In this document: positions 1 to 38,794 of the stretch, one piece after another | How the letters are laid out: each line of letters opens with the position of its first letter | Position numbering within the stretch: the first letter of the stretch is position 1 | NCBI GenBank assembly: GCA_016871575.1 | Contig: VHCW01000041.1 | Location: 1 to 38,794 of the forward strand | Length of the DNA stretch: 38,794 nt | From: Verrucomicrobiota bacterium | GTDB lineage: Bacteria > Verrucomicrobiota > Verrucomicrobiia > Palsa-1439 | Direction of reading: 5' to 3' | Position numbers and translations under genes: made by a program | Notes under the pieces: model-generated | Databases searched by the model: none | Seen by the model: the letters and a program-made list of their open reading frames with translations, nothing else | Told to the model about the DNA's origin: nothing

Positions 1-1
1 C

Positions 2-589
2 AACGGGACGCTCGAACTTCTCGTCCGGCGCGGCTACGAATACGACGCCTCGACGTGGCCGACGTTCTACATGCCCGTCGCGCGCTTCGTCTATTTCCGA
101 TCCCAGAGGTTCAGCGCGGAACAACGCCGGCAACGCCGGCATCTTGGCGTGCGGGCGCGCGACGGTTTCCGCCCGTTGCGCCCCTACTGGTGGGACACCC
201 CGGCGGGACGGCTTCTGGAGATTCCGGTCACGACGCTGCCGTTGTTGCGGACGCCGATTCATCTGAGTTATCTGTTCGCGCTCGCGACCCAATCAACGGC
301 GGCGGCGCTGGCTTATTTTCGCAGTGCGCTGTGGTTGTGCCGGCGGTGCGGCGTGTCGCCGTCGCTGTTGTTGCACCCGACGGATTTTTTGGGTGTCGAG
401 GATGGCTTTGGATTGCCGTATATTCCCGGCATGAACCTGCCGTTGCCGGCCAAGATCGAGTTCACAACGCTCGTGCTCGACGCGCTTCGGGAATCGTTCA
501 CGGTCGTCACGTTGCAGTCATACGCGCGGCAACTGGCGAACGCGGACGGGCTGCAGTTGATCAAACCGGACTTTGAGAGTGCCGAATGA
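2..589 (+). CDS. Polysaccharide deacetylase-type protein, C-terminal part (5' end outside window)
   Basis: The frame is open from the window edge to the TGA at 587-589, giving the last 195 residues. The opening residues (LLVRRGYEYDASTWPTF) resemble the end of a NodB-type polysaccharide deacetylase domain, where a GYxYDSS-like strand precedes a conserved proline. The rest, with a DFLG motif near residue 128 and a C-terminal helix, resembles the tail found in membrane-associated deacetylases of polysaccharide loci. The catalytic His/Asp residues would lie upstream and cannot be seen. The stop overlaps the next start (ATGA), so it is co-translated with the lipoprotein gene. The GT39-type gene and wecB downstream support a role in exopolysaccharide or O-antigen-like glycan handling. 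The family call is inferred from a fragment. Confidence 0.6.
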   Translation, partial: NGTLELLVRRGYEYDASTWPTFYMPVARFVYFRSQRFSAEQRRQRRHLGVRARDGFRPLRPYWWDTPAGRLLEIPVTTLPLLRTPIHLSYLFALATQSTAAALAYFRSALWLCRRCGVSPSLLLHPTDFLGVEDGFGLPYIPGMNLPLPAKIEFTTLVLDALRESFTVVTLQSYARQLANADGLQLIKPDFESAE

Positions 590-1386
590 AAACCCACATC
601 CTCCTGATTCTCTGTTTCGTTGTCATCGGATGCAAACCGAAGGATCCGCTGCAACAAGCGACGCACTACCTGATTGACTACGAATACATTTTGGACCGCG
701 AGGCCCTCGTCGGCACGATGGGGCATCTGGTGGTGCTGAATCCGGGACCTCGCGTCGCCAACCTGAACGTCACGGCATTCTTCGAGGACCGCGAGCCCGC
801 GAGATTCAATCTGAAGGCAGCACCGGGTGCGAGCACCGAGTCGAATTTCGAGAACTGGCCCGTTCAACCCGGCGCCCGTTTCGCGCTCCGCGTCGAGAGC
901 AGCGAGCCGGTTGTCTGCCAGGCCACCGTCGGCTGGACGAATACCGGCAACAACTACAAACCCGACGCCCCGACCCGTTCGCCTCGTGGCATCCGCGAGG
1001 CCGCGAAATCCTACATGTCGCTCACGACACTGGCCAAGCATTGGTATGTGGCCGACGGAATCGTCATCAACATGCCCGGCCAGTTGTGGATTCGCGAATC
1101 CGAATGGGCGCTCGTGCTGAACCCGTCCGACGAACCGGCGCTGATGACCATGACCTTGCTCGACGGCACGAAGCCGCGCGATCATGGAATTGAAATCCCG
1201 GCGCGCCGGTTGAGGCGGGTGTTCATGGACGAGATCGCGCCGCACAATCGCCATTACGGTGTGCGCTTCAGCGGCAACCGGCCCGTGGCCGCGCAGTGGT
1301 TGCGCGCGGTTTACTGGCACGACTCGACGGAAGTCATGGCATTCTGGTCGGTGCCCTGCGTGCCTTTGGTTGAATCAACGAGATGA
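586..1386 (+). CDS. Lipoprotein with two ASRT-like (PF07100-type) repeats
   Basis: This is a 266-residue protein. Its N-terminus is a lipoprotein signal: a short hydrophobic stretch ending in the lipobox VIGC, with Cys16 as the lipidation site. Two repeats follow, about residues 30-125 and 150-255. Each contains an (L/V)VLNP segment, a beta strand, a charged turn (FFEDREP in the first, LLDGTKP in the second) and, in the second, IPARRLRRVFMDE. This pattern matches the small beta-sandwich family typified by the Anabaena sensory rhodopsin transducer, where VCILNAGDEDAHVEITIYY and VPARRTKHVRFND occur. A lipid-anchored tandem version encoded beside glycan genes suggests carbohydrate or ligand binding rather than phototransduction, but that is inference. 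The start overlaps the upstream stop, and the stop overlaps the glycosyltransferase start. Confidence 0.7.
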   Translation: MKTHILLILCFVVIGCKPKDPLQQATHYLIDYEYILDREALVGTMGHLVVLNPGPRVANLNVTAFFEDREPARFNLKAAPGASTESNFENWPVQPGARFALRVESSEPVVCQATVGWTNTGNNYKPDAPTRSPRGIREAAKSYMSLTTLAKHWYVADGIVINMPGQLWIRESEWALVLNPSDEPALMTMTLLDGTKPRDHGIEIPARRLRRVFMDEIAPHNRHYGVRFSGNRPVAAQWLRAVYWHDSTEVMAFWSVPCVPLVESTR

Positions 1387-2978
1387 ATGTTATTATTCGC
1401 ATCCTCCTGCCGGCGCTGGTGTTGACGCTGCTTAACAGCGTCAAGCCGATGACGACGGATGATCCCTCTTACTACTGGCACGCACAACGCCTCTGCCAAG
1501 CGCCGTTGCGTCCTTATTCGGGCGAGGCCTGGCATGAGAAGCGGTTTCGACCGGCCATCGAGAATGCAGTGCCGCCGGTTGTCCCTTACTGGTTGATGCT
1601 GGGCATGCAACTTCTGGGTGAGAACCTGTTTCTGCTCAAGCTGTGGTTGTTTCCGTTCACCGTGATTCTCGTCTGGTCCCTGCGCGAACTGTTGCGGCGG
1701 TTTTCGCCCGGGATGGAAACGCCGCTTCTGTGGGTGACGATTGTATCGCCATGGCTCCTGCCCAGTTTCAATTTCATGCTCGATGTGCCGGTGCTCGCGT
1801 TGATGTTGCTGGTTCTGGTGCTTTTCCTGCGCGCGTCCGATATCTCCTCCGTTCCACTGTCCCTGCTGACGGGTTTGGTCGCGGGGGCGGCCATGCAGAC
1901 GAAGTACAACGCAGCGACGATTCTCGTCGCCATCCTCGGGTACGGACTGTTGTTCCGCCGGCTGCGGCTGGCCGTCTTTGTCGCGCTCGCAGCAGCGGTG
2001 GTCTTCGTCAGTTGGGAGTGTTTCGTGTATTCGCTGCATGGAACGTCGCAGTTCCTCGTTTTATTATTCCGTGAATCCCGCTTCGCTGCGGGGAGCAAGG
2101 ACAATCTCCTGAAGTCGTTGTTCCTGACTGCGGGACAAGTGGCGTCCGTGTTGATCCCCGTTGGCGTGCTCGCGTTGGGAGGTCGTCCGTGGAAAACCGT
2201 GGCGGCCATCGCGGCGGTGGCGGCCTCGTTCTGGTTTCTCGCCCTGTCTGCCAGTCCGCACGCGTGGAAACTCAGCATGACATGGATGGGGCCGGTGCTG
2301 TTCGCGACGATTGCCGTTGCCGCATGGCCTCTCCGAGGGGACCGGATGGCGCAATTTCTTCTGTTATGGCTGGCGGTCGAAGTGGCCGGAGTTTTTCTTC
2401 TTTCGCCGTACCCCGCCGTTCGCCGGTTTTTCGGGATGATCGTTGTCATGACATTCTTGTTGGGGCGCAGGCTCAGCCAGCAACCATCCGTCAATACCCG
2501 CCTGCTCAACGGGGCAACCGCGATGGGAGCCGTGTTGGGTCTGGTCGTCTGGCTGGCCGGCTGGCTGGACAGCATAGCGGAAGTATCCATCGCGCAACGC
2601 GCGCTCGCCGATATTCACAAGCGCGGCGACCAGCGGACCATCTGGTATCTTCCCGATCATTGGAAGGGGTTTCAGTTTGTCGCGCCGCGGCTTGGCATGG
2701 CGCCCGTGCACTCCGGCCGTTCGCTGCTGAAAGCGGGGGATTGGCTGGTGCGGGATTTCGACAGCAAAATCCACGAACATGGCATTGACGCGACGAAGTT
2801 GGAGGTTGTGGAGGTGTACAACGACACCACGGTCTTTCCGCTCCGGATTTTGCCGGACTATTTTGGCGGCAAGTATGCCATTCGGCATCGCGAGAGTCCG
2901 CGTATTTTGGGCGCCGTGTACAAGGTGCGCGAGGATTTCATCCCGCAAGATCCGTTGCTGTTGGTGAGGTATTGGTGA
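1383..2978 (+). CDS. Membrane glycosyltransferase, GT39/ArnT-like (PMT_2)
   Basis: This 531-residue integral membrane protein has around ten hydrophobic segments. A first N-terminal helix is followed by a polar loop with Asp26-Asp27 in TTDDPSYYWHAQ. An acidic pair in the first extracytoplasmic loop is typical of GT39/GT83 enzymes, which transfer sugars from polyprenyl-phosphate donors to surface acceptors. The last ~130 residues form a soluble periplasmic domain. The start ATG overlaps the stop of the lipoprotein gene, and wecB follows after one base, so the three look like one transcript. Donor and acceptor cannot be inferred. Confidence 0.75.
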   Translation: MNVIIRILLPALVLTLLNSVKPMTTDDPSYYWHAQRLCQAPLRPYSGEAWHEKRFRPAIENAVPPVVPYWLMLGMQLLGENLFLLKLWLFPFTVILVWSLRELLRRFSPGMETPLLWVTIVSPWLLPSFNFMLDVPVLALMLLVLVLFLRASDISSVPLSLLTGLVAGAAMQTKYNAATILVAILGYGLLFRRLRLAVFVALAAAVVFVSWECFVYSLHGTSQFLVLLFRESRFAAGSKDNLLKSLFLTAGQVASVLIPVGVLALGGRPWKTVAAIAAVAASFWFLALSASPHAWKLSMTWMGPVLFATIAVAAWPLRGDRMAQFLLLWLAVEVAGVFLLSPYPAVRRFFGMIVVMTFLLGRRLSQQPSVNTRLLNGATAMGAVLGLVVWLAGWLDSIAEVSIAQRALADIHKRGDQRTIWYLPDHWKGFQFVAPRLGMAPVHSGRSLLKAGDWLVRDFDSKIHEHGIDATKLEVVEVYNDTTVFPLRILPDYFGGKYAIRHRESPRILGAVYKVREDFIPQDPLLLVRYW

Positions 2979-2979
2979 G

Positions 2980-4098
2980 ATGATGAAACGAAAGTTGAAA
3001 GTGCTTTCCGTCATTGGAACGCGCCCGGAAGCGATCAAAATGGCGCCGCTCATCCGCGAGTTGTCGCGTCGCGCCGACCGGGTCGAATCGCTTGTCGTTT
3101 CCACCGCTCAACATCGCCAGATGCTCGACCAGACGTTGCGCGTGTTTGGAATTGTCCCGGACATTGATCTCGACATCATGCGGCCCCGGCAGTCGTTACG
3201 CCAAACCACCGTTGATGTGCTGACGGGAATGGAACCTGTGCTGCGGCAACACAAGCCTGATGTCCTGCTGGTCCAAGGTGACACCACGAGCGCGTGGGCC
3301 TCGGCGTTGGCAGGGTTTCACCAGAAAACTCCTGTCGGCCATGTGGAGGCCGGTTTGCGGAGCTTCGATCTTGGAAATCCCTACCCCGAAGAAATGAACC
3401 GGCGGTTGACAGATGCGCTCGCCTCCTTCCATTTCGCCCCCACAGCCCGCGCCCGTGACAATCTGTTGCGGGAAGGATTTTCCCGAGGGAACATTTTCGT
3501 GACCGGCAACACGGTGGTTGATGCCCTTCAGTTGGCCCTGCGCATGCCCTTTGAGCCGCGCGACGGCGCGATCCGAAAGATACTGGATGCGCCGGGCCGA
3601 TTATTGCTCGTCACGGCGCACCGCCGCGAAAACTGGGGCAAACCGCTTGCTGAGATCTGCGATGCGTTGCGGAAGCTTGTCCGTCAGTTTCCCGATCTCC
3701 GGGTTGTTTGTCCCGTGCATCTCAATCCCGAAGTTCGTCAAACCGTCATGCCCACATTGAAAAGGCTGGATCGCATCCACCTCATTCAACCGGTGGATTA
3801 CCTCACACTGGCGCAACTGATGAAACGCGCCCACCTGATCCTCACCGACTCCGGCGGCCTGCAAGAGGAGGCGCCCACCTTCGGCAAGCCGGTGTTGGTG
3901 ATGCGAAAATGCACCGAACGTCCTGAAGCAACCGACGCCGGCTGGGCATCCTTGGTGGGAACCCGCGCGAACTCCATTCTATCCGAGACGCGCCGATTGC
4001 TGATGGATTCCTCCGCTTATGCCCGCATGATTCCCCGTTCCAATCCCTATGGGGATGGCCAAGCGGCCCGTAGAATTGTTGACATCCTTCTGCGCTGA
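2980..4098 (+). CDS. wecB: UDP-N-acetylglucosamine 2-epimerase (non-hydrolysing)
   Basis: This 372-residue protein has the family's usual length. It interconverts UDP-GlcNAc and UDP-ManNAc in the cytoplasm, supplying ManNAc-type sugars to surface polysaccharides. Visible signature segments are VIGTRPEAIKMAPLI at the N-terminus (substrate-binding Arg and Lys), VQGDTTSAWA with the catalytic-region Asp, GHVEAGLRS and PEEMNRRLTD with the conserved acidic residues, VTAHRRENWG with the conserved His, and LTDSGGLQEEAP near residue 290 for UDP binding. All expected key residues are present. Of the two adjacent ATGs, the first lies one base after the previous stop, so translation is probably coupled. 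The gene is convergent with yjbQ, separated by 12 bp. Confidence 0.95.
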   Translation: MMKRKLKVLSVIGTRPEAIKMAPLIRELSRRADRVESLVVSTAQHRQMLDQTLRVFGIVPDIDLDIMRPRQSLRQTTVDVLTGMEPVLRQHKPDVLLVQGDTTSAWASALAGFHQKTPVGHVEAGLRSFDLGNPYPEEMNRRLTDALASFHFAPTARARDNLLREGFSRGNIFVTGNTVVDALQLALRMPFEPRDGAIRKILDAPGRLLLVTAHRRENWGKPLAEICDALRKLVRQFPDLRVVCPVHLNPEVRQTVMPTLKRLDRIHLIQPVDYLTLAQLMKRAHLILTDSGGLQEEAPTFGKPVLVMRKCTERPEATDAGWASLVGTRANSILSETRRLLMDSSAYARMIPRSNPYGDGQAARRIVDILLR

Positions 4099-4110
4099 AG
4101 AATGTCCGAC

Positions 4111-4503
4111 TTATTTCAGCACTATCCACAATGTGCGCGAGCGCGGGCCGTCGAACTCGCAGAAGTAAATCGCCTGCCATGTGCCGAGTTGGAGTCGCTC
4201 GTTCTTCACGGGAATCTGTGCGCTGCTGCCCATCATGCTCGCCTTGACGTGCGCAGCGGTGTTGCCCTCGCCGTGGCGATAGTACGGCGAAGTCCACGGC
4301 ACGGCTTTGTCGAGCGCATAAAGAATGTCCGCCACAACATCCGGATCGGCGTTCTCGTTGATGGTGATCCCCGCGGTGGTGTGCGGGACGAAGACGGTGC
4401 AGACGCCGTCCTTGACACCGGAGTCGGTGACGGCTTGCTGGACCTCGCTGGTAACGTTCACGAACTGGTCGCGGCGGCTGGTGCGGATGGTCAACTCTTT
4501 CAT
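4111..4503 (-). CDS. yjbQ: YjbQ family protein (UPF0047, secondary thiamine-phosphate synthase type)
   Basis: This 130-residue protein is full length for the UPF0047/YjbQ family. Diagnostic segments are VFVPHTTAGITINENADPDV (around residues 38-57) with the conserved His and Asn, the loop YYRHGEGNTAAHVKASMMG, and the tail GTWQAIYFCEFDGPRSR. Family members form trimers around a metal-like site, and E. coli YjbQ has weak thiamin-phosphate synthase activity, but the main role remains uncertain. The gene lies downstream of the amidase gene on the same strand with a 130-bp gap that contains a protein-like reading frame (see 4516-4636). No promoter was recognised in that gap, so co-transcription with the amidase is likely. 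Confidence 0.92.
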   Translation of the reverse strand: MKELTIRTSRRDQFVNVTSEVQQAVTDSGVKDGVCTVFVPHTTAGITINENADPDVVADILYALDKAVPWTSPYYRHGEGNTAAHVKASMMGSSAQIPVKNERLQLGTWQAIYFCEFDGPRSRTLWIVLK

Positions 4504-4515
4504 GGCAAGCCGCGT

Positions 4516-4636
4516 TTACACAAACCGGCGAAGGATGTCCATGACTTCCTCATCCTCGACCTGCGTAAAATCATCGTAGAACTGGCCAACGCTGCTGAAC
4601 CAAGGCCGATCATGACGACCGCAGTCAGGGGGTTTA
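4516..4636 (-). other. Possible frameshifted C-terminal extension of the amidase (40 codons)
   Basis: The amidase ends ...GVEKK with TAA at 4636-4634, directly after a run of eight A on the coding strand (4644-4637). Reading with one A fewer continues in frame for 40 more codons to TAA at 4518-4516. The added residues look like real protein: acidic and aromatic-rich, with segments such as RPWFSSVGQFYDDF and VEDEEVMDILRRF. No ATG, GTG or TTG lies in a suitable place to start this frame independently. It could be an indel or sequencing error in a homopolymer, transcriptional slippage, or a remnant. Confidence 0.4.
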
Positions 4637-5611
4637 TTTTTTTTCGACGCCGGCCTTGTAGGCCAAGATGCCGTCGGCGATGGCTTTTGCCAAACGGTTG
4701 CGGTAGTCGGCAGTGAGAAGTTTCCGTTCTTCGGTTGCGTTGCTCAGAAAACCGGCTTCCACGAGCACGGCCGGGCAAGGCGCGTCGCGGATGACGACGA
4801 ACCGCGCGCGGCGCACACCGCGATCATGAGCGGCAGTGGAGCGAATGAGGGATTTCTGGATGCAATGGGCCAGCCAGATGTTTTGTTCGTCGTGACGGTT
4901 GCCGCGATACGAGTTCTGGTCGCGGGTCGCCTGCCAGCCGCGAAACGCGGCAGCCGTGGAAACGGCTTTGGCGGGCGTCAGGCAAAACGTTTCGATGCCG
5001 CTGGCGTTGCCGCCGGAGTTGAGGTGGAGGCTGACAAAGAGGTCGGCATTTTTTTGCGCGGCAAATGCAGGGCGGGATTCGAGTGAGAGCAACCGGTCGG
5101 TCGTGCGGGTGAGCGAGACGCGCAACCCGCGGGCTTCGAGTTGTTGTTGGAGGCGTTTGGCGAGGTCGAGGACGAGTGTTTTTTCGACGCTCCTGCGGGT
5201 GGTGGCGCCGCTTTCGTTGCCGCCATGGCCCGGGTCGAGGACGATGGTGCGAACGGCCAGAGGTTTGGCAACACGACCTTGACGCAGCACGGGATCAACA
5301 GTCTTCAGCACGTCGGTGGCGGACATCCAGAGTTTGCCTTGATAGAAATGGATGGGCGCGCTGAGCCAGTGTTGGATGCCGTTGAGTGTGATCTCGCGGC
5401 GGTCGGCCTTTGCAACGAGATCACGATATGAAACGGTTTCGCGGTCGTTGCTGGTGTTGCGACCGAGGTGGTAGTAGTAGGCAATGTCGCTGATGAGAAC
5501 ATATTCGCCGCCCTCGAACCGTCGCGATTTGAGAACGGCAGCGCCGGCGTCGGCGGCCAGCAGGCACGCAGCGAGCGCCACGAGAAAACAGCGGCGACAA
5601 ATTGGCGTCAA
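4634..5611 (-). CDS. N-acetylmuramoyl-L-alanine amidase (Amidase_3), periplasmic
   Basis: This 325-residue protein cleaves the amide bond between MurNAc and the stem peptide in peptidoglycan. I place the start at TTG 5611: it has a GGAGGA ribosome site six bases upstream and directly precedes a signal peptide with core FLVALAACLLAADAGAA. An upstream in-frame ATG at 5668 would add 19 residues without a ribosome site. Residues ~25-110 form an N-terminal domain. Amidase_3 follows, with the zinc-site elements IVLDPGHGG (~124-132), a Glu in SVEKTLVLD, His in FVSLHLN, and the catalytic Glu in VLVEAGFLSN. The protein ends at an A-tract (see the extension entry). It is divergent from the gene at 5716. 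Confidence 0.9.
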   Translation of the reverse strand: MTPICRRCFLVALAACLLAADAGAAVLKSRRFEGGEYVLISDIAYYYHLGRNTSNDRETVSYRDLVAKADRREITLNGIQHWLSAPIHFYQGKLWMSATDVLKTVDPVLRQGRVAKPLAVRTIVLDPGHGGNESGATTRRSVEKTLVLDLAKRLQQQLEARGLRVSLTRTTDRLLSLESRPAFAAQKNADLFVSLHLNSGGNASGIETFCLTPAKAVSTAAAFRGWQATRDQNSYRGNRHDEQNIWLAHCIQKSLIRSTAAHDRGVRRARFVVIRDAPCPAVLVEAGFLSNATEERKLLTADYRNRLAKAIADGILAYKAGVEKK

Positions 5612-5674
5612 CGAACTTCCTCCTTGTGGCGCGCAAGATTGCAGAATCGCGGCGCGGTTGCAAGGCAAATGGCT

Positions 5675-5703
5675 TTGACAGTCGGCGACATGCGGCCTAG
5701 AGT
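5675..5703 (+). promoter_or_regulatory. Sigma-70-type promoter for the 5716-10273 operon
   Basis: TTGACA (5675-5680), a 17-base spacer and TAGAGT (5698-5703) match the housekeeping consensus at 6/6 and 4/6. Transcription would start near 5710, only about six bases before the ATG at 5716. No ribosome-binding site lies between, so the first gene would be effectively leaderless. Confidence 0.6.
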
Positions 5704-5715
5704 CGCCTCGGCATC

Positions 5716-5916
5716 ATGAGATTGTATTTGTATTACGAGAACGTCGAGCGCCCCTTGGCGGTGGAAATTCCCGACCACGAGGTGGAAGGCTTCCTGCGCG
5801 AGTACGAGGAGGCGTTGCACGACACGTCGGTGGAATCATTCCAGTGGCGGAATTCGAGTTTCCGCATCGGCGGGCTGCTGGCGATCCTGCAGGAGCGCCA
5901 CGCAAGTTTATCGTGA
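5716..5916 (+). CDS. Small conserved-looking protein of unknown function
   Basis: This acidic protein has 66 residues (starting MRLYLYYENVERPLAVEIP) and no signal peptide, membrane segment or cysteine. I do not recognise a family. It is believed real because a good promoter sits immediately upstream, its stop overlaps the GTG start of the TPR gene (GTGA), and its sequence reads as a compact alpha/beta domain. It is first in the operon with the TPR, ExbB, ExbD and TonB-like genes. Confidence 0.6.
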   Translation: MRLYLYYENVERPLAVEIPDHEVEGFLREYEEALHDTSVESFQWRNSSFRIGGLLAILQERHASLS

Positions 5917-8417
5917 GAAACGTCCTGACATGTTTTTGCGTTGCGCTGTCGCTGCTGTCGGTCGCGGCCACGATGGAGGAGATCCGCCTGTTCCGCGCGG
6001 GGGAGGCGACGTTTGCCGACAAGCTCTACGACGTGACCGAACGCCAGTTGGCGGAGTTTCTCCAGAAGTTCCCCAACTCGTCGCGCGCCGAACGCGCGCA
6101 CTTGTTGCTCGGGCGCGCGCAGTTGGAATTGGGCAAATGGCAGCCGGCGTCCGAGACGCTGGCGGCCGGGCTGAAACGCTGGCCGGACAAGACGCCGGAT
6201 GCGTTTCGATTTTGGCTGGCGGAATCGCTGGCGCGCGGCGGAAAATTTGCGGAAGCGGGGCCGCTGTACCGCGAGGTGACGGAGAAATTCCCGCGCAGCG
6301 AGTACCGCGCCTTGTCGTGGTACGGATTGGCGTTTGCAGAATTCAAGCAGGGACGCTTCGATGCGGCCAACGCAACGCTGGATCAATTTTCGACGGAAGC
6401 GGCAGAACCCGAGCGGAAGATGGAAACGCCATTGGAGACGGATTTGTTGCGCGGTCAGGTCGAGCTGGCGCTCGGCCGCGCCGAAAAAGCGGAGGCGGCC
6501 TTTCAAGCGTTGACGCAGAAGGCGCCGGAGTCGAGGCCCGCCTATCAGGCGCGGTTGTGGCTGGCCGAGTCGTTGTCGCGCCGCAAGAAATTTGATCCAG
6601 CGGCAGCGCAATTCGGGGCCATAACGGCGGCGTTTCAGGCAAAACCGAACCAGCCGGTGGACGCCGCGCTGGCGTCGGAAGCGTGGTATGCCCTCGGATG
6701 GATGCGCTGGCAACAGGGACAGTTCGATGCGAGCGTGGATGCGTTTTCGCAGGTGTTGACCAACTCCGTCAGCGCGGCGTTGCGGCGGGACGCCTTGTTG
6801 AAGTCGAGCGAGGCCAGCGTGCGCGCCGGCAAAGTGGCGGACGGCGTGGCGCGGATGCGCGAATTTCTGAAGGCGTACCCGCAAGACAAGCTGGTCGAGC
6901 AGGTGCAGATTGGCATCGCCGATTTGTTGTACGGGCAGGGCGATTTGCCGGCGGCATTGGCGGAATACGCCCAGTTCATCGCGCAACATCCGCAAAGCCC
7001 GCTGCTGGCCAAGGCCAACGCCAACGCCGGCTGGTGCGCGTGGAAGACGGGACAACTGGCGGAGTCCACCAAGTTCTACGAACGGGCGGCGGCGTTGTCG
7101 AAGGAGCCGGCGGTGGTGGCCGAATCGTTGTTCAAACTGGCGGACGTGCAGTTTGCGCTCGGCCAGTACACGAACGCCGTCACGAGTTATCAGCGACTCC
7201 TCAAGGAACAGCCCGGCGCCGCATCGCTGGATCGCGCGATGTTTCAACTTGGCCAGGCGCAGTTGCGAGCGCGCAACGACACCGGTGCCTCGGATGCGTT
7301 TGCGTTGCTGGTGAAACGATTTCCCAGCAGCCCGTTGGCGGCGGAAGCGCAATTTCTTGTCGGGCAGATCGCCGTGTCGCACCGGCGCGAGGCGGAGGCG
7401 CGCGCGGCGTTTGCGGCGACCGCGGCGAAATTCGCCGGCAGTTCGTGGGCGAAGGAAGCGGCGCTGGCCATCGGCGAATCGCATCAACGCGAGGGGAAAT
7501 ACGACACGGCGCTGAGTTGTTTCGACACGTTCATCGTGAACCATCCCGGCTCGGAACTGGCGCACCGCGCGTTGTACCAGCGCGGTCGTTGCCTGGTGGC
7601 AAAGAACCAGGCCGAGAAGACATTGGCTGAGTACGCGGATTTTCTCGCGAAGCAGCCGAACGCGCGGTTGGCGCCCGACATGCAGTTCTGGATCGCCAGT
7701 TATTATCTGGAGAAGAAGGATTATCTCAAGGCGCAGGAGCAATTCCAGTCGCTCGCCAAGAATTATCCCGGCAGCCCGCTGGCCGATGCCGCGCAATACT
7801 ACGCCGGGCGCACGGCCTACCTGCGGCAGGACTACAAGGGTGCGATCGAGTTGTTCGAGTCCGTGTTGAAAACGTTTACGAACTCGGCATGGAGCGCCGA
7901 CGCGCGATTCGGGCAGGGCGACGCGCTCAGCGAACTCGGCCAATTCGGCGACGCGCTCACGGTGTTCGAGAACCTGATCAAACAATTTCCCCAACACCCG
8001 CTGGCCGTCGAGGCGGAAGGACGCAAGGGCGATTGCCAATTCACGCTGGCGCGCTACGACGAAGCGCTGGGCAGCTATCGCAAGGCGCTGGACGGCGCGC
8101 GGGACACCGCCATGCGCAACCAGGCGTTGTTCAAGCTCGGCCAATGTTACGAGAAACTGGCCAAACCGGAAGACGCCATCCAGTTTTACACGCAGTCCCT
8201 CTACGAGACCGCCGCCACGCCGTCCACCAACGAGCCGCCCGAACGGTTCTGGGCGTCGAAAGCGGCCCGGTCCGCCGCCGCGCTGAAGGAACAACAACAA
8301 CAATGGCGCGACGCCATCACGTTGTACCAAAAACTTGGCGAAGTCTGTCCCGACCTCAAGTCGCTGGCGGAGGACCGGATTCGCCGCATCCGTCTGGAAC
8401 AGGTGATTTTGTTCTGA
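5913..8417 (+). CDS. Large periplasmic TPR protein linked to an ExbB/ExbD system
   Basis: The start is taken as GTG 5913, overlapping the upstream stop, because it immediately precedes a signal peptide (core NVLTCFCVALSLLSVAAT). An ATG at 5844 would put 23 unlikely residues in front of it and overlap the previous gene. The 834-residue product is almost entirely tandem TPR repeats, with helical pairs of about 34-36 residues carrying the typical A-x-x-x-F/Y, KFP and L-A-x-A spacing (for example AEFLQKFPNSSRAERAHLLLG). Such proteins scaffold envelope complexes, and YbgF/BamD are short relatives in architecture. Its place ahead of exbB, exbD and a TonB-like gene suggests a periplasmic partner of that motor. 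The ligand is unknown. Confidence 0.85.
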   Translation: MRNVLTCFCVALSLLSVAATMEEIRLFRAGEATFADKLYDVTERQLAEFLQKFPNSSRAERAHLLLGRAQLELGKWQPASETLAAGLKRWPDKTPDAFRFWLAESLARGGKFAEAGPLYREVTEKFPRSEYRALSWYGLAFAEFKQGRFDAANATLDQFSTEAAEPERKMETPLETDLLRGQVELALGRAEKAEAAFQALTQKAPESRPAYQARLWLAESLSRRKKFDPAAAQFGAITAAFQAKPNQPVDAALASEAWYALGWMRWQQGQFDASVDAFSQVLTNSVSAALRRDALLKSSEASVRAGKVADGVARMREFLKAYPQDKLVEQVQIGIADLLYGQGDLPAALAEYAQFIAQHPQSPLLAKANANAGWCAWKTGQLAESTKFYERAAALSKEPAVVAESLFKLADVQFALGQYTNAVTSYQRLLKEQPGAASLDRAMFQLGQAQLRARNDTGASDAFALLVKRFPSSPLAAEAQFLVGQIAVSHRREAEARAAFAATAAKFAGSSWAKEAALAIGESHQREGKYDTALSCFDTFIVNHPGSELAHRALYQRGRCLVAKNQAEKTLAEYADFLAKQPNARLAPDMQFWIASYYLEKKDYLKAQEQFQSLAKNYPGSPLADAAQYYAGRTAYLRQDYKGAIELFESVLKTFTNSAWSADARFGQGDALSELGQFGDALTVFENLIKQFPQHPLAVEAEGRKGDCQFTLARYDEALGSYRKALDGARDTAMRNQALFKLGQCYEKLAKPEDAIQFYTQSLYETAATPSTNEPPERFWASKAARSAAALKEQQQQWRDAITLYQKLGEVCPDLKSLAEDRIRRIRLEQVILF

Positions 8418-8459
8418 GTTGAAAAAAATGATTGATTCCAGTACACGAGGAACGCGCAC

Positions 8460-9089
8460 ATGATGATGTTGATGCTCAAAGGCGGACCGTTGATGTGGGT
8501 GATCGCCCTGCTGGGGCTGATCGCCCTGCTCGTGTTCCTGGAGCGTCTTCTTTTGTATCACCGCTCCCAGATCCACGCGCTGGATTTCGCCAGCGGCGTG
8601 CGCAACGCGCTGCGCCGTGGCAACATTCCCGAGGCCCTCGCCATTTGCGATGAAACCGCCGGGCCGGTCGCGTTGGTCATCAAGACCATCGTCAAGCTCC
8701 ACCAACTGCCGCTGAATGAGATTCGCGAGGCGGTGCAGGAATTCGGGCGCGCGGAAGTGGCGCGCCTGGAGAAACGCCTTGTCGTGCTGGCCACCATCGC
8801 GCAAATCGCGCCGTTGATCGGGTTTCTCGGCACGGTCATGGGCATGATCCAGATGTTCCGTGAGATTCAGGACAAAGTGTTGCCCAGCCCCGGCCAACTG
8901 GCCGGCGGCGTCTGGGTCGCCTTGCTGACCACGGCGGCCGGGCTGGTGATTGCCGTGCCGTCCTACGTTGGCTACAACTACCTCGTCAGCCGCGTCCAAC
9001 AGCTTGTGCTCGACATGGAAAAAGCGGCCAACGAAATCCTGAATTATCTTTCTGGCCGCGACGATACGTCCGCCGCCCCGCCGTCATGA
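8460..9089 (+). CDS. exbB: MotA/TolQ/ExbB proton channel family protein
   Basis: This 209-residue inner-membrane subunit couples proton flow to work on the envelope. There are three membrane segments: residues ~8-25 (LMWVIALLGLIALLVFLE-like), ~115-135 around IGFLGTVMGMIQMF, and ~158-180 around LLTTAAGLVIAVPSYVGYNYL. The last two carry the small and hydroxyl residues lining the channel in ExbB/TolQ. The ribosome site GAGGAA at 8447-8452 supports the ATG at 8460; an in-frame ATG follows directly. The stop overlaps exbD (ATGA). Whether it works as Tol, Ton or a dedicated system cannot be told from this gene alone. Confidence 0.92.
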   Translation: MMMLMLKGGPLMWVIALLGLIALLVFLERLLLYHRSQIHALDFASGVRNALRRGNIPEALAICDETAGPVALVIKTIVKLHQLPLNEIREAVQEFGRAEVARLEKRLVVLATIAQIAPLIGFLGTVMGMIQMFREIQDKVLPSPGQLAGGVWVALLTTAAGLVIAVPSYVGYNYLVSRVQQLVLDMEKAANEILNYLSGRDDTSAAPPS

Positions 9090-9514
9090 GGCTTCAGACT
9101 CATTGCAAGATCGTCAAGGGGCCGATTGATTCGACGCCGTTGGTGGACGTGGTGTTTCTGCTGCTGATTTTTCTCGTGTTGAGTTCGCCGCTCGTGTTGC
9201 AGCCGGGCATCGGCATGGTGGAACTCCAACAGTCCAGCGCGCCCTCCACAGCTTCCTTTCAGGGATTGGTGGTCACCGTCACCCGCGACAACCTGATCTT
9301 CTTCAACAATCAACTGACCACGCTCGAGAATCTCCGCCAATCCTTGCGCGCCATGGCCGGCCAGTTCCCGCGCCAGGAACTCATCATCAAGGCCGACCGC
9401 CAAGTTCCCCACGGCACCGTTGTGCAAGTGATGAGCCTCGCGCTGGAAACCGGCATCTCCGCCATCAACTGGGCGACGCGTCCCGAAATTCCGCCGCCCT
9501 CCGCCGGAAAGTAA
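9086..9514 (+). CDS. exbD: ExbD/TolR biopolymer transport protein
   Basis: This 142-residue protein has one N-terminal membrane helix (residues ~20-42) and a periplasmic domain. The helix contains Asp21 in PLVDVVFLLLIFLV, matching the essential proton-carrying Asp of ExbD/TolR. The periplasmic part ends with the usual ELIIKADRQVPHGTVVQVM strand-helix motif. It overlaps exbB by four bases and is followed by the TonB-like gene after three bases, so the stoichiometric partners are co-translated. Confidence 0.93.
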   Translation: MRLQTHCKIVKGPIDSTPLVDVVFLLLIFLVLSSPLVLQPGIGMVELQQSSAPSTASFQGLVVTVTRDNLIFFNNQLTTLENLRQSLRAMAGQFPRQELIIKADRQVPHGTVVQVMSLALETGISAINWATRPEIPPPSAGK

Positions 9515-9517
9515 ACC

Positions 9518-10273
9518 ATGAAACTGCCCCGTTTCCGCGTCAGCGAGCGGCAGGTCCTGCATTTCATCATGGTTTCCTGCATCATCGGGTTTGCCGTCGC
9601 ATTTCTGATGGTGTTCCAGCGCCGGCACGTGATGCAGACCGATATTCCCAAACGACCATTCGTCCGTTGGATTTCGCCGCGGCTCACCGAGTCCCGTGAT
9701 GATCTGCGCACCATCGTTGCCGAGCTTGACGATCCAAGTCTGATGTCGTTGCCCAGTCCGCGCGCGTTTTCGGCGGCCCTGTGGCAGCATCAAGTCCGGC
9801 TCGACGATCATCTGATCCAACCCTCCAATTCCCTTGCCTACCTTGACGCCAAGCCGCTGCGCGAACCCGATCCATTACTTCCATCGGCCTCGCTTGCCGA
9901 TGCCGTTCGCGCCGCCGCCGAGAAACCGAAGGCGCATTTCGTCGAGCCGGCTCCCGCCACAACCGTCACGATGCCCGGCGCTTCCTCCATCCATTTTGAC
10001 GAGGCGCTGGCCGCCTGCCGGCTGCTGCACGCGCCGTCGTTGCCCATCATCGCCAGCGAGACGGCGTTGCGCGCGACCGTTGTGCGCCTTGCCTTGGCCG
10101 CCGACGGGAGCGTCCTCCATGTCGTGCTCGACCGCACCTGCGGCAACGAAAACGCCGACGCCGTGGCGCTCGATGCGGCGCGTCGGCTCCGTTTTGAGTT
10201 GCCGGCGGGACACGGCCAGCAAAGATCGTTGTGGGGCACGGCACGGTTCCTCTGGGCCACGAAGATGCCGTAG
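9518..10273 (+). CDS. TonB-like energy transducer
   Basis: This 251-residue protein has a short cytoplasmic N-terminus, a single membrane helix (residues ~14-33, HFIMVSCIIGFAVAFLMVF) and a long periplasmic region. The last ~70 residues resemble the TonB C-terminal fold: ATVVRLALAADGSVLHVVL, then DAVALDAARRLRFELP, then a final strand with WGTARFLW. The middle lacks the classic Pro-Lys linker, so sequence similarity to E. coli TonB would be low and the call rests partly on position after exbB-exbD. It probably transmits energy from ExbBD to an outer-membrane partner not in this window, perhaps with help from the TPR protein. Confidence 0.7.
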   Translation: MKLPRFRVSERQVLHFIMVSCIIGFAVAFLMVFQRRHVMQTDIPKRPFVRWISPRLTESRDDLRTIVAELDDPSLMSLPSPRAFSAALWQHQVRLDDHLIQPSNSLAYLDAKPLREPDPLLPSASLADAVRAAAEKPKAHFVEPAPATTVTMPGASSIHFDEALAACRLLHAPSLPIIASETALRATVVRLALAADGSVLHVVLDRTCGNENADAVALDAARRLRFELPAGHGQQRSLWGTARFLWATKMP

Positions 10274-10378
10274 GCTGCATTTGGGCATTGCGTTTCGCCG
10301 GCAAACCGGCTAAAGAAAAACCAAGCGAGTTTGCAGTTCCAACAACCAACATTTGTCAACAACGGAGGTATTGTCATC

Positions 10379-11542
10379 ATGGGAATGTGGATTGGCCGTA
10401 ATCGAAAAGCACGCGTCACGTATGGTTTTGACGACATCGCCCTGGTGCCGGGCGACATCACCATCAACCCCAACGAGGTGGACACCACCATCCAGCTCGG
10501 TCCGCACAAAATCAAAGTCCCCATTCTGGCCAGCGCGATGGACGGCGTCGTGGATGTCAACTTCGCCATCGCGATGGGCAAGCTTGGCGGCATCGCCGTC
10601 CTCAACCTCGAAGGCGTCCAGACCCGTTACAAGGATCCTTCAGAAATCCTCGATAAGATTGCCAACGCATCGAAGGAAGAAGCGACGCACCTGACACAGG
10701 AAATCTACCGGGAGAAGATCAAAGAAGAGTTGGTCGCCCAGCGCGTCAAGGAGATCAAGGACGCTGGCGTTATCTGCTCCGTCAGCGCCATCCCGCAACG
10801 CGCCGACCGCTTTGGCGCCATCGCGCAGGAAGCCGGTTGCGACATCTTTGTCGTCCAGTCCACCGTCTCCACCGTCCGTCATATCTCCAAGGAGTACAAC
10901 ACACTTAACATCGCTGACTTCTGCAAGAAGATGAAAATTCCGGTGATCATCGGCAACACTGTCACCTATTCCGCCACGCTCGAACTGATGCAAGCCGGTC
11001 CCGCCGCGATCCTCGTCGGCGTCGGCCCCGGCGCCGCCTGCACGACCCGCGGCGTCCTCGGTCTTGGCGTCCCCCAAGTCACCGCCACCGCCGACTGCGC
11101 GGCCGCCCGCGACTACTACTTCAAACAAACCGGCCGCTACTGTCCCATCATCACCGATGGCGGCATGAGCAAGGGCGGCGACATCTGCAAGGCGTTCGCC
11201 TGCGGCGCCGACGCCGTCATGATCGGCAGCGCGTTTGCCCGCTGCAAGGAAGCCCCCGGCCGCGGCTATCACTGGGGCATGGCCACGCCGCACGCAAACT
11301 TGCCGCGCGGCACCCGCGTCCGCGTCGGCGTCACCGGCACCGTGAACCAGATTCTCTTCGGCCCCGCCGAACTCGATGACGGTTCGCAGAACCTCATGGG
11401 CGCGCTCATGACCTGCATGGGCAACGTCGGCAAAAAGAACATCAAGGAGTTCCAGGAAACCGAGATCATCATCGCCCCCGCCATCAAGACCGAAGGCAAA
11501 GTCTTCCAGACCGTCCAAGGCGTCGGCATGGGCAGCAAGTAG
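10379..11542 (+). CDS. guaB3: GuaB3-family IMP dehydrogenase-related protein
   Basis: This 387-residue protein starts at ATG 10379, with GGAGG at 10364-10368. It is a TIM-barrel enzyme of the IMPDH/GMP reductase family: [10 protein letters not shown] and [15 protein letters not shown] near the N-terminus, the active-site loop [12 protein letters not shown] with nucleophile Cys221, and [30 protein letters not shown] for phosphate binding. The CBS pair of classical IMPDH is absent. Length, [20 protein letters not shown] and the C-terminal VQGVGMGSK match the GuaB3 subgroup, whose cyanobacterial member was shown to be an IMP dehydrogenase. Proximity to guaA fits IMP to XMP to GMP, although an accessory cassette now separates them. 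GMP reductase activity cannot be excluded. Confidence 0.88.
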
Positions 11543-11587
11543 GAGTCAAGAGCACCCATGAGCAAGTCGGCAACACTTCCTGTGGGA

Positions 11588-11602
11588 GCGGTTTTCAACC
11601 GC
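11588..11602. repeat. Small perfect hairpin upstream of hicB
   Basis: GCGGTT, loop TTC and AACCGC form a perfect six-pair stem within the 84-base guaB3-hicB gap. There is no T-run after it, so it is not an obvious terminator. It resembles dispersed REP-like hairpins. Confidence 0.35.
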
Positions 11603-11626
11603 GACTGCTGTCGTCCACCGAAATGT

Positions 11627-11836
11627 ATGCCCAAATACGAAGTCATCATCTATTGGAGTGCCGAGGACAATGCGTTTATCGCCGAAGTGCCCGAACTCCC
11701 CGGCTGTGCCGCTGATGGAGCCACCTACAAGGAGGCTTTGGCCAACGCCGAAGTAATCATCAAGGAATGGATCGCCACCGCCAAGGAACTCGGCCGCCCC
11801 ATTCCCGAACCAAAAGGCCGGTTGGTTTACGCCTGA
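11627..11836 (+). CDS. HicB-family antitoxin-like protein, no adjacent HicA
   Basis: This 69-residue protein starts at ATG 11627 (PKYEVIIYWSAEDNAFIAEV). An upstream ATG at 11558 would add a non-conserved leader crossing a hairpin. It has the single HicB/UPF0150 fold, with YWSAEDNAFIAEVPELPGC followed by EALANAEVIIKEWIATAKELGRPIP. In type II systems HicB neutralises the small RNA-binding toxin HicA. No HicA-like reading frame occurs on either side, and no separate C-terminal DNA-binding domain is present. It may be an orphan antitoxin, a solitary regulator, or the remnant of a module at the left edge of the guaB3-guaA accessory patch. Confidence 0.85.
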   Translation: MPKYEVIIYWSAEDNAFIAEVPELPGCAADGATYKEALANAEVIIKEWIATAKELGRPIPEPKGRLVYA

Positions 11837-11877
11837 TCATGAGGAAGCGTCACCCAGAACGAAACAGACGCAAGGTA

Positions 11878-12063
11878 ATGCGCTGTGTGAGCGCACCATC
11901 CTCAGCGGCTTTTGTTGGCTCCGCTGTCCAAAACGTGTCCCTGTCACCCAATGAAGACGTTGAATGGACTTGGACACACACCGCACAAGGCAGCTACGTC
12001 AGCGGCTACACCATCGTTCCACGGCTGCAGCTAGTCCGGCGACGGAGAATAACAACCATCTAA
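11878..12063 (+). CDS. Small protein of unknown function with a WTWTH motif
   Basis: From ATG 11878 this encodes 61 residues (starting MRCVSAPSSAAFVGSAVQN); an in-frame ATG at 11839 is a possible alternative. The centre, NEDVEWTWTHTAQGSYVSGY, is rich in aromatic residues and looks constrained, whereas the basic tail QLVRRRRITTI looks like read-through into spacer. I do not recognise a named family. The stop abuts the CTAAGGGG repeats. It could be a genuine small accessory protein or the conserved core of a truncated gene. Confidence 0.4.
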   Translation: MRCVSAPSSAAFVGSAVQNVSLSPNEDVEWTWTHTAQGSYVSGYTIVPRLQLVRRRRITTI

Positions 12064-12109
12064 GGGGTCAATCTCTAAGGGGCTCTAAGGGGTCTAAGGG
12101 GTCAACTCT
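12060..12109. repeat. CTAAGGGG repeat cluster and left inverted-repeat arm
   Basis: CTAAGGGG occurs four times, at 12060, 12075, 12085 and 12094. The cluster ends in GGGGTCAACTCT (12098-12109), whose exact reverse complement AGAGTTGACCCC lies at 13069-13080. The two arms bracket the guaA stub and the MNT/HEPN genes. Confidence 0.6.
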
Positions 12110-12141
12110 CCACAATTGACAGACCAACACCGCAACAAACT

Positions 12142-12267
12142 ATGGAACAAATCATCATCCTCGATTTTGGGTCGCAATACACGCAAGTCATCGCACGGTG
12201 GATGCGCGAGCGCGGTGGAGGCCACGGCTTCCCAAGCCACGGGCAATCTGTTAGGTTTGGCTCATGA
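12142..12267 (+). pseudogene. guaA': Truncated duplicate of the guaA 5' end
   Basis: Bases 12142-12210 repeat the first 69 bases of intact guaA (13730-13798) with 64 matches. The first 53 bases differ at one synonymous position. The encoded start, [19 protein letters not shown], is identical to GuaA for 19 residues, after which the frame diverges and ends at TGA 12265-12267 after 41 codons. The stop overlaps the ATG of the MNT gene (ATGA), so translation of the stub probably feeds the nucleotidyltransferase gene. Sequence upstream of the two ATGs is unrelated. The glutaminase active site and everything after it are missing, so the stub has no GMP synthase function. Confidence 0.85.
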
Positions 12268-12590
12268 AAACTTTGGCTCCAACACTGCTGGATGAGGTCG
12301 TGGAACGGCTGGCAGCGGAGTTTACCCCGGAACAGATCATCCTCTTTGGTTCGCACGCTTGGGGAACGCCGACCGACGACAGCGATTTGGATTTGTTCGT
12401 TGTCGTCTCCGACAGCGATGAATCCTCCTACCGGCGCGATATTCGAGCGCGCCGCTGTCTGCACGGAATGGGGTTGGCCAAGGATGTACTGGTGCGCACC
12501 CGCGCGGAAACCGAACGTTATCGGGGTGTCGTCGCCTCGCTCGAACACAAGATCTTCACGGAAGGCAGAATCTTGTATGAACGAAGCTGA
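12264..12590 (+). CDS. mntA: MNT-domain minimal nucleotidyltransferase (MntA-type antitoxin)
   Basis: This 108-residue protein is a minimal nucleotidyltransferase. The signature is IILFGSHAWGTPTDDSDLDLFVV (about residues 25-47): the GSxAxG nucleotide loop and the metal-binding Asp pair in SDLDL, with a further strand at LAKDVLVRT. In characterised MntA/HepT systems the MNT protein adds AMP to the HEPN toxin and so inactivates it. All catalytic elements are present, so an active enzyme is expected. The start overlaps the guaA stub stop, and its 3' end overlaps the HEPN gene by 14 bases, the usual tight arrangement. It lies in the accessory patch between guaB3 and guaA. Confidence 0.9.
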   Translation: MKTLAPTLLDEVVERLAAEFTPEQIILFGSHAWGTPTDDSDLDLFVVVSDSDESSYRRDIRARRCLHGMGLAKDVLVRTRAETERYRGVVASLEHKIFTEGRILYERS

Positions 12591-12987
12591 ACGCAACTTG
12601 GTCCAGCAATGGCTGGTGAAAGCCAAGCACGACCTCGCTGCGGCGCAGCTCATTGCCGGCGCTGCTGATCCGTACCTGGACATGGCGCTGTTTCATCTCC
12701 AGCAAGCGGCTGAAAAAGCAGTCAAAGCTTATCTCGCCTTTCGCAATCAGCCGTTCCGCAAAACCCACGACATGGAGGAACTCGTCAGCTTGGCCGCCAC
12801 GTTGGACGCACGTTTCGAGGCATGGATCGAACCGGCTGATGATTTGACGCCATTTGCCACCGACTTCCGCTATCCCATGATGCGGGAACTGACCCGCGCC
12901 GAATACGACCAAGCCCTTCAAACTGCACAGAACCTATTTGCCTTCGTGCTTTCAGTGCTGCCAGCCGAGGTCCATCCGACACCATGA
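12577..12987 (+). CDS. HEPN-domain protein, partner of the MNT gene
   Basis: This 136-residue all-alpha protein is of HEPN type (PF05168-like). The first helices carry VQQWLVKAKHDLAAAQLI, followed by MALFHLQQAAEKAVKAYLA and the family segment PFRKTHDMEELV, with FRYPMMRELTRAEYDQAL near the end. The start is ATG 12577, overlapping the MNT stop region. HEPN partners of MNT are usually RNase toxins with an Rx4-6H motif. Here the only nearby candidate is an Arg seven residues before the His of KTHD, which is slightly too far, so RNase activity is uncertain and it may belong to the THD-type subgroup. With the MNT gene it forms a toxin-antitoxin or nucleotide-responsive pair. Confidence 0.88.
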   Translation: MNEAERNLVQQWLVKAKHDLAAAQLIAGAADPYLDMALFHLQQAAEKAVKAYLAFRNQPFRKTHDMEELVSLAATLDARFEAWIEPADDLTPFATDFRYPMMRELTRAEYDQALQTAQNLFAFVLSVLPAEVHPTP

Positions 12988-13048
12988 GCGACCCCCATCT
13001 CGGCTGCCAAGACTACCACCCAAAACAACCGCTAACCGGAGGGGATAA

Positions 13049-13126
13049 GTGAGCGATTTACAGTTTACAGAGTTGACCCCGAAACCTCCCAGAGTTGACC
13101 CCGAAACCTCCCCGAAACCTAAATGA
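13049..13126 (+). pseudogene. Truncated, diverged copy of the next gene's 5' end
   Basis: GTG 13049 follows a strong GGAGGGG site (13038-13044) by four bases and opens a 25-codon frame that begins (M)SDLQFTELTPK. The intact gene at 13123 begins MNDLQLQELTPK, identical at 9 of 12 residues although the codons differ widely. The stub ends at TGA 13124-13126, overlapping the intact ATG, so it may act as a leader that couples translation. A 22-bp tandem repeat (13068-13089, 13090-13111) shifts its frame. Confidence 0.6.
13068..13120. repeat. 22-bp tandem direct repeat with partial third copy
   Basis: Exact copies at 13068-13089 and 13090-13111 begin CAGAGTTGACCCC, followed by a partial copy at 13112-13120. 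The segment AGAGTTGACCCC at 13069-13080 is the right arm of the 12-bp inverted repeat whose left arm is at 12098-12109. Confidence 0.75.
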
Positions 13127-13689
13127 ATGATCTCCAACTTCAAGAATTAACTCCGAAGATCACTCCCGAAGCGTTTTATGAGGCATTCAGGAAAGCCGCT
13201 TCCGAGGTGTTCAGTAAACCTGATGCCGCCAGTTATTCTAGAGGACAGATGACGGAGTTGGTAACATCCGATGCGGGAGTCTTTACTCGTACCATACAGT
13301 TGCTGGGACGACCAGAGCTTGAGGGGCGTGGTGAACTTTACAAGATCGACTATACAATCTACGACAAGCGACCAATTATTGGAAACAAGGTTGAGTATCG
13401 GCAGCCCATTTACGTACACGCACTGATTGAACATGAACTTGGCAGGAATCCAGAAGAGGAGTTTTGGAAGTTACTACATCATTATGCACCCTTGAAAGTG
13501 CTAGTGTTTTATTCTGACGTACCGCAACAATTCCTTGATGGTTTTGCATCCACATATCATCAAGTCTCGTCATTTCACCCACGTGTTGCTTCCGAGCAAT
13601 ATCTTCTAATTTGTGGGAATCCAAATTGGAATGGACGCGACTGGGTCGCTTGGAGAACTTCAGACTTTCACGACTTAAAACCTCTGTGA
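13123..13689 (+). CDS. Putative PD-(D/E)XK nuclease-like accessory protein
   Basis: This 188-residue protein is of uncertain family. The segment YKIDYTIYD, then IYVHALIEHEL, then EEEFWKLLHHYAPLKVLVFY resembles restriction-endonuclease-like proteins in which an acidic strand and an (A/L)IEHE helix precede a lysine-containing KVLVxY strand. There is no signal peptide or membrane segment. The gene is visibly more AT-rich than its neighbours and uses codons such as TTA, ATA and AGA, which suggests transfer. It lies directly before guaA, and its own N-terminus is duplicated upstream. A defence or toxin role is inferred from family resemblance and context only. It could instead be an uncharacterised non-catalytic member. 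Confidence 0.6.
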   Translation: MNDLQLQELTPKITPEAFYEAFRKAASEVFSKPDAASYSRGQMTELVTSDAGVFTRTIQLLGRPELEGRGELYKIDYTIYDKRPIIGNKVEYRQPIYVHALIEHELGRNPEEEFWKLLHHYAPLKVLVFYSDVPQQFLDGFASTYHQVSSFHPRVASEQYLLICGNPNWNGRDWVAWRTSDFHDLKPL

Positions 13690-13729
13690 ACTTAACCGGT
13701 AAAACCACAGAGAACCGTAAATAATCACC

Positions 13730-13798
13730 ATGGAACAAATCATCATTCTCGATTTTGGGTCGCAATACACGCAAGTCATCGCGCGGCGGGTTCGCGAG
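13730..13798 (+). repeat. Right copy of the guaA-start direct repeat
   Basis: This is the partner of 12142-12210, with 64 of 69 positions identical. Recombination between the copies would delete 1588 bp and restore a single guaA start. Confidence 0.85.
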
Positions 13799-15277
13799 TG
13801 CCAGGTGTTCTCGCAAATCCTCCGTTACGACACGCCGGCCAGCAAACTGGCGGAGTTGCAGCCGTCGGGCATCATCCTCTCCGGTGGGCCGTGCAGTGTG
13901 TATGACAAGAAAGCGCCGCATTGCGATGCCGGCCTCTGGCAGCTTGGCATTCCGATTCTTGGGATCTGCTACGGGATGCAGTTGATGGCGCACCAACTCG
14001 GCGGGAAAGTCCAGCGTGGGGACAAACGCGAGTACGGCCCGGCCGAGATCGCCATCGAAAAGGACACGACGCTGTTCCGCGAGATGGCGTACGAGCAACA
14101 GGTCTGGATGAGCCACGGCGACAAAGTCACAAAACTCCCGGATGGCTTCAAGACCATCGCGAAGAGCGGCAACTCGCCATTCGCCGTCATCGCCGATGAC
14201 AGCCGGCAGCTCTACGGTTTGCAGTTTCATCCCGAAGTCCATCACACGCCCAACGGCAAACAGGTGCTCTCCAACTTCATCCACGGCATCTGCCGGTGCG
14301 GTCGGAACTGGACGATGAAATCGTTCATCGAACGCAGCATTGAGGACATCCGCGCGAGGGTCGGCAAGGACAAGGTGCTTCTTGGATTGTCCGGCGGCGT
14401 GGACTCCAGCGTGGCGGCGGCGTTGCTGCACAAGGCCATCGGCAAGCAGTTGTTGTGTGTGTTCGTCAACAACGGCGTCCTGCGCAAAGGCGAAGCCGAA
14501 GGCGTTCAGAAACTGTTTGGGCGCGGTCTCGGCATCCACTTGCACTACGAGGATGCGACCAAGGTGTTCCTCCGCCGGCTCAAGAGCGTCGAGGACCCGG
14601 AACGCAAACGCAAGATCATCGGGCGCACCTTCGTCGAGGTGTTCGACAACGCGGCAAAGAAGGCCGCGAGCAAGGCTCGCGGCTACAGGTTTTTAGCGCA
14701 GGGCACGACCTACCCGGACGTCATCGAGAGCATCCCCATTGCCGGTAACCCGGCGGCGATGATCAAATCACATCACAACGTCGGCGGCCTGCCGAAGAAG
14801 ATGCGGTTCGAACTGCTCGAACCGCTCCGTCAATTGTTCAAGGACGAAGTCCGGGAAGTCGGCGCCCAACTCGGTCTGCCGAAAGAAATTGTCTGGCGGC
14901 AGCCGTTCCCCGGTCCCGGTCTTGCCGTTCGCATCCTCGGCGAAGTCACGGCGGAGCGAATTGCTGTGTTGCAGGAGGCCGACTGGATCATCATTGACGA
15001 GATGAAGAAGGCCGACCTCTACTACAAGATCTGGCAGACGTTTGCCGTGCTGTTGCCGGTGAAGTCGGTGGGCGTGATGGGTGACGAACGCACCTACGAG
15101 AACGCCGTTGCCATCCGCGCCGTGCACAGCGTGGACGGCATGACCGCCGATTGGGTCCGGTTGCCCTACGACCTGCTGGCAAAGCTCTCGACGCGCATCA
15201 TCAACGAAGTCAAAGGCGTCAACCGCGTCACGTTTGACATCTCCAGCAAGCCGCCCGCCACCATCGAGTGGGAATAA
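13730..15277 (+). CDS. guaA: GMP synthase (glutamine-hydrolysing)
   Basis: This 515-residue protein is the standard two-domain enzyme converting XMP to GMP with ATP and glutamine. The class I glutamine amidotransferase domain has the nucleophile Cys80 in [17 protein letters not shown] and the His/Glu pair in [11 protein letters not shown] (near residue 165). The ATP-pyrophosphatase domain has the P-loop [14 protein letters not shown] (near 217-230). The C-terminal dimerisation part ends in [15 protein letters not shown] as in other GuaA proteins. The gene is intact. No clear ribosome site precedes its ATG, and its first 69 bases are duplicated 1588 bp upstream, so its original leader probably stayed with the stub. 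It is convergent with the DUF1080 gene downstream. Confidence 0.97.
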
Positions 15278-15290
15278 TCGAAGACCCGCA

Positions 15291-15914
15291 TCAAGGAAGC
15301 GGTTTGACAAAGATGTCTTTGTAAAAAACGGTGCTCTTCGGGTCGTGACCTTGGAGGCAGAAGGTGCCTTCGGAGAGACGGCGGCCGGGCATTTTCGCCG
15401 GCGGTTCCCAGTCGGCCGGTTCGGTGAACTCGGCGGTGGTCTTGCCGTTGATTGTCACGACGATCTTTTTGCCTTCGACCTTGATGTAGTAGTCGAACCA
15501 CTCGTTGTCCTTGGCCGGCGCGTTGTTGAGCACGTCCTGAATCGCATAGATGCCGCCGGTTTTTTTCACGTCCTTGTGGGAGGTGTTGACCTGGCACTCG
15601 TAGCCTTTGCTCGGCCAGCCTTTGTCTTGGAACTCAGTGTGAATGTAGATGCCGGAGTTGGAACCGGGCGTGGTCATCACTTTCGCTTTGAACTCGAAAT
15701 TCTTGAACTTTGCCTTGCCGTCCGCGCCGAGATAGAACAGGTGGGCGCGACCGCCGCTGACTTTGAGCGTGCCATTTTCGACGCTGAAGCAACCGGCCAC
15801 TTCGTCGTTGGATTTCCAGCCGTTGAGGGTTTTACCGTCGAACATCGAAATCCAACCGCGGTCCGCTGCACACGCTGCTGCTGTCATGAGTAAGGAAAGA
15901 AAGATATGTTTCAT
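15291..15914 (-). CDS. Secreted DUF1080 protein (3-keto-disaccharide hydrolase family)
   Basis: This 207-residue protein has a signal peptide (MKHIFLSLLMTAAACAADR) followed by one DUF1080 domain. The domain opens with WISMFDGKTLNGWKSNDEV and contains NFEFKAKVMTTPGSNSGIYIHTEFQ and the closing strands VTINGKTTAEFTEP and VFYKDIFVKPLP. It is a concanavalin-like beta-sandwich, widespread and expanded in Verrucomicrobiota and Planctomycetes. Some members act on 3-keto-glycosides and others bind polysaccharide. It is last in a minus-strand operon, 36 bases after the large multidomain gene. The specific substrate is unknown. Confidence 0.92.
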   Translation of the reverse strand: MKHIFLSLLMTAAACAADRGWISMFDGKTLNGWKSNDEVAGCFSVENGTLKVSGGRAHLFYLGADGKAKFKNFEFKAKVMTTPGSNSGIYIHTEFQDKGWPSKGYECQVNTSHKDVKKTGGIYAIQDVLNNAPAKDNEWFDYYIKVEGKKIVVTINGKTTAEFTEPADWEPPAKMPGRRLSEGTFCLQGHDPKSTVFYKDIFVKPLP

Positions 15915-15950
15915 GACGGTCTTGTACTCGAAGAGAGATGGTTTGTCGAG

Positions 15951-18900
15951 TTACTGCGTCACGCGGAGATGGATGAAACGTTTGGGACGGTCGGCCACGG
16001 GATGTTGGTCGCGGACGGTGATGGTGCGCCATGAGCCATTGACGGTGTTGCTGACCACAACGGTCTCGGCGCTGGTCCAGTCGGGAACAACGAGGTCGTT
16101 GGCGACTTCGACGGCGTAAGTGAGGCCGGGCGGCGCGGGTTCGGGTCGCGTGTAGGTCAACGTCAGGTACGTTTGACCGGAAAGATTGGTAGTGCTGGTG
16201 AGGAGATGGCCTTGATAGCCGTTGGTCATCGCGTGCAAACCAAGAGCGTGTTTCATCAGGTTGGGGATGCCGTCGCCGGCAGGAGTGGCTGTGGATGCGC
16301 CGTTGCCGGAACCGTCGGTGGGCAATCCATTGTCGGCGCACCATTGTTGATAAGCGGAGTAGGTGGCGGCAGTGGCAATGGCTGAATACTCGGAAACGCC
16401 CCAACTGTTGGTGGCGCAGACGCGATACTCGTAGGTCGTGCCGGCGAGGGCAGTGGCATCGGTGTACGCGGTGATGTTGCTGACAGTACCGGCGATGGTG
16501 TCGAACGTTCCTGACAATGGACGGCGTTGAATCGAGAAGTTGTCGGCGCTGTTGCCGGGGTCTGTCCATGAAAGATTGACGCGGTTGGTAGCGGCTGGCG
16601 CCGCGGCAAGGTTCGCCGGAACAACGGGCAGTACATTGGTCGTGATGGAGACATTGCGGAAGGTGGCCAACTGGAAATCTCTCAGGTTGGGGTCGGAATA
16701 GTGGAACAGTCCCCAGTAACAAACAGACGGGGCGGTTTGCGTGATGTTGGTCAACGCAAGCCAGTGGACGCCGTTGGAGGATGTTTCGGCTAAGAAGTTG
16801 TTGCCAAGCCGGGCGAGGCGGAGCCAGTAGGGAGCCTTGTTCGTGTTGCTGGTGCTGGGCAGATACGTGACACTGCCGCCACTGGCGCTGCGATAGCCGA
16901 GTTTGGCGCCGCTGTTGTCGCCGGGCAGCCAGAGCAAGGCCATCGTGGCAGTGCTGGCGAGGTTGCTGCGCATCATGAGGCCATAGCGCGCGGTGGTCTG
17001 TACGGGCAGCGGCGCTTCGACCTTTGCGGTGAGGAGCACGTTGTTGGTCATCACTTGGTAGATGAACCGCAGCTCATCATCAGTGGAGATGCCGCCGCCG
17101 TAGATGCTGGAGCCGATGACGCCTTCGGCGGAGACCGCGGGACCGTAGTCAGTCGGCGCACCAACGATGGTTTGTTGCCACGGCGGCGCGAGCGTGGCGG
17201 TGGCGTCCTCGATGAGGACAAGGGTGTTGGTGCCGAGCGCAACGCTGGCGCCGCCGGTGGGTGTCTTGGCGATGAGTTTGAAAGAACGGGGCAGTTGCGG
17301 CTGGCCGATGTCGAGCAACGGAACATTGATGGTTTGTTGTGTGATGTCGCCGTCGGCGAATGTCATGGTGTTGGAGAAACCCGTGTAGTGCGTGCCGGCG
17401 AAAGCGGAGATATTGGTGGTGTAACAGAGGACACTGACAGCGCCGTTGCTGCCGCCGTACCGTGTCAGGGAAATAACAGCGTTGCCGGCGGATTTGTCCA
17501 CGTGCAGGATGGATGTCGGCAGTTCGAGGAACCCGGTGTTTCCGTCCGCGTACACTTCGTTGGACGGCGCGGAATCGCCGGTGTCACCGGTGGCGATGAC
17601 GCGATAGTAGAAGATCGCGCCGGCTGGCAACGGTCCGGTGTCGGTGAAGGTGTTTGTGTTTGCACTGACGGTGGCGATGGCGACAAAGTTGGCGCCGGGG
17701 CCGTCGCGGCGTTCGATGCGATAACCGGTTTCGTTGTTGGCGTTGTCCTTCCAGTTGAGAACGATTTCCGTCGCGGCTGGGATCGTGACTTGCAGGCTGG
17801 TGGGATTGCGGGGAGCACTGCTCCCGGCGGTGAAAGTGACAAACGCACCCTGACTGAGGTTCTGGAAAGTGCCCCCCGGCACGGTTTCGAGTTTCAGGAC
17901 GCGAACCATATAGGTGTAGGTGGACCCGGCGGTGACCGTGTCGTCCACAAAGAAAGTCAAACCGTACCGCAGGAAGTTGGTGGTCAGCCGTGTGAATGGG
18001 ACATTGGGAGAATCCGCACGGAACACGTGATAGCCCATGACTCCGGTCATCAGGCTCCAATTCAACCTCACCGCGCCGCTGCTGTTGACTGCAGTGAGAT
18101 TTTTGGGTGGAGGAACCGCATAAAACCGCAGGGCTGGGTCGCCCACCAATCCCACATGCACACCGCGCGTGGAGGAACCGTAGTACTGGTAACCGCTGGA
18201 CGAGTTGTTCTGCGAAAGACGCGCAGCATAGCCGATGGTTTCGCCCATGCCCATGTGATGCAGGAACCAGGAAGGGCGCCCCGACCAGAAACAGGTCAGG
18301 CCATAGGAATTGCCGCGGGCATTGCCGGCGAGGGGGGCGCGCAGGAAGACGTTCGCCCGGTCCCAGTCGCCGAAATAGCTGCCGAACAGGCTGGTGAAAA
18401 CGGCCCGGCTTGGTTTGTCGCCGAAATCAGCGGAACTGCCAACGGTGCTTGCGCCTTCATAATTGCCGCCTCCGTTGCCGTAGGCGAACAGGTAGGTGCT
18501 GGTTTCCGGTCGAATGAACCATTCACCGGAGGAGATCGCATCCCAGGCCGTGGATGTGCGTCCAATAGCGCTGTAAATCGCGCCCCATCCACTCGCTGCA
18601 AAACGCTCGCCGCTAAAATAACCAAATCCGTCCCGCAACATGGCCCGTCGCTCGATGTTGCCGTAAACGCCTTCGCAGTGGCGGTACTCGTGGGCCTTGT
18701 GCAGGTAACGGCGCAGCAGATTGGTCTCGGTGACGGCTGCCGTGGGAAACTTGGTCATGTTGGCCATGTCCACCCGTCCGACCTGCAACTCAAGGTCGCT
18801 GGGGATGCTGGATTGGTCGAACTTGCCGTCGCCGGGCTGGTTCCAGTTGCGCCGGTCGGAGCCGTTGGTGCTGGTTATCGAGGTGTCTGTCCAGTTGCCG

Positions 18901-19628
18901 TTGATATCGCCGTAAAATCCGAGTGCCGGCCATGCGCCGTAGTGGTCGCCGTGGCCGTCGGGAGCAATGCTGCCGGAATAGGGCACGGGTGTGCGCCCCA
19001 AGAGATAGACGGCTTTCACGTTGGCTGGGTCGGCGTTGTAGTTGGAAACAATGAGGCTTTTCACGTAAGCCAGTTCGTTGGAGCGCGTGGCCCAGAAGAT
19101 CGAATTCGTTTCCGATGGCGCGACAGTCATGCGCGGCACATCGTGGCGGATGACGCTCCAACCGTCGCCCACGAGGTCTTGCTGAAGTTGTGACAATTCC
19201 GGCGCGAGCGCGTTGGTCATTGAATCGTCCACGATCAAAATGAGTTTGCCGCGATCCTCGACGAACGGCACATTGACCCCCGCGATGAGATATCCGTCGG
19301 CTCTGCCGGCATACACATTCAACTTGCGAGCCAACCAATACTCATACTCGATGCCCTCGCTGACGGAGGAATCCACGAAACTCGTGGTATTCGTTGTCAA
19401 CGCGTTGGTCACCGTCCAACTCGACTCGCCTTTCAATCGCCGATAGAGCGTCTGCGACGTGATGTTGGCGGTCAAACGCAATGACCAGTTCAACTCGATC
19501 TGCGCCGGGTTGGTCGAAACGGTCGCCCCCAAGTCCACGACAAAATCCTGACACACCTGCGCTCCCGCTCTGCTGGCACACAACGACAATAGGCTGGCCA
19601 TCACAATGACAAAGCGGTGTCGGGTCAT
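15951..19628 (-). CDS. Large secreted multidomain protein (gingipain-like region, FN3 and Calx-beta domains)
   Basis: This protein has 1225 residues. A signal peptide (core FVIVMASLLSLCASRAGA) precedes a fibronectin-III-like domain. Residues ~120-490 resemble the C25/gingipain-like regions of large secreted proteins (KLILIVDDSM, VYLLGRTPVPYSG, DGHGDHYGAWPALGFYGD). The usual catalytic HG and Cys contexts are not recognisable, so activity is doubtful. Next come FN3 domains near 505-600 and 605-690, a Calx-beta-type domain near 700-800, a concanavalin-like module near 805-990 (YGLMMRSNLAS, WLRLARLGNNFLAETSSNG), another FN3 and a C-terminal ~90-residue region. No sorting signal is obvious. The start overlaps the stop of the upstream DUF1080 gene. 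It is probably an extracellular adhesin or polymer-degrading protein. Confidence 0.75.
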   Translation of the reverse strand: MTRHRFVIVMASLLSLCASRAGAQVCQDFVVDLGATVSTNPAQIELNWSLRLTANITSQTLYRRLKGESSWTVTNALTTNTTSFVDSSVSEGIEYEYWLARKLNVYAGRADGYLIAGVNVPFVEDRGKLILIVDDSMTNALAPELSQLQQDLVGDGWSVIRHDVPRMTVAPSETNSIFWATRSNELAYVKSLIVSNYNADPANVKAVYLLGRTPVPYSGSIAPDGHGDHYGAWPALGFYGDINGNWTDTSITSTNGSDRRNWNQPGDGKFDQSSIPSDLELQVGRVDMANMTKFPTAAVTETNLLRRYLHKAHEYRHCEGVYGNIERRAMLRDGFGYFSGERFAASGWGAIYSAIGRTSTAWDAISSGEWFIRPETSTYLFAYGNGGGNYEGASTVGSSADFGDKPSRAVFTSLFGSYFGDWDRANVFLRAPLAGNARGNSYGLTCFWSGRPSWFLHHMGMGETIGYAARLSQNNSSSGYQYYGSSTRGVHVGLVGDPALRFYAVPPPKNLTAVNSSGAVRLNWSLMTGVMGYHVFRADSPNVPFTRLTTNFLRYGLTFFVDDTVTAGSTYTYMVRVLKLETVPGGTFQNLSQGAFVTFTAGSSAPRNPTSLQVTIPAATEIVLNWKDNANNETGYRIERRDGPGANFVAIATVSANTNTFTDTGPLPAGAIFYYRVIATGDTGDSAPSNEVYADGNTGFLELPTSILHVDKSAGNAVISLTRYGGSNGAVSVLCYTTNISAFAGTHYTGFSNTMTFADGDITQQTINVPLLDIGQPQLPRSFKLIAKTPTGGASVALGTNTLVLIEDATATLAPPWQQTIVGAPTDYGPAVSAEGVIGSSIYGGGISTDDELRFIYQVMTNNVLLTAKVEAPLPVQTTARYGLMMRSNLASTATMALLWLPGDNSGAKLGYRSASGGSVTYLPSTSNTNKAPYWLRLARLGNNFLAETSSNGVHWLALTNITQTAPSVCYWGLFHYSDPNLRDFQLATFRNVSITTNVLPVVPANLAAAPAATNRVNLSWTDPGNSADNFSIQRRPLSGTFDTIAGTVSNITAYTDATALAGTTYEYRVCATNSWGVSEYSAIATAATYSAYQQWCADNGLPTDGSGNGASTATPAGDGIPNLMKHALGLHAMTNGYQGHLLTSTTNLSGQTYLTLTYTRPEPAPPGLTYAVEVANDLVVPDWTSAETVVVSNTVNGSWRTITVRDQHPVADRPKRFIHLRVTQ

Positions 19629-20425
19629 TTCGGTTTCAATCGAACGTTACGGAAATGAATCTCAGTCCCCTCGGAGGTCAACAAAATCTTCCCGCCAACC
19701 ACTTCACAGCCGGTGGCCCGGTTCACGAGTTTGCCGTTGACCGTCTGCGTGATCGTCGGGCCGTCCACGACAGCTTCGAGCGTGTTCCACTCACCAGCGG
19801 GTTTCTCGGCGTCGGCCAACCGCTTGAGATGACGCAACACGCCAAACGCGCTTTGCGGCGTCACTTTCAGCCGGTCCGTCGGTCCGCTGAATTCGTAGCC
19901 GCGAATCGCCCAGACATCGCCGGCGGCGCCCTGATTGAGTTGGCACTCGAAACAGCGCGGCCAGATGGCGTGCTCGCCCGTCATCCGCACCAACACGCCG
20001 CCTTTGCCGCCCGTCGCGCCGGCCGGGTACCGCCACTCGACGCGCAACGTGAAATTCGTGTAGCTCGCTTCCGTGTAGAGGTAGCCGCGCGGCTGGCCTT
20101 TGCAGACCAGCACGCCATCCGGTTGCAACCGCCACACATCACCTGTTGTTGCGCCCTCTTTCTCGTGAAACGTTTTCCAACCGTCAAACTCGCCGTCTGC
20201 CCGCTGTGCCGTCAACAAGTTGCCCGCTATAGGCGCGCGGCCTCCAACAGGATCGGTTCTCCGAACGCCGGCGAGGATGCAACATGTACCCGTCCCGGCC
20301 TGTACGTCGCATTCGCCGGGCAGTTTCTTGATCTGGGAAGCGTTGCTGGATTCCGCCGGGGACCGGTGTGCAGGCAGCAGGATGAACAACGAAAACACGA
20401 CGCCGCAAAACAGGAGTTTGTTCAT
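19625..20425 (-). CDS. Secreted DUF1080 protein with an atypical N-terminal segment
   Basis: The start is ATG 20425, which begins a signal peptide (MNKLLFCGVVFSLFILLPAH); upstream in-frame codons run through the promoter region. The 266-residue product has a clear DUF1080 domain from GEFDGWKTFHEKEG through VWRLQPDGVLVCKG, FTLRVEWRYPAGATGGKGGVLVRM and FECQLNQG to the final IHFRNVRLKPK. Between the signal peptide and the domain lies an odd Cys- and Pro-containing stretch (plus-strand 20215-20345) that replaces the usual FDGKTLDGW opening and does not look like DUF1080. It may derive from an in-frame insertion. The gene heads the minus-strand operon and its stop overlaps the start of the large multidomain gene (ATGA). 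Confidence 0.82.
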   Translation of the reverse strand: MNKLLFCGVVFSLFILLPAHRSPAESSNASQIKKLPGECDVQAGTGTCCILAGVRRTDPVGGRAPIAGNLLTAQRADGEFDGWKTFHEKEGATTGDVWRLQPDGVLVCKGQPRGYLYTEASYTNFTLRVEWRYPAGATGGKGGVLVRMTGEHAIWPRCFECQLNQGAAGDVWAIRGYEFSGPTDRLKVTPQSAFGVLRHLKRLADAEKPAGEWNTLEAVVDGPTITQTVNGKLVNRATGCEVVGGKILLTSEGTEIHFRNVRLKPK

Positions 20426-20434
20426 GGGGCATGA

Positions 20435-20463
20435 ACCATATTCGAAACCATCTGATTGCGCAA
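20435..20463 (-). promoter_or_regulatory. Candidate promoter of the DUF1080/multidomain operon
   Basis: On the minus strand TTGCGC (20463-20458), a 17-base spacer and TATGGT (20440-20435) resemble a sigma-70 promoter. The start would fall nearly on the ATG at 20425, and no ribosome site is visible. The -35 element overlaps the dyad at 20458-20472. Confidence 0.4.
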
Positions 20464-20472
20464 GAATTGCGC
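20458..20472. promoter_or_regulatory. Perfect dyad, candidate enhancer-binding or operator site
   Basis: GCGCAA, GAA, TTGCGC is a perfect six-base inverted repeat. Another TTGCGC half-site lies at 20486-20491. The dyad centre is about 108 bases upstream of the predicted sigma-54 start, the usual position for an enhancer-binding activator, and it also covers the -35 of the divergent promoter. Confidence 0.45.
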
Positions 20473-20546
20473 GGAGACGAAAATGTTGCGCAGAGGTTGC
20501 ACAGCGCGCTTGACATTTCTCTCGGTAAATAGGCGTGTGCGACGGA

Positions 20547-20562
20547 TGGCACGGTCCTTGCA
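20547..20562 (+). promoter_or_regulatory. Sigma-54 (RpoN) promoter
   Basis: TGGCAC (20547-20552), five bases and TTGCA (20558-20562) match the -24/-12 consensus TGGCAC-N5-TTGCW at every position. Transcription should begin near 20573, leaving a leader of about 39 bases with a GGAAAGGA ribosome site at 20595-20602 before the ATG at 20612. Confidence 0.8.
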
Positions 20563-20611
20563 GAGAGACCTCAGCGTCAACCAATCAACCAATCGGAAAG
20601 GAATAGATTCA

Positions 20612-21199
20612 ATGAACGCAAACAAAATCGTCTCACTTTGCAGCGTCGCTGCGGTCCTCACCTTGGGCAGCGGCATGTTAGTGGCGCAAGACAATACCCC
20701 GCCCCAGCGCCCGCCCGGCGGGGAAAAAAGCGGTGATCGAAACGGCGACCGCGACCGGGGCCGCAGCCGGTTTGATCCCGCCGAGATCCAAAAACGCATC
20801 TCGGAAAGCATCAAGGACCGCCTCGGATTCAAGGACGACGAATGGACTGTCGTGCAACCGCTGGTGCAGAAGGTCATGGATTTGCGCCGCGACACGTTGA
20901 TCGGCGGTTTGAGCGGTTTCCGATTCGGCAGCCGTCCCAGCAGCGATGGCAAATCATCATCCAAGGGAAGTTCAGAAGGAAGCCGGAGTCCTTGGTTCAC
21001 GCCCAGCCCCGAAGCCGAGGCGTTGCAGAAGGCGATTGACGACAACGCGCCCGCCGCGCAGGTGAAGGCCGCGCTCGACAAATACCGCGCTTCCAGAAAA
21101 GACAAGGAAGCACAGCTCGCCGCCGCGCAGGAAGACCTCCGCAAGGTCCTGACGGCGCGCCAGGAAGCGCAGGCGACATTGATGGGAATGCTGCCGTAA
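20612..21199 (+). CDS. Periplasmic LTXXQ/ZraP-like protein
   Basis: This 195-residue protein starts at ATG 20612, with a ribosome site about ten bases upstream. It has a signal peptide (core VSLCSVAAVLTLGSGMLVAQ), a Pro/Gly/Arg-rich charged linker, and a helical region (IQKRISESIKDRLGFKDDEW, VQPLVQKVMDLRRD). The C-terminus, LRKVLTARQEAQATLMGMLP, resembles the LTxxQ hallmark of CpxP/Spy/ZraP-type periplasmic chaperones or metal sensors, although the match is loose. It sits directly behind a consensus sigma-54 promoter. In E. coli zraP is also sigma-54 dependent, which strengthens but does not prove the analogy. Only 34 bases separate it from gspE, so the promoter may serve the whole secretion operon. 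Confidence 0.6.
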   Translation: MNANKIVSLCSVAAVLTLGSGMLVAQDNTPPQRPPGGEKSGDRNGDRDRGRSRFDPAEIQKRISESIKDRLGFKDDEWTVVQPLVQKVMDLRRDTLIGGLSGFRFGSRPSSDGKSSSKGSSEGSRSPWFTPSPEAEALQKAIDDNAPAAQVKAALDKYRASRKDKEAQLAAAQEDLRKVLTARQEAQATLMGMLP

Positions 21200-21233
21200 G
21201 CGGCAACACCCCGGAAAGACTGGCGACAGGTTT

Positions 21234-22943
21234 ATGAGTGACGCACTCACACAAAGTTTGTCTCTCGACCAACTGCTCAGCCAGATGGTCGCGGCCAAGC
21301 AACTGTCCGTGCCTGACGCGGAACTGTTGCGGCGCGGGCGGCAGTCTGTCGCCGGCGAGGAGGACGTGCTTCGCTGGCTCGCGAAAGAATACGGACTCGC
21401 CTTCACCATGCTCGACGACCTCGAACCGGACCGCGAGCTTCTCTCATTGTTCCCCGCGCGCATTCTCCTGAAGGAAGAATTGCTCCCGCTGCGCCGCGTC
21501 AATGGCACCGTCCAGATCGCCACCAGCCGGCTGTTCGCCACGCAGGGACTCGACGCGCTGAAAACCCTCACCGGCCTCCAACTCCAACCGGTGCTTGCCA
21601 CCGGCGAAGTCGTCCAGCGCGAAATCAAACGCCGCCTCGGCGTCGGCGCCGACACCATCGGCACGCTCGACGAGGAGAAAACCTTTCAGGTCGTTGATGA
21701 AGGCGAGGAACAGACGGATCTCGACACCGGCATAGAGGACGAAGCCTCCATCATCCGCTTTGTCAACCAAGTCCTCAAGGACGCCATTGACCTGCGAGCC
21801 TCCGACCTCCACCTCGAACCGTTCGAGGACGAGTTCCGGATTCGCTACCGCATTGACGGCGACTTGCAGGACATTCCCGTCCCGGCGCAACTCAAGCGGT
21901 TCCAGCCGGCCATTGTGTCGCGCATCAAAATCCTCAGCCACCTCAACATCGCCGAGAAGCGGTTGCCGCAGGACGGCGCCATCAAGATTCTCGTCGGCGA
22001 CGCTGAGGTGGACATCCGCGTTTCCATCATCCCGATGATCCACGGCGAGGCGGTTGTCATGCGCTTGCTGAGGCAGAACGTGACGTTGCGCGGCATGGTC
22101 CAACTCGACATGGCGCCGCGCGAATACCAATGTTTCCAGCGCGTCCTTCGCCTCCCGCACGGCATCATCCTCGTCACCGGCCCGACCGGCAGCGGCAAGA
22201 CCTCGACGCTCTACACCGCGCTCGGCGAGATCAACGACACCATCCGCAAGATCATCACCGTCGAGGACCCGGTCGAGTACCGGCTCAAAGGCGTCAACCA
22301 AATCCAGGTCTCCGAGAAATCCGGACTCACGTTCGCGCGCGGCCTGCGTTCGATTCTCCGCCACGACCCCGACGTCGTGCTCATCGGCGAAATCCGCGAC
22401 CAGGAAACCGCGCAGATTGCCGTCCAAGCCTCGCTCACCGGCCACTTGGTCTTCTCGACACTCCACACCAACGATGCCCCGACCGCGTTCACCCGTTTGG
22501 TGGACATGGGCGTTGAACCGTATCTTGTCGCTTCCTCGGTGGAAGCCGTGCTCGCCCAGCGTCTCGTCCGTGTTCTCTGCGAGCAATGCAAGCAACCCGA
22601 CACTTCGCCCGCCGCGCAAGCGTTCAAAGCGAAAGTCGGCATCCCCGCCGACGTGACGATTTACAAATCCGTTGGCTGCCGCGAGTGCCGCAACACCGGT
22701 TTCCTTGGCCGGCACGCCATCTTCGAGTGGTTGGACACCGACACCGAGATTCGCAAACTGGTTCTGCAAAACGCCTCGACCGACCAACTCCGCGACGCCG
22801 CTCGCCGCGGCGGCATGAGCACGCTGGCCGAAGACGGCTGGCGGCTTGTGCGCGCAGGTATCACAACCGTCGAAGAAGTGTTGAGCGTCACCACGGCGAA
22901 AGAAATCGAACGCACGACAAAGACGAAGACGAAGGGATCATGA
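21234..22943 (+). CDS. gspE: Type II secretion ATPase GspE (PilB-like)
   Basis: This 569-residue cytoplasmic hexameric ATPase powers pseudopilus assembly. An N-terminal T2SSE_N/MshEN-type region (residues 1-140) is followed by the catalytic domain: Walker A GPTGSGKTSTLYTAL near 315, Asp box EDPVEYRLKGVNQIQV, Walker B VVLIGEIRDQETAQIAVQA near 380-395, and the His box TGHLVFSTLHTND. A tetracysteine zinc site is formed by CEQC near 449 and CREC near 482. All motifs are intact. It is the first core gene of the operon. The gspF partner would normally follow directly but is displaced by an inserted toxin-antitoxin cassette. Confidence 0.96.
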   Translation: MSDALTQSLSLDQLLSQMVAAKQLSVPDAELLRRGRQSVAGEEDVLRWLAKEYGLAFTMLDDLEPDRELLSLFPARILLKEELLPLRRVNGTVQIATSRLFATQGLDALKTLTGLQLQPVLATGEVVQREIKRRLGVGADTIGTLDEEKTFQVVDEGEEQTDLDTGIEDEASIIRFVNQVLKDAIDLRASDLHLEPFEDEFRIRYRIDGDLQDIPVPAQLKRFQPAIVSRIKILSHLNIAEKRLPQDGAIKILVGDAEVDIRVSIIPMIHGEAVVMRLLRQNVTLRGMVQLDMAPREYQCFQRVLRLPHGIILVTGPTGSGKTSTLYTALGEINDTIRKIITVEDPVEYRLKGVNQIQVSEKSGLTFARGLRSILRHDPDVVLIGEIRDQETAQIAVQASLTGHLVFSTLHTNDAPTAFTRLVDMGVEPYLVASSVEAVLAQRLVRVLCEQCKQPDTSPAAQAFKAKVGIPADVTIYKSVGCRECRNTGFLGRHAIFEWLDTDTEIRKLVLQNASTDQLRDAARRGGMSTLAEDGWRLVRAGITTVEEVLSVTTAKEIERTTKTKTKGS

Positions 22944-22945
22944 GA

Positions 22946-23061
22946 ATAAATCCGAAATCCGAATCTCGAAATCCGAAACAGATTCGAATGACCAAAGCGG
23001 CAATTCGAATTTCGGATTTTCCGCGTTGTTTCGGATTTCGGATTTCGGATTTCGGATTTTC
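22946..23061. repeat. TTCGGAT-type repeats forming a long imperfect hairpin
   Basis: The gspE-gspF spacer begins with AATCCGAAATCCGAA-type repeats and ends with about four TTCGGATTTCGGAT repeats in the opposite orientation, so the two halves can pair over more than 30 bases. There is no T-tract terminator. A related set occurs at 23868-23955. Confidence 0.7.
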
Positions 23062-23068
23062 CTGAGCC

Positions 23069-23100
23069 ATGCCCACATTCACCTACAAAGCAATCGGCGC
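23069..23100 (+). pseudogene. gspF': Truncated duplicate of the gspF 5' end
   Basis: These 32 bases repeat the first 32 bases of intact gspF (23961-23992) with a single mismatch and encode MPTFTYKAIGA against MPTFTYKAVGA. Both copies are preceded within a few bases by TTCGGATTTTC. Similarity ends ten bases before the end of the antisense toxin gene. The frame stays open for 296 codons through the antisense cassette, but that translation does not resemble GspF and is probably meaningless. Confidence 0.8.
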
Positions 23101-23110
23101 AGTGGCGGCG

Positions 23111-23464
23111 TTAGATCACAACCTGCACCGACTGAGGGTCGAGTTCGACGAGGGAGTTGTTTTGGAGGGCGGCAATGATCGCCGGCAGGTGCCGTTCGAC
23201 CAGCGCGGTCAGATCGCGAGTGCGGATGTTGCCGGTGCGAATCAACAACAGTTTCCACGGTTCGCCCCGCTGGAGATGGGAGTAAAAGAAGTCAGTGTCC
23301 TTGGTAATCACCACGCGGTGCTCCGCCACGGAGAACGCGTTGATCACGTCGTCGGTCGTGGCATTGTAGGCTGGCAATTGCCGCGTGTGAACGGCCTCAT
23401 GCCCGGCAGCTTGGAGCACGCCGCACAACCTTGGCGGCAGGTGCGCATCAACGAGGAATCTCAT
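23111..23464 (-). CDS. DUF5615 PIN-like toxin-type protein
   Basis: This 117-residue protein starts at ATG 23464, overlapping the DUF433 stop (ATGA). It opens with MRFLVDAHLPPRLCGVLQAAG and continues with HEAVHTRQLP, then VVITKDTDFFYSHLQRG and KLLLIRTGNI. These are the acidic residues and strands of the Mut7-C/PIN-like DUF5615 family: Asp in LVDAHLP, and Asp pairs in DDVI and TKDTDF. Members pair with DUF433 antitoxins in VapBC-like modules and are presumed RNases. The module lies antisense within the gsp operon, between the two copies of the gspF start. Toxicity has not been shown. Confidence 0.9.
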   Translation of the reverse strand: MRFLVDAHLPPRLCGVLQAAGHEAVHTRQLPAYNATTDDVINAFSVAEHRVVITKDTDFFYSHLQRGEPWKLLLIRTGNIRTRDLTALVERHLPAIIAALQNNSLVELDPQSVQVVI

Positions 23465-23694
23465 GAAAGCGCCAAGTGCAGGCTCTTTTGTTTGAGCGAT
23501 GCCGCCGCAAACTCCAGACACGCACGGAGATCATCGCGTTCCAAGTCTGGGAACTCGCGCAACAAATCCTCAAAGCTGTCTCCCGCCGCGAGGTATTCAA
23601 GGATGGTTTCGACGGGATACCGCAGGTGGCGAATGGCCGGTTTGCCGTGGCAAATCGCCGGGTCAATCGTGATGCGAGACAGCAGTGCGTTCAT
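23461..23694 (-). CDS. DUF433 antitoxin-type protein
   Basis: This 77-residue protein starts at ATG 23694; a GTG at 23706 would add four residues. The DUF433 core reads RITIDPAICHGKPAIRHLR, then YPVETILEYLAAGDSFEDLL, then FPDLERDDLRACLEFAA, a winged-helix-like fold that usually serves as the DNA-binding antitoxin. The usual GGKPxIRGTR is here HGKPAIRHLR. It precedes the DUF5615 gene with a four-base overlap, the typical order. It probably autoregulates from a promoter in 23695-23760, though none was recognised. Confidence 0.9.
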   Translation of the reverse strand: MNALLSRITIDPAICHGKPAIRHLRYPVETILEYLAAGDSFEDLLREFPDLERDDLRACLEFAAASLKQKSLHLALS

Positions 23695-23960
23695 GACGAG
23701 AGACACTAGCTTTCCGATGCACCAGTTGTCAAGTTGTGGCAGTCCATTGTTTCACGCCAAGGCTGTCATTCTGGGCGCAGCGAAGAATCTCAGTTTTTCC
23801 TTCCCGGAACGACAGAGGCCCTTCGCTTCGCTCAGGGTGACAGGCTTTGAAGAACAGCCGTTTTGGTCATTCGGATTTCGTGCTTGTTTCGGATTGCCGC
23901 ATACGACAGTGGCGTCTCGTCGGACTCGGCTTCGGATTTCGTGCTTCGGATTTTCTTAAA
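23695..23960. other. Intergenic region between the TA cassette and gspF
   Basis: These 266 bases carry no supported gene. They hold the upstream region of the antisense DUF433 gene, a palindromic dispersed repeat (23764-23842) and TTCGGATTTCG-type repeats (23868-23955) that run up to the gspF ATG. No ribosome site is seen before gspF. Confidence 0.7.
23764..23842. repeat. REP-like palindromic element (TGTCATTCTGG...GGGTGACA)
   Basis: The element begins TGTCATTCTGGGCGCAGCG and ends with CTTCGCTTCGCTCAGGGTGACA-like sequence, which are imperfect inverted repeats of each other (TGTCAxxCTGxGCGxAGCGAAG). The same motif family is dispersed in many bacterial genomes as a small non-coding repeat. Confidence 0.7.
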
Positions 23961-23992
23961 ATGCCCACATTCACCTACAAAGCAGTCGGCGC
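23961..23992 (+). repeat. Right copy of the gspF-start direct repeat
   Basis: This is the partner of 23069-23100, with 31 of 32 positions identical. Recombination between the copies would remove 892 bp containing the DUF433/DUF5615 pair and restore gspE-gspF. Confidence 0.8.
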
Positions 23993-25193
23993 GGACGGCG
24001 CTCTGGCGGAAGGCCAGATTGACGCCGGGAGCCGGCCGGAGGCGTTTCGTCAAATGGAAACGCGCGGGCTGCGGCCGGTGAACCTTGCGGAGAAGACAGC
24101 CAGTGAGGACGAAAGCAATGCGCCAGCAGCGTTTTCCTTCAAGTTGCAGTCGCACAAGATCACGGCGAAGGCGCTGGAGAATTTCACGCGACTGCTGTCG
24201 AGCTTGCTGGCGGCGGGCGTTGCGTTGAGCCGGGCGCTGGTGATTCTGTATCGCGAAGCGAGCACGCCGGTGGCGGGCGCGAAGTGGAAGGAGATTCACG
24301 GTCTGGTCGTGGATGGGATGTCGCTGGCCGACGCGATGGCGAAATCGCCGGAGACATTCCCGCGGGTCTATACGGCGATGGTGGCGGCGGGCGAGACGGG
24401 CGGATTCCTCGATGTGGTGCTGGCGCAGATTGCGGATTTCCAATCGCGCGAGAAGGAACTGCGTTCCAAAGTAATGACAGCGCTGCTTTACCCGGCCATC
24501 CTGCTGGTGCTGGCGCTGGCGGTGCTGGCGTTTCTGCTGGTGTTCTTCATTCCGCGGTTCCAGAAGGTCTTCTCCGGTTTTGGCGGCTCGCTGCCGGTGA
24601 TTACACAACTCATCATCGGCGCCAGCGACTTGTTGCGGTCGTATGGTTTGTTTGTGCTGGTCGGATTTTTTGTCATCGGGCTGATGCTGCGGAGTTGGTT
24701 TGCCTCGGAGAAGGGGCGACGGGTGTGGGAGGGATTGATGTTGCGCGCGCCGCTGGTCGGGCCGCTGGTGGCGCAGTTTGCGATGGCGCGGTTCTGCCGG
24801 ATGCTGGGCACGTTGCTCGGCGCGGGCGTGCCGCTGATCCACGCGCTCAACGTCGCCCGCAAATCCATCGGCAACCAGATTCTGGTGGACGCCGTCTCGA
24901 CCTCGATTGAAGGCGTCCAGGAAGGCGCGCGGCTTGGCCAGAGCTTGGCCAGTTGTCGCGGACTGTTTCCGGGGTCGGTGCTTGAAATGATTTCCGTCGC
25001 GGAGGAAAGCGGGCGGCTCGATGGCGAGTTGATCCGCATCGCGAATGTCACCGAAACCGATCTCGACCGTCACTTGAAGACGGCGGTGGCGTTTGCGGAG
25101 CCGCTGATGCTGTTTTTGATCGCCGGTTTCATCGGGACAATTTTCATCGGCATGTTGCTGCCGATTTTCTCGCTGCAGGAGTACATCAAATAA
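23961..25193 (+). CDS. gspF: Type II secretion inner-membrane platform protein GspF
   Basis: This 410-residue platform protein has the usual length. It has the family N-terminus (MPTFTYKAVGADGALAEG), two T2SSF domains of about 120 residues each (LENFTRLLSSLLAAGVALSRAL and FCRMLGTLLGAGVPLIHALNV, each followed by a GxxLxxAM/GxxLGxSL-type helix) and membrane segments near residues 172-195, 222-240 and 380-400. It connects GspE to the assembling pseudopilus. The gene is complete although a copy of its first 32 bases sits upstream. It has no visible ribosome site, so its expression after the insertion is uncertain. Confidence 0.95.
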   Translation: MPTFTYKAVGADGALAEGQIDAGSRPEAFRQMETRGLRPVNLAEKTASEDESNAPAAFSFKLQSHKITAKALENFTRLLSSLLAAGVALSRALVILYREASTPVAGAKWKEIHGLVVDGMSLADAMAKSPETFPRVYTAMVAAGETGGFLDVVLAQIADFQSREKELRSKVMTALLYPAILLVLALAVLAFLLVFFIPRFQKVFSGFGGSLPVITQLIIGASDLLRSYGLFVLVGFFVIGLMLRSWFASEKGRRVWEGLMLRAPLVGPLVAQFAMARFCRMLGTLLGAGVPLIHALNVARKSIGNQILVDAVSTSIEGVQEGARLGQSLASCRGLFPGSVLEMISVAEESGRLDGELIRIANVTETDLDRHLKTAVAFAEPLMLFLIAGFIGTIFIGMLLPIFSLQEYIK

Positions 25194-25213
25194 CCGTCAA
25201 CACAGGAACTATC

Positions 25214-25654
25214 ATGAATCCAAATCATCGTCGGACAAATCGAATCGGCCAGGAGGCGTTCACGCTGGTCGAACTGTTGCTGGTGCTCACCATCCTCGGC
25301 ATCCTCGCCGCGCTGGTCGTGCCGAAAATGGTCGGGCGCAGCGAACAGGCCCGCACCGTGGCCGCCCGCACGGACATCGCCACGTTCAGCACGGCGCTGG
25401 ACGCATTCGAGGTGGACAACGGTTATTACCCGAAGGGCAAGGGCGGCCTCGGCGATCTCGTCGTGCAGCCGCGCGATTGCCCGAACTGGCGCGGGCCGTA
25501 TGTGAAGGAAATCCCGAAGGACCCGTGGGGCAACGATTACGTTTACGAAGCTCCCGGCCGGCACAATCCGAAGTCGTACGACCTTTATTCCGCCGGTCCT
25601 GACGGGCGTCCCGGCAACGAGGACGATATCACCAACTGGACGGCCAGAAGGTAA
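25214..25654 (+). CDS. gspG: Major pseudopilin GspG
   Basis: This 146-residue protein has a type IV prepilin leader, then FTLVELLLVLTILGILAALVV, then the GspG body with PKDPWGNDYVYEAPG and the C-terminal SAGPDGRPGNEDDITNW loop, the calcium-binding and GspG-specific signature. Glu5 after cleavage is present. The residue before the cleavage site is Ala (QEA/FTLVE) instead of the usual Gly, which prepilin peptidase normally tolerates less well. An AGGAA site lies just upstream of the ATG. It forms the bulk of the pseudopilus. Confidence 0.96.
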   Translation: MNPNHRRTNRIGQEAFTLVELLLVLTILGILAALVVPKMVGRSEQARTVAARTDIATFSTALDAFEVDNGYYPKGKGGLGDLVVQPRDCPNWRGPYVKEIPKDPWGNDYVYEAPGRHNPKSYDLYSAGPDGRPGNEDDITNWTARR

Positions 25655-25657
25655 GGA

Positions 25658-26179
25658 ATGCGCGCAAAGCTTCCAACCCGTCATCTCACCCCTGCCAAGG
25701 CTGGGTTCACCTTCATCGAGTTGATCCTCGTGATGGCGTTGTTGGTGGCGATGATTTCGGTGGCCGCGCCGATGCTCTCGGAATTTTTCCGGGGCCGGAC
25801 GCTGGACTCCGAGGCGCGACGGTTATTGGCGTTGACGCGGGCGGCGCAGGTGCGGGCGGTGTCGGAAGGCTTGCCGATGTTGTTGTGGGTGGACGCCAAT
25901 GAGCACACCTACGGCTTGGAGCAGGAGACGCCGCCGCGCGATGGCGATTCGCGGGCGCTGGAATTTGAGTTGGACGAAAACCTGTTGCTGGAGGCCGTGA
26001 AGGCGAACCCGGTGCCGGTGCGCGGCAAGTCGTTGCCGGCGATCCGGTTTTTGCCGGAAGGCGTGGTGGACGAATCCAGCCCGACCGTCCTGCAGTTGAC
26101 GGCGATGGACAGTTCGACGTTGTGGCTGGTGCAGAGCACGAATCGCGTGAATTATGAAATTCGCAACATCCATCCATAA
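25658..26179 (+). CDS. gspH: Minor pseudopilin GspH-like
   Basis: This 173-residue protein has the prepilin motif KAG/FTFIELILVMALLVAMISVA followed by a GspH-type region (RTLDSEARRLLALTRAAQVRAVSEGLPMLLWVD, YGLEQE). It starts three bases after gspG and its 3' end overlaps gspI by 26 bases. The body is diverged, so the H assignment rests on the GspH/FimT-like helix and gene order. Confidence 0.85.
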   Translation: MRAKLPTRHLTPAKAGFTFIELILVMALLVAMISVAAPMLSEFFRGRTLDSEARRLLALTRAAQVRAVSEGLPMLLWVDANEHTYGLEQETPPRDGDSRALEFELDENLLLEAVKANPVPVRGKSLPAIRFLPEGVVDESSPTVLQLTAMDSSTLWLVQSTNRVNYEIRNIHP

Positions 26180-26534
26180 CCGCAACGGCTTCACGCTGGC
26201 CGAGTTGTTGGCGGCGCTGATGTTTCTGGCCATTGTCGTGCCGGTCAGCGTCGGGGCGTTGCGCATCGCCGGCCTGGCCGGCGAAGTGGCGGCGCGCAAG
26301 GCCGTCGCCGCGCGCGTGGCGGAGCGGGTGTTGAACGAGAGCCTCGTCATGGGGAACTGGAACCGCTCCCAGCAAAGCGGCGCGATCACGGAAAACGGCG
26401 TCGAGTACCGCTGGACGCTGCTCAACGAGCGTTGGCCGGTGGATGAGATGCAGTTGTTGACGGCAGAAGTCAGTTTCAACGCGCAGGACCGGGAACAATC
26501 AGTGCGCCTGAGCACGCTGGTGAATTCGCCATGA
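26154..26534 (+). CDS. gspI: Minor pseudopilin GspI-like
   Basis: This 126-residue protein has the prepilin motif RNG/FTLAELLAALMFLAIVVPVSVGALR. A helix with AARVAERVLNESLVMGNW follows, similar to the GspI segment with AENxxxE, and then a short beta region (VEYRWTLLNERWP). It is small, as GspI usually is, and lies between gspH and gspJ with overlaps on both sides. It is predicted to form the pseudopilus tip with GspJ and GspK. Confidence 0.85.
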   Translation: MKFATSIHNRNGFTLAELLAALMFLAIVVPVSVGALRIAGLAGEVAARKAVAARVAERVLNESLVMGNWNRSQQSGAITENGVEYRWTLLNERWPVDEMQLLTAEVSFNAQDREQSVRLSTLVNSP

Positions 26535-27217
26535 GGAAGACACGACAACGCGCCGCAGGGTTCACATTGATGGAACTGCTGTTGGCGATGGGAGTGAGCG
26601 CGGTGGCATTGGCCGCGATCAACGCCCTGTTTTTCAGCGCGATTCGCCTCCGGGAAACCGCGCTGGACGCCGTGGACAACGCGCTGCCGATGGAACAGGC
26701 GTTGACCGTGGTGCGGCGCGATTTGCAGGACGTGATGCTGTCGCCGTCCACCAACCGCGTCATGTCCGGCGATTTTCGCGTGGGCGACATCGGCAGCATC
26801 GGTTTCAGCGAGAGCGTCAATATCGAGCTATACACCACCACCGGCACGCTGCGCGACCACGAGGCATGGGCGGAAGTCCAGCGCGTCACGTACCGTCTGC
26901 GCGAATCAAACGACCGTTCCAGCGCCGGCAAGGAGCTGGTCCGGGGCGTCACGCGCAATCTGCTCGCCACCATCACGCCGATGCCGGACGAACAAGTGTT
27001 GCTGACCAACGTCAAGATGCTCGAAATCGAGTGTTACGACGGCTTCCAATGGCGCAACACGTGGGACTCCACGCAAAACGACACCAACCTGCCGGTGGCT
27101 GTCCGCATGAGAATTCTCCCGTCGGTGCCCCCGGCCAATCCGGAGCCGATTGAATTGCTGGTGCCGATCCAAGTGCAGGTGACCGCAAACGAAACCGAGA
27201 CGGAGGAAACGCCATGA
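26531..27217 (+). CDS. gspJ: Minor pseudopilin GspJ-like
   Basis: This 228-residue protein has the prepilin motif AAG/FTLMELLLAMGVSAVALAAINALFF. A GspJ-type helix (EQALTVVRRDLQDVML) is followed by a beta-rich body with VTYRLRES, LLTNVKMLEIECYDG and WRNTWDST. The pattern of a first large residue pair and a final value/adjustment region (VAVRMRILPS) is typical of GspJ. It overlaps gspI and gspK by four bases each. Confidence 0.87.
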   Translation: MRKTRQRAAGFTLMELLLAMGVSAVALAAINALFFSAIRLRETALDAVDNALPMEQALTVVRRDLQDVMLSPSTNRVMSGDFRVGDIGSIGFSESVNIELYTTTGTLRDHEAWAEVQRVTYRLRESNDRSSAGKELVRGVTRNLLATITPMPDEQVLLTNVKMLEIECYDGFQWRNTWDSTQNDTNLPVAVRMRILPSVPPANPEPIELLVPIQVQVTANETETEETP

Positions 27218-28515
27218 AACGGTTTCAAACCAATCAACGCGGCTCGGTGTTGATCATCGTGCTTTGGATTTCGTTCGGGCTGGTGAGCATGGCGCTGTAT
27301 CTTGCCCACGGGATGAGCCTGGAACTGCGCGCCGCCGACAATCGCGCCGCCGCGCTGGCCGCCGACCAAGCCATCGAGGGCGCGGCGCGTTATATCAGCG
27401 AAGTGTTGTACGCCTACGCGACCAACGGCGTCATGCCCGACCTTTCGCAATACGATGCCGAAGCCGTGCCGGTGGGCGATGCGCGTTTCTGGATCATCGG
27501 CCGCGATCCTGCCTGGCCGCGCAGCCATTCGGACCGCGTCTATTTCGGGCTGGTGGACGAGGCGTCAAAGTTGAACCTGAACTCCGTCTCGACCAATCAG
27601 CTGCAATATCTCCCCAGCATGAATTGGGACCTGCTCAACGCGATTCTCGACTGGCGCAATCCGAACGCCAGCGGCGCGTCGCAGATGTACTACGCGATGG
27701 CTTCATCGCCGTACACCTGCAAGGGCGCGCCGTTCGAAACGGTTGACGAATTGCGGCTGGTCTATGGCACTTCGCTGGAAATCCTTGCCGGCGACGACGT
27801 CAACCGCAACGGCATCCTCGACGCGCACGAGAAAGACATCGAAGGCAACAACCAGTGCGATCCGGGGATCTTCGAGTACCTGACCGTCTATAGCCGCGAG
27901 CCGAATTTCCACAGCGACGGCACGATGAAGACCAATGTGAACTCCGCCGCGCAATTGTTGCCGCTGTTGCAGGAGCGGCTCGGCCCGTCACGGGCAAGCC
28001 AAATCATGGTTCGGCTCGGGCCGTTGCCATCGCCCAGTTTGCTGGCGTTCTATTTGCGCAGCGGGATGACAGCCGACGAGTTCGCGTTGATTTATCGCGA
28101 TGTCACCACCACAAATTCCCGCTACCGTCGCGGCCGGGTCAACATCAACACCGCGCCCGTTGCCGTGCTCGCCTGCCTGCCGGGCATGGACGACAATTCC
28201 GCCCAACAAATTGTCTCCTACCGCCAGACCGCCGCAAACCTCACCTCCATCGCGTGGATTGCGGACGCGCTTGGCGCGACCAATCCCGTGCTCCTCCAGC
28301 TCGCTGCCGGCGATTACATCACCACGCAAAGCTACCAATTCACGGCTGACATCGCCGCGCTCGGCCAGCACGGGCGCGGCTACCGGCGCGCCAAGTTCAT
28401 TTTCGACATCACCGAGGGCGCGCCCAAAATCCTTTACCGCCAGGACCTGACCCGGCTCGGCTGGGCGCTGGGCGAAACTGTCCGACAAGAATGGGTGCTG
28501 AAGAACACGCTATGA
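27214..28515 (+). CDS. gspK: Pseudopilus tip protein GspK-like
   Basis: This 433-residue protein is longer than typical GspK. The N-terminus QRGSVLIIVLWISFGLVSMALYLAHG is the GspK-type prepilin helix and lacks Glu5, as usual. The body contains FGLVDEASKLNLNSVSTNQL and repeats of the type LLNAILDWRNPN. Helix-hairpin-helix-like segments (RVNINTAPVAVLACLPGMDD) follow, the large alpha domain that caps the pseudopilus. The stop overlaps the gspL start. Extra length comes mainly from a loop near residues 180-240 rich in Asp/Asn. Confidence 0.88.
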   Translation: MKRFQTNQRGSVLIIVLWISFGLVSMALYLAHGMSLELRAADNRAAALAADQAIEGAARYISEVLYAYATNGVMPDLSQYDAEAVPVGDARFWIIGRDPAWPRSHSDRVYFGLVDEASKLNLNSVSTNQLQYLPSMNWDLLNAILDWRNPNASGASQMYYAMASSPYTCKGAPFETVDELRLVYGTSLEILAGDDVNRNGILDAHEKDIEGNNQCDPGIFEYLTVYSREPNFHSDGTMKTNVNSAAQLLPLLQERLGPSRASQIMVRLGPLPSPSLLAFYLRSGMTADEFALIYRDVTTTNSRYRRGRVNINTAPVAVLACLPGMDDNSAQQIVSYRQTAANLTSIAWIADALGATNPVLLQLAAGDYITTQSYQFTADIAALGQHGRGYRRAKFIFDITEGAPKILYRQDLTRLGWALGETVRQEWVLKNTL

Positions 28516-29957
28516 TTGACCTTGAAAAATTCTATCCCGCCAAACGCCGGCGCTTGTCCGCGCTGCTGGGGCTTGCGCTCGACGGCAGCCGGCTCGACGG
28601 CGTGCTGTTGCGCCGCACCAACGGTTCGCTGCAACTCATGCAGTCGTTCTCCGTGACGCTGTCGCTCGACCCGTTGACTGCCGATCCTGAACTTGTGGCG
28701 CGCGAAATCCGCAACCACCTCGATGCCGCCGGCATCAAGGAACACCATTGCGCGGTGTGTCTGCCGTTGAAATGGGCGCTCAGTGTTCATTCGGATTTGC
28801 CCGATTTGCCGGAAACCGACGTGGCCAGTTTCCTCGCCATCGAGGCCGAGCGCGGTTTTCCCTGCGATGTGGGGACGCTGCGGCTCGCCACGTCGCGCTC
28901 CGCCAGGCGCGCCGCGCAAATCGGCCTGCCCGCCAACCAGCTTGCCGCGCTCGAAAACATTTTGCGCCGGGCCAAATTGAAACCGGTCAGTTTCTCGCTC
29001 GGCATCGCCGCGCTCCAACCGCCGGAAGACGCATCCTCCGACGGCGTGCTGGCGCTGGCCATCGGCGAGACGCAGCTCGATCTCCAGGTCACCGCCGGCG
29101 GAGGCGTGGTGGCGTTGCGGACGCTGGAGGGAGCGTTTGATCGCGACGGCGGTCAACCCGCGCTCGATGCCGATCTTGTCGCGCGCGAATTGCGGATCAC
29201 GCTCGGCCAACTGCCGGCGGAGGCGCGCGCCGCGCTGCGCCGGGTCCGGTTGTTCGGGCCGCGCGACCTCGCCCGTCAACTGGCCGATGCGCTGAAATCG
29301 CGCCTGGAATCCCTCGACTTGCCGGTGGAACAGGTGGCGGCGTACAGCGCGGACGATTTCGGCCTGCAAGCGCCGTCCGATGCCCCCGTGTCGCGCGCGT
29401 TCAGCCTCGCCGCCCGTCAACTGGCGCGCCGCGAAGCGGCGTTTGAGTTTTTGCCGCCGCAGGTCACGGTCTGGCAACAATTGGCCGCGCGATATTCCTC
29501 CGGCCGTTGGCGGATGATCGGGGCGGCCTCGGCAGCCGTTGTCGTGTTGATTGGCGGCCCGTTTCTCGTCCAGCAAATCCAGCTCATGACACTGCGCGCC
29601 CGCTGGGATGGAATGTCGGCGAAAGTCGCCCAACTCGAAAACGTGCAGCGCCAGATTCGGCAATACCGCCCGTGGTTCGACAGCAACTTCCGATCGCTGC
29701 GCGTCCTGCGGCAACTGAGCGAGTCGTTTCCCGAGGACGGCTCGGTCACGGCCAAGAACGTCGAAATCCGCGACCAGCGTGTCGTGACCTGTTCGGGCGT
29801 CGCGCGCGACAACGCCGCGCTGCTGCGGACGCTGGGCCAGTTGCGCGGCGCGAAATCCGTGAGCGATGTGAAGGTGTCCCAGATTCGCGGCAAGAAGGCG
29901 ATGCAGTTCGTCTTCGATTTCCGCTGGCAGGAAGGAGGCAGGAATGAAAATCCGTAA
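28512..29957 (+). CDS. gspL: GspL/PilM-like assembly protein
   Basis: This 481-residue protein starts at ATG 28512, overlapping the gspK stop. An actin-like PilM/GspL cytoplasmic domain occupies residues ~15-320 (LLGLALDGSRLDGVLLRR, CAVCLPLKWALSVHSDLPDL, SFLAIEAERGFPCDV). One membrane helix lies near 335-355 (MIGAASAAVVVLIGGPFLV), and a periplasmic ferredoxin-like domain follows with a coiled coil (KVAQLENVQRQIRQYRPW). It is thus a fusion of PilM-like and PilN-like parts, as in classical GspL. It recruits GspE to the platform and binds GspM, whose gene overlaps its end. Confidence 0.85.
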   Translation: MIDLEKFYPAKRRRLSALLGLALDGSRLDGVLLRRTNGSLQLMQSFSVTLSLDPLTADPELVAREIRNHLDAAGIKEHHCAVCLPLKWALSVHSDLPDLPETDVASFLAIEAERGFPCDVGTLRLATSRSARRAAQIGLPANQLAALENILRRAKLKPVSFSLGIAALQPPEDASSDGVLALAIGETQLDLQVTAGGGVVALRTLEGAFDRDGGQPALDADLVARELRITLGQLPAEARAALRRVRLFGPRDLARQLADALKSRLESLDLPVEQVAAYSADDFGLQAPSDAPVSRAFSLAARQLARREAAFEFLPPQVTVWQQLAARYSSGRWRMIGAASAAVVVLIGGPFLVQQIQLMTLRARWDGMSAKVAQLENVQRQIRQYRPWFDSNFRSLRVLRQLSESFPEDGSVTAKNVEIRDQRVVTCSGVARDNAALLRTLGQLRGAKSVSDVKVSQIRGKKAMQFVFDFRWQEGGRNENP

Positions 29958-30474
29958 TCGCCAACAATGGCTCGTGGTGATTGCCGTGGCCGGCATCGTC
30001 CTGCTGGTGGCGGACCGGGCGGTGCTCACGCCGTTGATGGGGCTGTGGAAGGCGCGCTCCGCCAGGGTCGCCGACCTGCGCAAACAGATCGCGCAGGGCG
30101 AGAACCTCCTGCAACGCGAGCAGTCCATTCACCGGCGCTGGGACGAAATGCGCCGCCAAACGCTGCCGAAGGATTCCTCGGTCGCTGAACAACAATTGTT
30201 GAAGGCGTTCGATGCCTGGGCGCGCGACAGCCGCGCCGCGATCTCGCTCATCACGCCGCAATGGAAACAGGACGACGAATACAAGACCCTCGAATGCCGC
30301 GTGGACGCCTCCGGCAGCCTGGAGACCTTGTGCCGGTTCCTCTACAGCGTCGAGAAAGACCCGATGGCATTGAGATTCGACAGGGTGGAACTCACCACGC
30401 ACGACGACAACGGGCAACAACTGACGCTCGCGTTGCAAGTCAGCGGCCTCGTGCTTACTCCCTCGACGCCATGA
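29944..30474 (+). CDS. gspM: GspM/PilO-like inner-membrane protein
   Basis: This 176-residue protein has a single membrane helix (LVVIAVAGIVLLVADRAVL, residues ~10-28), a coiled coil (VADLRKQIAQGENLLQREQ) and a ferredoxin-like periplasmic domain ending in LTLALQVSGLVL. The order helix, coil, ferredoxin matches GspM/PilO. It overlaps gspL by 14 bases and the GspC-like gene by four. Sequence similarity in this family is low, so the name rests on architecture and position. Confidence 0.75.
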   Translation: MKIRNRQQWLVVIAVAGIVLLVADRAVLTPLMGLWKARSARVADLRKQIAQGENLLQREQSIHRRWDEMRRQTLPKDSSVAEQQLLKAFDAWARDSRAAISLITPQWKQDDEYKTLECRVDASGSLETLCRFLYSVEKDPMALRFDRVELTTHDDNGQQLTLALQVSGLVLTPSTP

Positions 30475-30998
30475 ATGCATCCCGCATCACACTCATTGTA
30501 TTGGCGTGTCTCCTCAGCGTGGCCAAGGGCGCGGAGAACCTCGATTCGTTCCGCATCATCGGCCAGCGCAACATCTTCAACCTCCACCGCACGCCCCGGC
30601 GACCGGAAACCGGCGCCGTCCGCCCGCCGCCACGCCCGACTGTCGGCGACACGTTCACGCTGGTTGGAACGATGGCGTATGAGACCAACCAACTCGCCTT
30701 CTTCGACGGGACGAGTTCTGATTGTCGCAAGGCGTTGAAGCTCGACGACACCATCGCCGGCTACAAACTCGTCTCCATTGCCTTCAACAGCGTCCGCCTC
30801 GAAGCCGGCGGCCAGCCGTTTGATCTGCGCGTCGGCGCCCGATTGCCGCGCGCCGCCGGCAGCGCCGCGCCGCCTTCGACCAACATCGAAACCAACGTCG
30901 AAGTTCCCACCGTGCCGTCTGCGCCGGCAGCGCCAGCGGGAGACCCGAGCGAGATCCTCAAGAAACTCATGCAGAAACGAGAGCAGGAGATGAAATGA
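30471..30998 (+). CDS. gspC: GspC-like periplasmic protein (HR domain)
   Basis: This 175-residue protein has an N-terminal hydrophobic segment (RITLIVLACLLSVAKGAE, signal or anchor), then FRIIGQRNIFNLHRTPRRPE, a Pro-rich linker, and a small beta domain: TFTLVGTMAYETNQLAFFDG, RKALKLDDTIAGYKLVSIAF, VRLEAGGQPFDLRVG. This is the homology-region pattern of GspC, which touches the N0 domain of the secretin. The NIF box before the linker is typical. No PDZ domain is present. It directly precedes the secretin genes, as expected for a partner. A PilP-like label would be equally acceptable. Confidence 0.7.
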   Translation: MNASRITLIVLACLLSVAKGAENLDSFRIIGQRNIFNLHRTPRRPETGAVRPPPRPTVGDTFTLVGTMAYETNQLAFFDGTSSDCRKALKLDDTIAGYKLVSIAFNSVRLEAGGQPFDLRVGARLPRAAGSAAPPSTNIETNVEVPTVPSAPAAPAGDPSEILKKLMQKREQEMK

Positions 30999-32332
30999 AA
31001 ACAAAAATCATTCGCATATTGTCAGTAACCGTCCTGGCTGGCTTGTTGTGGACGGCTGTCGCCCAACAGACGCCGCTTCCGCCACCACCGCCCATCGAGG
31101 CGCCGCCGGTGGTGTTGGTGGCCACGAATGCGCCGCCAGAGATGACAACGCCGGCGCCGACCAATCCGCCTGCCGCGACGGAGACCGCGCCGACGTCGTT
31201 GCCGCCGCCGGAGCCGCCGTTGGTGATGCTGGGCGAGAACGAGATGCGGCTGAACTTCCGCAATGCGCCGCTGGACGTCGTGTTGAGCCATCTCAGCGAG
31301 GCGTGCGGATTCATCATCGAGTTGCAGACGCCGGTGCGCGGGACGGTGGACGTGTTCAGCGCAAAGCCCGTGACGAAGGACGAGGCGATTGACCTGCTGA
31401 ACTCGATGCTCAACAAGAACGGATACGCCGCCATCCGCAACGGGCGCAAACTGACCATCTTCAGCAAGACCGACGCGGTGCGCCGCGACATTCCCGTCAA
31501 GACCGGCAACGATCCGGAGGCGGTTCCGAAGAATGACGAGCTTGTCACGCAGATCATTCCGATCCGGTTCGTCGAGGCCACGCAACTGGCGAAGGACCTG
31601 TCGCCGATGGTGTCGCCGCAGGCATTGATCGTGGCCAACGAAGCCGGCAATTCCATCGCCGTCACGGACACGCAGGCGAACATCCGGCACCTCCTCGAAA
31701 TCATCAAGGCGATTGATTCCAGCGCCGAGGACGAGACGCAGGTGCGCGTGTTTATGTTGAAGCATGCCGACCCGATCGAAATGGCCGACCTGTTGACGAA
31801 CTTGTTCCCCGACCAGAGCAGCAGCGCGCAAGCGCCCATCCGATCCAGCAGCCGGAGCGGCAGCCCCTTCGGCGGTTCGAGCGGCGGCCCGTTGGGGATT
31901 ATTTCGTCCATCATGAGCGGTCGTCCGCCGGGACCGCCGCCAGGCGGAGGACAACAGCAGCAGCGCGTTCGCAAACGGGCGCAGGTGGTGGCGGTGCCCG
32001 ATGCGCGCACCGCGTCGCTGGTGGTGACCGCCTCGAAAGATTTGATGGAGCAAATTGCCGATGTCATCCAGCAACTGGACTTCCAGTCGCCAAAGGAAAC
32101 CCGCGTGCAGATGTTCCAACTGAAAAACGCCGACCCGCAAGAGGTGCTGCCGGTGTTGCAGGACATGTTCCAGAGCGGTTCCACCGGTCGCGGCGGCGCG
32201 CGCGGCTCGACACAGAACAGCCCGCTGATGAATCGCGTCCAGCAGGATCAGCGGCAGTCCACCACCGGCACCACCGGCAACCGGAGCGGCAGCGGTCTGG
32301 GCAGCGGACGCACCGGCGGAACGTCTTTCTAA
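30995..32332 (+). CDS. gspD: Secretin N-domain protein (N0-N1-N2 plus first half of N3), no channel domain
   Basis: This 445-residue protein has a signal peptide (core IRILSVTVLAGLLWTAVA) and a Pro-rich linker to ~residue 80. N0 follows (MRLNFRNAPLDVVLSHLSEACGF), then N1 (TQIIPIRFVEATQLAKDLSPMV...ANIRHLLEIIKAID) and N2 (VRVFMLKHADPIEMADLLTNLF...SLVVTASKDLMEQIADVIQQLD), interrupted by a Gly/Pro/Gln loop. Next comes only the first strand-helix of N3 (VQMFQLKNADPQEVLPVLQDMF), followed by a Gly/Ser/Thr-rich tail and a stop. The secretin barrel is absent and is encoded by the next gene. Together the two make a normal GspD. The split lies inside the N3 loop. Confidence 0.85.
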   Translation: MKTKIIRILSVTVLAGLLWTAVAQQTPLPPPPPIEAPPVVLVATNAPPEMTTPAPTNPPAATETAPTSLPPPEPPLVMLGENEMRLNFRNAPLDVVLSHLSEACGFIIELQTPVRGTVDVFSAKPVTKDEAIDLLNSMLNKNGYAAIRNGRKLTIFSKTDAVRRDIPVKTGNDPEAVPKNDELVTQIIPIRFVEATQLAKDLSPMVSPQALIVANEAGNSIAVTDTQANIRHLLEIIKAIDSSAEDETQVRVFMLKHADPIEMADLLTNLFPDQSSSAQAPIRSSSRSGSPFGGSSGGPLGIISSIMSGRPPGPPPGGGQQQQRVRKRAQVVAVPDARTASLVVTASKDLMEQIADVIQQLDFQSPKETRVQMFQLKNADPQEVLPVLQDMFQSGSTGRGGARGSTQNSPLMNRVQQDQRQSTTGTTGNRSGSGLGSGRTGGTSF

Positions 32333-32342
32333 CTGAACACCG

Positions 32343-32376
32343 ATGAACACACCAATGTACAATATGAACACACCAA
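32343..32376. repeat. In-frame 13-bp direct repeat at the secretin start
   Basis: ATGAACACACCAA occurs at 32343-32355 and 32364-32376, 21 bases apart and in frame, so the gene has two equivalent starts and an N-terminus MNTPMYNMNTPN. It may be simple slippage. Confidence 0.7.
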
Positions 32377-33584
32377 ACTGGAAACTGGGAATCATCGTGA
32401 GCGCCTGCCTGTGTGCTGCGTTGACCCTGCACGCGCAACAACGATTCGGCGGTTTTGGCACCGGCTCCACCCGCGGCAGCACCACTACTCGTGGCTCCAC
32501 TCGCAGCGGCACCGGCTCCGCCAGCCAGCAGCAATACAACCCCGCCGGCGGTGTTGGCAGCGCCACCATCTCCGTGGACTCCGATTCGCGCAACATCACC
32601 GTCATCGCCGACGAGGAGACGATGAAGAACATCGCCGAGGTCATCAAGAACCTCGACAAGCCGCGTCCCCAAGTGCTCATCAAGGTCGTGTTCCTGGAGG
32701 TCCAGCACAGCAAGGATTCCGACATCGGCATCGAAGGCGGCTGGGGCGGCAAGGTCGGCTCCACCGGCTCGGGCGCGTTCGCCAACGCCTTCGGCCTGTC
32801 GGGCCTCGCCTCCAGCGCGGCCACCAACCTCAACGTGTTCGGCCAGCCGGTCACCAGCTTCCTGCCGATGCCGCCGGGCGCGGGCCTCTACCAGGTTCTC
32901 GGCAAGGACTTCCAGGTGACCCTCCGCGCCATCGCGCAGGCCGGCAAAGCGCAGTTGCTCTCGCGCCCCTCCATCATCGCGCGCGACAACCAGCCCGCCT
33001 CCATCGTCGTCGGCCAGTCGGTGCCGTTGATCACCAGCGTCCGCTACGACACCTTCGGCAACGCCATCAACTCCGTCACCTACACCGACGTCGGCATCAT
33101 CCTCAAGGTCACGCCGTTCATCACCGGCGACGGCCTCGTGCAGATGATTGTGTCGCCGGAGACCTCGGCGATTGACCCGACGACGACCGTGCCGATCTCC
33201 ACCGGCGTCAGCGCGCCCGTCATCAACCAGCGCAACGCCGACACCGTGGTCATCACGCCGGACGGGCAAACCGTTGTCATCGGCGGACTGATGCGCAACG
33301 ACCGCACCGACTCCGAAAACAAGATCCCGGTGCTCGGCGACATTCCGCTGCTCGGCAATCTGTTCAAGCGAAAGATCAAGACGAACGTCAAAACCGAGTT
33401 GCTGATCTTCCTGACGCCGCACATCGTGCAGGCGCCCACGCAGCTTGCCGCCATGGGCGACAAGGAACGCAAACAAATCACCATCCCCGACTCCGACTCG
33501 GAACGCGAACTGAACCGGTTCCTCGACCAGATCCCGATGAAGGAGGACGAGAACACCGACAAACGACGGTCGAACCGGCGGTGA
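32343..33584 (+). CDS. gspD: Secretin channel protein (second half of N3 plus secretin domain)
   Basis: This 413-residue protein carries a signal peptide of its own (core LGIIVSACLCAALTLHAQ), a Gly/Ser/Thr-rich segment, and the second half of an N3 domain (RNITVIADEETMKNIAEVIKNLD). A complete secretin domain follows (QVLIKVVFLEV, AQLLSRPSIIARDNQPASIVVG, VGIILKVTPFI, VVIGGLMRND, KIPVLGDIPLLGNLF, ELLIFLTPHIV). This part forms the outer-membrane pore of the T2SS. The C-terminus is short and charged, with no clear pilotin signal. Two in-frame starts lie within a small repeat (ATG 32343 and 32364), and the second is closer to the signal peptide. Only ten bases separate it from the N-domain gene. 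Confidence 0.9.
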   Translation: MNTPMYNMNTPNWKLGIIVSACLCAALTLHAQQRFGGFGTGSTRGSTTTRGSTRSGTGSASQQQYNPAGGVGSATISVDSDSRNITVIADEETMKNIAEVIKNLDKPRPQVLIKVVFLEVQHSKDSDIGIEGGWGGKVGSTGSGAFANAFGLSGLASSAATNLNVFGQPVTSFLPMPPGAGLYQVLGKDFQVTLRAIAQAGKAQLLSRPSIIARDNQPASIVVGQSVPLITSVRYDTFGNAINSVTYTDVGIILKVTPFITGDGLVQMIVSPETSAIDPTTTVPISTGVSAPVINQRNADTVVITPDGQTVVIGGLMRNDRTDSENKIPVLGDIPLLGNLFKRKIKTNVKTELLIFLTPHIVQAPTQLAAMGDKERKQITIPDSDSERELNRFLDQIPMKEDENTDKRRSNRR

Positions 33585-33594
33585 GAACACGCGC

Positions 33595-35103
33595 ATGGAA
33601 ATGTCTCGACGAAACGCATTGATCTACGGGCTGCTGCTCGCCCTCTGGGCGCTCGTCATCGGCTGGCAGACCGCCGAGCATTTCCGCGTCCAGCGCACGG
33701 CGCGGGTCGCGCTCGGAAACCGCGCGCGCGACATCTCGACCACGCTTGGCACCGTGTTGCGCGCCCAGCGCCGTTTCGGCGGCATCATCTCCAAGGAACG
33801 CATCGAGTCCGCCCTCGCGGAACTTCTCAAGTTGGGCGACATCACCGGCATCGCCCTGCTCAGTTCCGCCGGCACAGTGGTCGCCTCCGCCGGCGAACTG
33901 ACCGAAAGTCACACGGAACACATCACCGGTCCCGCCGAGTATTGGGACACCCACACGGTGACGTTGATGAACCTTGTGGACCTCGGCACGAACCTGACCC
34001 GCGACATCGAGGGATCCACCCCGCCGATCATCATCCCCCGCGACGACTTGTTCCGTCACGGCGAAACAAATCGCCCGTCTGCCCGCCCGCCGCCACCGCG
34101 TCCTCCGCCTCCCGAAATACCCACGAACTTCAGCGCCAGCCTCACCATCACCAGCATGCCGTCGTTCTCTCCCGGCCGCCGCTGGCCGTTCTTTTCCCGT
34201 CCCCGCTGGATGAGCGACGACGAATACCAAGCCATCATCCAGAAACAAGGCGTCCACAGTTTCCACATCGTCATGTCCACCGCGGTTGTCAAGGCAACGT
34301 GCGCGCAAGACCTTTGGCTCCGCCTGATCATTTGCCTGTTCGCCACCGCAGCCGCCGCCGGCGCCGGGCTGGCGTGGCGCACCTTCGCCAAGACCGCCGA
34401 ACTCCAACTCCGTCTCGTCCGCGCCAGTGAACTGACCACGCACCTCCGCGAGATGAACCTTGCCGCCGCCGGCCTCGCCCACGAGACCCGCAACCCGCTC
34501 AACATCATCCGCGGCCTCGCCCAGATGATCGCGAAGCAATCCGGCATCCCGACCGACACACAGTCGCAGTCCCGCGCCATCCTTGATGAAGTGGACAAGG
34601 TCACCGCCCAGCTCAACGAGTTCATCAACTATTCGCGTCCGCGCGAACTGCGACGCACTCCCATCGTTCTTCCGTCAGCGATTGGCGAAGTCGTCCGCGC
34701 CCTGAACTACGACATCGAGGAGAAAAAAGTCCGGCTCGAAGTCAAAGCCGAGCCGCTCTCCATCGAAGCTGACGAACAGCTTCTTCGCCAGGCGCTCTTC
34801 AACCTCCTGATGAACGCCATCCAAGCCGTTGATTCCGGCGGCGAGATCATCGTCGTCGCCAGCCGCCAGAACGGCGAGGAAGGCTTCCTCGAAATCCGCG
34901 ACAACGGCCCCGGCGTCCCGGCCGAACGCCGCAAGGAAATCTTCAAGCCGTACGTCACCACCAACCAGCGCGGGACCGGGCTGGGTTTGGCGGTCGTCCA
35001 GCAGATCACGCTCGCCCACGGTTGGGAAATTGAATGTCTTTCCAACGAGCCGAAAGGTGCTATCTTCCGCATCACGCACCTCAAACTCGTGACAAAGCAT
35101 TGA
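33595..35103 (+). CDS. Membrane sensor histidine kinase (ZraS/PilS/NtrB-like)
   Basis: This 502-residue protein has membrane helices near residues 6-23 (LIYGLLLALWALVIGW) and 238-262 (WLRLIICLFATAAAAGAGLAW) that flank a periplasmic sensor domain containing a polyproline stretch near 163-175. HisKA has the phospho-acceptor His296 in AAGLAHETRNPLNIIRG. The ATPase domain has the N box NLLMNAIQAV (~403), G1 DNGPGVPAERR and G2 GTGLGLAVVQQ. No receiver domain is present and no response regulator gene lies in the window. H boxes of this kind are common in kinases that partner sigma-54 activators. It sits ten bases after the secretin gene, at the end of an operon that may begin at a sigma-54 promoter, so it may sense secretion or envelope state. 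Confidence 0.88.
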   Translation: MEMSRRNALIYGLLLALWALVIGWQTAEHFRVQRTARVALGNRARDISTTLGTVLRAQRRFGGIISKERIESALAELLKLGDITGIALLSSAGTVVASAGELTESHTEHITGPAEYWDTHTVTLMNLVDLGTNLTRDIEGSTPPIIIPRDDLFRHGETNRPSARPPPPRPPPPEIPTNFSASLTITSMPSFSPGRRWPFFSRPRWMSDDEYQAIIQKQGVHSFHIVMSTAVVKATCAQDLWLRLIICLFATAAAAGAGLAWRTFAKTAELQLRLVRASELTTHLREMNLAAAGLAHETRNPLNIIRGLAQMIAKQSGIPTDTQSQSRAILDEVDKVTAQLNEFINYSRPRELRRTPIVLPSAIGEVVRALNYDIEEKKVRLEVKAEPLSIEADEQLLRQALFNLLMNAIQAVDSGGEIIVVASRQNGEEGFLEIRDNGPGVPAERRKEIFKPYVTTNQRGTGLGLAVVQQITLAHGWEIECLSNEPKGAIFRITHLKLVTKH

Positions 35104-35513
35104 AACCCAAGCCAAGCGAAACACATCCCGAATCAACGCTGGCCGACGTCAAACAGCTCGGTTTCTGGGCTGCCATCGGCAGCCTCAGCTACGTTTTCTG
35201 GATCGTCGGCGGCATGGAAATGGTCGAGCGCCTCGCCTACTACGGCGTCCGCGCCGTCGCCACGCTCTACGCGACACGCCCCGCGTCCACCGGCGGCCTC
35301 GGCGTCACGATGGCGACCTTCGGAACGTTGCTCCTCTGCTGGAACCTCGCCCAGTCGCTCATCCCGATCTTCACCGGCGGCCTCTCCGACCGCTACGGCT
35401 ACAAACGGACCATCTTCGCGTCCACTGTCGTCAAATGTTTCGGCTACCTCATCATGGCGTGGTGGCCGACCTACACGGGGTTTTTTGTGGGCGCGATGTT
35501 CCTTGCCGTCGGC
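35100..35513 (+). pseudogene. Decayed MFS transporter (N-terminal four helices only)
   Basis: TTG 35100 overlaps the kinase stop (TTGA) and opens a frame with a clear MFS/POT-like N-terminus: SYVFWIVGGMEMVERLAYYGVRA, then TMATFGTLLLCWNLAQSLIP, GGLSDRYGYKRTIFAS (motif A) and a further helix ending GAMFLAVG at 35513. A complete transporter would need around 300 more residues. Instead the sequence enters short tandem repeats and then the rpsA promoter, with the frame drifting to a stop at 35699. It is therefore a 3' truncated pseudogene, probably from a deletion at the repeats. Confidence 0.8.
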
Positions 35514-35560
35514 TGTCAGAAAAGGGCTGTCGAAAAAGGGCTGTCGAAAAGGGCTTGTCA
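35511..35560. repeat. 13-14-bp tandem repeats at the MFS break point
   Basis: GGCTGTCAGAAAAG, GGCTGTCGAAAAAG, GGCTGTCGAAAAG and a partial GGCTTGTCA follow each other from 35511. The first unit contains the last MFS-like codons. The last supplies the -35 of the rpsA promoter. Confidence 0.75.
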
Positions 35561-35582
35561 AGCGGGGGACTCCTGCTATAGT
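35555..35582 (+). promoter_or_regulatory. Sigma-70-type promoter of rpsA
   Basis: TTGTCA (35555-35560), a 16-base spacer and TATAGT (35577-35582) fit the consensus at 5/6 in each element. The start would be near 35589, giving a ~71-base leader before the rpsA ATG, with AGGAGA at 35642-35647. Confidence 0.65.
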
Positions 35583-35659
35583 CCGCCCTCGCCTTTCGAT
35601 AGAAGCGCCCTAGCTCCTGAAGCAGACAGCCTTCCGAAGGCAGGAGAAATCGCAGTTAC

Positions 35660-37339
35660 ATGGCTACAAATCCAATGGAAAAATATCTTTCCGAGGTGAA
35701 AAATTTCACCGAGGGAACACTGGTGCAAGGCAGAGTGATCGAGGTCCGATCCAACGATGTGTTGGTGGATATCGGTTACAAATCCGAGGGACTGATCCCC
35801 CGCGCCGAGTTCGATGACCCCGATACCATCAAGACGGGCGATGTGGTGGAAGTCTTGCTGGAGAAAATCGAGGACGAAGACGGCATGGTCGTCCTGTCCT
35901 ACGAGAAAGCCGCCCTGAAGAAGAACTGGGACAGCATCGTCAAGCTCTGCAACGAAGGCGGCACCATCGAGGGACGCGTTAAGGCCAAGGTCAAAGGCGG
36001 CCTGATGGTGGCCATCGGCGTGGACGCTTTTCTTCCCGCCTCTCAAATTGACGTGATCCCGCCGCGCAACCTCGACGAGTTTGTCGGCAAGACCTACCAG
36101 TTCAAGGTCGTCAAGATCAACGAGGAACGGAAAAACATCGTCCTCTCGCGCCGCGAACTCATTGAGCAGGAACGCGACGACCGGCGCAAACAAGTCCTCA
36201 ACCAGATGCAAGCCGGCCAGATCCGCATGGGCACCGTCAAGAACATCACTGACTTCGGCGCGTTTGTGGACCTGGAAGGCATTGATGGTTTGCTGCACGT
36301 GACCGACATGAGCTGGGGCCGCATCAACCACCCCAGCGAACTCGTCAAGGTCGGCGACCAGATCGAAGTCATGGTGCTCGAAGTGGACCGCGACAAGGAA
36401 CGCATTTCGCTCGGCCTGAAACAGAAGAACCGCAATCCGTGGGACGATATCGCGCTGAAGTATCCCGTCGGCAGCAAAGTCCGCGGCCGAATCGTCAGCG
36501 TTGTCCCCTACGGCGCCTTTGTCCAGATCGAAGACGGCGTCGAAGGCATGATTCACGTCAGCGAAATGTCCTGGACCAAACGCATCGCCCGCGCCTCCGA
36601 TGTCCTCAAGGCCGGCGACGAGATTGACGCCGTTGTCCTCGACATCAAGCGCGACGAACAGAAAATCGCGCTCGGCATCCGCCAGCTTGAATCGAATCCG
36701 TGGACGCACGTGCCCAAGAAATATCCGCCGGGCACCCACGTCAGCGGCAAGGTCCGCAACCTCACCAACTTCGGCGCGTTCGTCGAAATCGAGGAAGGCA
36801 TTGACGGCATGGTGCACGTCTCCGACCTCTCGTGGACCCGCAAGGTTACCAATCCCGCCGAGGTCCTCAAGAAAGGCCAGAAAGTCGAGGCCGTCGTCCT
36901 CGAAGTGGATCCCGCCAACCAGCGGATGTCGCTTGGCATCAAACAACTCGAAACCGATCCGTGGCGCAGCATTGAACAACGCTACCGCATCGGTGACCTG
37001 ATCAAAGGCAAGGTGGTCAAGCTCACCAGCTTCGGCGCCTTCATCGAATTGCCCGACAAACTCGAGGGCCTCGTTCACATCAGCCAGATCAGCGAAGATC
37101 GCATCGAGAAAATCAAGGACGCCCTCAAGGTCGGCCAGGAAGTCAACGCCCGCGTCATCAAGGTGGACTCCCACGAGCGCCGCATCGGCCTCAGCATCAA
37201 AGCCGCCGCATACTCCAACGAACAACTCGAAGCCGAAAAACGGATGTTCGAGGACGCCCTTCGCCCCGGCGAAGCCATCGTGGACCTCGAACACGCCTTC
37301 GAGCGGGCCGAGGACGAGAAGGACGAGAAAAACCAGTAG
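35660..37339 (+). CDS. rpsA: 30S ribosomal protein S1
   Basis: This 559-residue protein contains six S1 RNA-binding domains of about 70 residues: near 15-85, 100-170, 187-257, 272-345, 358-432 and 445-520. The third to sixth have the full pattern G-x-V-x-x-x-x-x-F/Y-GAFV-x-x-GxxGxxHxS (for example VKNITDFGAFVDL and GLLHVTDMSW). The first two are diverged, as in other S1 proteins where they bind the ribosome. It recruits mRNA to the 30S subunit. It has its own promoter, and a strong terminator follows. The opening, MEKYLSEVKNFTEGTLVQGRV, is of the usual S1 type. Confidence 0.96.
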   Translation: MATNPMEKYLSEVKNFTEGTLVQGRVIEVRSNDVLVDIGYKSEGLIPRAEFDDPDTIKTGDVVEVLLEKIEDEDGMVVLSYEKAALKKNWDSIVKLCNEGGTIEGRVKAKVKGGLMVAIGVDAFLPASQIDVIPPRNLDEFVGKTYQFKVVKINEERKNIVLSRRELIEQERDDRRKQVLNQMQAGQIRMGTVKNITDFGAFVDLEGIDGLLHVTDMSWGRINHPSELVKVGDQIEVMVLEVDRDKERISLGLKQKNRNPWDDIALKYPVGSKVRGRIVSVVPYGAFVQIEDGVEGMIHVSEMSWTKRIARASDVLKAGDEIDAVVLDIKRDEQKIALGIRQLESNPWTHVPKKYPPGTHVSGKVRNLTNFGAFVEIEEGIDGMVHVSDLSWTRKVTNPAEVLKKGQKVEAVVLEVDPANQRMSLGIKQLETDPWRSIEQRYRIGDLIKGKVVKLTSFGAFIELPDKLEGLVHISQISEDRIEKIKDALKVGQEVNARVIKVDSHERRIGLSIKAAAYSNEQLEAEKRMFEDALRPGEAIVDLEHAFERAEDEKDEKNQ

Positions 37340-37364
37340 GCAAATCCTCCCAAATCCTGTACAA

Positions 37365-37399
37365 CCCCGACACACTTCGGTGTGTCGGGGTTTACGTTT
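37365..37399 (+). terminator. Rho-independent terminator after rpsA
   Basis: CCCCGACACAC (37365-37375), loop TTCG and GTGTGTCGGGG (37380-37390) form a perfect 11-pair stem with a stable tetraloop, followed by TTTACGTTT. The T-rich tail runs directly into the tyrS ATG at 37400, so the hairpin also occupies the space where a tyrS ribosome site would be. Confidence 0.85.
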
Positions 37400-38563
37400 A
37401 TGAAATCAGCAGACGAACAACTTCAACTCCTCGAACAAGGTGTCGAAAAACTCTACACCCGCGACGAACTTCGCCAGAAACTCGCCGCCGGCCGCCCGCT
37501 GCGCGTCAAACTCGGCTGCGACCCGACGGCCCCCGACCTTCATCTCGGCCACAGCGTTGTGCTCCGGAAGATGCGCCAGTTTCAAGACCTCGGCCACAAA
37601 GCCATCTTCATCATCGGTGATTACACCGCCCTCATCGGCGACCCCACCGGCCAGAACAAAACCCGCCCCATGCTCGGCGCCGACCAGATCAAGCGCAACG
37701 CCGACACCTATTTCCAGCAGGCCGGCAAAATCCTCGACATGTCGCCGGACAAGCTGGAAATCCATTTCAACAGCGAATGGCTCGCCCAGATGAACCTCGC
37801 CGACACCATTCGCCTCGCCAGCCAGATGACGGTCGCCCGGATGCTGGAGCGCGACACCTTCGAGACGCGCTACAAGGCTGACGTTCCCATCGGCATCCAC
37901 GAGTTTCTCTACCCGCTCATGCAGGGCCACGACTCGGTCGTCATCCGCTCCGACGTCGAACTCGGCGGCACCGACCAGACCTTCAACAACCTCGTCGGAC
38001 GCGACCTCCAGAAGGACGCCGGCCAACAACCGCAAGTTGTCCTCATCATGCCCATCCTCGAAGGTCTCGACGGCGTCGAGAAAATGTCCAAGAGCAAAGG
38101 CAATTACATCGGCCTCACCGAATCGCCCGCCGACATGTTTGGCAAAACCATGTCCATCAGCGACGCCATGATGCCGCGCTGGTACACGCTCCTCCTGGCT
38201 CGCCCCATCGCGCACGAACACCCGATGGAAGCCAAGAAGACACTCGCCCACGCCCTCGTTGAGCAGTACCACGGACGCGCCGCTGCCGCTGCCGCTCGCG
38301 CCGAGTTTGAGCAAAAGTTTTCCAAAAAAGACTACAGCGAAACTGCCGATACCCTTGTTGTTTCTGGCGACATCGGACTGCTCGACCTCGTCGAAAAGAC
38401 CGGCAGATTCAAAAGCCGCAGCGACATGCGCCGGCTCATCGAACAAGGCGGTGTCAGCCTTGATGGCAACAAAATCACCGACCCCAAAGCTCGCGTGACC
38501 GTCCGGCCCGGACAAATCCTGAAAGCCGGCAAACTTGTCGTGGTCAAGCTGGTGGTGTCGTGA
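37400..38563 (+). CDS. tyrS: Tyrosyl-tRNA synthetase
   Basis: This 387-residue class I synthetase charges tRNA-Tyr. I choose ATG 37400 over GTG 37382, because the latter lies inside the terminator stem. The HIGH-type motif is HLGH (residues 48-51) in DPTAPDLHLGHSVVL, followed by GDYTALIGDPTGQNKTRP. The tyrosine site is near HEFLYPLMQGHDS, with ELGGTDQTFN downstream, and KMSKS is at residues 228-232 (EKMSKSKGNYIGL). The C-terminus (from about 325) is an S4 RNA-binding domain (SDMRRLIEQGGVSLDGNKI, VRPGQILKAGK). HLGH and the length fit the TyrZ-like branch. No ribosome site is visible. Confidence 0.96.
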   Translation: MKSADEQLQLLEQGVEKLYTRDELRQKLAAGRPLRVKLGCDPTAPDLHLGHSVVLRKMRQFQDLGHKAIFIIGDYTALIGDPTGQNKTRPMLGADQIKRNADTYFQQAGKILDMSPDKLEIHFNSEWLAQMNLADTIRLASQMTVARMLERDTFETRYKADVPIGIHEFLYPLMQGHDSVVIRSDVELGGTDQTFNNLVGRDLQKDAGQQPQVVLIMPILEGLDGVEKMSKSKGNYIGLTESPADMFGKTMSISDAMMPRWYTLLLARPIAHEHPMEAKKTLAHALVEQYHGRAAAAAARAEFEQKFSKKDYSETADTLVVSGDIGLLDLVEKTGRFKSRSDMRRLIEQGGVSLDGNKITDPKARVTVRPGQILKAGKLVVVKLVVS

Positions 38564-38580
38564 TATTTTCTAAACCGGTT

Positions 38581-38794
38581 GTCGGGGCGTAGCGCAGCTT
38601 GGATTAGCGCGTCCCGACATGAGTCGGGAAGGTCGCCGGTTCAAATCCGGCATGACAGAAAGAAGATTTGTCGGGGCGTAGCGCAGCTTGGATTAGCGCG
38701 TCCCGACATGAGTCGGGAAGGTCGCCGGTTCAAATCCGGCATGACAGAAAGAAGATTTGTCGGGGCGTAGCGCAGCTTGGATTAGCGCGTCCCG
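38581..38794 (+). repeat. 89-bp tandem array of tRNA-like sequence
   Basis: Two perfect 89-bp units start at 38581 and 38670, and a third at 38759 runs off the window. Each has a tRNA D arm (GCGC 38592-38595 and 38607-38610, loop with TTGGATTA) and a canonical T arm (GCCGG 38635-38639, loop TTCAAAT, CCGGC 38647-38651). The anticodon arm is abnormal: TCCCGAC, ATGA, GTCGGGA (38612-38629) is a seven-pair stem with a four-base loop, or a five-pair stem with an eight-base loop. The 5' GGGGCG has no partner at the 3' end (ATGACAGAAAG), and no CCA is encoded. It resembles a degenerate tRNA-Pro-like gene. Functional tRNA status is doubtful. Confidence 0.6.

What the first reader, a model, noticed from the sequence alone, without database searches (positions are those of the whole stretch)
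12142..23992. Recurrent start-codon-anchored insertion: a possible undescribed integration mode
Three cases in one window (guaA, the nuclease-like gene, gspF) show a truncated 5' copy upstream of the intact gene. Two of them enclose unrelated toxin-antitoxin modules. Shared rules are: similarity starts at or next to the ATG, the downstream copy is intact, and the copy length is short (32-69 bp). This could be an integration mode in which the incoming DNA carries the target's first codons so that the host gene is restored. It could also be repair-driven duplication. The direct repeats would allow reversal, and the toxins would select against loss. No recombinase is encoded here, so the enzyme would act in trans.
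Basis: inference. Interest (0 to 1): 0.85.

Follow-up and report, generated by a model that had tools for sequence, protein, structure and literature searches.

The report
Toxin genes wedged into core genes
In this Verrucomicrobiota lineage small toxin-antitoxin gene pairs sit beside ordinary genes with a broken duplicate of one end of that gene left behind, most likely a scar of foreign DNA that recombined into the gene at one side only; the duplicate marks gene ends in general, not start codons.

Summary
The guaA and gspF duplications are real (75 nt, 91%; 32 nt, 97%). The third case is a 12-codon match that encloses nothing and lies in a dispersed repeat. Start-codon anchoring fails: in the family's toxin-antitoxin (TA) loci, clear duplications of 3' gene ends (7) outnumber 5' ends (3), and others are intergenic. 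TA association holds: 13 of 46 toxin loci in this genome are flanked by direct repeats, against 20 of 600 random positions (p=4e-8). For guaA the mechanism shows: the left copy sits at the native site, and the first ~935 nt of the intact guaA resemble another genus (85% to G002, 73% to same-genus G001), the rest does not (breakpoint 0/1000 permutations). That fits homology-facilitated illegitimate recombination (HFIR): homology at one end, an illegitimate joint at the other. gspF was hit repeatedly in G001. No Ku gene was found in 11 genomes. Unexplained: the gene fragment lies 0-5 nt from the toxin stop codon in 5 clear cases, though not in weaker ones. Verdict: a new variant of known processes (HFIR, insertion with long target duplication), not an undescribed start-codon integration system.

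The parts
10379..11542 (+). GuaB3-type IMP-dehydrogenase-related gene, ancestral upstream neighbour of guaA
   Evidence: NCBIfam TIGR01304; directly before guaA in G002 and G009
11627..11836 (+). HicB-like antitoxin gene, shared with G001
   Evidence: Pfam PF15919; 79% DNA match in G001
12096..12138 (+). native guaA leader, before the truncated copy
   Evidence: 12096-12213 is 83% identical over 118 nt to the leader and start of the single guaA of same-genus G001 (sequences)
12139..12213 (+). truncated 5' copy of guaA (remnant of the native gene)
   Evidence: 91% over 75 nt
12264..12590 (+). MNT-type nucleotidyltransferase (MntA-like antitoxin)
   Evidence: Pfam PF18765/PF01909; NCBIfam MntA_antitoxin below its cut-off, 36.4 versus 60 bits
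12580..12987 (+). HEPN toxin partner
   Evidence: Pfam PF05168 E 2.5e-23
   Evidence: no Pfam, PADLOC or NCBIfam match
13730..15277 (+). intact guaA, mosaic: 5' part to about nt 935 G002-like, 3' part not
   Evidence: NF000848; mosaic scan
21234..22943 (+). gspE
   Evidence: Pfam PF00437
23069..23110 (+). truncated 5' copy of gspF (32 nt at 97%, weaker to 23110)
   Evidence: aligned copies
23111..23464 (-). DUF5615 PIN-like toxin
   Evidence: Pfam PF18480 E 2e-24
23461..23694 (-). DUF433 antitoxin
   Evidence: Pfam PF04255 E 1.3e-24
23961..25193 (+). intact gspF
   Evidence: Pfam PF00482

Best explanation
These are scars of foreign DNA taken up by one-sided homologous recombination. A donor fragment carried a small TA module next to a divergent allele of a core gene. 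One end recombined inside the recipient's allele by homology; the other, non-homologous end was joined illegitimately near that gene's end. The recipient keeps an intact (hybrid or donor) gene, the TA module, and a stub of its native gene. Joints that break the gene are selected out, so the stubs are gene ends, 5' or 3'. TA modules are over-represented because they resist loss. The stub-TA-gene arrangement then forms a pair of direct repeats, allowing loss, amplification or further rounds at the same gene. Shown here: the duplications, TA enrichment, native position of the guaA stub, mosaic guaA, repeated hits on gspF and glmS. Inferred: uptake route, donor, the illegitimate joint as an event, selection by addiction.
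For: guaA mosaic: columns 76-960 are 85% to G002 but 73% to same-genus G001; columns 961-end 82% and 84%; neighbouring guaB 81% and 88%; breakpoint column 935, 0/1000 permutations. The left stub's leader matches G001's guaA leader; G002 and G009 have guaB and guaA adjacent. gspF in G001: three stubs before the intact gene and two dissimilar TA pairs; in stub 2 all 7 differences fall within coding nt 6-30 and none in nt 31-103, 6 of 7 at third codon positions, as after a crossover inside the repeat. Differences between stub and intact end mostly at third positions in glmS (4/4 coding), L161 (2/2) and L229 (32/53), as between alleles of two lineages. TA enrichment 13/46 versus 20/600; relatives 7/42 versus 36/600, or versus 13/600 when controls are limited to short pairs of 78% or more. 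glmS hit independently in G010, no second copy in sister G003. No Ku in 11/11 genomes.
Against: No donor with this TA beside guaA was found; G002 itself lacks it. Protein trees of guaA and guaB both join G000 with G002 (99/99 and 89/93), so gene-level incongruence is weak; only the DNA mosaic shows it, and transfer the other way plus a second event is possible. G010 glmS shows no divergence spike against G003 in the duplicated end. Differences by codon position are unremarkable in L165 (7,7,8), L186 (4,4,6 with a frameshift), L046 (2,4,6), guaA itself (4,1,4), L200 (4,0,3) and the window gspF stub (1,2,3). In the G000 glmS case the stub, not the intact gene, holds the apparently derived synonymous states, the reverse of the simple prediction. 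The short spacing to the toxin stop in the clear cases is not predicted. Uptake or competence genes were not examined.
Confidence: 0.56

Rival explanations
1. Insertion with long target duplication: the TA module inserts by an unknown process that copies tens to hundreds of bp of the target locally, as proposed for restriction-modification genes by Kobayashi and colleagues.
For: Same anatomy: direct repeats of 32-205 nt around addiction modules; no recombinase among the enclosed window genes that matched a family; empty sites in relatives for guaA and gspF. Passages on RM units with target duplications of the order of 100 bp seen in PMC3874152 and PMC3031569. L161 (98%) and gspF (97%) could be young exact copies.
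Against: Differences between copies are mainly at third positions or clustered in several cases, and guaA is a mosaic of two lineages, which local copying does not give.
Confidence: 0.23
2. Tandem duplication of an intergenic segment by microhomology, with TA genes arriving separately or already present.
For: Stub 2 of gspF in G001 is fused over 4 shared nt to a duplicated gspE 3' end (reversed L040 6732-6735), the mark of a tandem duplication.
Against: At guaA the sequences upstream of the two copies differ. Among the clear gene-end cases a second repeat pair above 36 bits shows only at L169 (a dispersed repeat) and at the G001 gspF locus. TA enrichment is unexplained.
Confidence: 0.1
3. A site-specific element integrates at gene ends by an enzyme in trans and restores the gene, as SXT-type elements do at prfC (recalled).
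For: Two dissimilar TA pairs in G001 are joined to gspF at nt 48-50, and the stub lies 0-5 nt from the toxin stop in 5 clear cases.
Against: By eye targets and joints share no core sequence (no motif search was run); repeat length varies; 5' ends, 3' ends and intergenic sites are all used.
Confidence: 0.06
4. Assembly artefact of mixed strains in a metagenome bin.
For: The genome is a draft of 257 contigs, and its named relatives are metagenome bins.
Against: The copies are not exact repeats, and the gspF-TA arrangement recurs in another genome of the genus, G001.
Confidence: 0.05

Closest known systems
Homology-facilitated illegitimate recombination (HFIR), including T6SS effector-immunity arrays of Vibrio cholerae
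   Same: One homologous end, one illegitimate end; toxin-type modules stacked in series; older pieces retained (found passages of PMC5361080; listing and start of abstract of PMC3240628).
   Different: Here the cargo is TA pairs beside unrelated core genes (guaA, gspF, glmS), and the scar is a gene-end stub, not an orphan immunity gene. Competence and RecA dependence were not tested.
Insertion with long target duplication (Nobusato et al. 2000, not seen; cited in found passages of PMC3031569 and PMC3874152)
   Same: Addiction-type modules flanked by long variable direct target repeats, without a known mobile element.
   Different: Cargo is TA rather than RM; copies here are in several cases divergent alleles.
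Variable segments flanked by direct repeats in bacterial species (one found passage of PMC2884548)
   Same: 10-18% of variable segments in the species studied there are flanked by direct repeats, read there as a route of deletion.
   Different: Here the repeats are gene ends and are enriched at TA loci; the rate at TA loci (28%) is not far above that range, so repeat-flanked variable segments as such are common.
Minimal mobile elements of Neisseria (search listing only; concept recalled)
   Same: Variable cassettes between conserved genes, moved by recombination in the flanks.
   Different: Here gene-end stubs mark a second, unanchored joint.
SXT/R391 integration at the 5' end of prfC (recalled)
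   Same: Target gene gets a new 5' end.
   Different: No integrase or common core seen.

Membership tests
HFIR | foreign homologous tract at one end of the insert | tested here: met
   guaA mosaic, breakpoint column 935, 0/1000; clustered differences in gspF stub 2 of G001. Not seen at G010 glmS; other cases not tested.
HFIR | illegitimate joint at the other end | tested here: inconclusive
   Left joint of guaA lies inside native guaA after about 75 nt, with unrelated DNA beyond; donor sequence unknown.
HFIR | dependence on RecA and DNA uptake | not testable with these tools
   needs experiment
Insertion with long target duplication | insert flanked by long variable direct repeats, empty site in relatives | tested here: met
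   repeats; empty sites examined for guaA, gspF and G010 glmS only
Insertion with long target duplication | repeats are copies of one target (identical at birth) | tested here: inconclusive
   third-position or clustered differences in several pairs, even spread in others
Insertion with long target duplication | restriction-modification cargo | tested here: not met
   the enclosed genes that were identified are TA families or other small genes
   clear 3' cases L161, L165, L169, L186, L046, L200, L229 against 5' cases guaA, gspF, and gspF again in G001
   tested as repeats around toxin loci: 13/46 versus 20/600, p=4e-8; without the window's two cases 11/44, p=1e-6
Integron cassette array | folding attC-like recombination site | tested here: not met
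   58-nt repeat of L189/L190: 192 of 200 shuffles fold at least as well
Ku-dependent end joining | Ku gene in the genome | tested here: not met
   0 of 11 family genomes, some incomplete; control search positive in Bacillus subtilis

The most novel reading that the evidence does not exclude
TA pairs in this lineage behave as mobile cassettes with a defined end at the toxin stop codon, carrying the terminal 30-200 nt of a core host gene as a homology arm. They circulate as [arm + TA] molecules, integrate by host recombination into the same gene end in other cells, restore that gene, and stack in series. Core gene ends thus serve as interchangeable attachment sites without any recombinase of the element.
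Probability: 0.15. Interest if true: 0.8.

Novelty: new variant of a known kind. Interest (0 to 1): 0.5.

Why it matters
How small TA modules without transposases spread between chromosomes is an open question. Allele-bearing scars next to core genes make it testable: they can show the donor lineage, the crossover and the joint. If addiction modules ride on one-sided recombination at conserved genes, core-gene replacement and TA spread are coupled.

Tried and rejected
Ku-dependent filler-DNA joining: no Ku in 11 of 11 genomes. Integron-like arrays: the repeat does not fold. Gene-tree incongruence of whole guaA: not clear, both trees join G000 and G002; the DNA mosaic test was used instead. A foreign patch at G010 glmS: no divergence spike. 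One strong 3'-end duplication, L074, turned out to be a diversity-generating retroelement and was left out of the scar cases; among the 600 random control cores it was counted (3 draws).

Dropped rows and parts left out. Of 21 non-window repeat pairs printed for the 800-kb G000 sample, 8 lay inside called genes or paired the starts of tandem paralogues, 9 were dispersed repeats (4 or more copies in the sample, some enclosing no called gene), 1 was the retroelement; the remaining 3 (L061 HicAB, L082 RelBE, L093 VapBC) all enclose TA genes (families). In the other genomes, apart from the gspF region of G001, I saw no clear TA among the enclosed genes that I could read (L100, L101, L146, L152, L153); L106, L114 and L141 fell wholly or partly in the cut part, and none of these was scanned against family libraries. 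L044 (33 nt, 82%) fell below the 36-bit line. L202 (32 nt, 84%, 36 bits) is counted as a hit but not among the clear 3' cases. L178 and L180 are tandem paralogues, counted in 13/46 and left out of the 9/42 variant (p=4e-5). L189 and L190 share one repeat. Intergenic or unassigned: L189, L190, L197, L199, L185, L051; in L051 the right copy overlaps the start of an ORF and could be a further 5' case. One search tested 42 relatives' loci: I left out L058 (same place as L056), and one listed PIN match had no locus. Several of the 42 are long PIN proteins that are probably not TA toxins. The spacing control was given 26 of the 33 repeat-free loci; 25 had a next called gene. Controls were drawn from the sampled 15% of the genome, TA loci from all of it. 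The gene caller is my own codon-usage script; it missed the ORF at 13123.

It holds for the 5 clear gene-end cases only; in the weak case L202 the gap is 22 nt, and in unassigned cases it is 27 (L197), 51 (L051), 54 (L189), 72 (L190) and 272 nt (L185). I lowered the novel case from 0.18 to 0.15 for this, and the best explanation from 0.58 to 0.56 because codon positions are unremarkable in more pairs than first told.

Literature: I saw found passages only of PMC3031569, PMC3874152, PMC2654758 (one reference line), PMC5361080 and PMC2884548; PMC2853133 is not held. No paper in the library holds both 'toxin-antitoxin' and 'homology-facilitated illegitimate recombination'. Four hold the direct-repeat wording, 19 'long target duplication', 8 the terms; of most I saw only the listing. 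So absence of this pattern from print is not shown.
Full report
What is there. The window is contig C41 of a 5.19-Mb draft genome. By guaA, its nearest named relatives are uncultured Verrucomicrobiota bins. Repeat search confirms a 75-nt copy of the guaA start (12139-12213, 91%) 1.6 kb before intact guaA, and a 32-nt copy of the gspF start (23069-23100, 97%) 0.9 kb before intact gspF. Between them lie an MNT/HEPN pair with an unclassified ORF, and a DUF433/DUF5615 pair. The third case is a 12-codon resemblance (peptide score reached by 0 of 554 control genes), but it encloses nothing, and its DNA motif recurs at another locus of the genome and in G001.

Ancestral state. In G002 and G009 the guaB-related gene runs straight into guaA. 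In G003 and G010 the gspE and gspF matches lie 254-275 bases apart, about what the unmatched start of gspF takes up, so there is no room for an insert. In same-genus G001 the leader of the single guaA matches the DNA before the window's truncated copy: 83% over 118 nt, start of guaA included. So the truncated copy stands at the native site and the intact gene lies downstream of the insert.

Recurrence at one gene. G001 has the same gspF insertion and more: gspE, a short ORF, gspF stub 1, a dissimilar DUF433/DUF5615 pair, gspF stub 2 fused over 4 shared nt to a duplicated gspE end, a 647-codon ORF, gspF stub 3, the TA pair matching the window's (85%), then gspF. Stubs 1 and 3 end at gspF nt 50 and 48. 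glmS is hit twice: in G000 by a VapBC pair (82 nt, 94%) and in G010 by an exonuclease-like gene (name from reading the sequence; 100 nt, 93%), with no second copy in the sister genome G003.

Is it start-codon anchored? No. I surveyed 46 toxin-domain loci of the genome (27 PIN, 8 ParE, 3 HEPN, 3 HicA, 5 DUF5615). 13 have a direct repeat within 1.1 kb on both sides, against 20 of 600 random cores in the sampled 800 kb (Fisher p=4e-8; without the two window cases 11/44, p=1e-6; also without tandem paralogues 9/42, p=4e-5). In ten relatives 7 of 42 PIN or DUF5615 loci do, against 36 of 600 controls (p=0.017), or 13 of 600 if controls are limited to short pairs of 78% or more (p=1e-4). Clear 5' cases: guaA, gspF, and gspF again in G001. 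Clear 3' cases: L161, L165, L169 (glmS) and L186 in G000, L046 in G001, L200 in G007, L229 in G006. The rest are intergenic, unassigned or weak. The common rule is that the gene beside the insert stays intact, which selection explains.

Where the copies come from. If the repeat were a local copy, stub and intact end would be identical at birth and the stub would then decay at all codon positions. Instead, differences fall mostly at third positions in several pairs: glmS 4 of 4 coding differences, L161 2 of 2 including the stop codon (TAG against TAA), L229 32 of 53, gspF stub 2 of G001 6 of 7. In that stub all 7 differences lie within coding nt 6-30 and none in nt 31-103, as after a crossover inside the repeat. 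Other pairs do not show this: L165 (7, 7, 8), L186 (4, 4, 6 and a frameshift), L046 (2, 4, 6), L200 (4, 0, 3), guaA (4, 1, 4), the window gspF stub (1, 2, 3).

guaA shows the foreign tract directly. Over alignment columns 76-960 the window's guaA is 85% identical to G002, while its six other comparisons are 69-76%, same-genus G001 at 73%. Over columns 961-end it is 84% to G001 and 82% to G002; guaB gives 88% and 81%. A breakpoint scan puts the switch at column 935 (chi-square 27.9, 0 of 1000 permutations). One event, replacement of the first ~935 nt by DNA of a G002-like lineage together with the TA and the ORF, explains both anomalies; transfer the other way needs a second event. Protein trees do not separate these views. 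G002 itself has no TA there, so the donor is unknown.

Mechanism. Homology at one end and an illegitimate joint at the other is homology-facilitated illegitimate recombination, proposed also for stacked effector-immunity modules in Vibrio cholerae (passages of PMC5361080). It needs no enzyme of the element. Ku-dependent joining is unlikely: no Ku in 11 genomes. Selection for an intact core gene leaves gene-end stubs, and addiction plausibly explains the TA excess; both are inference. Insertion with long target duplication, known for restriction-modification genes (passages), has the same anatomy and is the main rival, especially for nearly identical pairs such as L161. Repeat-flanked variable segments as such are common: 10-18% in the species of PMC2884548 (passage).

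What does not fit. In the 5 clear gene-end cases in which the toxin end faces the stub, the stub lies 0, 1, 3, 3 or 5 nt from the toxin stop codon. In 25 TA loci without repeats the gap to the next called gene has a median of about 85 nt (rank test on absolute values p=8e-4; small sample, not quite like for like). But in the weak case L202 the gap is 22 nt, and in unassigned cases 27 to 272 nt, so this may be a feature of gene-end joints only, or chance. HFIR does not predict it. The G000 glmS stub, rather than the intact gene, carries the unusual synonymous states, and G010 glmS shows no foreign patch. At C24 and C127 the same 58-nt repeat brackets RelBE, and C127 has four of them separating three small-gene units, so there the repeat may belong to the element.

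Noticed in passing
L074 (G000:C16) 8725-11212: A diversity-generating retroelement: formylglycine-enzyme-type gene with a variable repeat at its 3' end, small Avd-like ORF, reverse-transcriptase-like ORF and template repeat; 13 of 15 differences are at template adenines. Gene names from reading the sequence.
   Followed up: partly
L190 (G000:C127) and L189 (G000:C24): Array of four near-identical 58-nt repeats, each with a promoter-like TTGACA motif, separating RelBE, a DUF4160/DUF2442-like pair (names recalled) and another ORF; the same repeat brackets RelBE at C24.
   Followed up: partly
L040 (G001:C141), reversed coordinates 4988-5142 and 6732-6886: Duplicated gspE 3' end fused over 4 shared nt to a gspF 5' stub: a tandem duplication junction.
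   Followed up: partly
window 13048-13111, L078 11019, L039: Dispersed motif TTTACAGTTTACAGAGTTGACCCC with runs of TTGACCCC units; its reverse complement resembles the guaA leader.
   Followed up: partly
window 22948-23061 and many other contigs: Dispersed TTCGGATTTCGGATTT repeat family between gspE and gspF, found on both strands elsewhere in the genome.
   Followed up: no
whole genome G000: 27 PIN-domain loci (3 below the family cut-off), against 1 to 6 in each of ten relatives.
   Followed up: no
L103 (G010:C5) 7830-10495: Four related repeat copies matching over 107, 168 and 251 nt, possibly serial insertions.
   Followed up: no
L100 (G010:C2) 1156-3026: 221-nt, 95% duplication of the 5' end of a transporter gene around an ORF that looks like an S1/P1 nuclease (names from reading the sequence), a non-TA insert of the same anatomy.
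   Followed up: no

Follow-up and report, generated by a model that had tools for sequence, protein, structure and literature searches.

The type II secretion system (T2SS) examined here has a secretin encoded by two adjacent genes, gspD1 and gspD2, and this split secretin is real, conserved and widespread in the phylum Verrucomicrobiota. We estimate a probability of roughly three in four that the two products, D1 and D2, together constitute the GspD of a bona fide T2SS, divided within the ring-building domain N3 and joined by its completion; the outer-membrane ring itself is inferred. The genes lie in the window, i.e. the entire 38,794-nt stretch of verrucomicrobial DNA that was analysed (Table 1). 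Both reading frames are open, encode proteins of 445 (D1, ORF1) and 413 (D2, ORF2) amino acids, and adjoin in different frames with 10 nt between them. D1 consists of a signal peptide (MKTKIIRILSVTVLAGLLWTAVA-QQ), the domains N0, N1 and N2, the first strand and helix of N3 (β1-α1; VQMFQLKNADPQEVLPVLQDMF) and a Gly/Ser/Thr-rich tail, while D2 starts with a signal peptide of its own (MNTPMYNMNTPNWKLGIIVSACLCAALTLHA-QQ) and a Gly/Ser-rich leader that precede the remainder of N3 (β2-β3-α2) and the secretin domain.

Table 1. Genes of the T2SS operon and features of the split secretin in the window.
Feature	Position	Strand	Basis
gspE, secretion ATPase	21234–22943	+	PF00437 (E 7e-131), MshEN
gspF, inner-membrane platform	23847–25193	+	PF00482 (E 1e-51); start listed as TTG, possibly not the true one
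gspG, major pseudopilin	25214–25654	+	PF08334 (E 1e-32)
gspH, minor pseudopilin	25658–26179	+	PF12019
gspI, minor pseudopilin	26154–26534	+	PF02501
gspJ, minor pseudopilin	26531–27217	+	PF11612
gspK	27214–28515	+	PF03934 and PF21687
gspL-like	28491–29957	+	weak PilN match (PF05137) and position
gspM-like	29944–30474	+	weak T2SSM_b match (PF10741) and position
gspC-like inner-membrane partner, 175 aa	30471–30998	+	position, N-terminal hydrophobic segment, RNIF motif
gspD1, N-module chain	30995–32332	+	ORF, Pfam, TIGR02517
D1 signal peptide, predicted cleavage after AVA	30995–31063	+	sequence
D1 N0 domain, residues 86–151	31250–31447	+	PF21305
D1 N3 first half (β1-α1), residues 367–393	32093–32173	+	
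D1 tail L-x-x-R motif (L411, R414)	32225–32236	+	conservation
gspD2, pore chain	32343–33584	+	ORF, Pfam, TIGR02517
D2 signal peptide, predicted cleavage after LHA	32343–32435	+	sequence; SP-like start in relatives
D2 N3 second half (β2-β3-α2), residues 72–107	32556–32663	+	PF03958 positions 27–69/69
D2 secretin pore domain, residues 196–363	32928–33431	+	PF00263 (E 6e-50)

The signal peptides were assessed by eye and with a home-made score, not with SignalP. Every relative with the 5' end of D1 on the contig has a signal-peptide-like D1 start (judged by eye for the three-piece locus L179). The exact start of D2 is less certain; no clear Shine-Dalgarno sequence was found upstream of it in the window genome, and an in-frame ATG 21 nt downstream would give a better signal peptide. 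A same-genus relative (G001) carries AGGAG upstream of D2.

The domain matches of the two chains are complementary. The N0 domain of D1 is of the GspD type (PF21305, 43.8 bits against a cut-off of 27), N1 and N2 are complete, and the Secretin_N model (PF03958) matches D1 in three stretches. D2 matches just positions 27–69 of this 69-position model, corresponding to the second half of the domain, and contains the secretin domain over model positions 1–169 of 169 (PF00263, 169.5 bits). N3 is thus complete only when the two proteins are joined. On the 600 positions of the NCBIfam GspD model TIGR02517, D1 spans 1–296 (190.7 bits) and D2 263–598 (259.5 bits). Neither chain reaches the cut-off of 351 bits that would define a single-polypeptide GspD, and the pair is therefore filed as a split variant and not as ordinary GspD. 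A preliminary description, made from the bare sequence, had proposed that the usual single gspD is here two genes, each with a signal peptide, the first product ending after one strand and helix of N3 in a Gly/Ser/Thr-rich tail, and the second opening with a similar low-complexity segment and the other half of N3; this gene structure was borne out in each respect.

The same description had placed the break in the variable loop of N3, and alignment with PulD agrees: the D1 half ends at ~295 and the D2 half begins at ~309, adjoining (allowing for a possible offset in chain numbering) the loop 288–303 that was left unmodelled in the PulD cryo-EM structure (PMC6882859). In single-chain relatives this is the region of a long, disordered N3 loop of low complexity, which in some proteins includes an ALRxF-type stretch. 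In the lineage of the window (G000, G001, G008 and G020), D1 has one ring-building domain fewer than in the other five aligned relatives (window D1 aligned with L040–L044), and despite the missing domain the break is still located in the last one.

D1 and D2 end a canonical T2SS operon with the order E-F-G-H-I-J-K-L-M-C-like-D1-D2, after which follows a histidine kinase gene. The stop codon of the gspC-like gene overlaps the start codon of D1 (ATGA), and in the relatives examined the gene is kept directly upstream of D1, with a conserved RNIF motif. Its product has no Pfam match, and its identity as GspC is thus inferred. The distant split pairs L171 and L173 also reside in a T2SS operon context. 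Between gspE and gspF, a pair of small frames on the opposite strand (23111–23706, −) is flanked by TTTCGGA repeats (23029–23059); we take these frames to resemble a DUF433/DUF5615 toxin-antitoxin pair. Elsewhere in the window (12264–12987, +), a nucleotidyltransferase-like frame with a GS...SDLDLFV motif is followed by a HEPN-domain protein (PF05168), similar to an MNT-HEPN toxin-antitoxin pair. The window genome encodes several secretion-type ATPases and, on other contigs, two single-chain GspD-type secretins of 786 (C44) and 882 (C85) amino acids, which like the split GspD possess N0, three Secretin_N stretches and a secretin domain, but on one chain.

In the nine genomes compared first, the two genes were adjacent, in identical order and with an identical cut site, and D2 always had its own signal peptide. 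The pair was subsequently read at 155 distinct loci, all broken at the identical place and with D2 signal peptides throughout the split loci surveyed; no fused D1–D2 gene was found among them. Could the division nevertheless be an artefact of sequencing, assembly or frameshifting, or is an intervening stop codon simply read through? About one third of the pairs do share a frame with a single stop between the genes, but this is the share expected by chance: the spacers (median 33 nt, quartiles 24–45 nt, 155 pairs) are distributed 60/44/51 over the three values of length modulo 3. Such near-random frames are the pattern of independent genes rather than of stops or frameshifts. A new start with a signal peptide is found again at each of the 155 loci, and the single real frameshift encountered (L301) looks different, with overlapping frames and no signal peptide. 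The survey leaves practically no room for an assembly error, frameshift or read-through, and the preliminary view of a clean arrangement, which a fused gene in relatives would have refuted, stands.

The split secretin is common and, at least in places, patchily distributed. A scan of named genomes yielded 80 loci, some of which duplicate genomes already counted, and all belong to Verrucomicrobiota where named to phylum. D2 was present in 62 of the 384 genomes sampled from the class and, for a different order (that of G200), in 179 of 293. The split form also turned up in some genomes outside this class but within the phylum. In the order to which the window belongs, it was found in five of only 11 genomes surveyed, indicating a patchy occurrence there. 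An independent search with the end of D1 recovered the identical 62 of 384 genomes, a result that bears on whether D1 might be a decaying or regulatory leftover beside a D2 that works as a secretin alone. Such a role is conceivable in that the whole pore domain resides on D2 and expression data for D1 are lacking, but it is hard to credit when D1 accompanies D2 in every D2-bearing genome of the sample, its N0, N1 and N3 portions are under purifying selection, and the arginine of a motif in its tail is 99% conserved.

A quick tree was built from 113 secretin cores; its 59 split members fell on one side of a branch with an SH-aLRT support of 99, and the single-chain paralogues C44 and C85 were placed outside this clade. 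The result covers the sampled D2 chains, and no tree was made for D1. Since the split D2 cores form one clade, a single origin of the split suffices. A few loci depart from the common layout. Orphan D1-like genes without a nearby D2 were observed at L224 (763–2577, +) and L225 (3961–5277, +), although the respective genomes possess a regular D1–D2 pair as well, and at L097 (2768–3577) and L100 (9066–9871) D1 and D2 are separated by ~0.8 kb with no convincing gene inside. Four open frames of 3112–4105 amino acids with matches to secretin ring domains (L226, i.e. G095:C36; G677:C126; G371:C79; G705:C461) possibly encode giant single-chain secretins; L226 has many ring-domain matches and a C-terminal secretin domain scoring 199.8 bits.

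In five genomes from two lineages, D1 is itself divided into two genes. These three-chain secretins occur in family f74 (G371, G688 and G705) and in genus g310 (G647 and G677, the latter also represented by L102/L238), with the loci L102 (7861–11065), L240, L179 (5192–8051), L329 and L330. Here, too, the additional break falls in an α1-β2 loop, that of a ring domain nearer the N-terminus, and the middle chain so created once more has a signal peptide and a Gly-rich leader at its start. A reading of these loci as pairs with an odd spacing of ~0.9 kb was dropped, as the interval encodes an extra chain that is predicted to be exported. In a three-chain secretin, two domains would need completion in trans. 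As the two lineages represent different families, the second break may have arisen twice, an inference made without a tree.

To our knowledge, type II secretins have been described as single chains. GspD, PulD and XcpQ (TIGR02517) share with D1 and D2 the order N0-N1-N2-N3-secretin, the operon and full-length homology, and differ from the proteins described here, which are two or three chains with their own signal peptides and a cut inside N3 and, in two lineages, a further cut in a preceding ring domain. In the literature searched, the term 'split secretin' is used in two papers, which both concern the Rhc family of type III secretion systems. In these systems, RhcC1/RhcC2 (NolW etc.; HrcIIC1/HrcIIC2) are likewise two genes for an N-terminal part and a pore part, RhcC1 being a remnant of type III N-domains and RhcC2 a Tad-like protein with a BON domain, encoded apart from each other (PMC3459982, PMC3574062, PMC4500985). 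D1 and D2, in contrast, are both GspD, adjacent, and broken within one domain. None of the Rhc hallmarks applies: the surrounding genes are those of a T2SS, D2 has its top NCBIfam match in type_II_gspD (259.5 bits) with no Tad secretin model among its NCBIfam matches, and D1 and D2 adjoin in every locus with both ends read. The Rhc systems do set a precedent for a chimera of two secretins (PMC3459982), where an old N-terminal remnant is proposed to be combined with a pore from another system. For D1 and D2 such an origin is very improbable, given that one GspD model is the top-scoring match of either half, in neighbouring ranges, and that the halves are encoded side by side within a T2SS operon and part inside a domain rather than between domains. 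Our literature search, which left most subscription journals out of scope, found no description of a split T2SS secretin, and the form is apparently undescribed.

Whether the two halves of N3 meet is a separate question from whether the gene is split. Both halves retain the pattern of hydrophobic residues seen in N2, which is intact, and several core positions of the D1 half (N3a) are 95–97% conserved. Comparison of the window with a same-genus relative gave a dN of 0.095 versus a dS of 0.78 for N3a, indicating purifying selection, which likewise acts on N0 and N1. In a mean-field coupling analysis of 150 D1–D2 pairs (effective number 86), N3a and the D2 half (N3b) gave the highest score of the 18 inter-protein block pairs, 4.76 against 3.87 for the next; the only block to exceed it overall was the within-chain, within-domain control N2a–N2b (5.17). 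N3a–N3b ranked first in 25 of 35 jackknife draws at 70% of the data. When partners were swapped among close relatives, the score dropped to 2.47 ± 0.21 compared with 4.06 observed for the reduced set, and none of 45 swaps scored as high. This null also strips some of the signal of shared ancestry, and the comparison between blocks is thus the better test. Contact between the halves is accordingly supported in a statistical sense, from sequence covariation only.

Structure prediction did not provide a corresponding model. AlphaFold, run twice on a natural in-frame read-through of L081 with both halves in cis, predicted each half with confidence but did not assemble them into a composite N3, and the overall confidence was low (pTM 0.37). 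In a model of N3 only, each half alone fitted the N domains of GspD (~1 Å over 34 residues), and the halves jointly were ~20 Å off. The test was weak, with 18 sequences and a 110-residue linker containing a signal peptide. The unjoined halves, the orphan copies of D1 and the long flexible tails at both ends would all be compatible with two stacked rings that touch without completing a domain, the N3 half of D1 pairing with itself or with a neighbouring subunit and D2 acting as a short pore similar to Tad or phage secretins. We regard this arrangement as unlikely: N3a is coupled more strongly to N3b than to any other segment of D2, and what is missing from one half is precisely what its counterpart supplies. 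The earlier suggestion of a single domain completed by the two chains in the periplasm thus has the conservation of the half-cores and their coupling in its favour, and neither a predicted structure nor physical proof. Completion of N3 in trans by D1 and D2 is likely but not shown, as physical data are absent.

The combined observations suggest a model in which D1 would supply the periplasmic N-module (N0-N1-N2) together with the first half of N3, and D2 the second half and the pore. Both chains are presumed to be exported by Sec, whereupon each D1 would dock on D2 through completion of N3, β1-α1 being contributed by D1 and β2-β3-α2 by D2. N3 would then serve as a clip that links the vestibule facing the inner membrane to the pore in the outer membrane, and the Gly/Ser/Thr-rich tails of D1 and D2 may represent the two ends of the former N3 loop. 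The tail of D1 is of low complexity except for an L-x-x-R motif (L 94%, R 99% in about 110 loci), which may bind D2 or another part of the T2SS, although there are no binding data. Co-transcription, export of both chains, co-assembly, ring formation and function in secretion are all inferred, in the absence of expression or protein data.

The split may also have a bearing on the stoichiometry of the secretin. The C-module of T2SS secretins, comprising N3 and the pore, is present in 15 copies, whereas 15 or 12 copies of the N-module are debated (PMC10550240). For single-chain secretins the 15:12 mismatch has no agreed solution. It is possible, if rather doubtful, that dividing the secretin uncouples the number of N-modules from that of the pore subunits, which is fixed, with a D2 ring of 15, the number in solved T2SS secretins, binding fewer or more D1 subunits via the half-N3 and the vestibule matching the ring in the inner membrane. 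If this were true, secretins of three chains would apply the clip principle a second time. It may be speculated that some N3 halves must remain empty if the copy numbers of the modules differ.

Since neither chain passes the NCBI cut-off for GspD, such systems may be overlooked or misannotated in automated surveys. The data reveal a clade of split secretins, common in Verrucomicrobiota, that is cut inside a folded ring domain, and suggest that N3 could act as a plug-in connection that links the vestibule to the pore. These bacteria offer a natural system in which the copies of the N-module and the pore can be counted separately, making the 15:12 symmetry mismatch directly testable.
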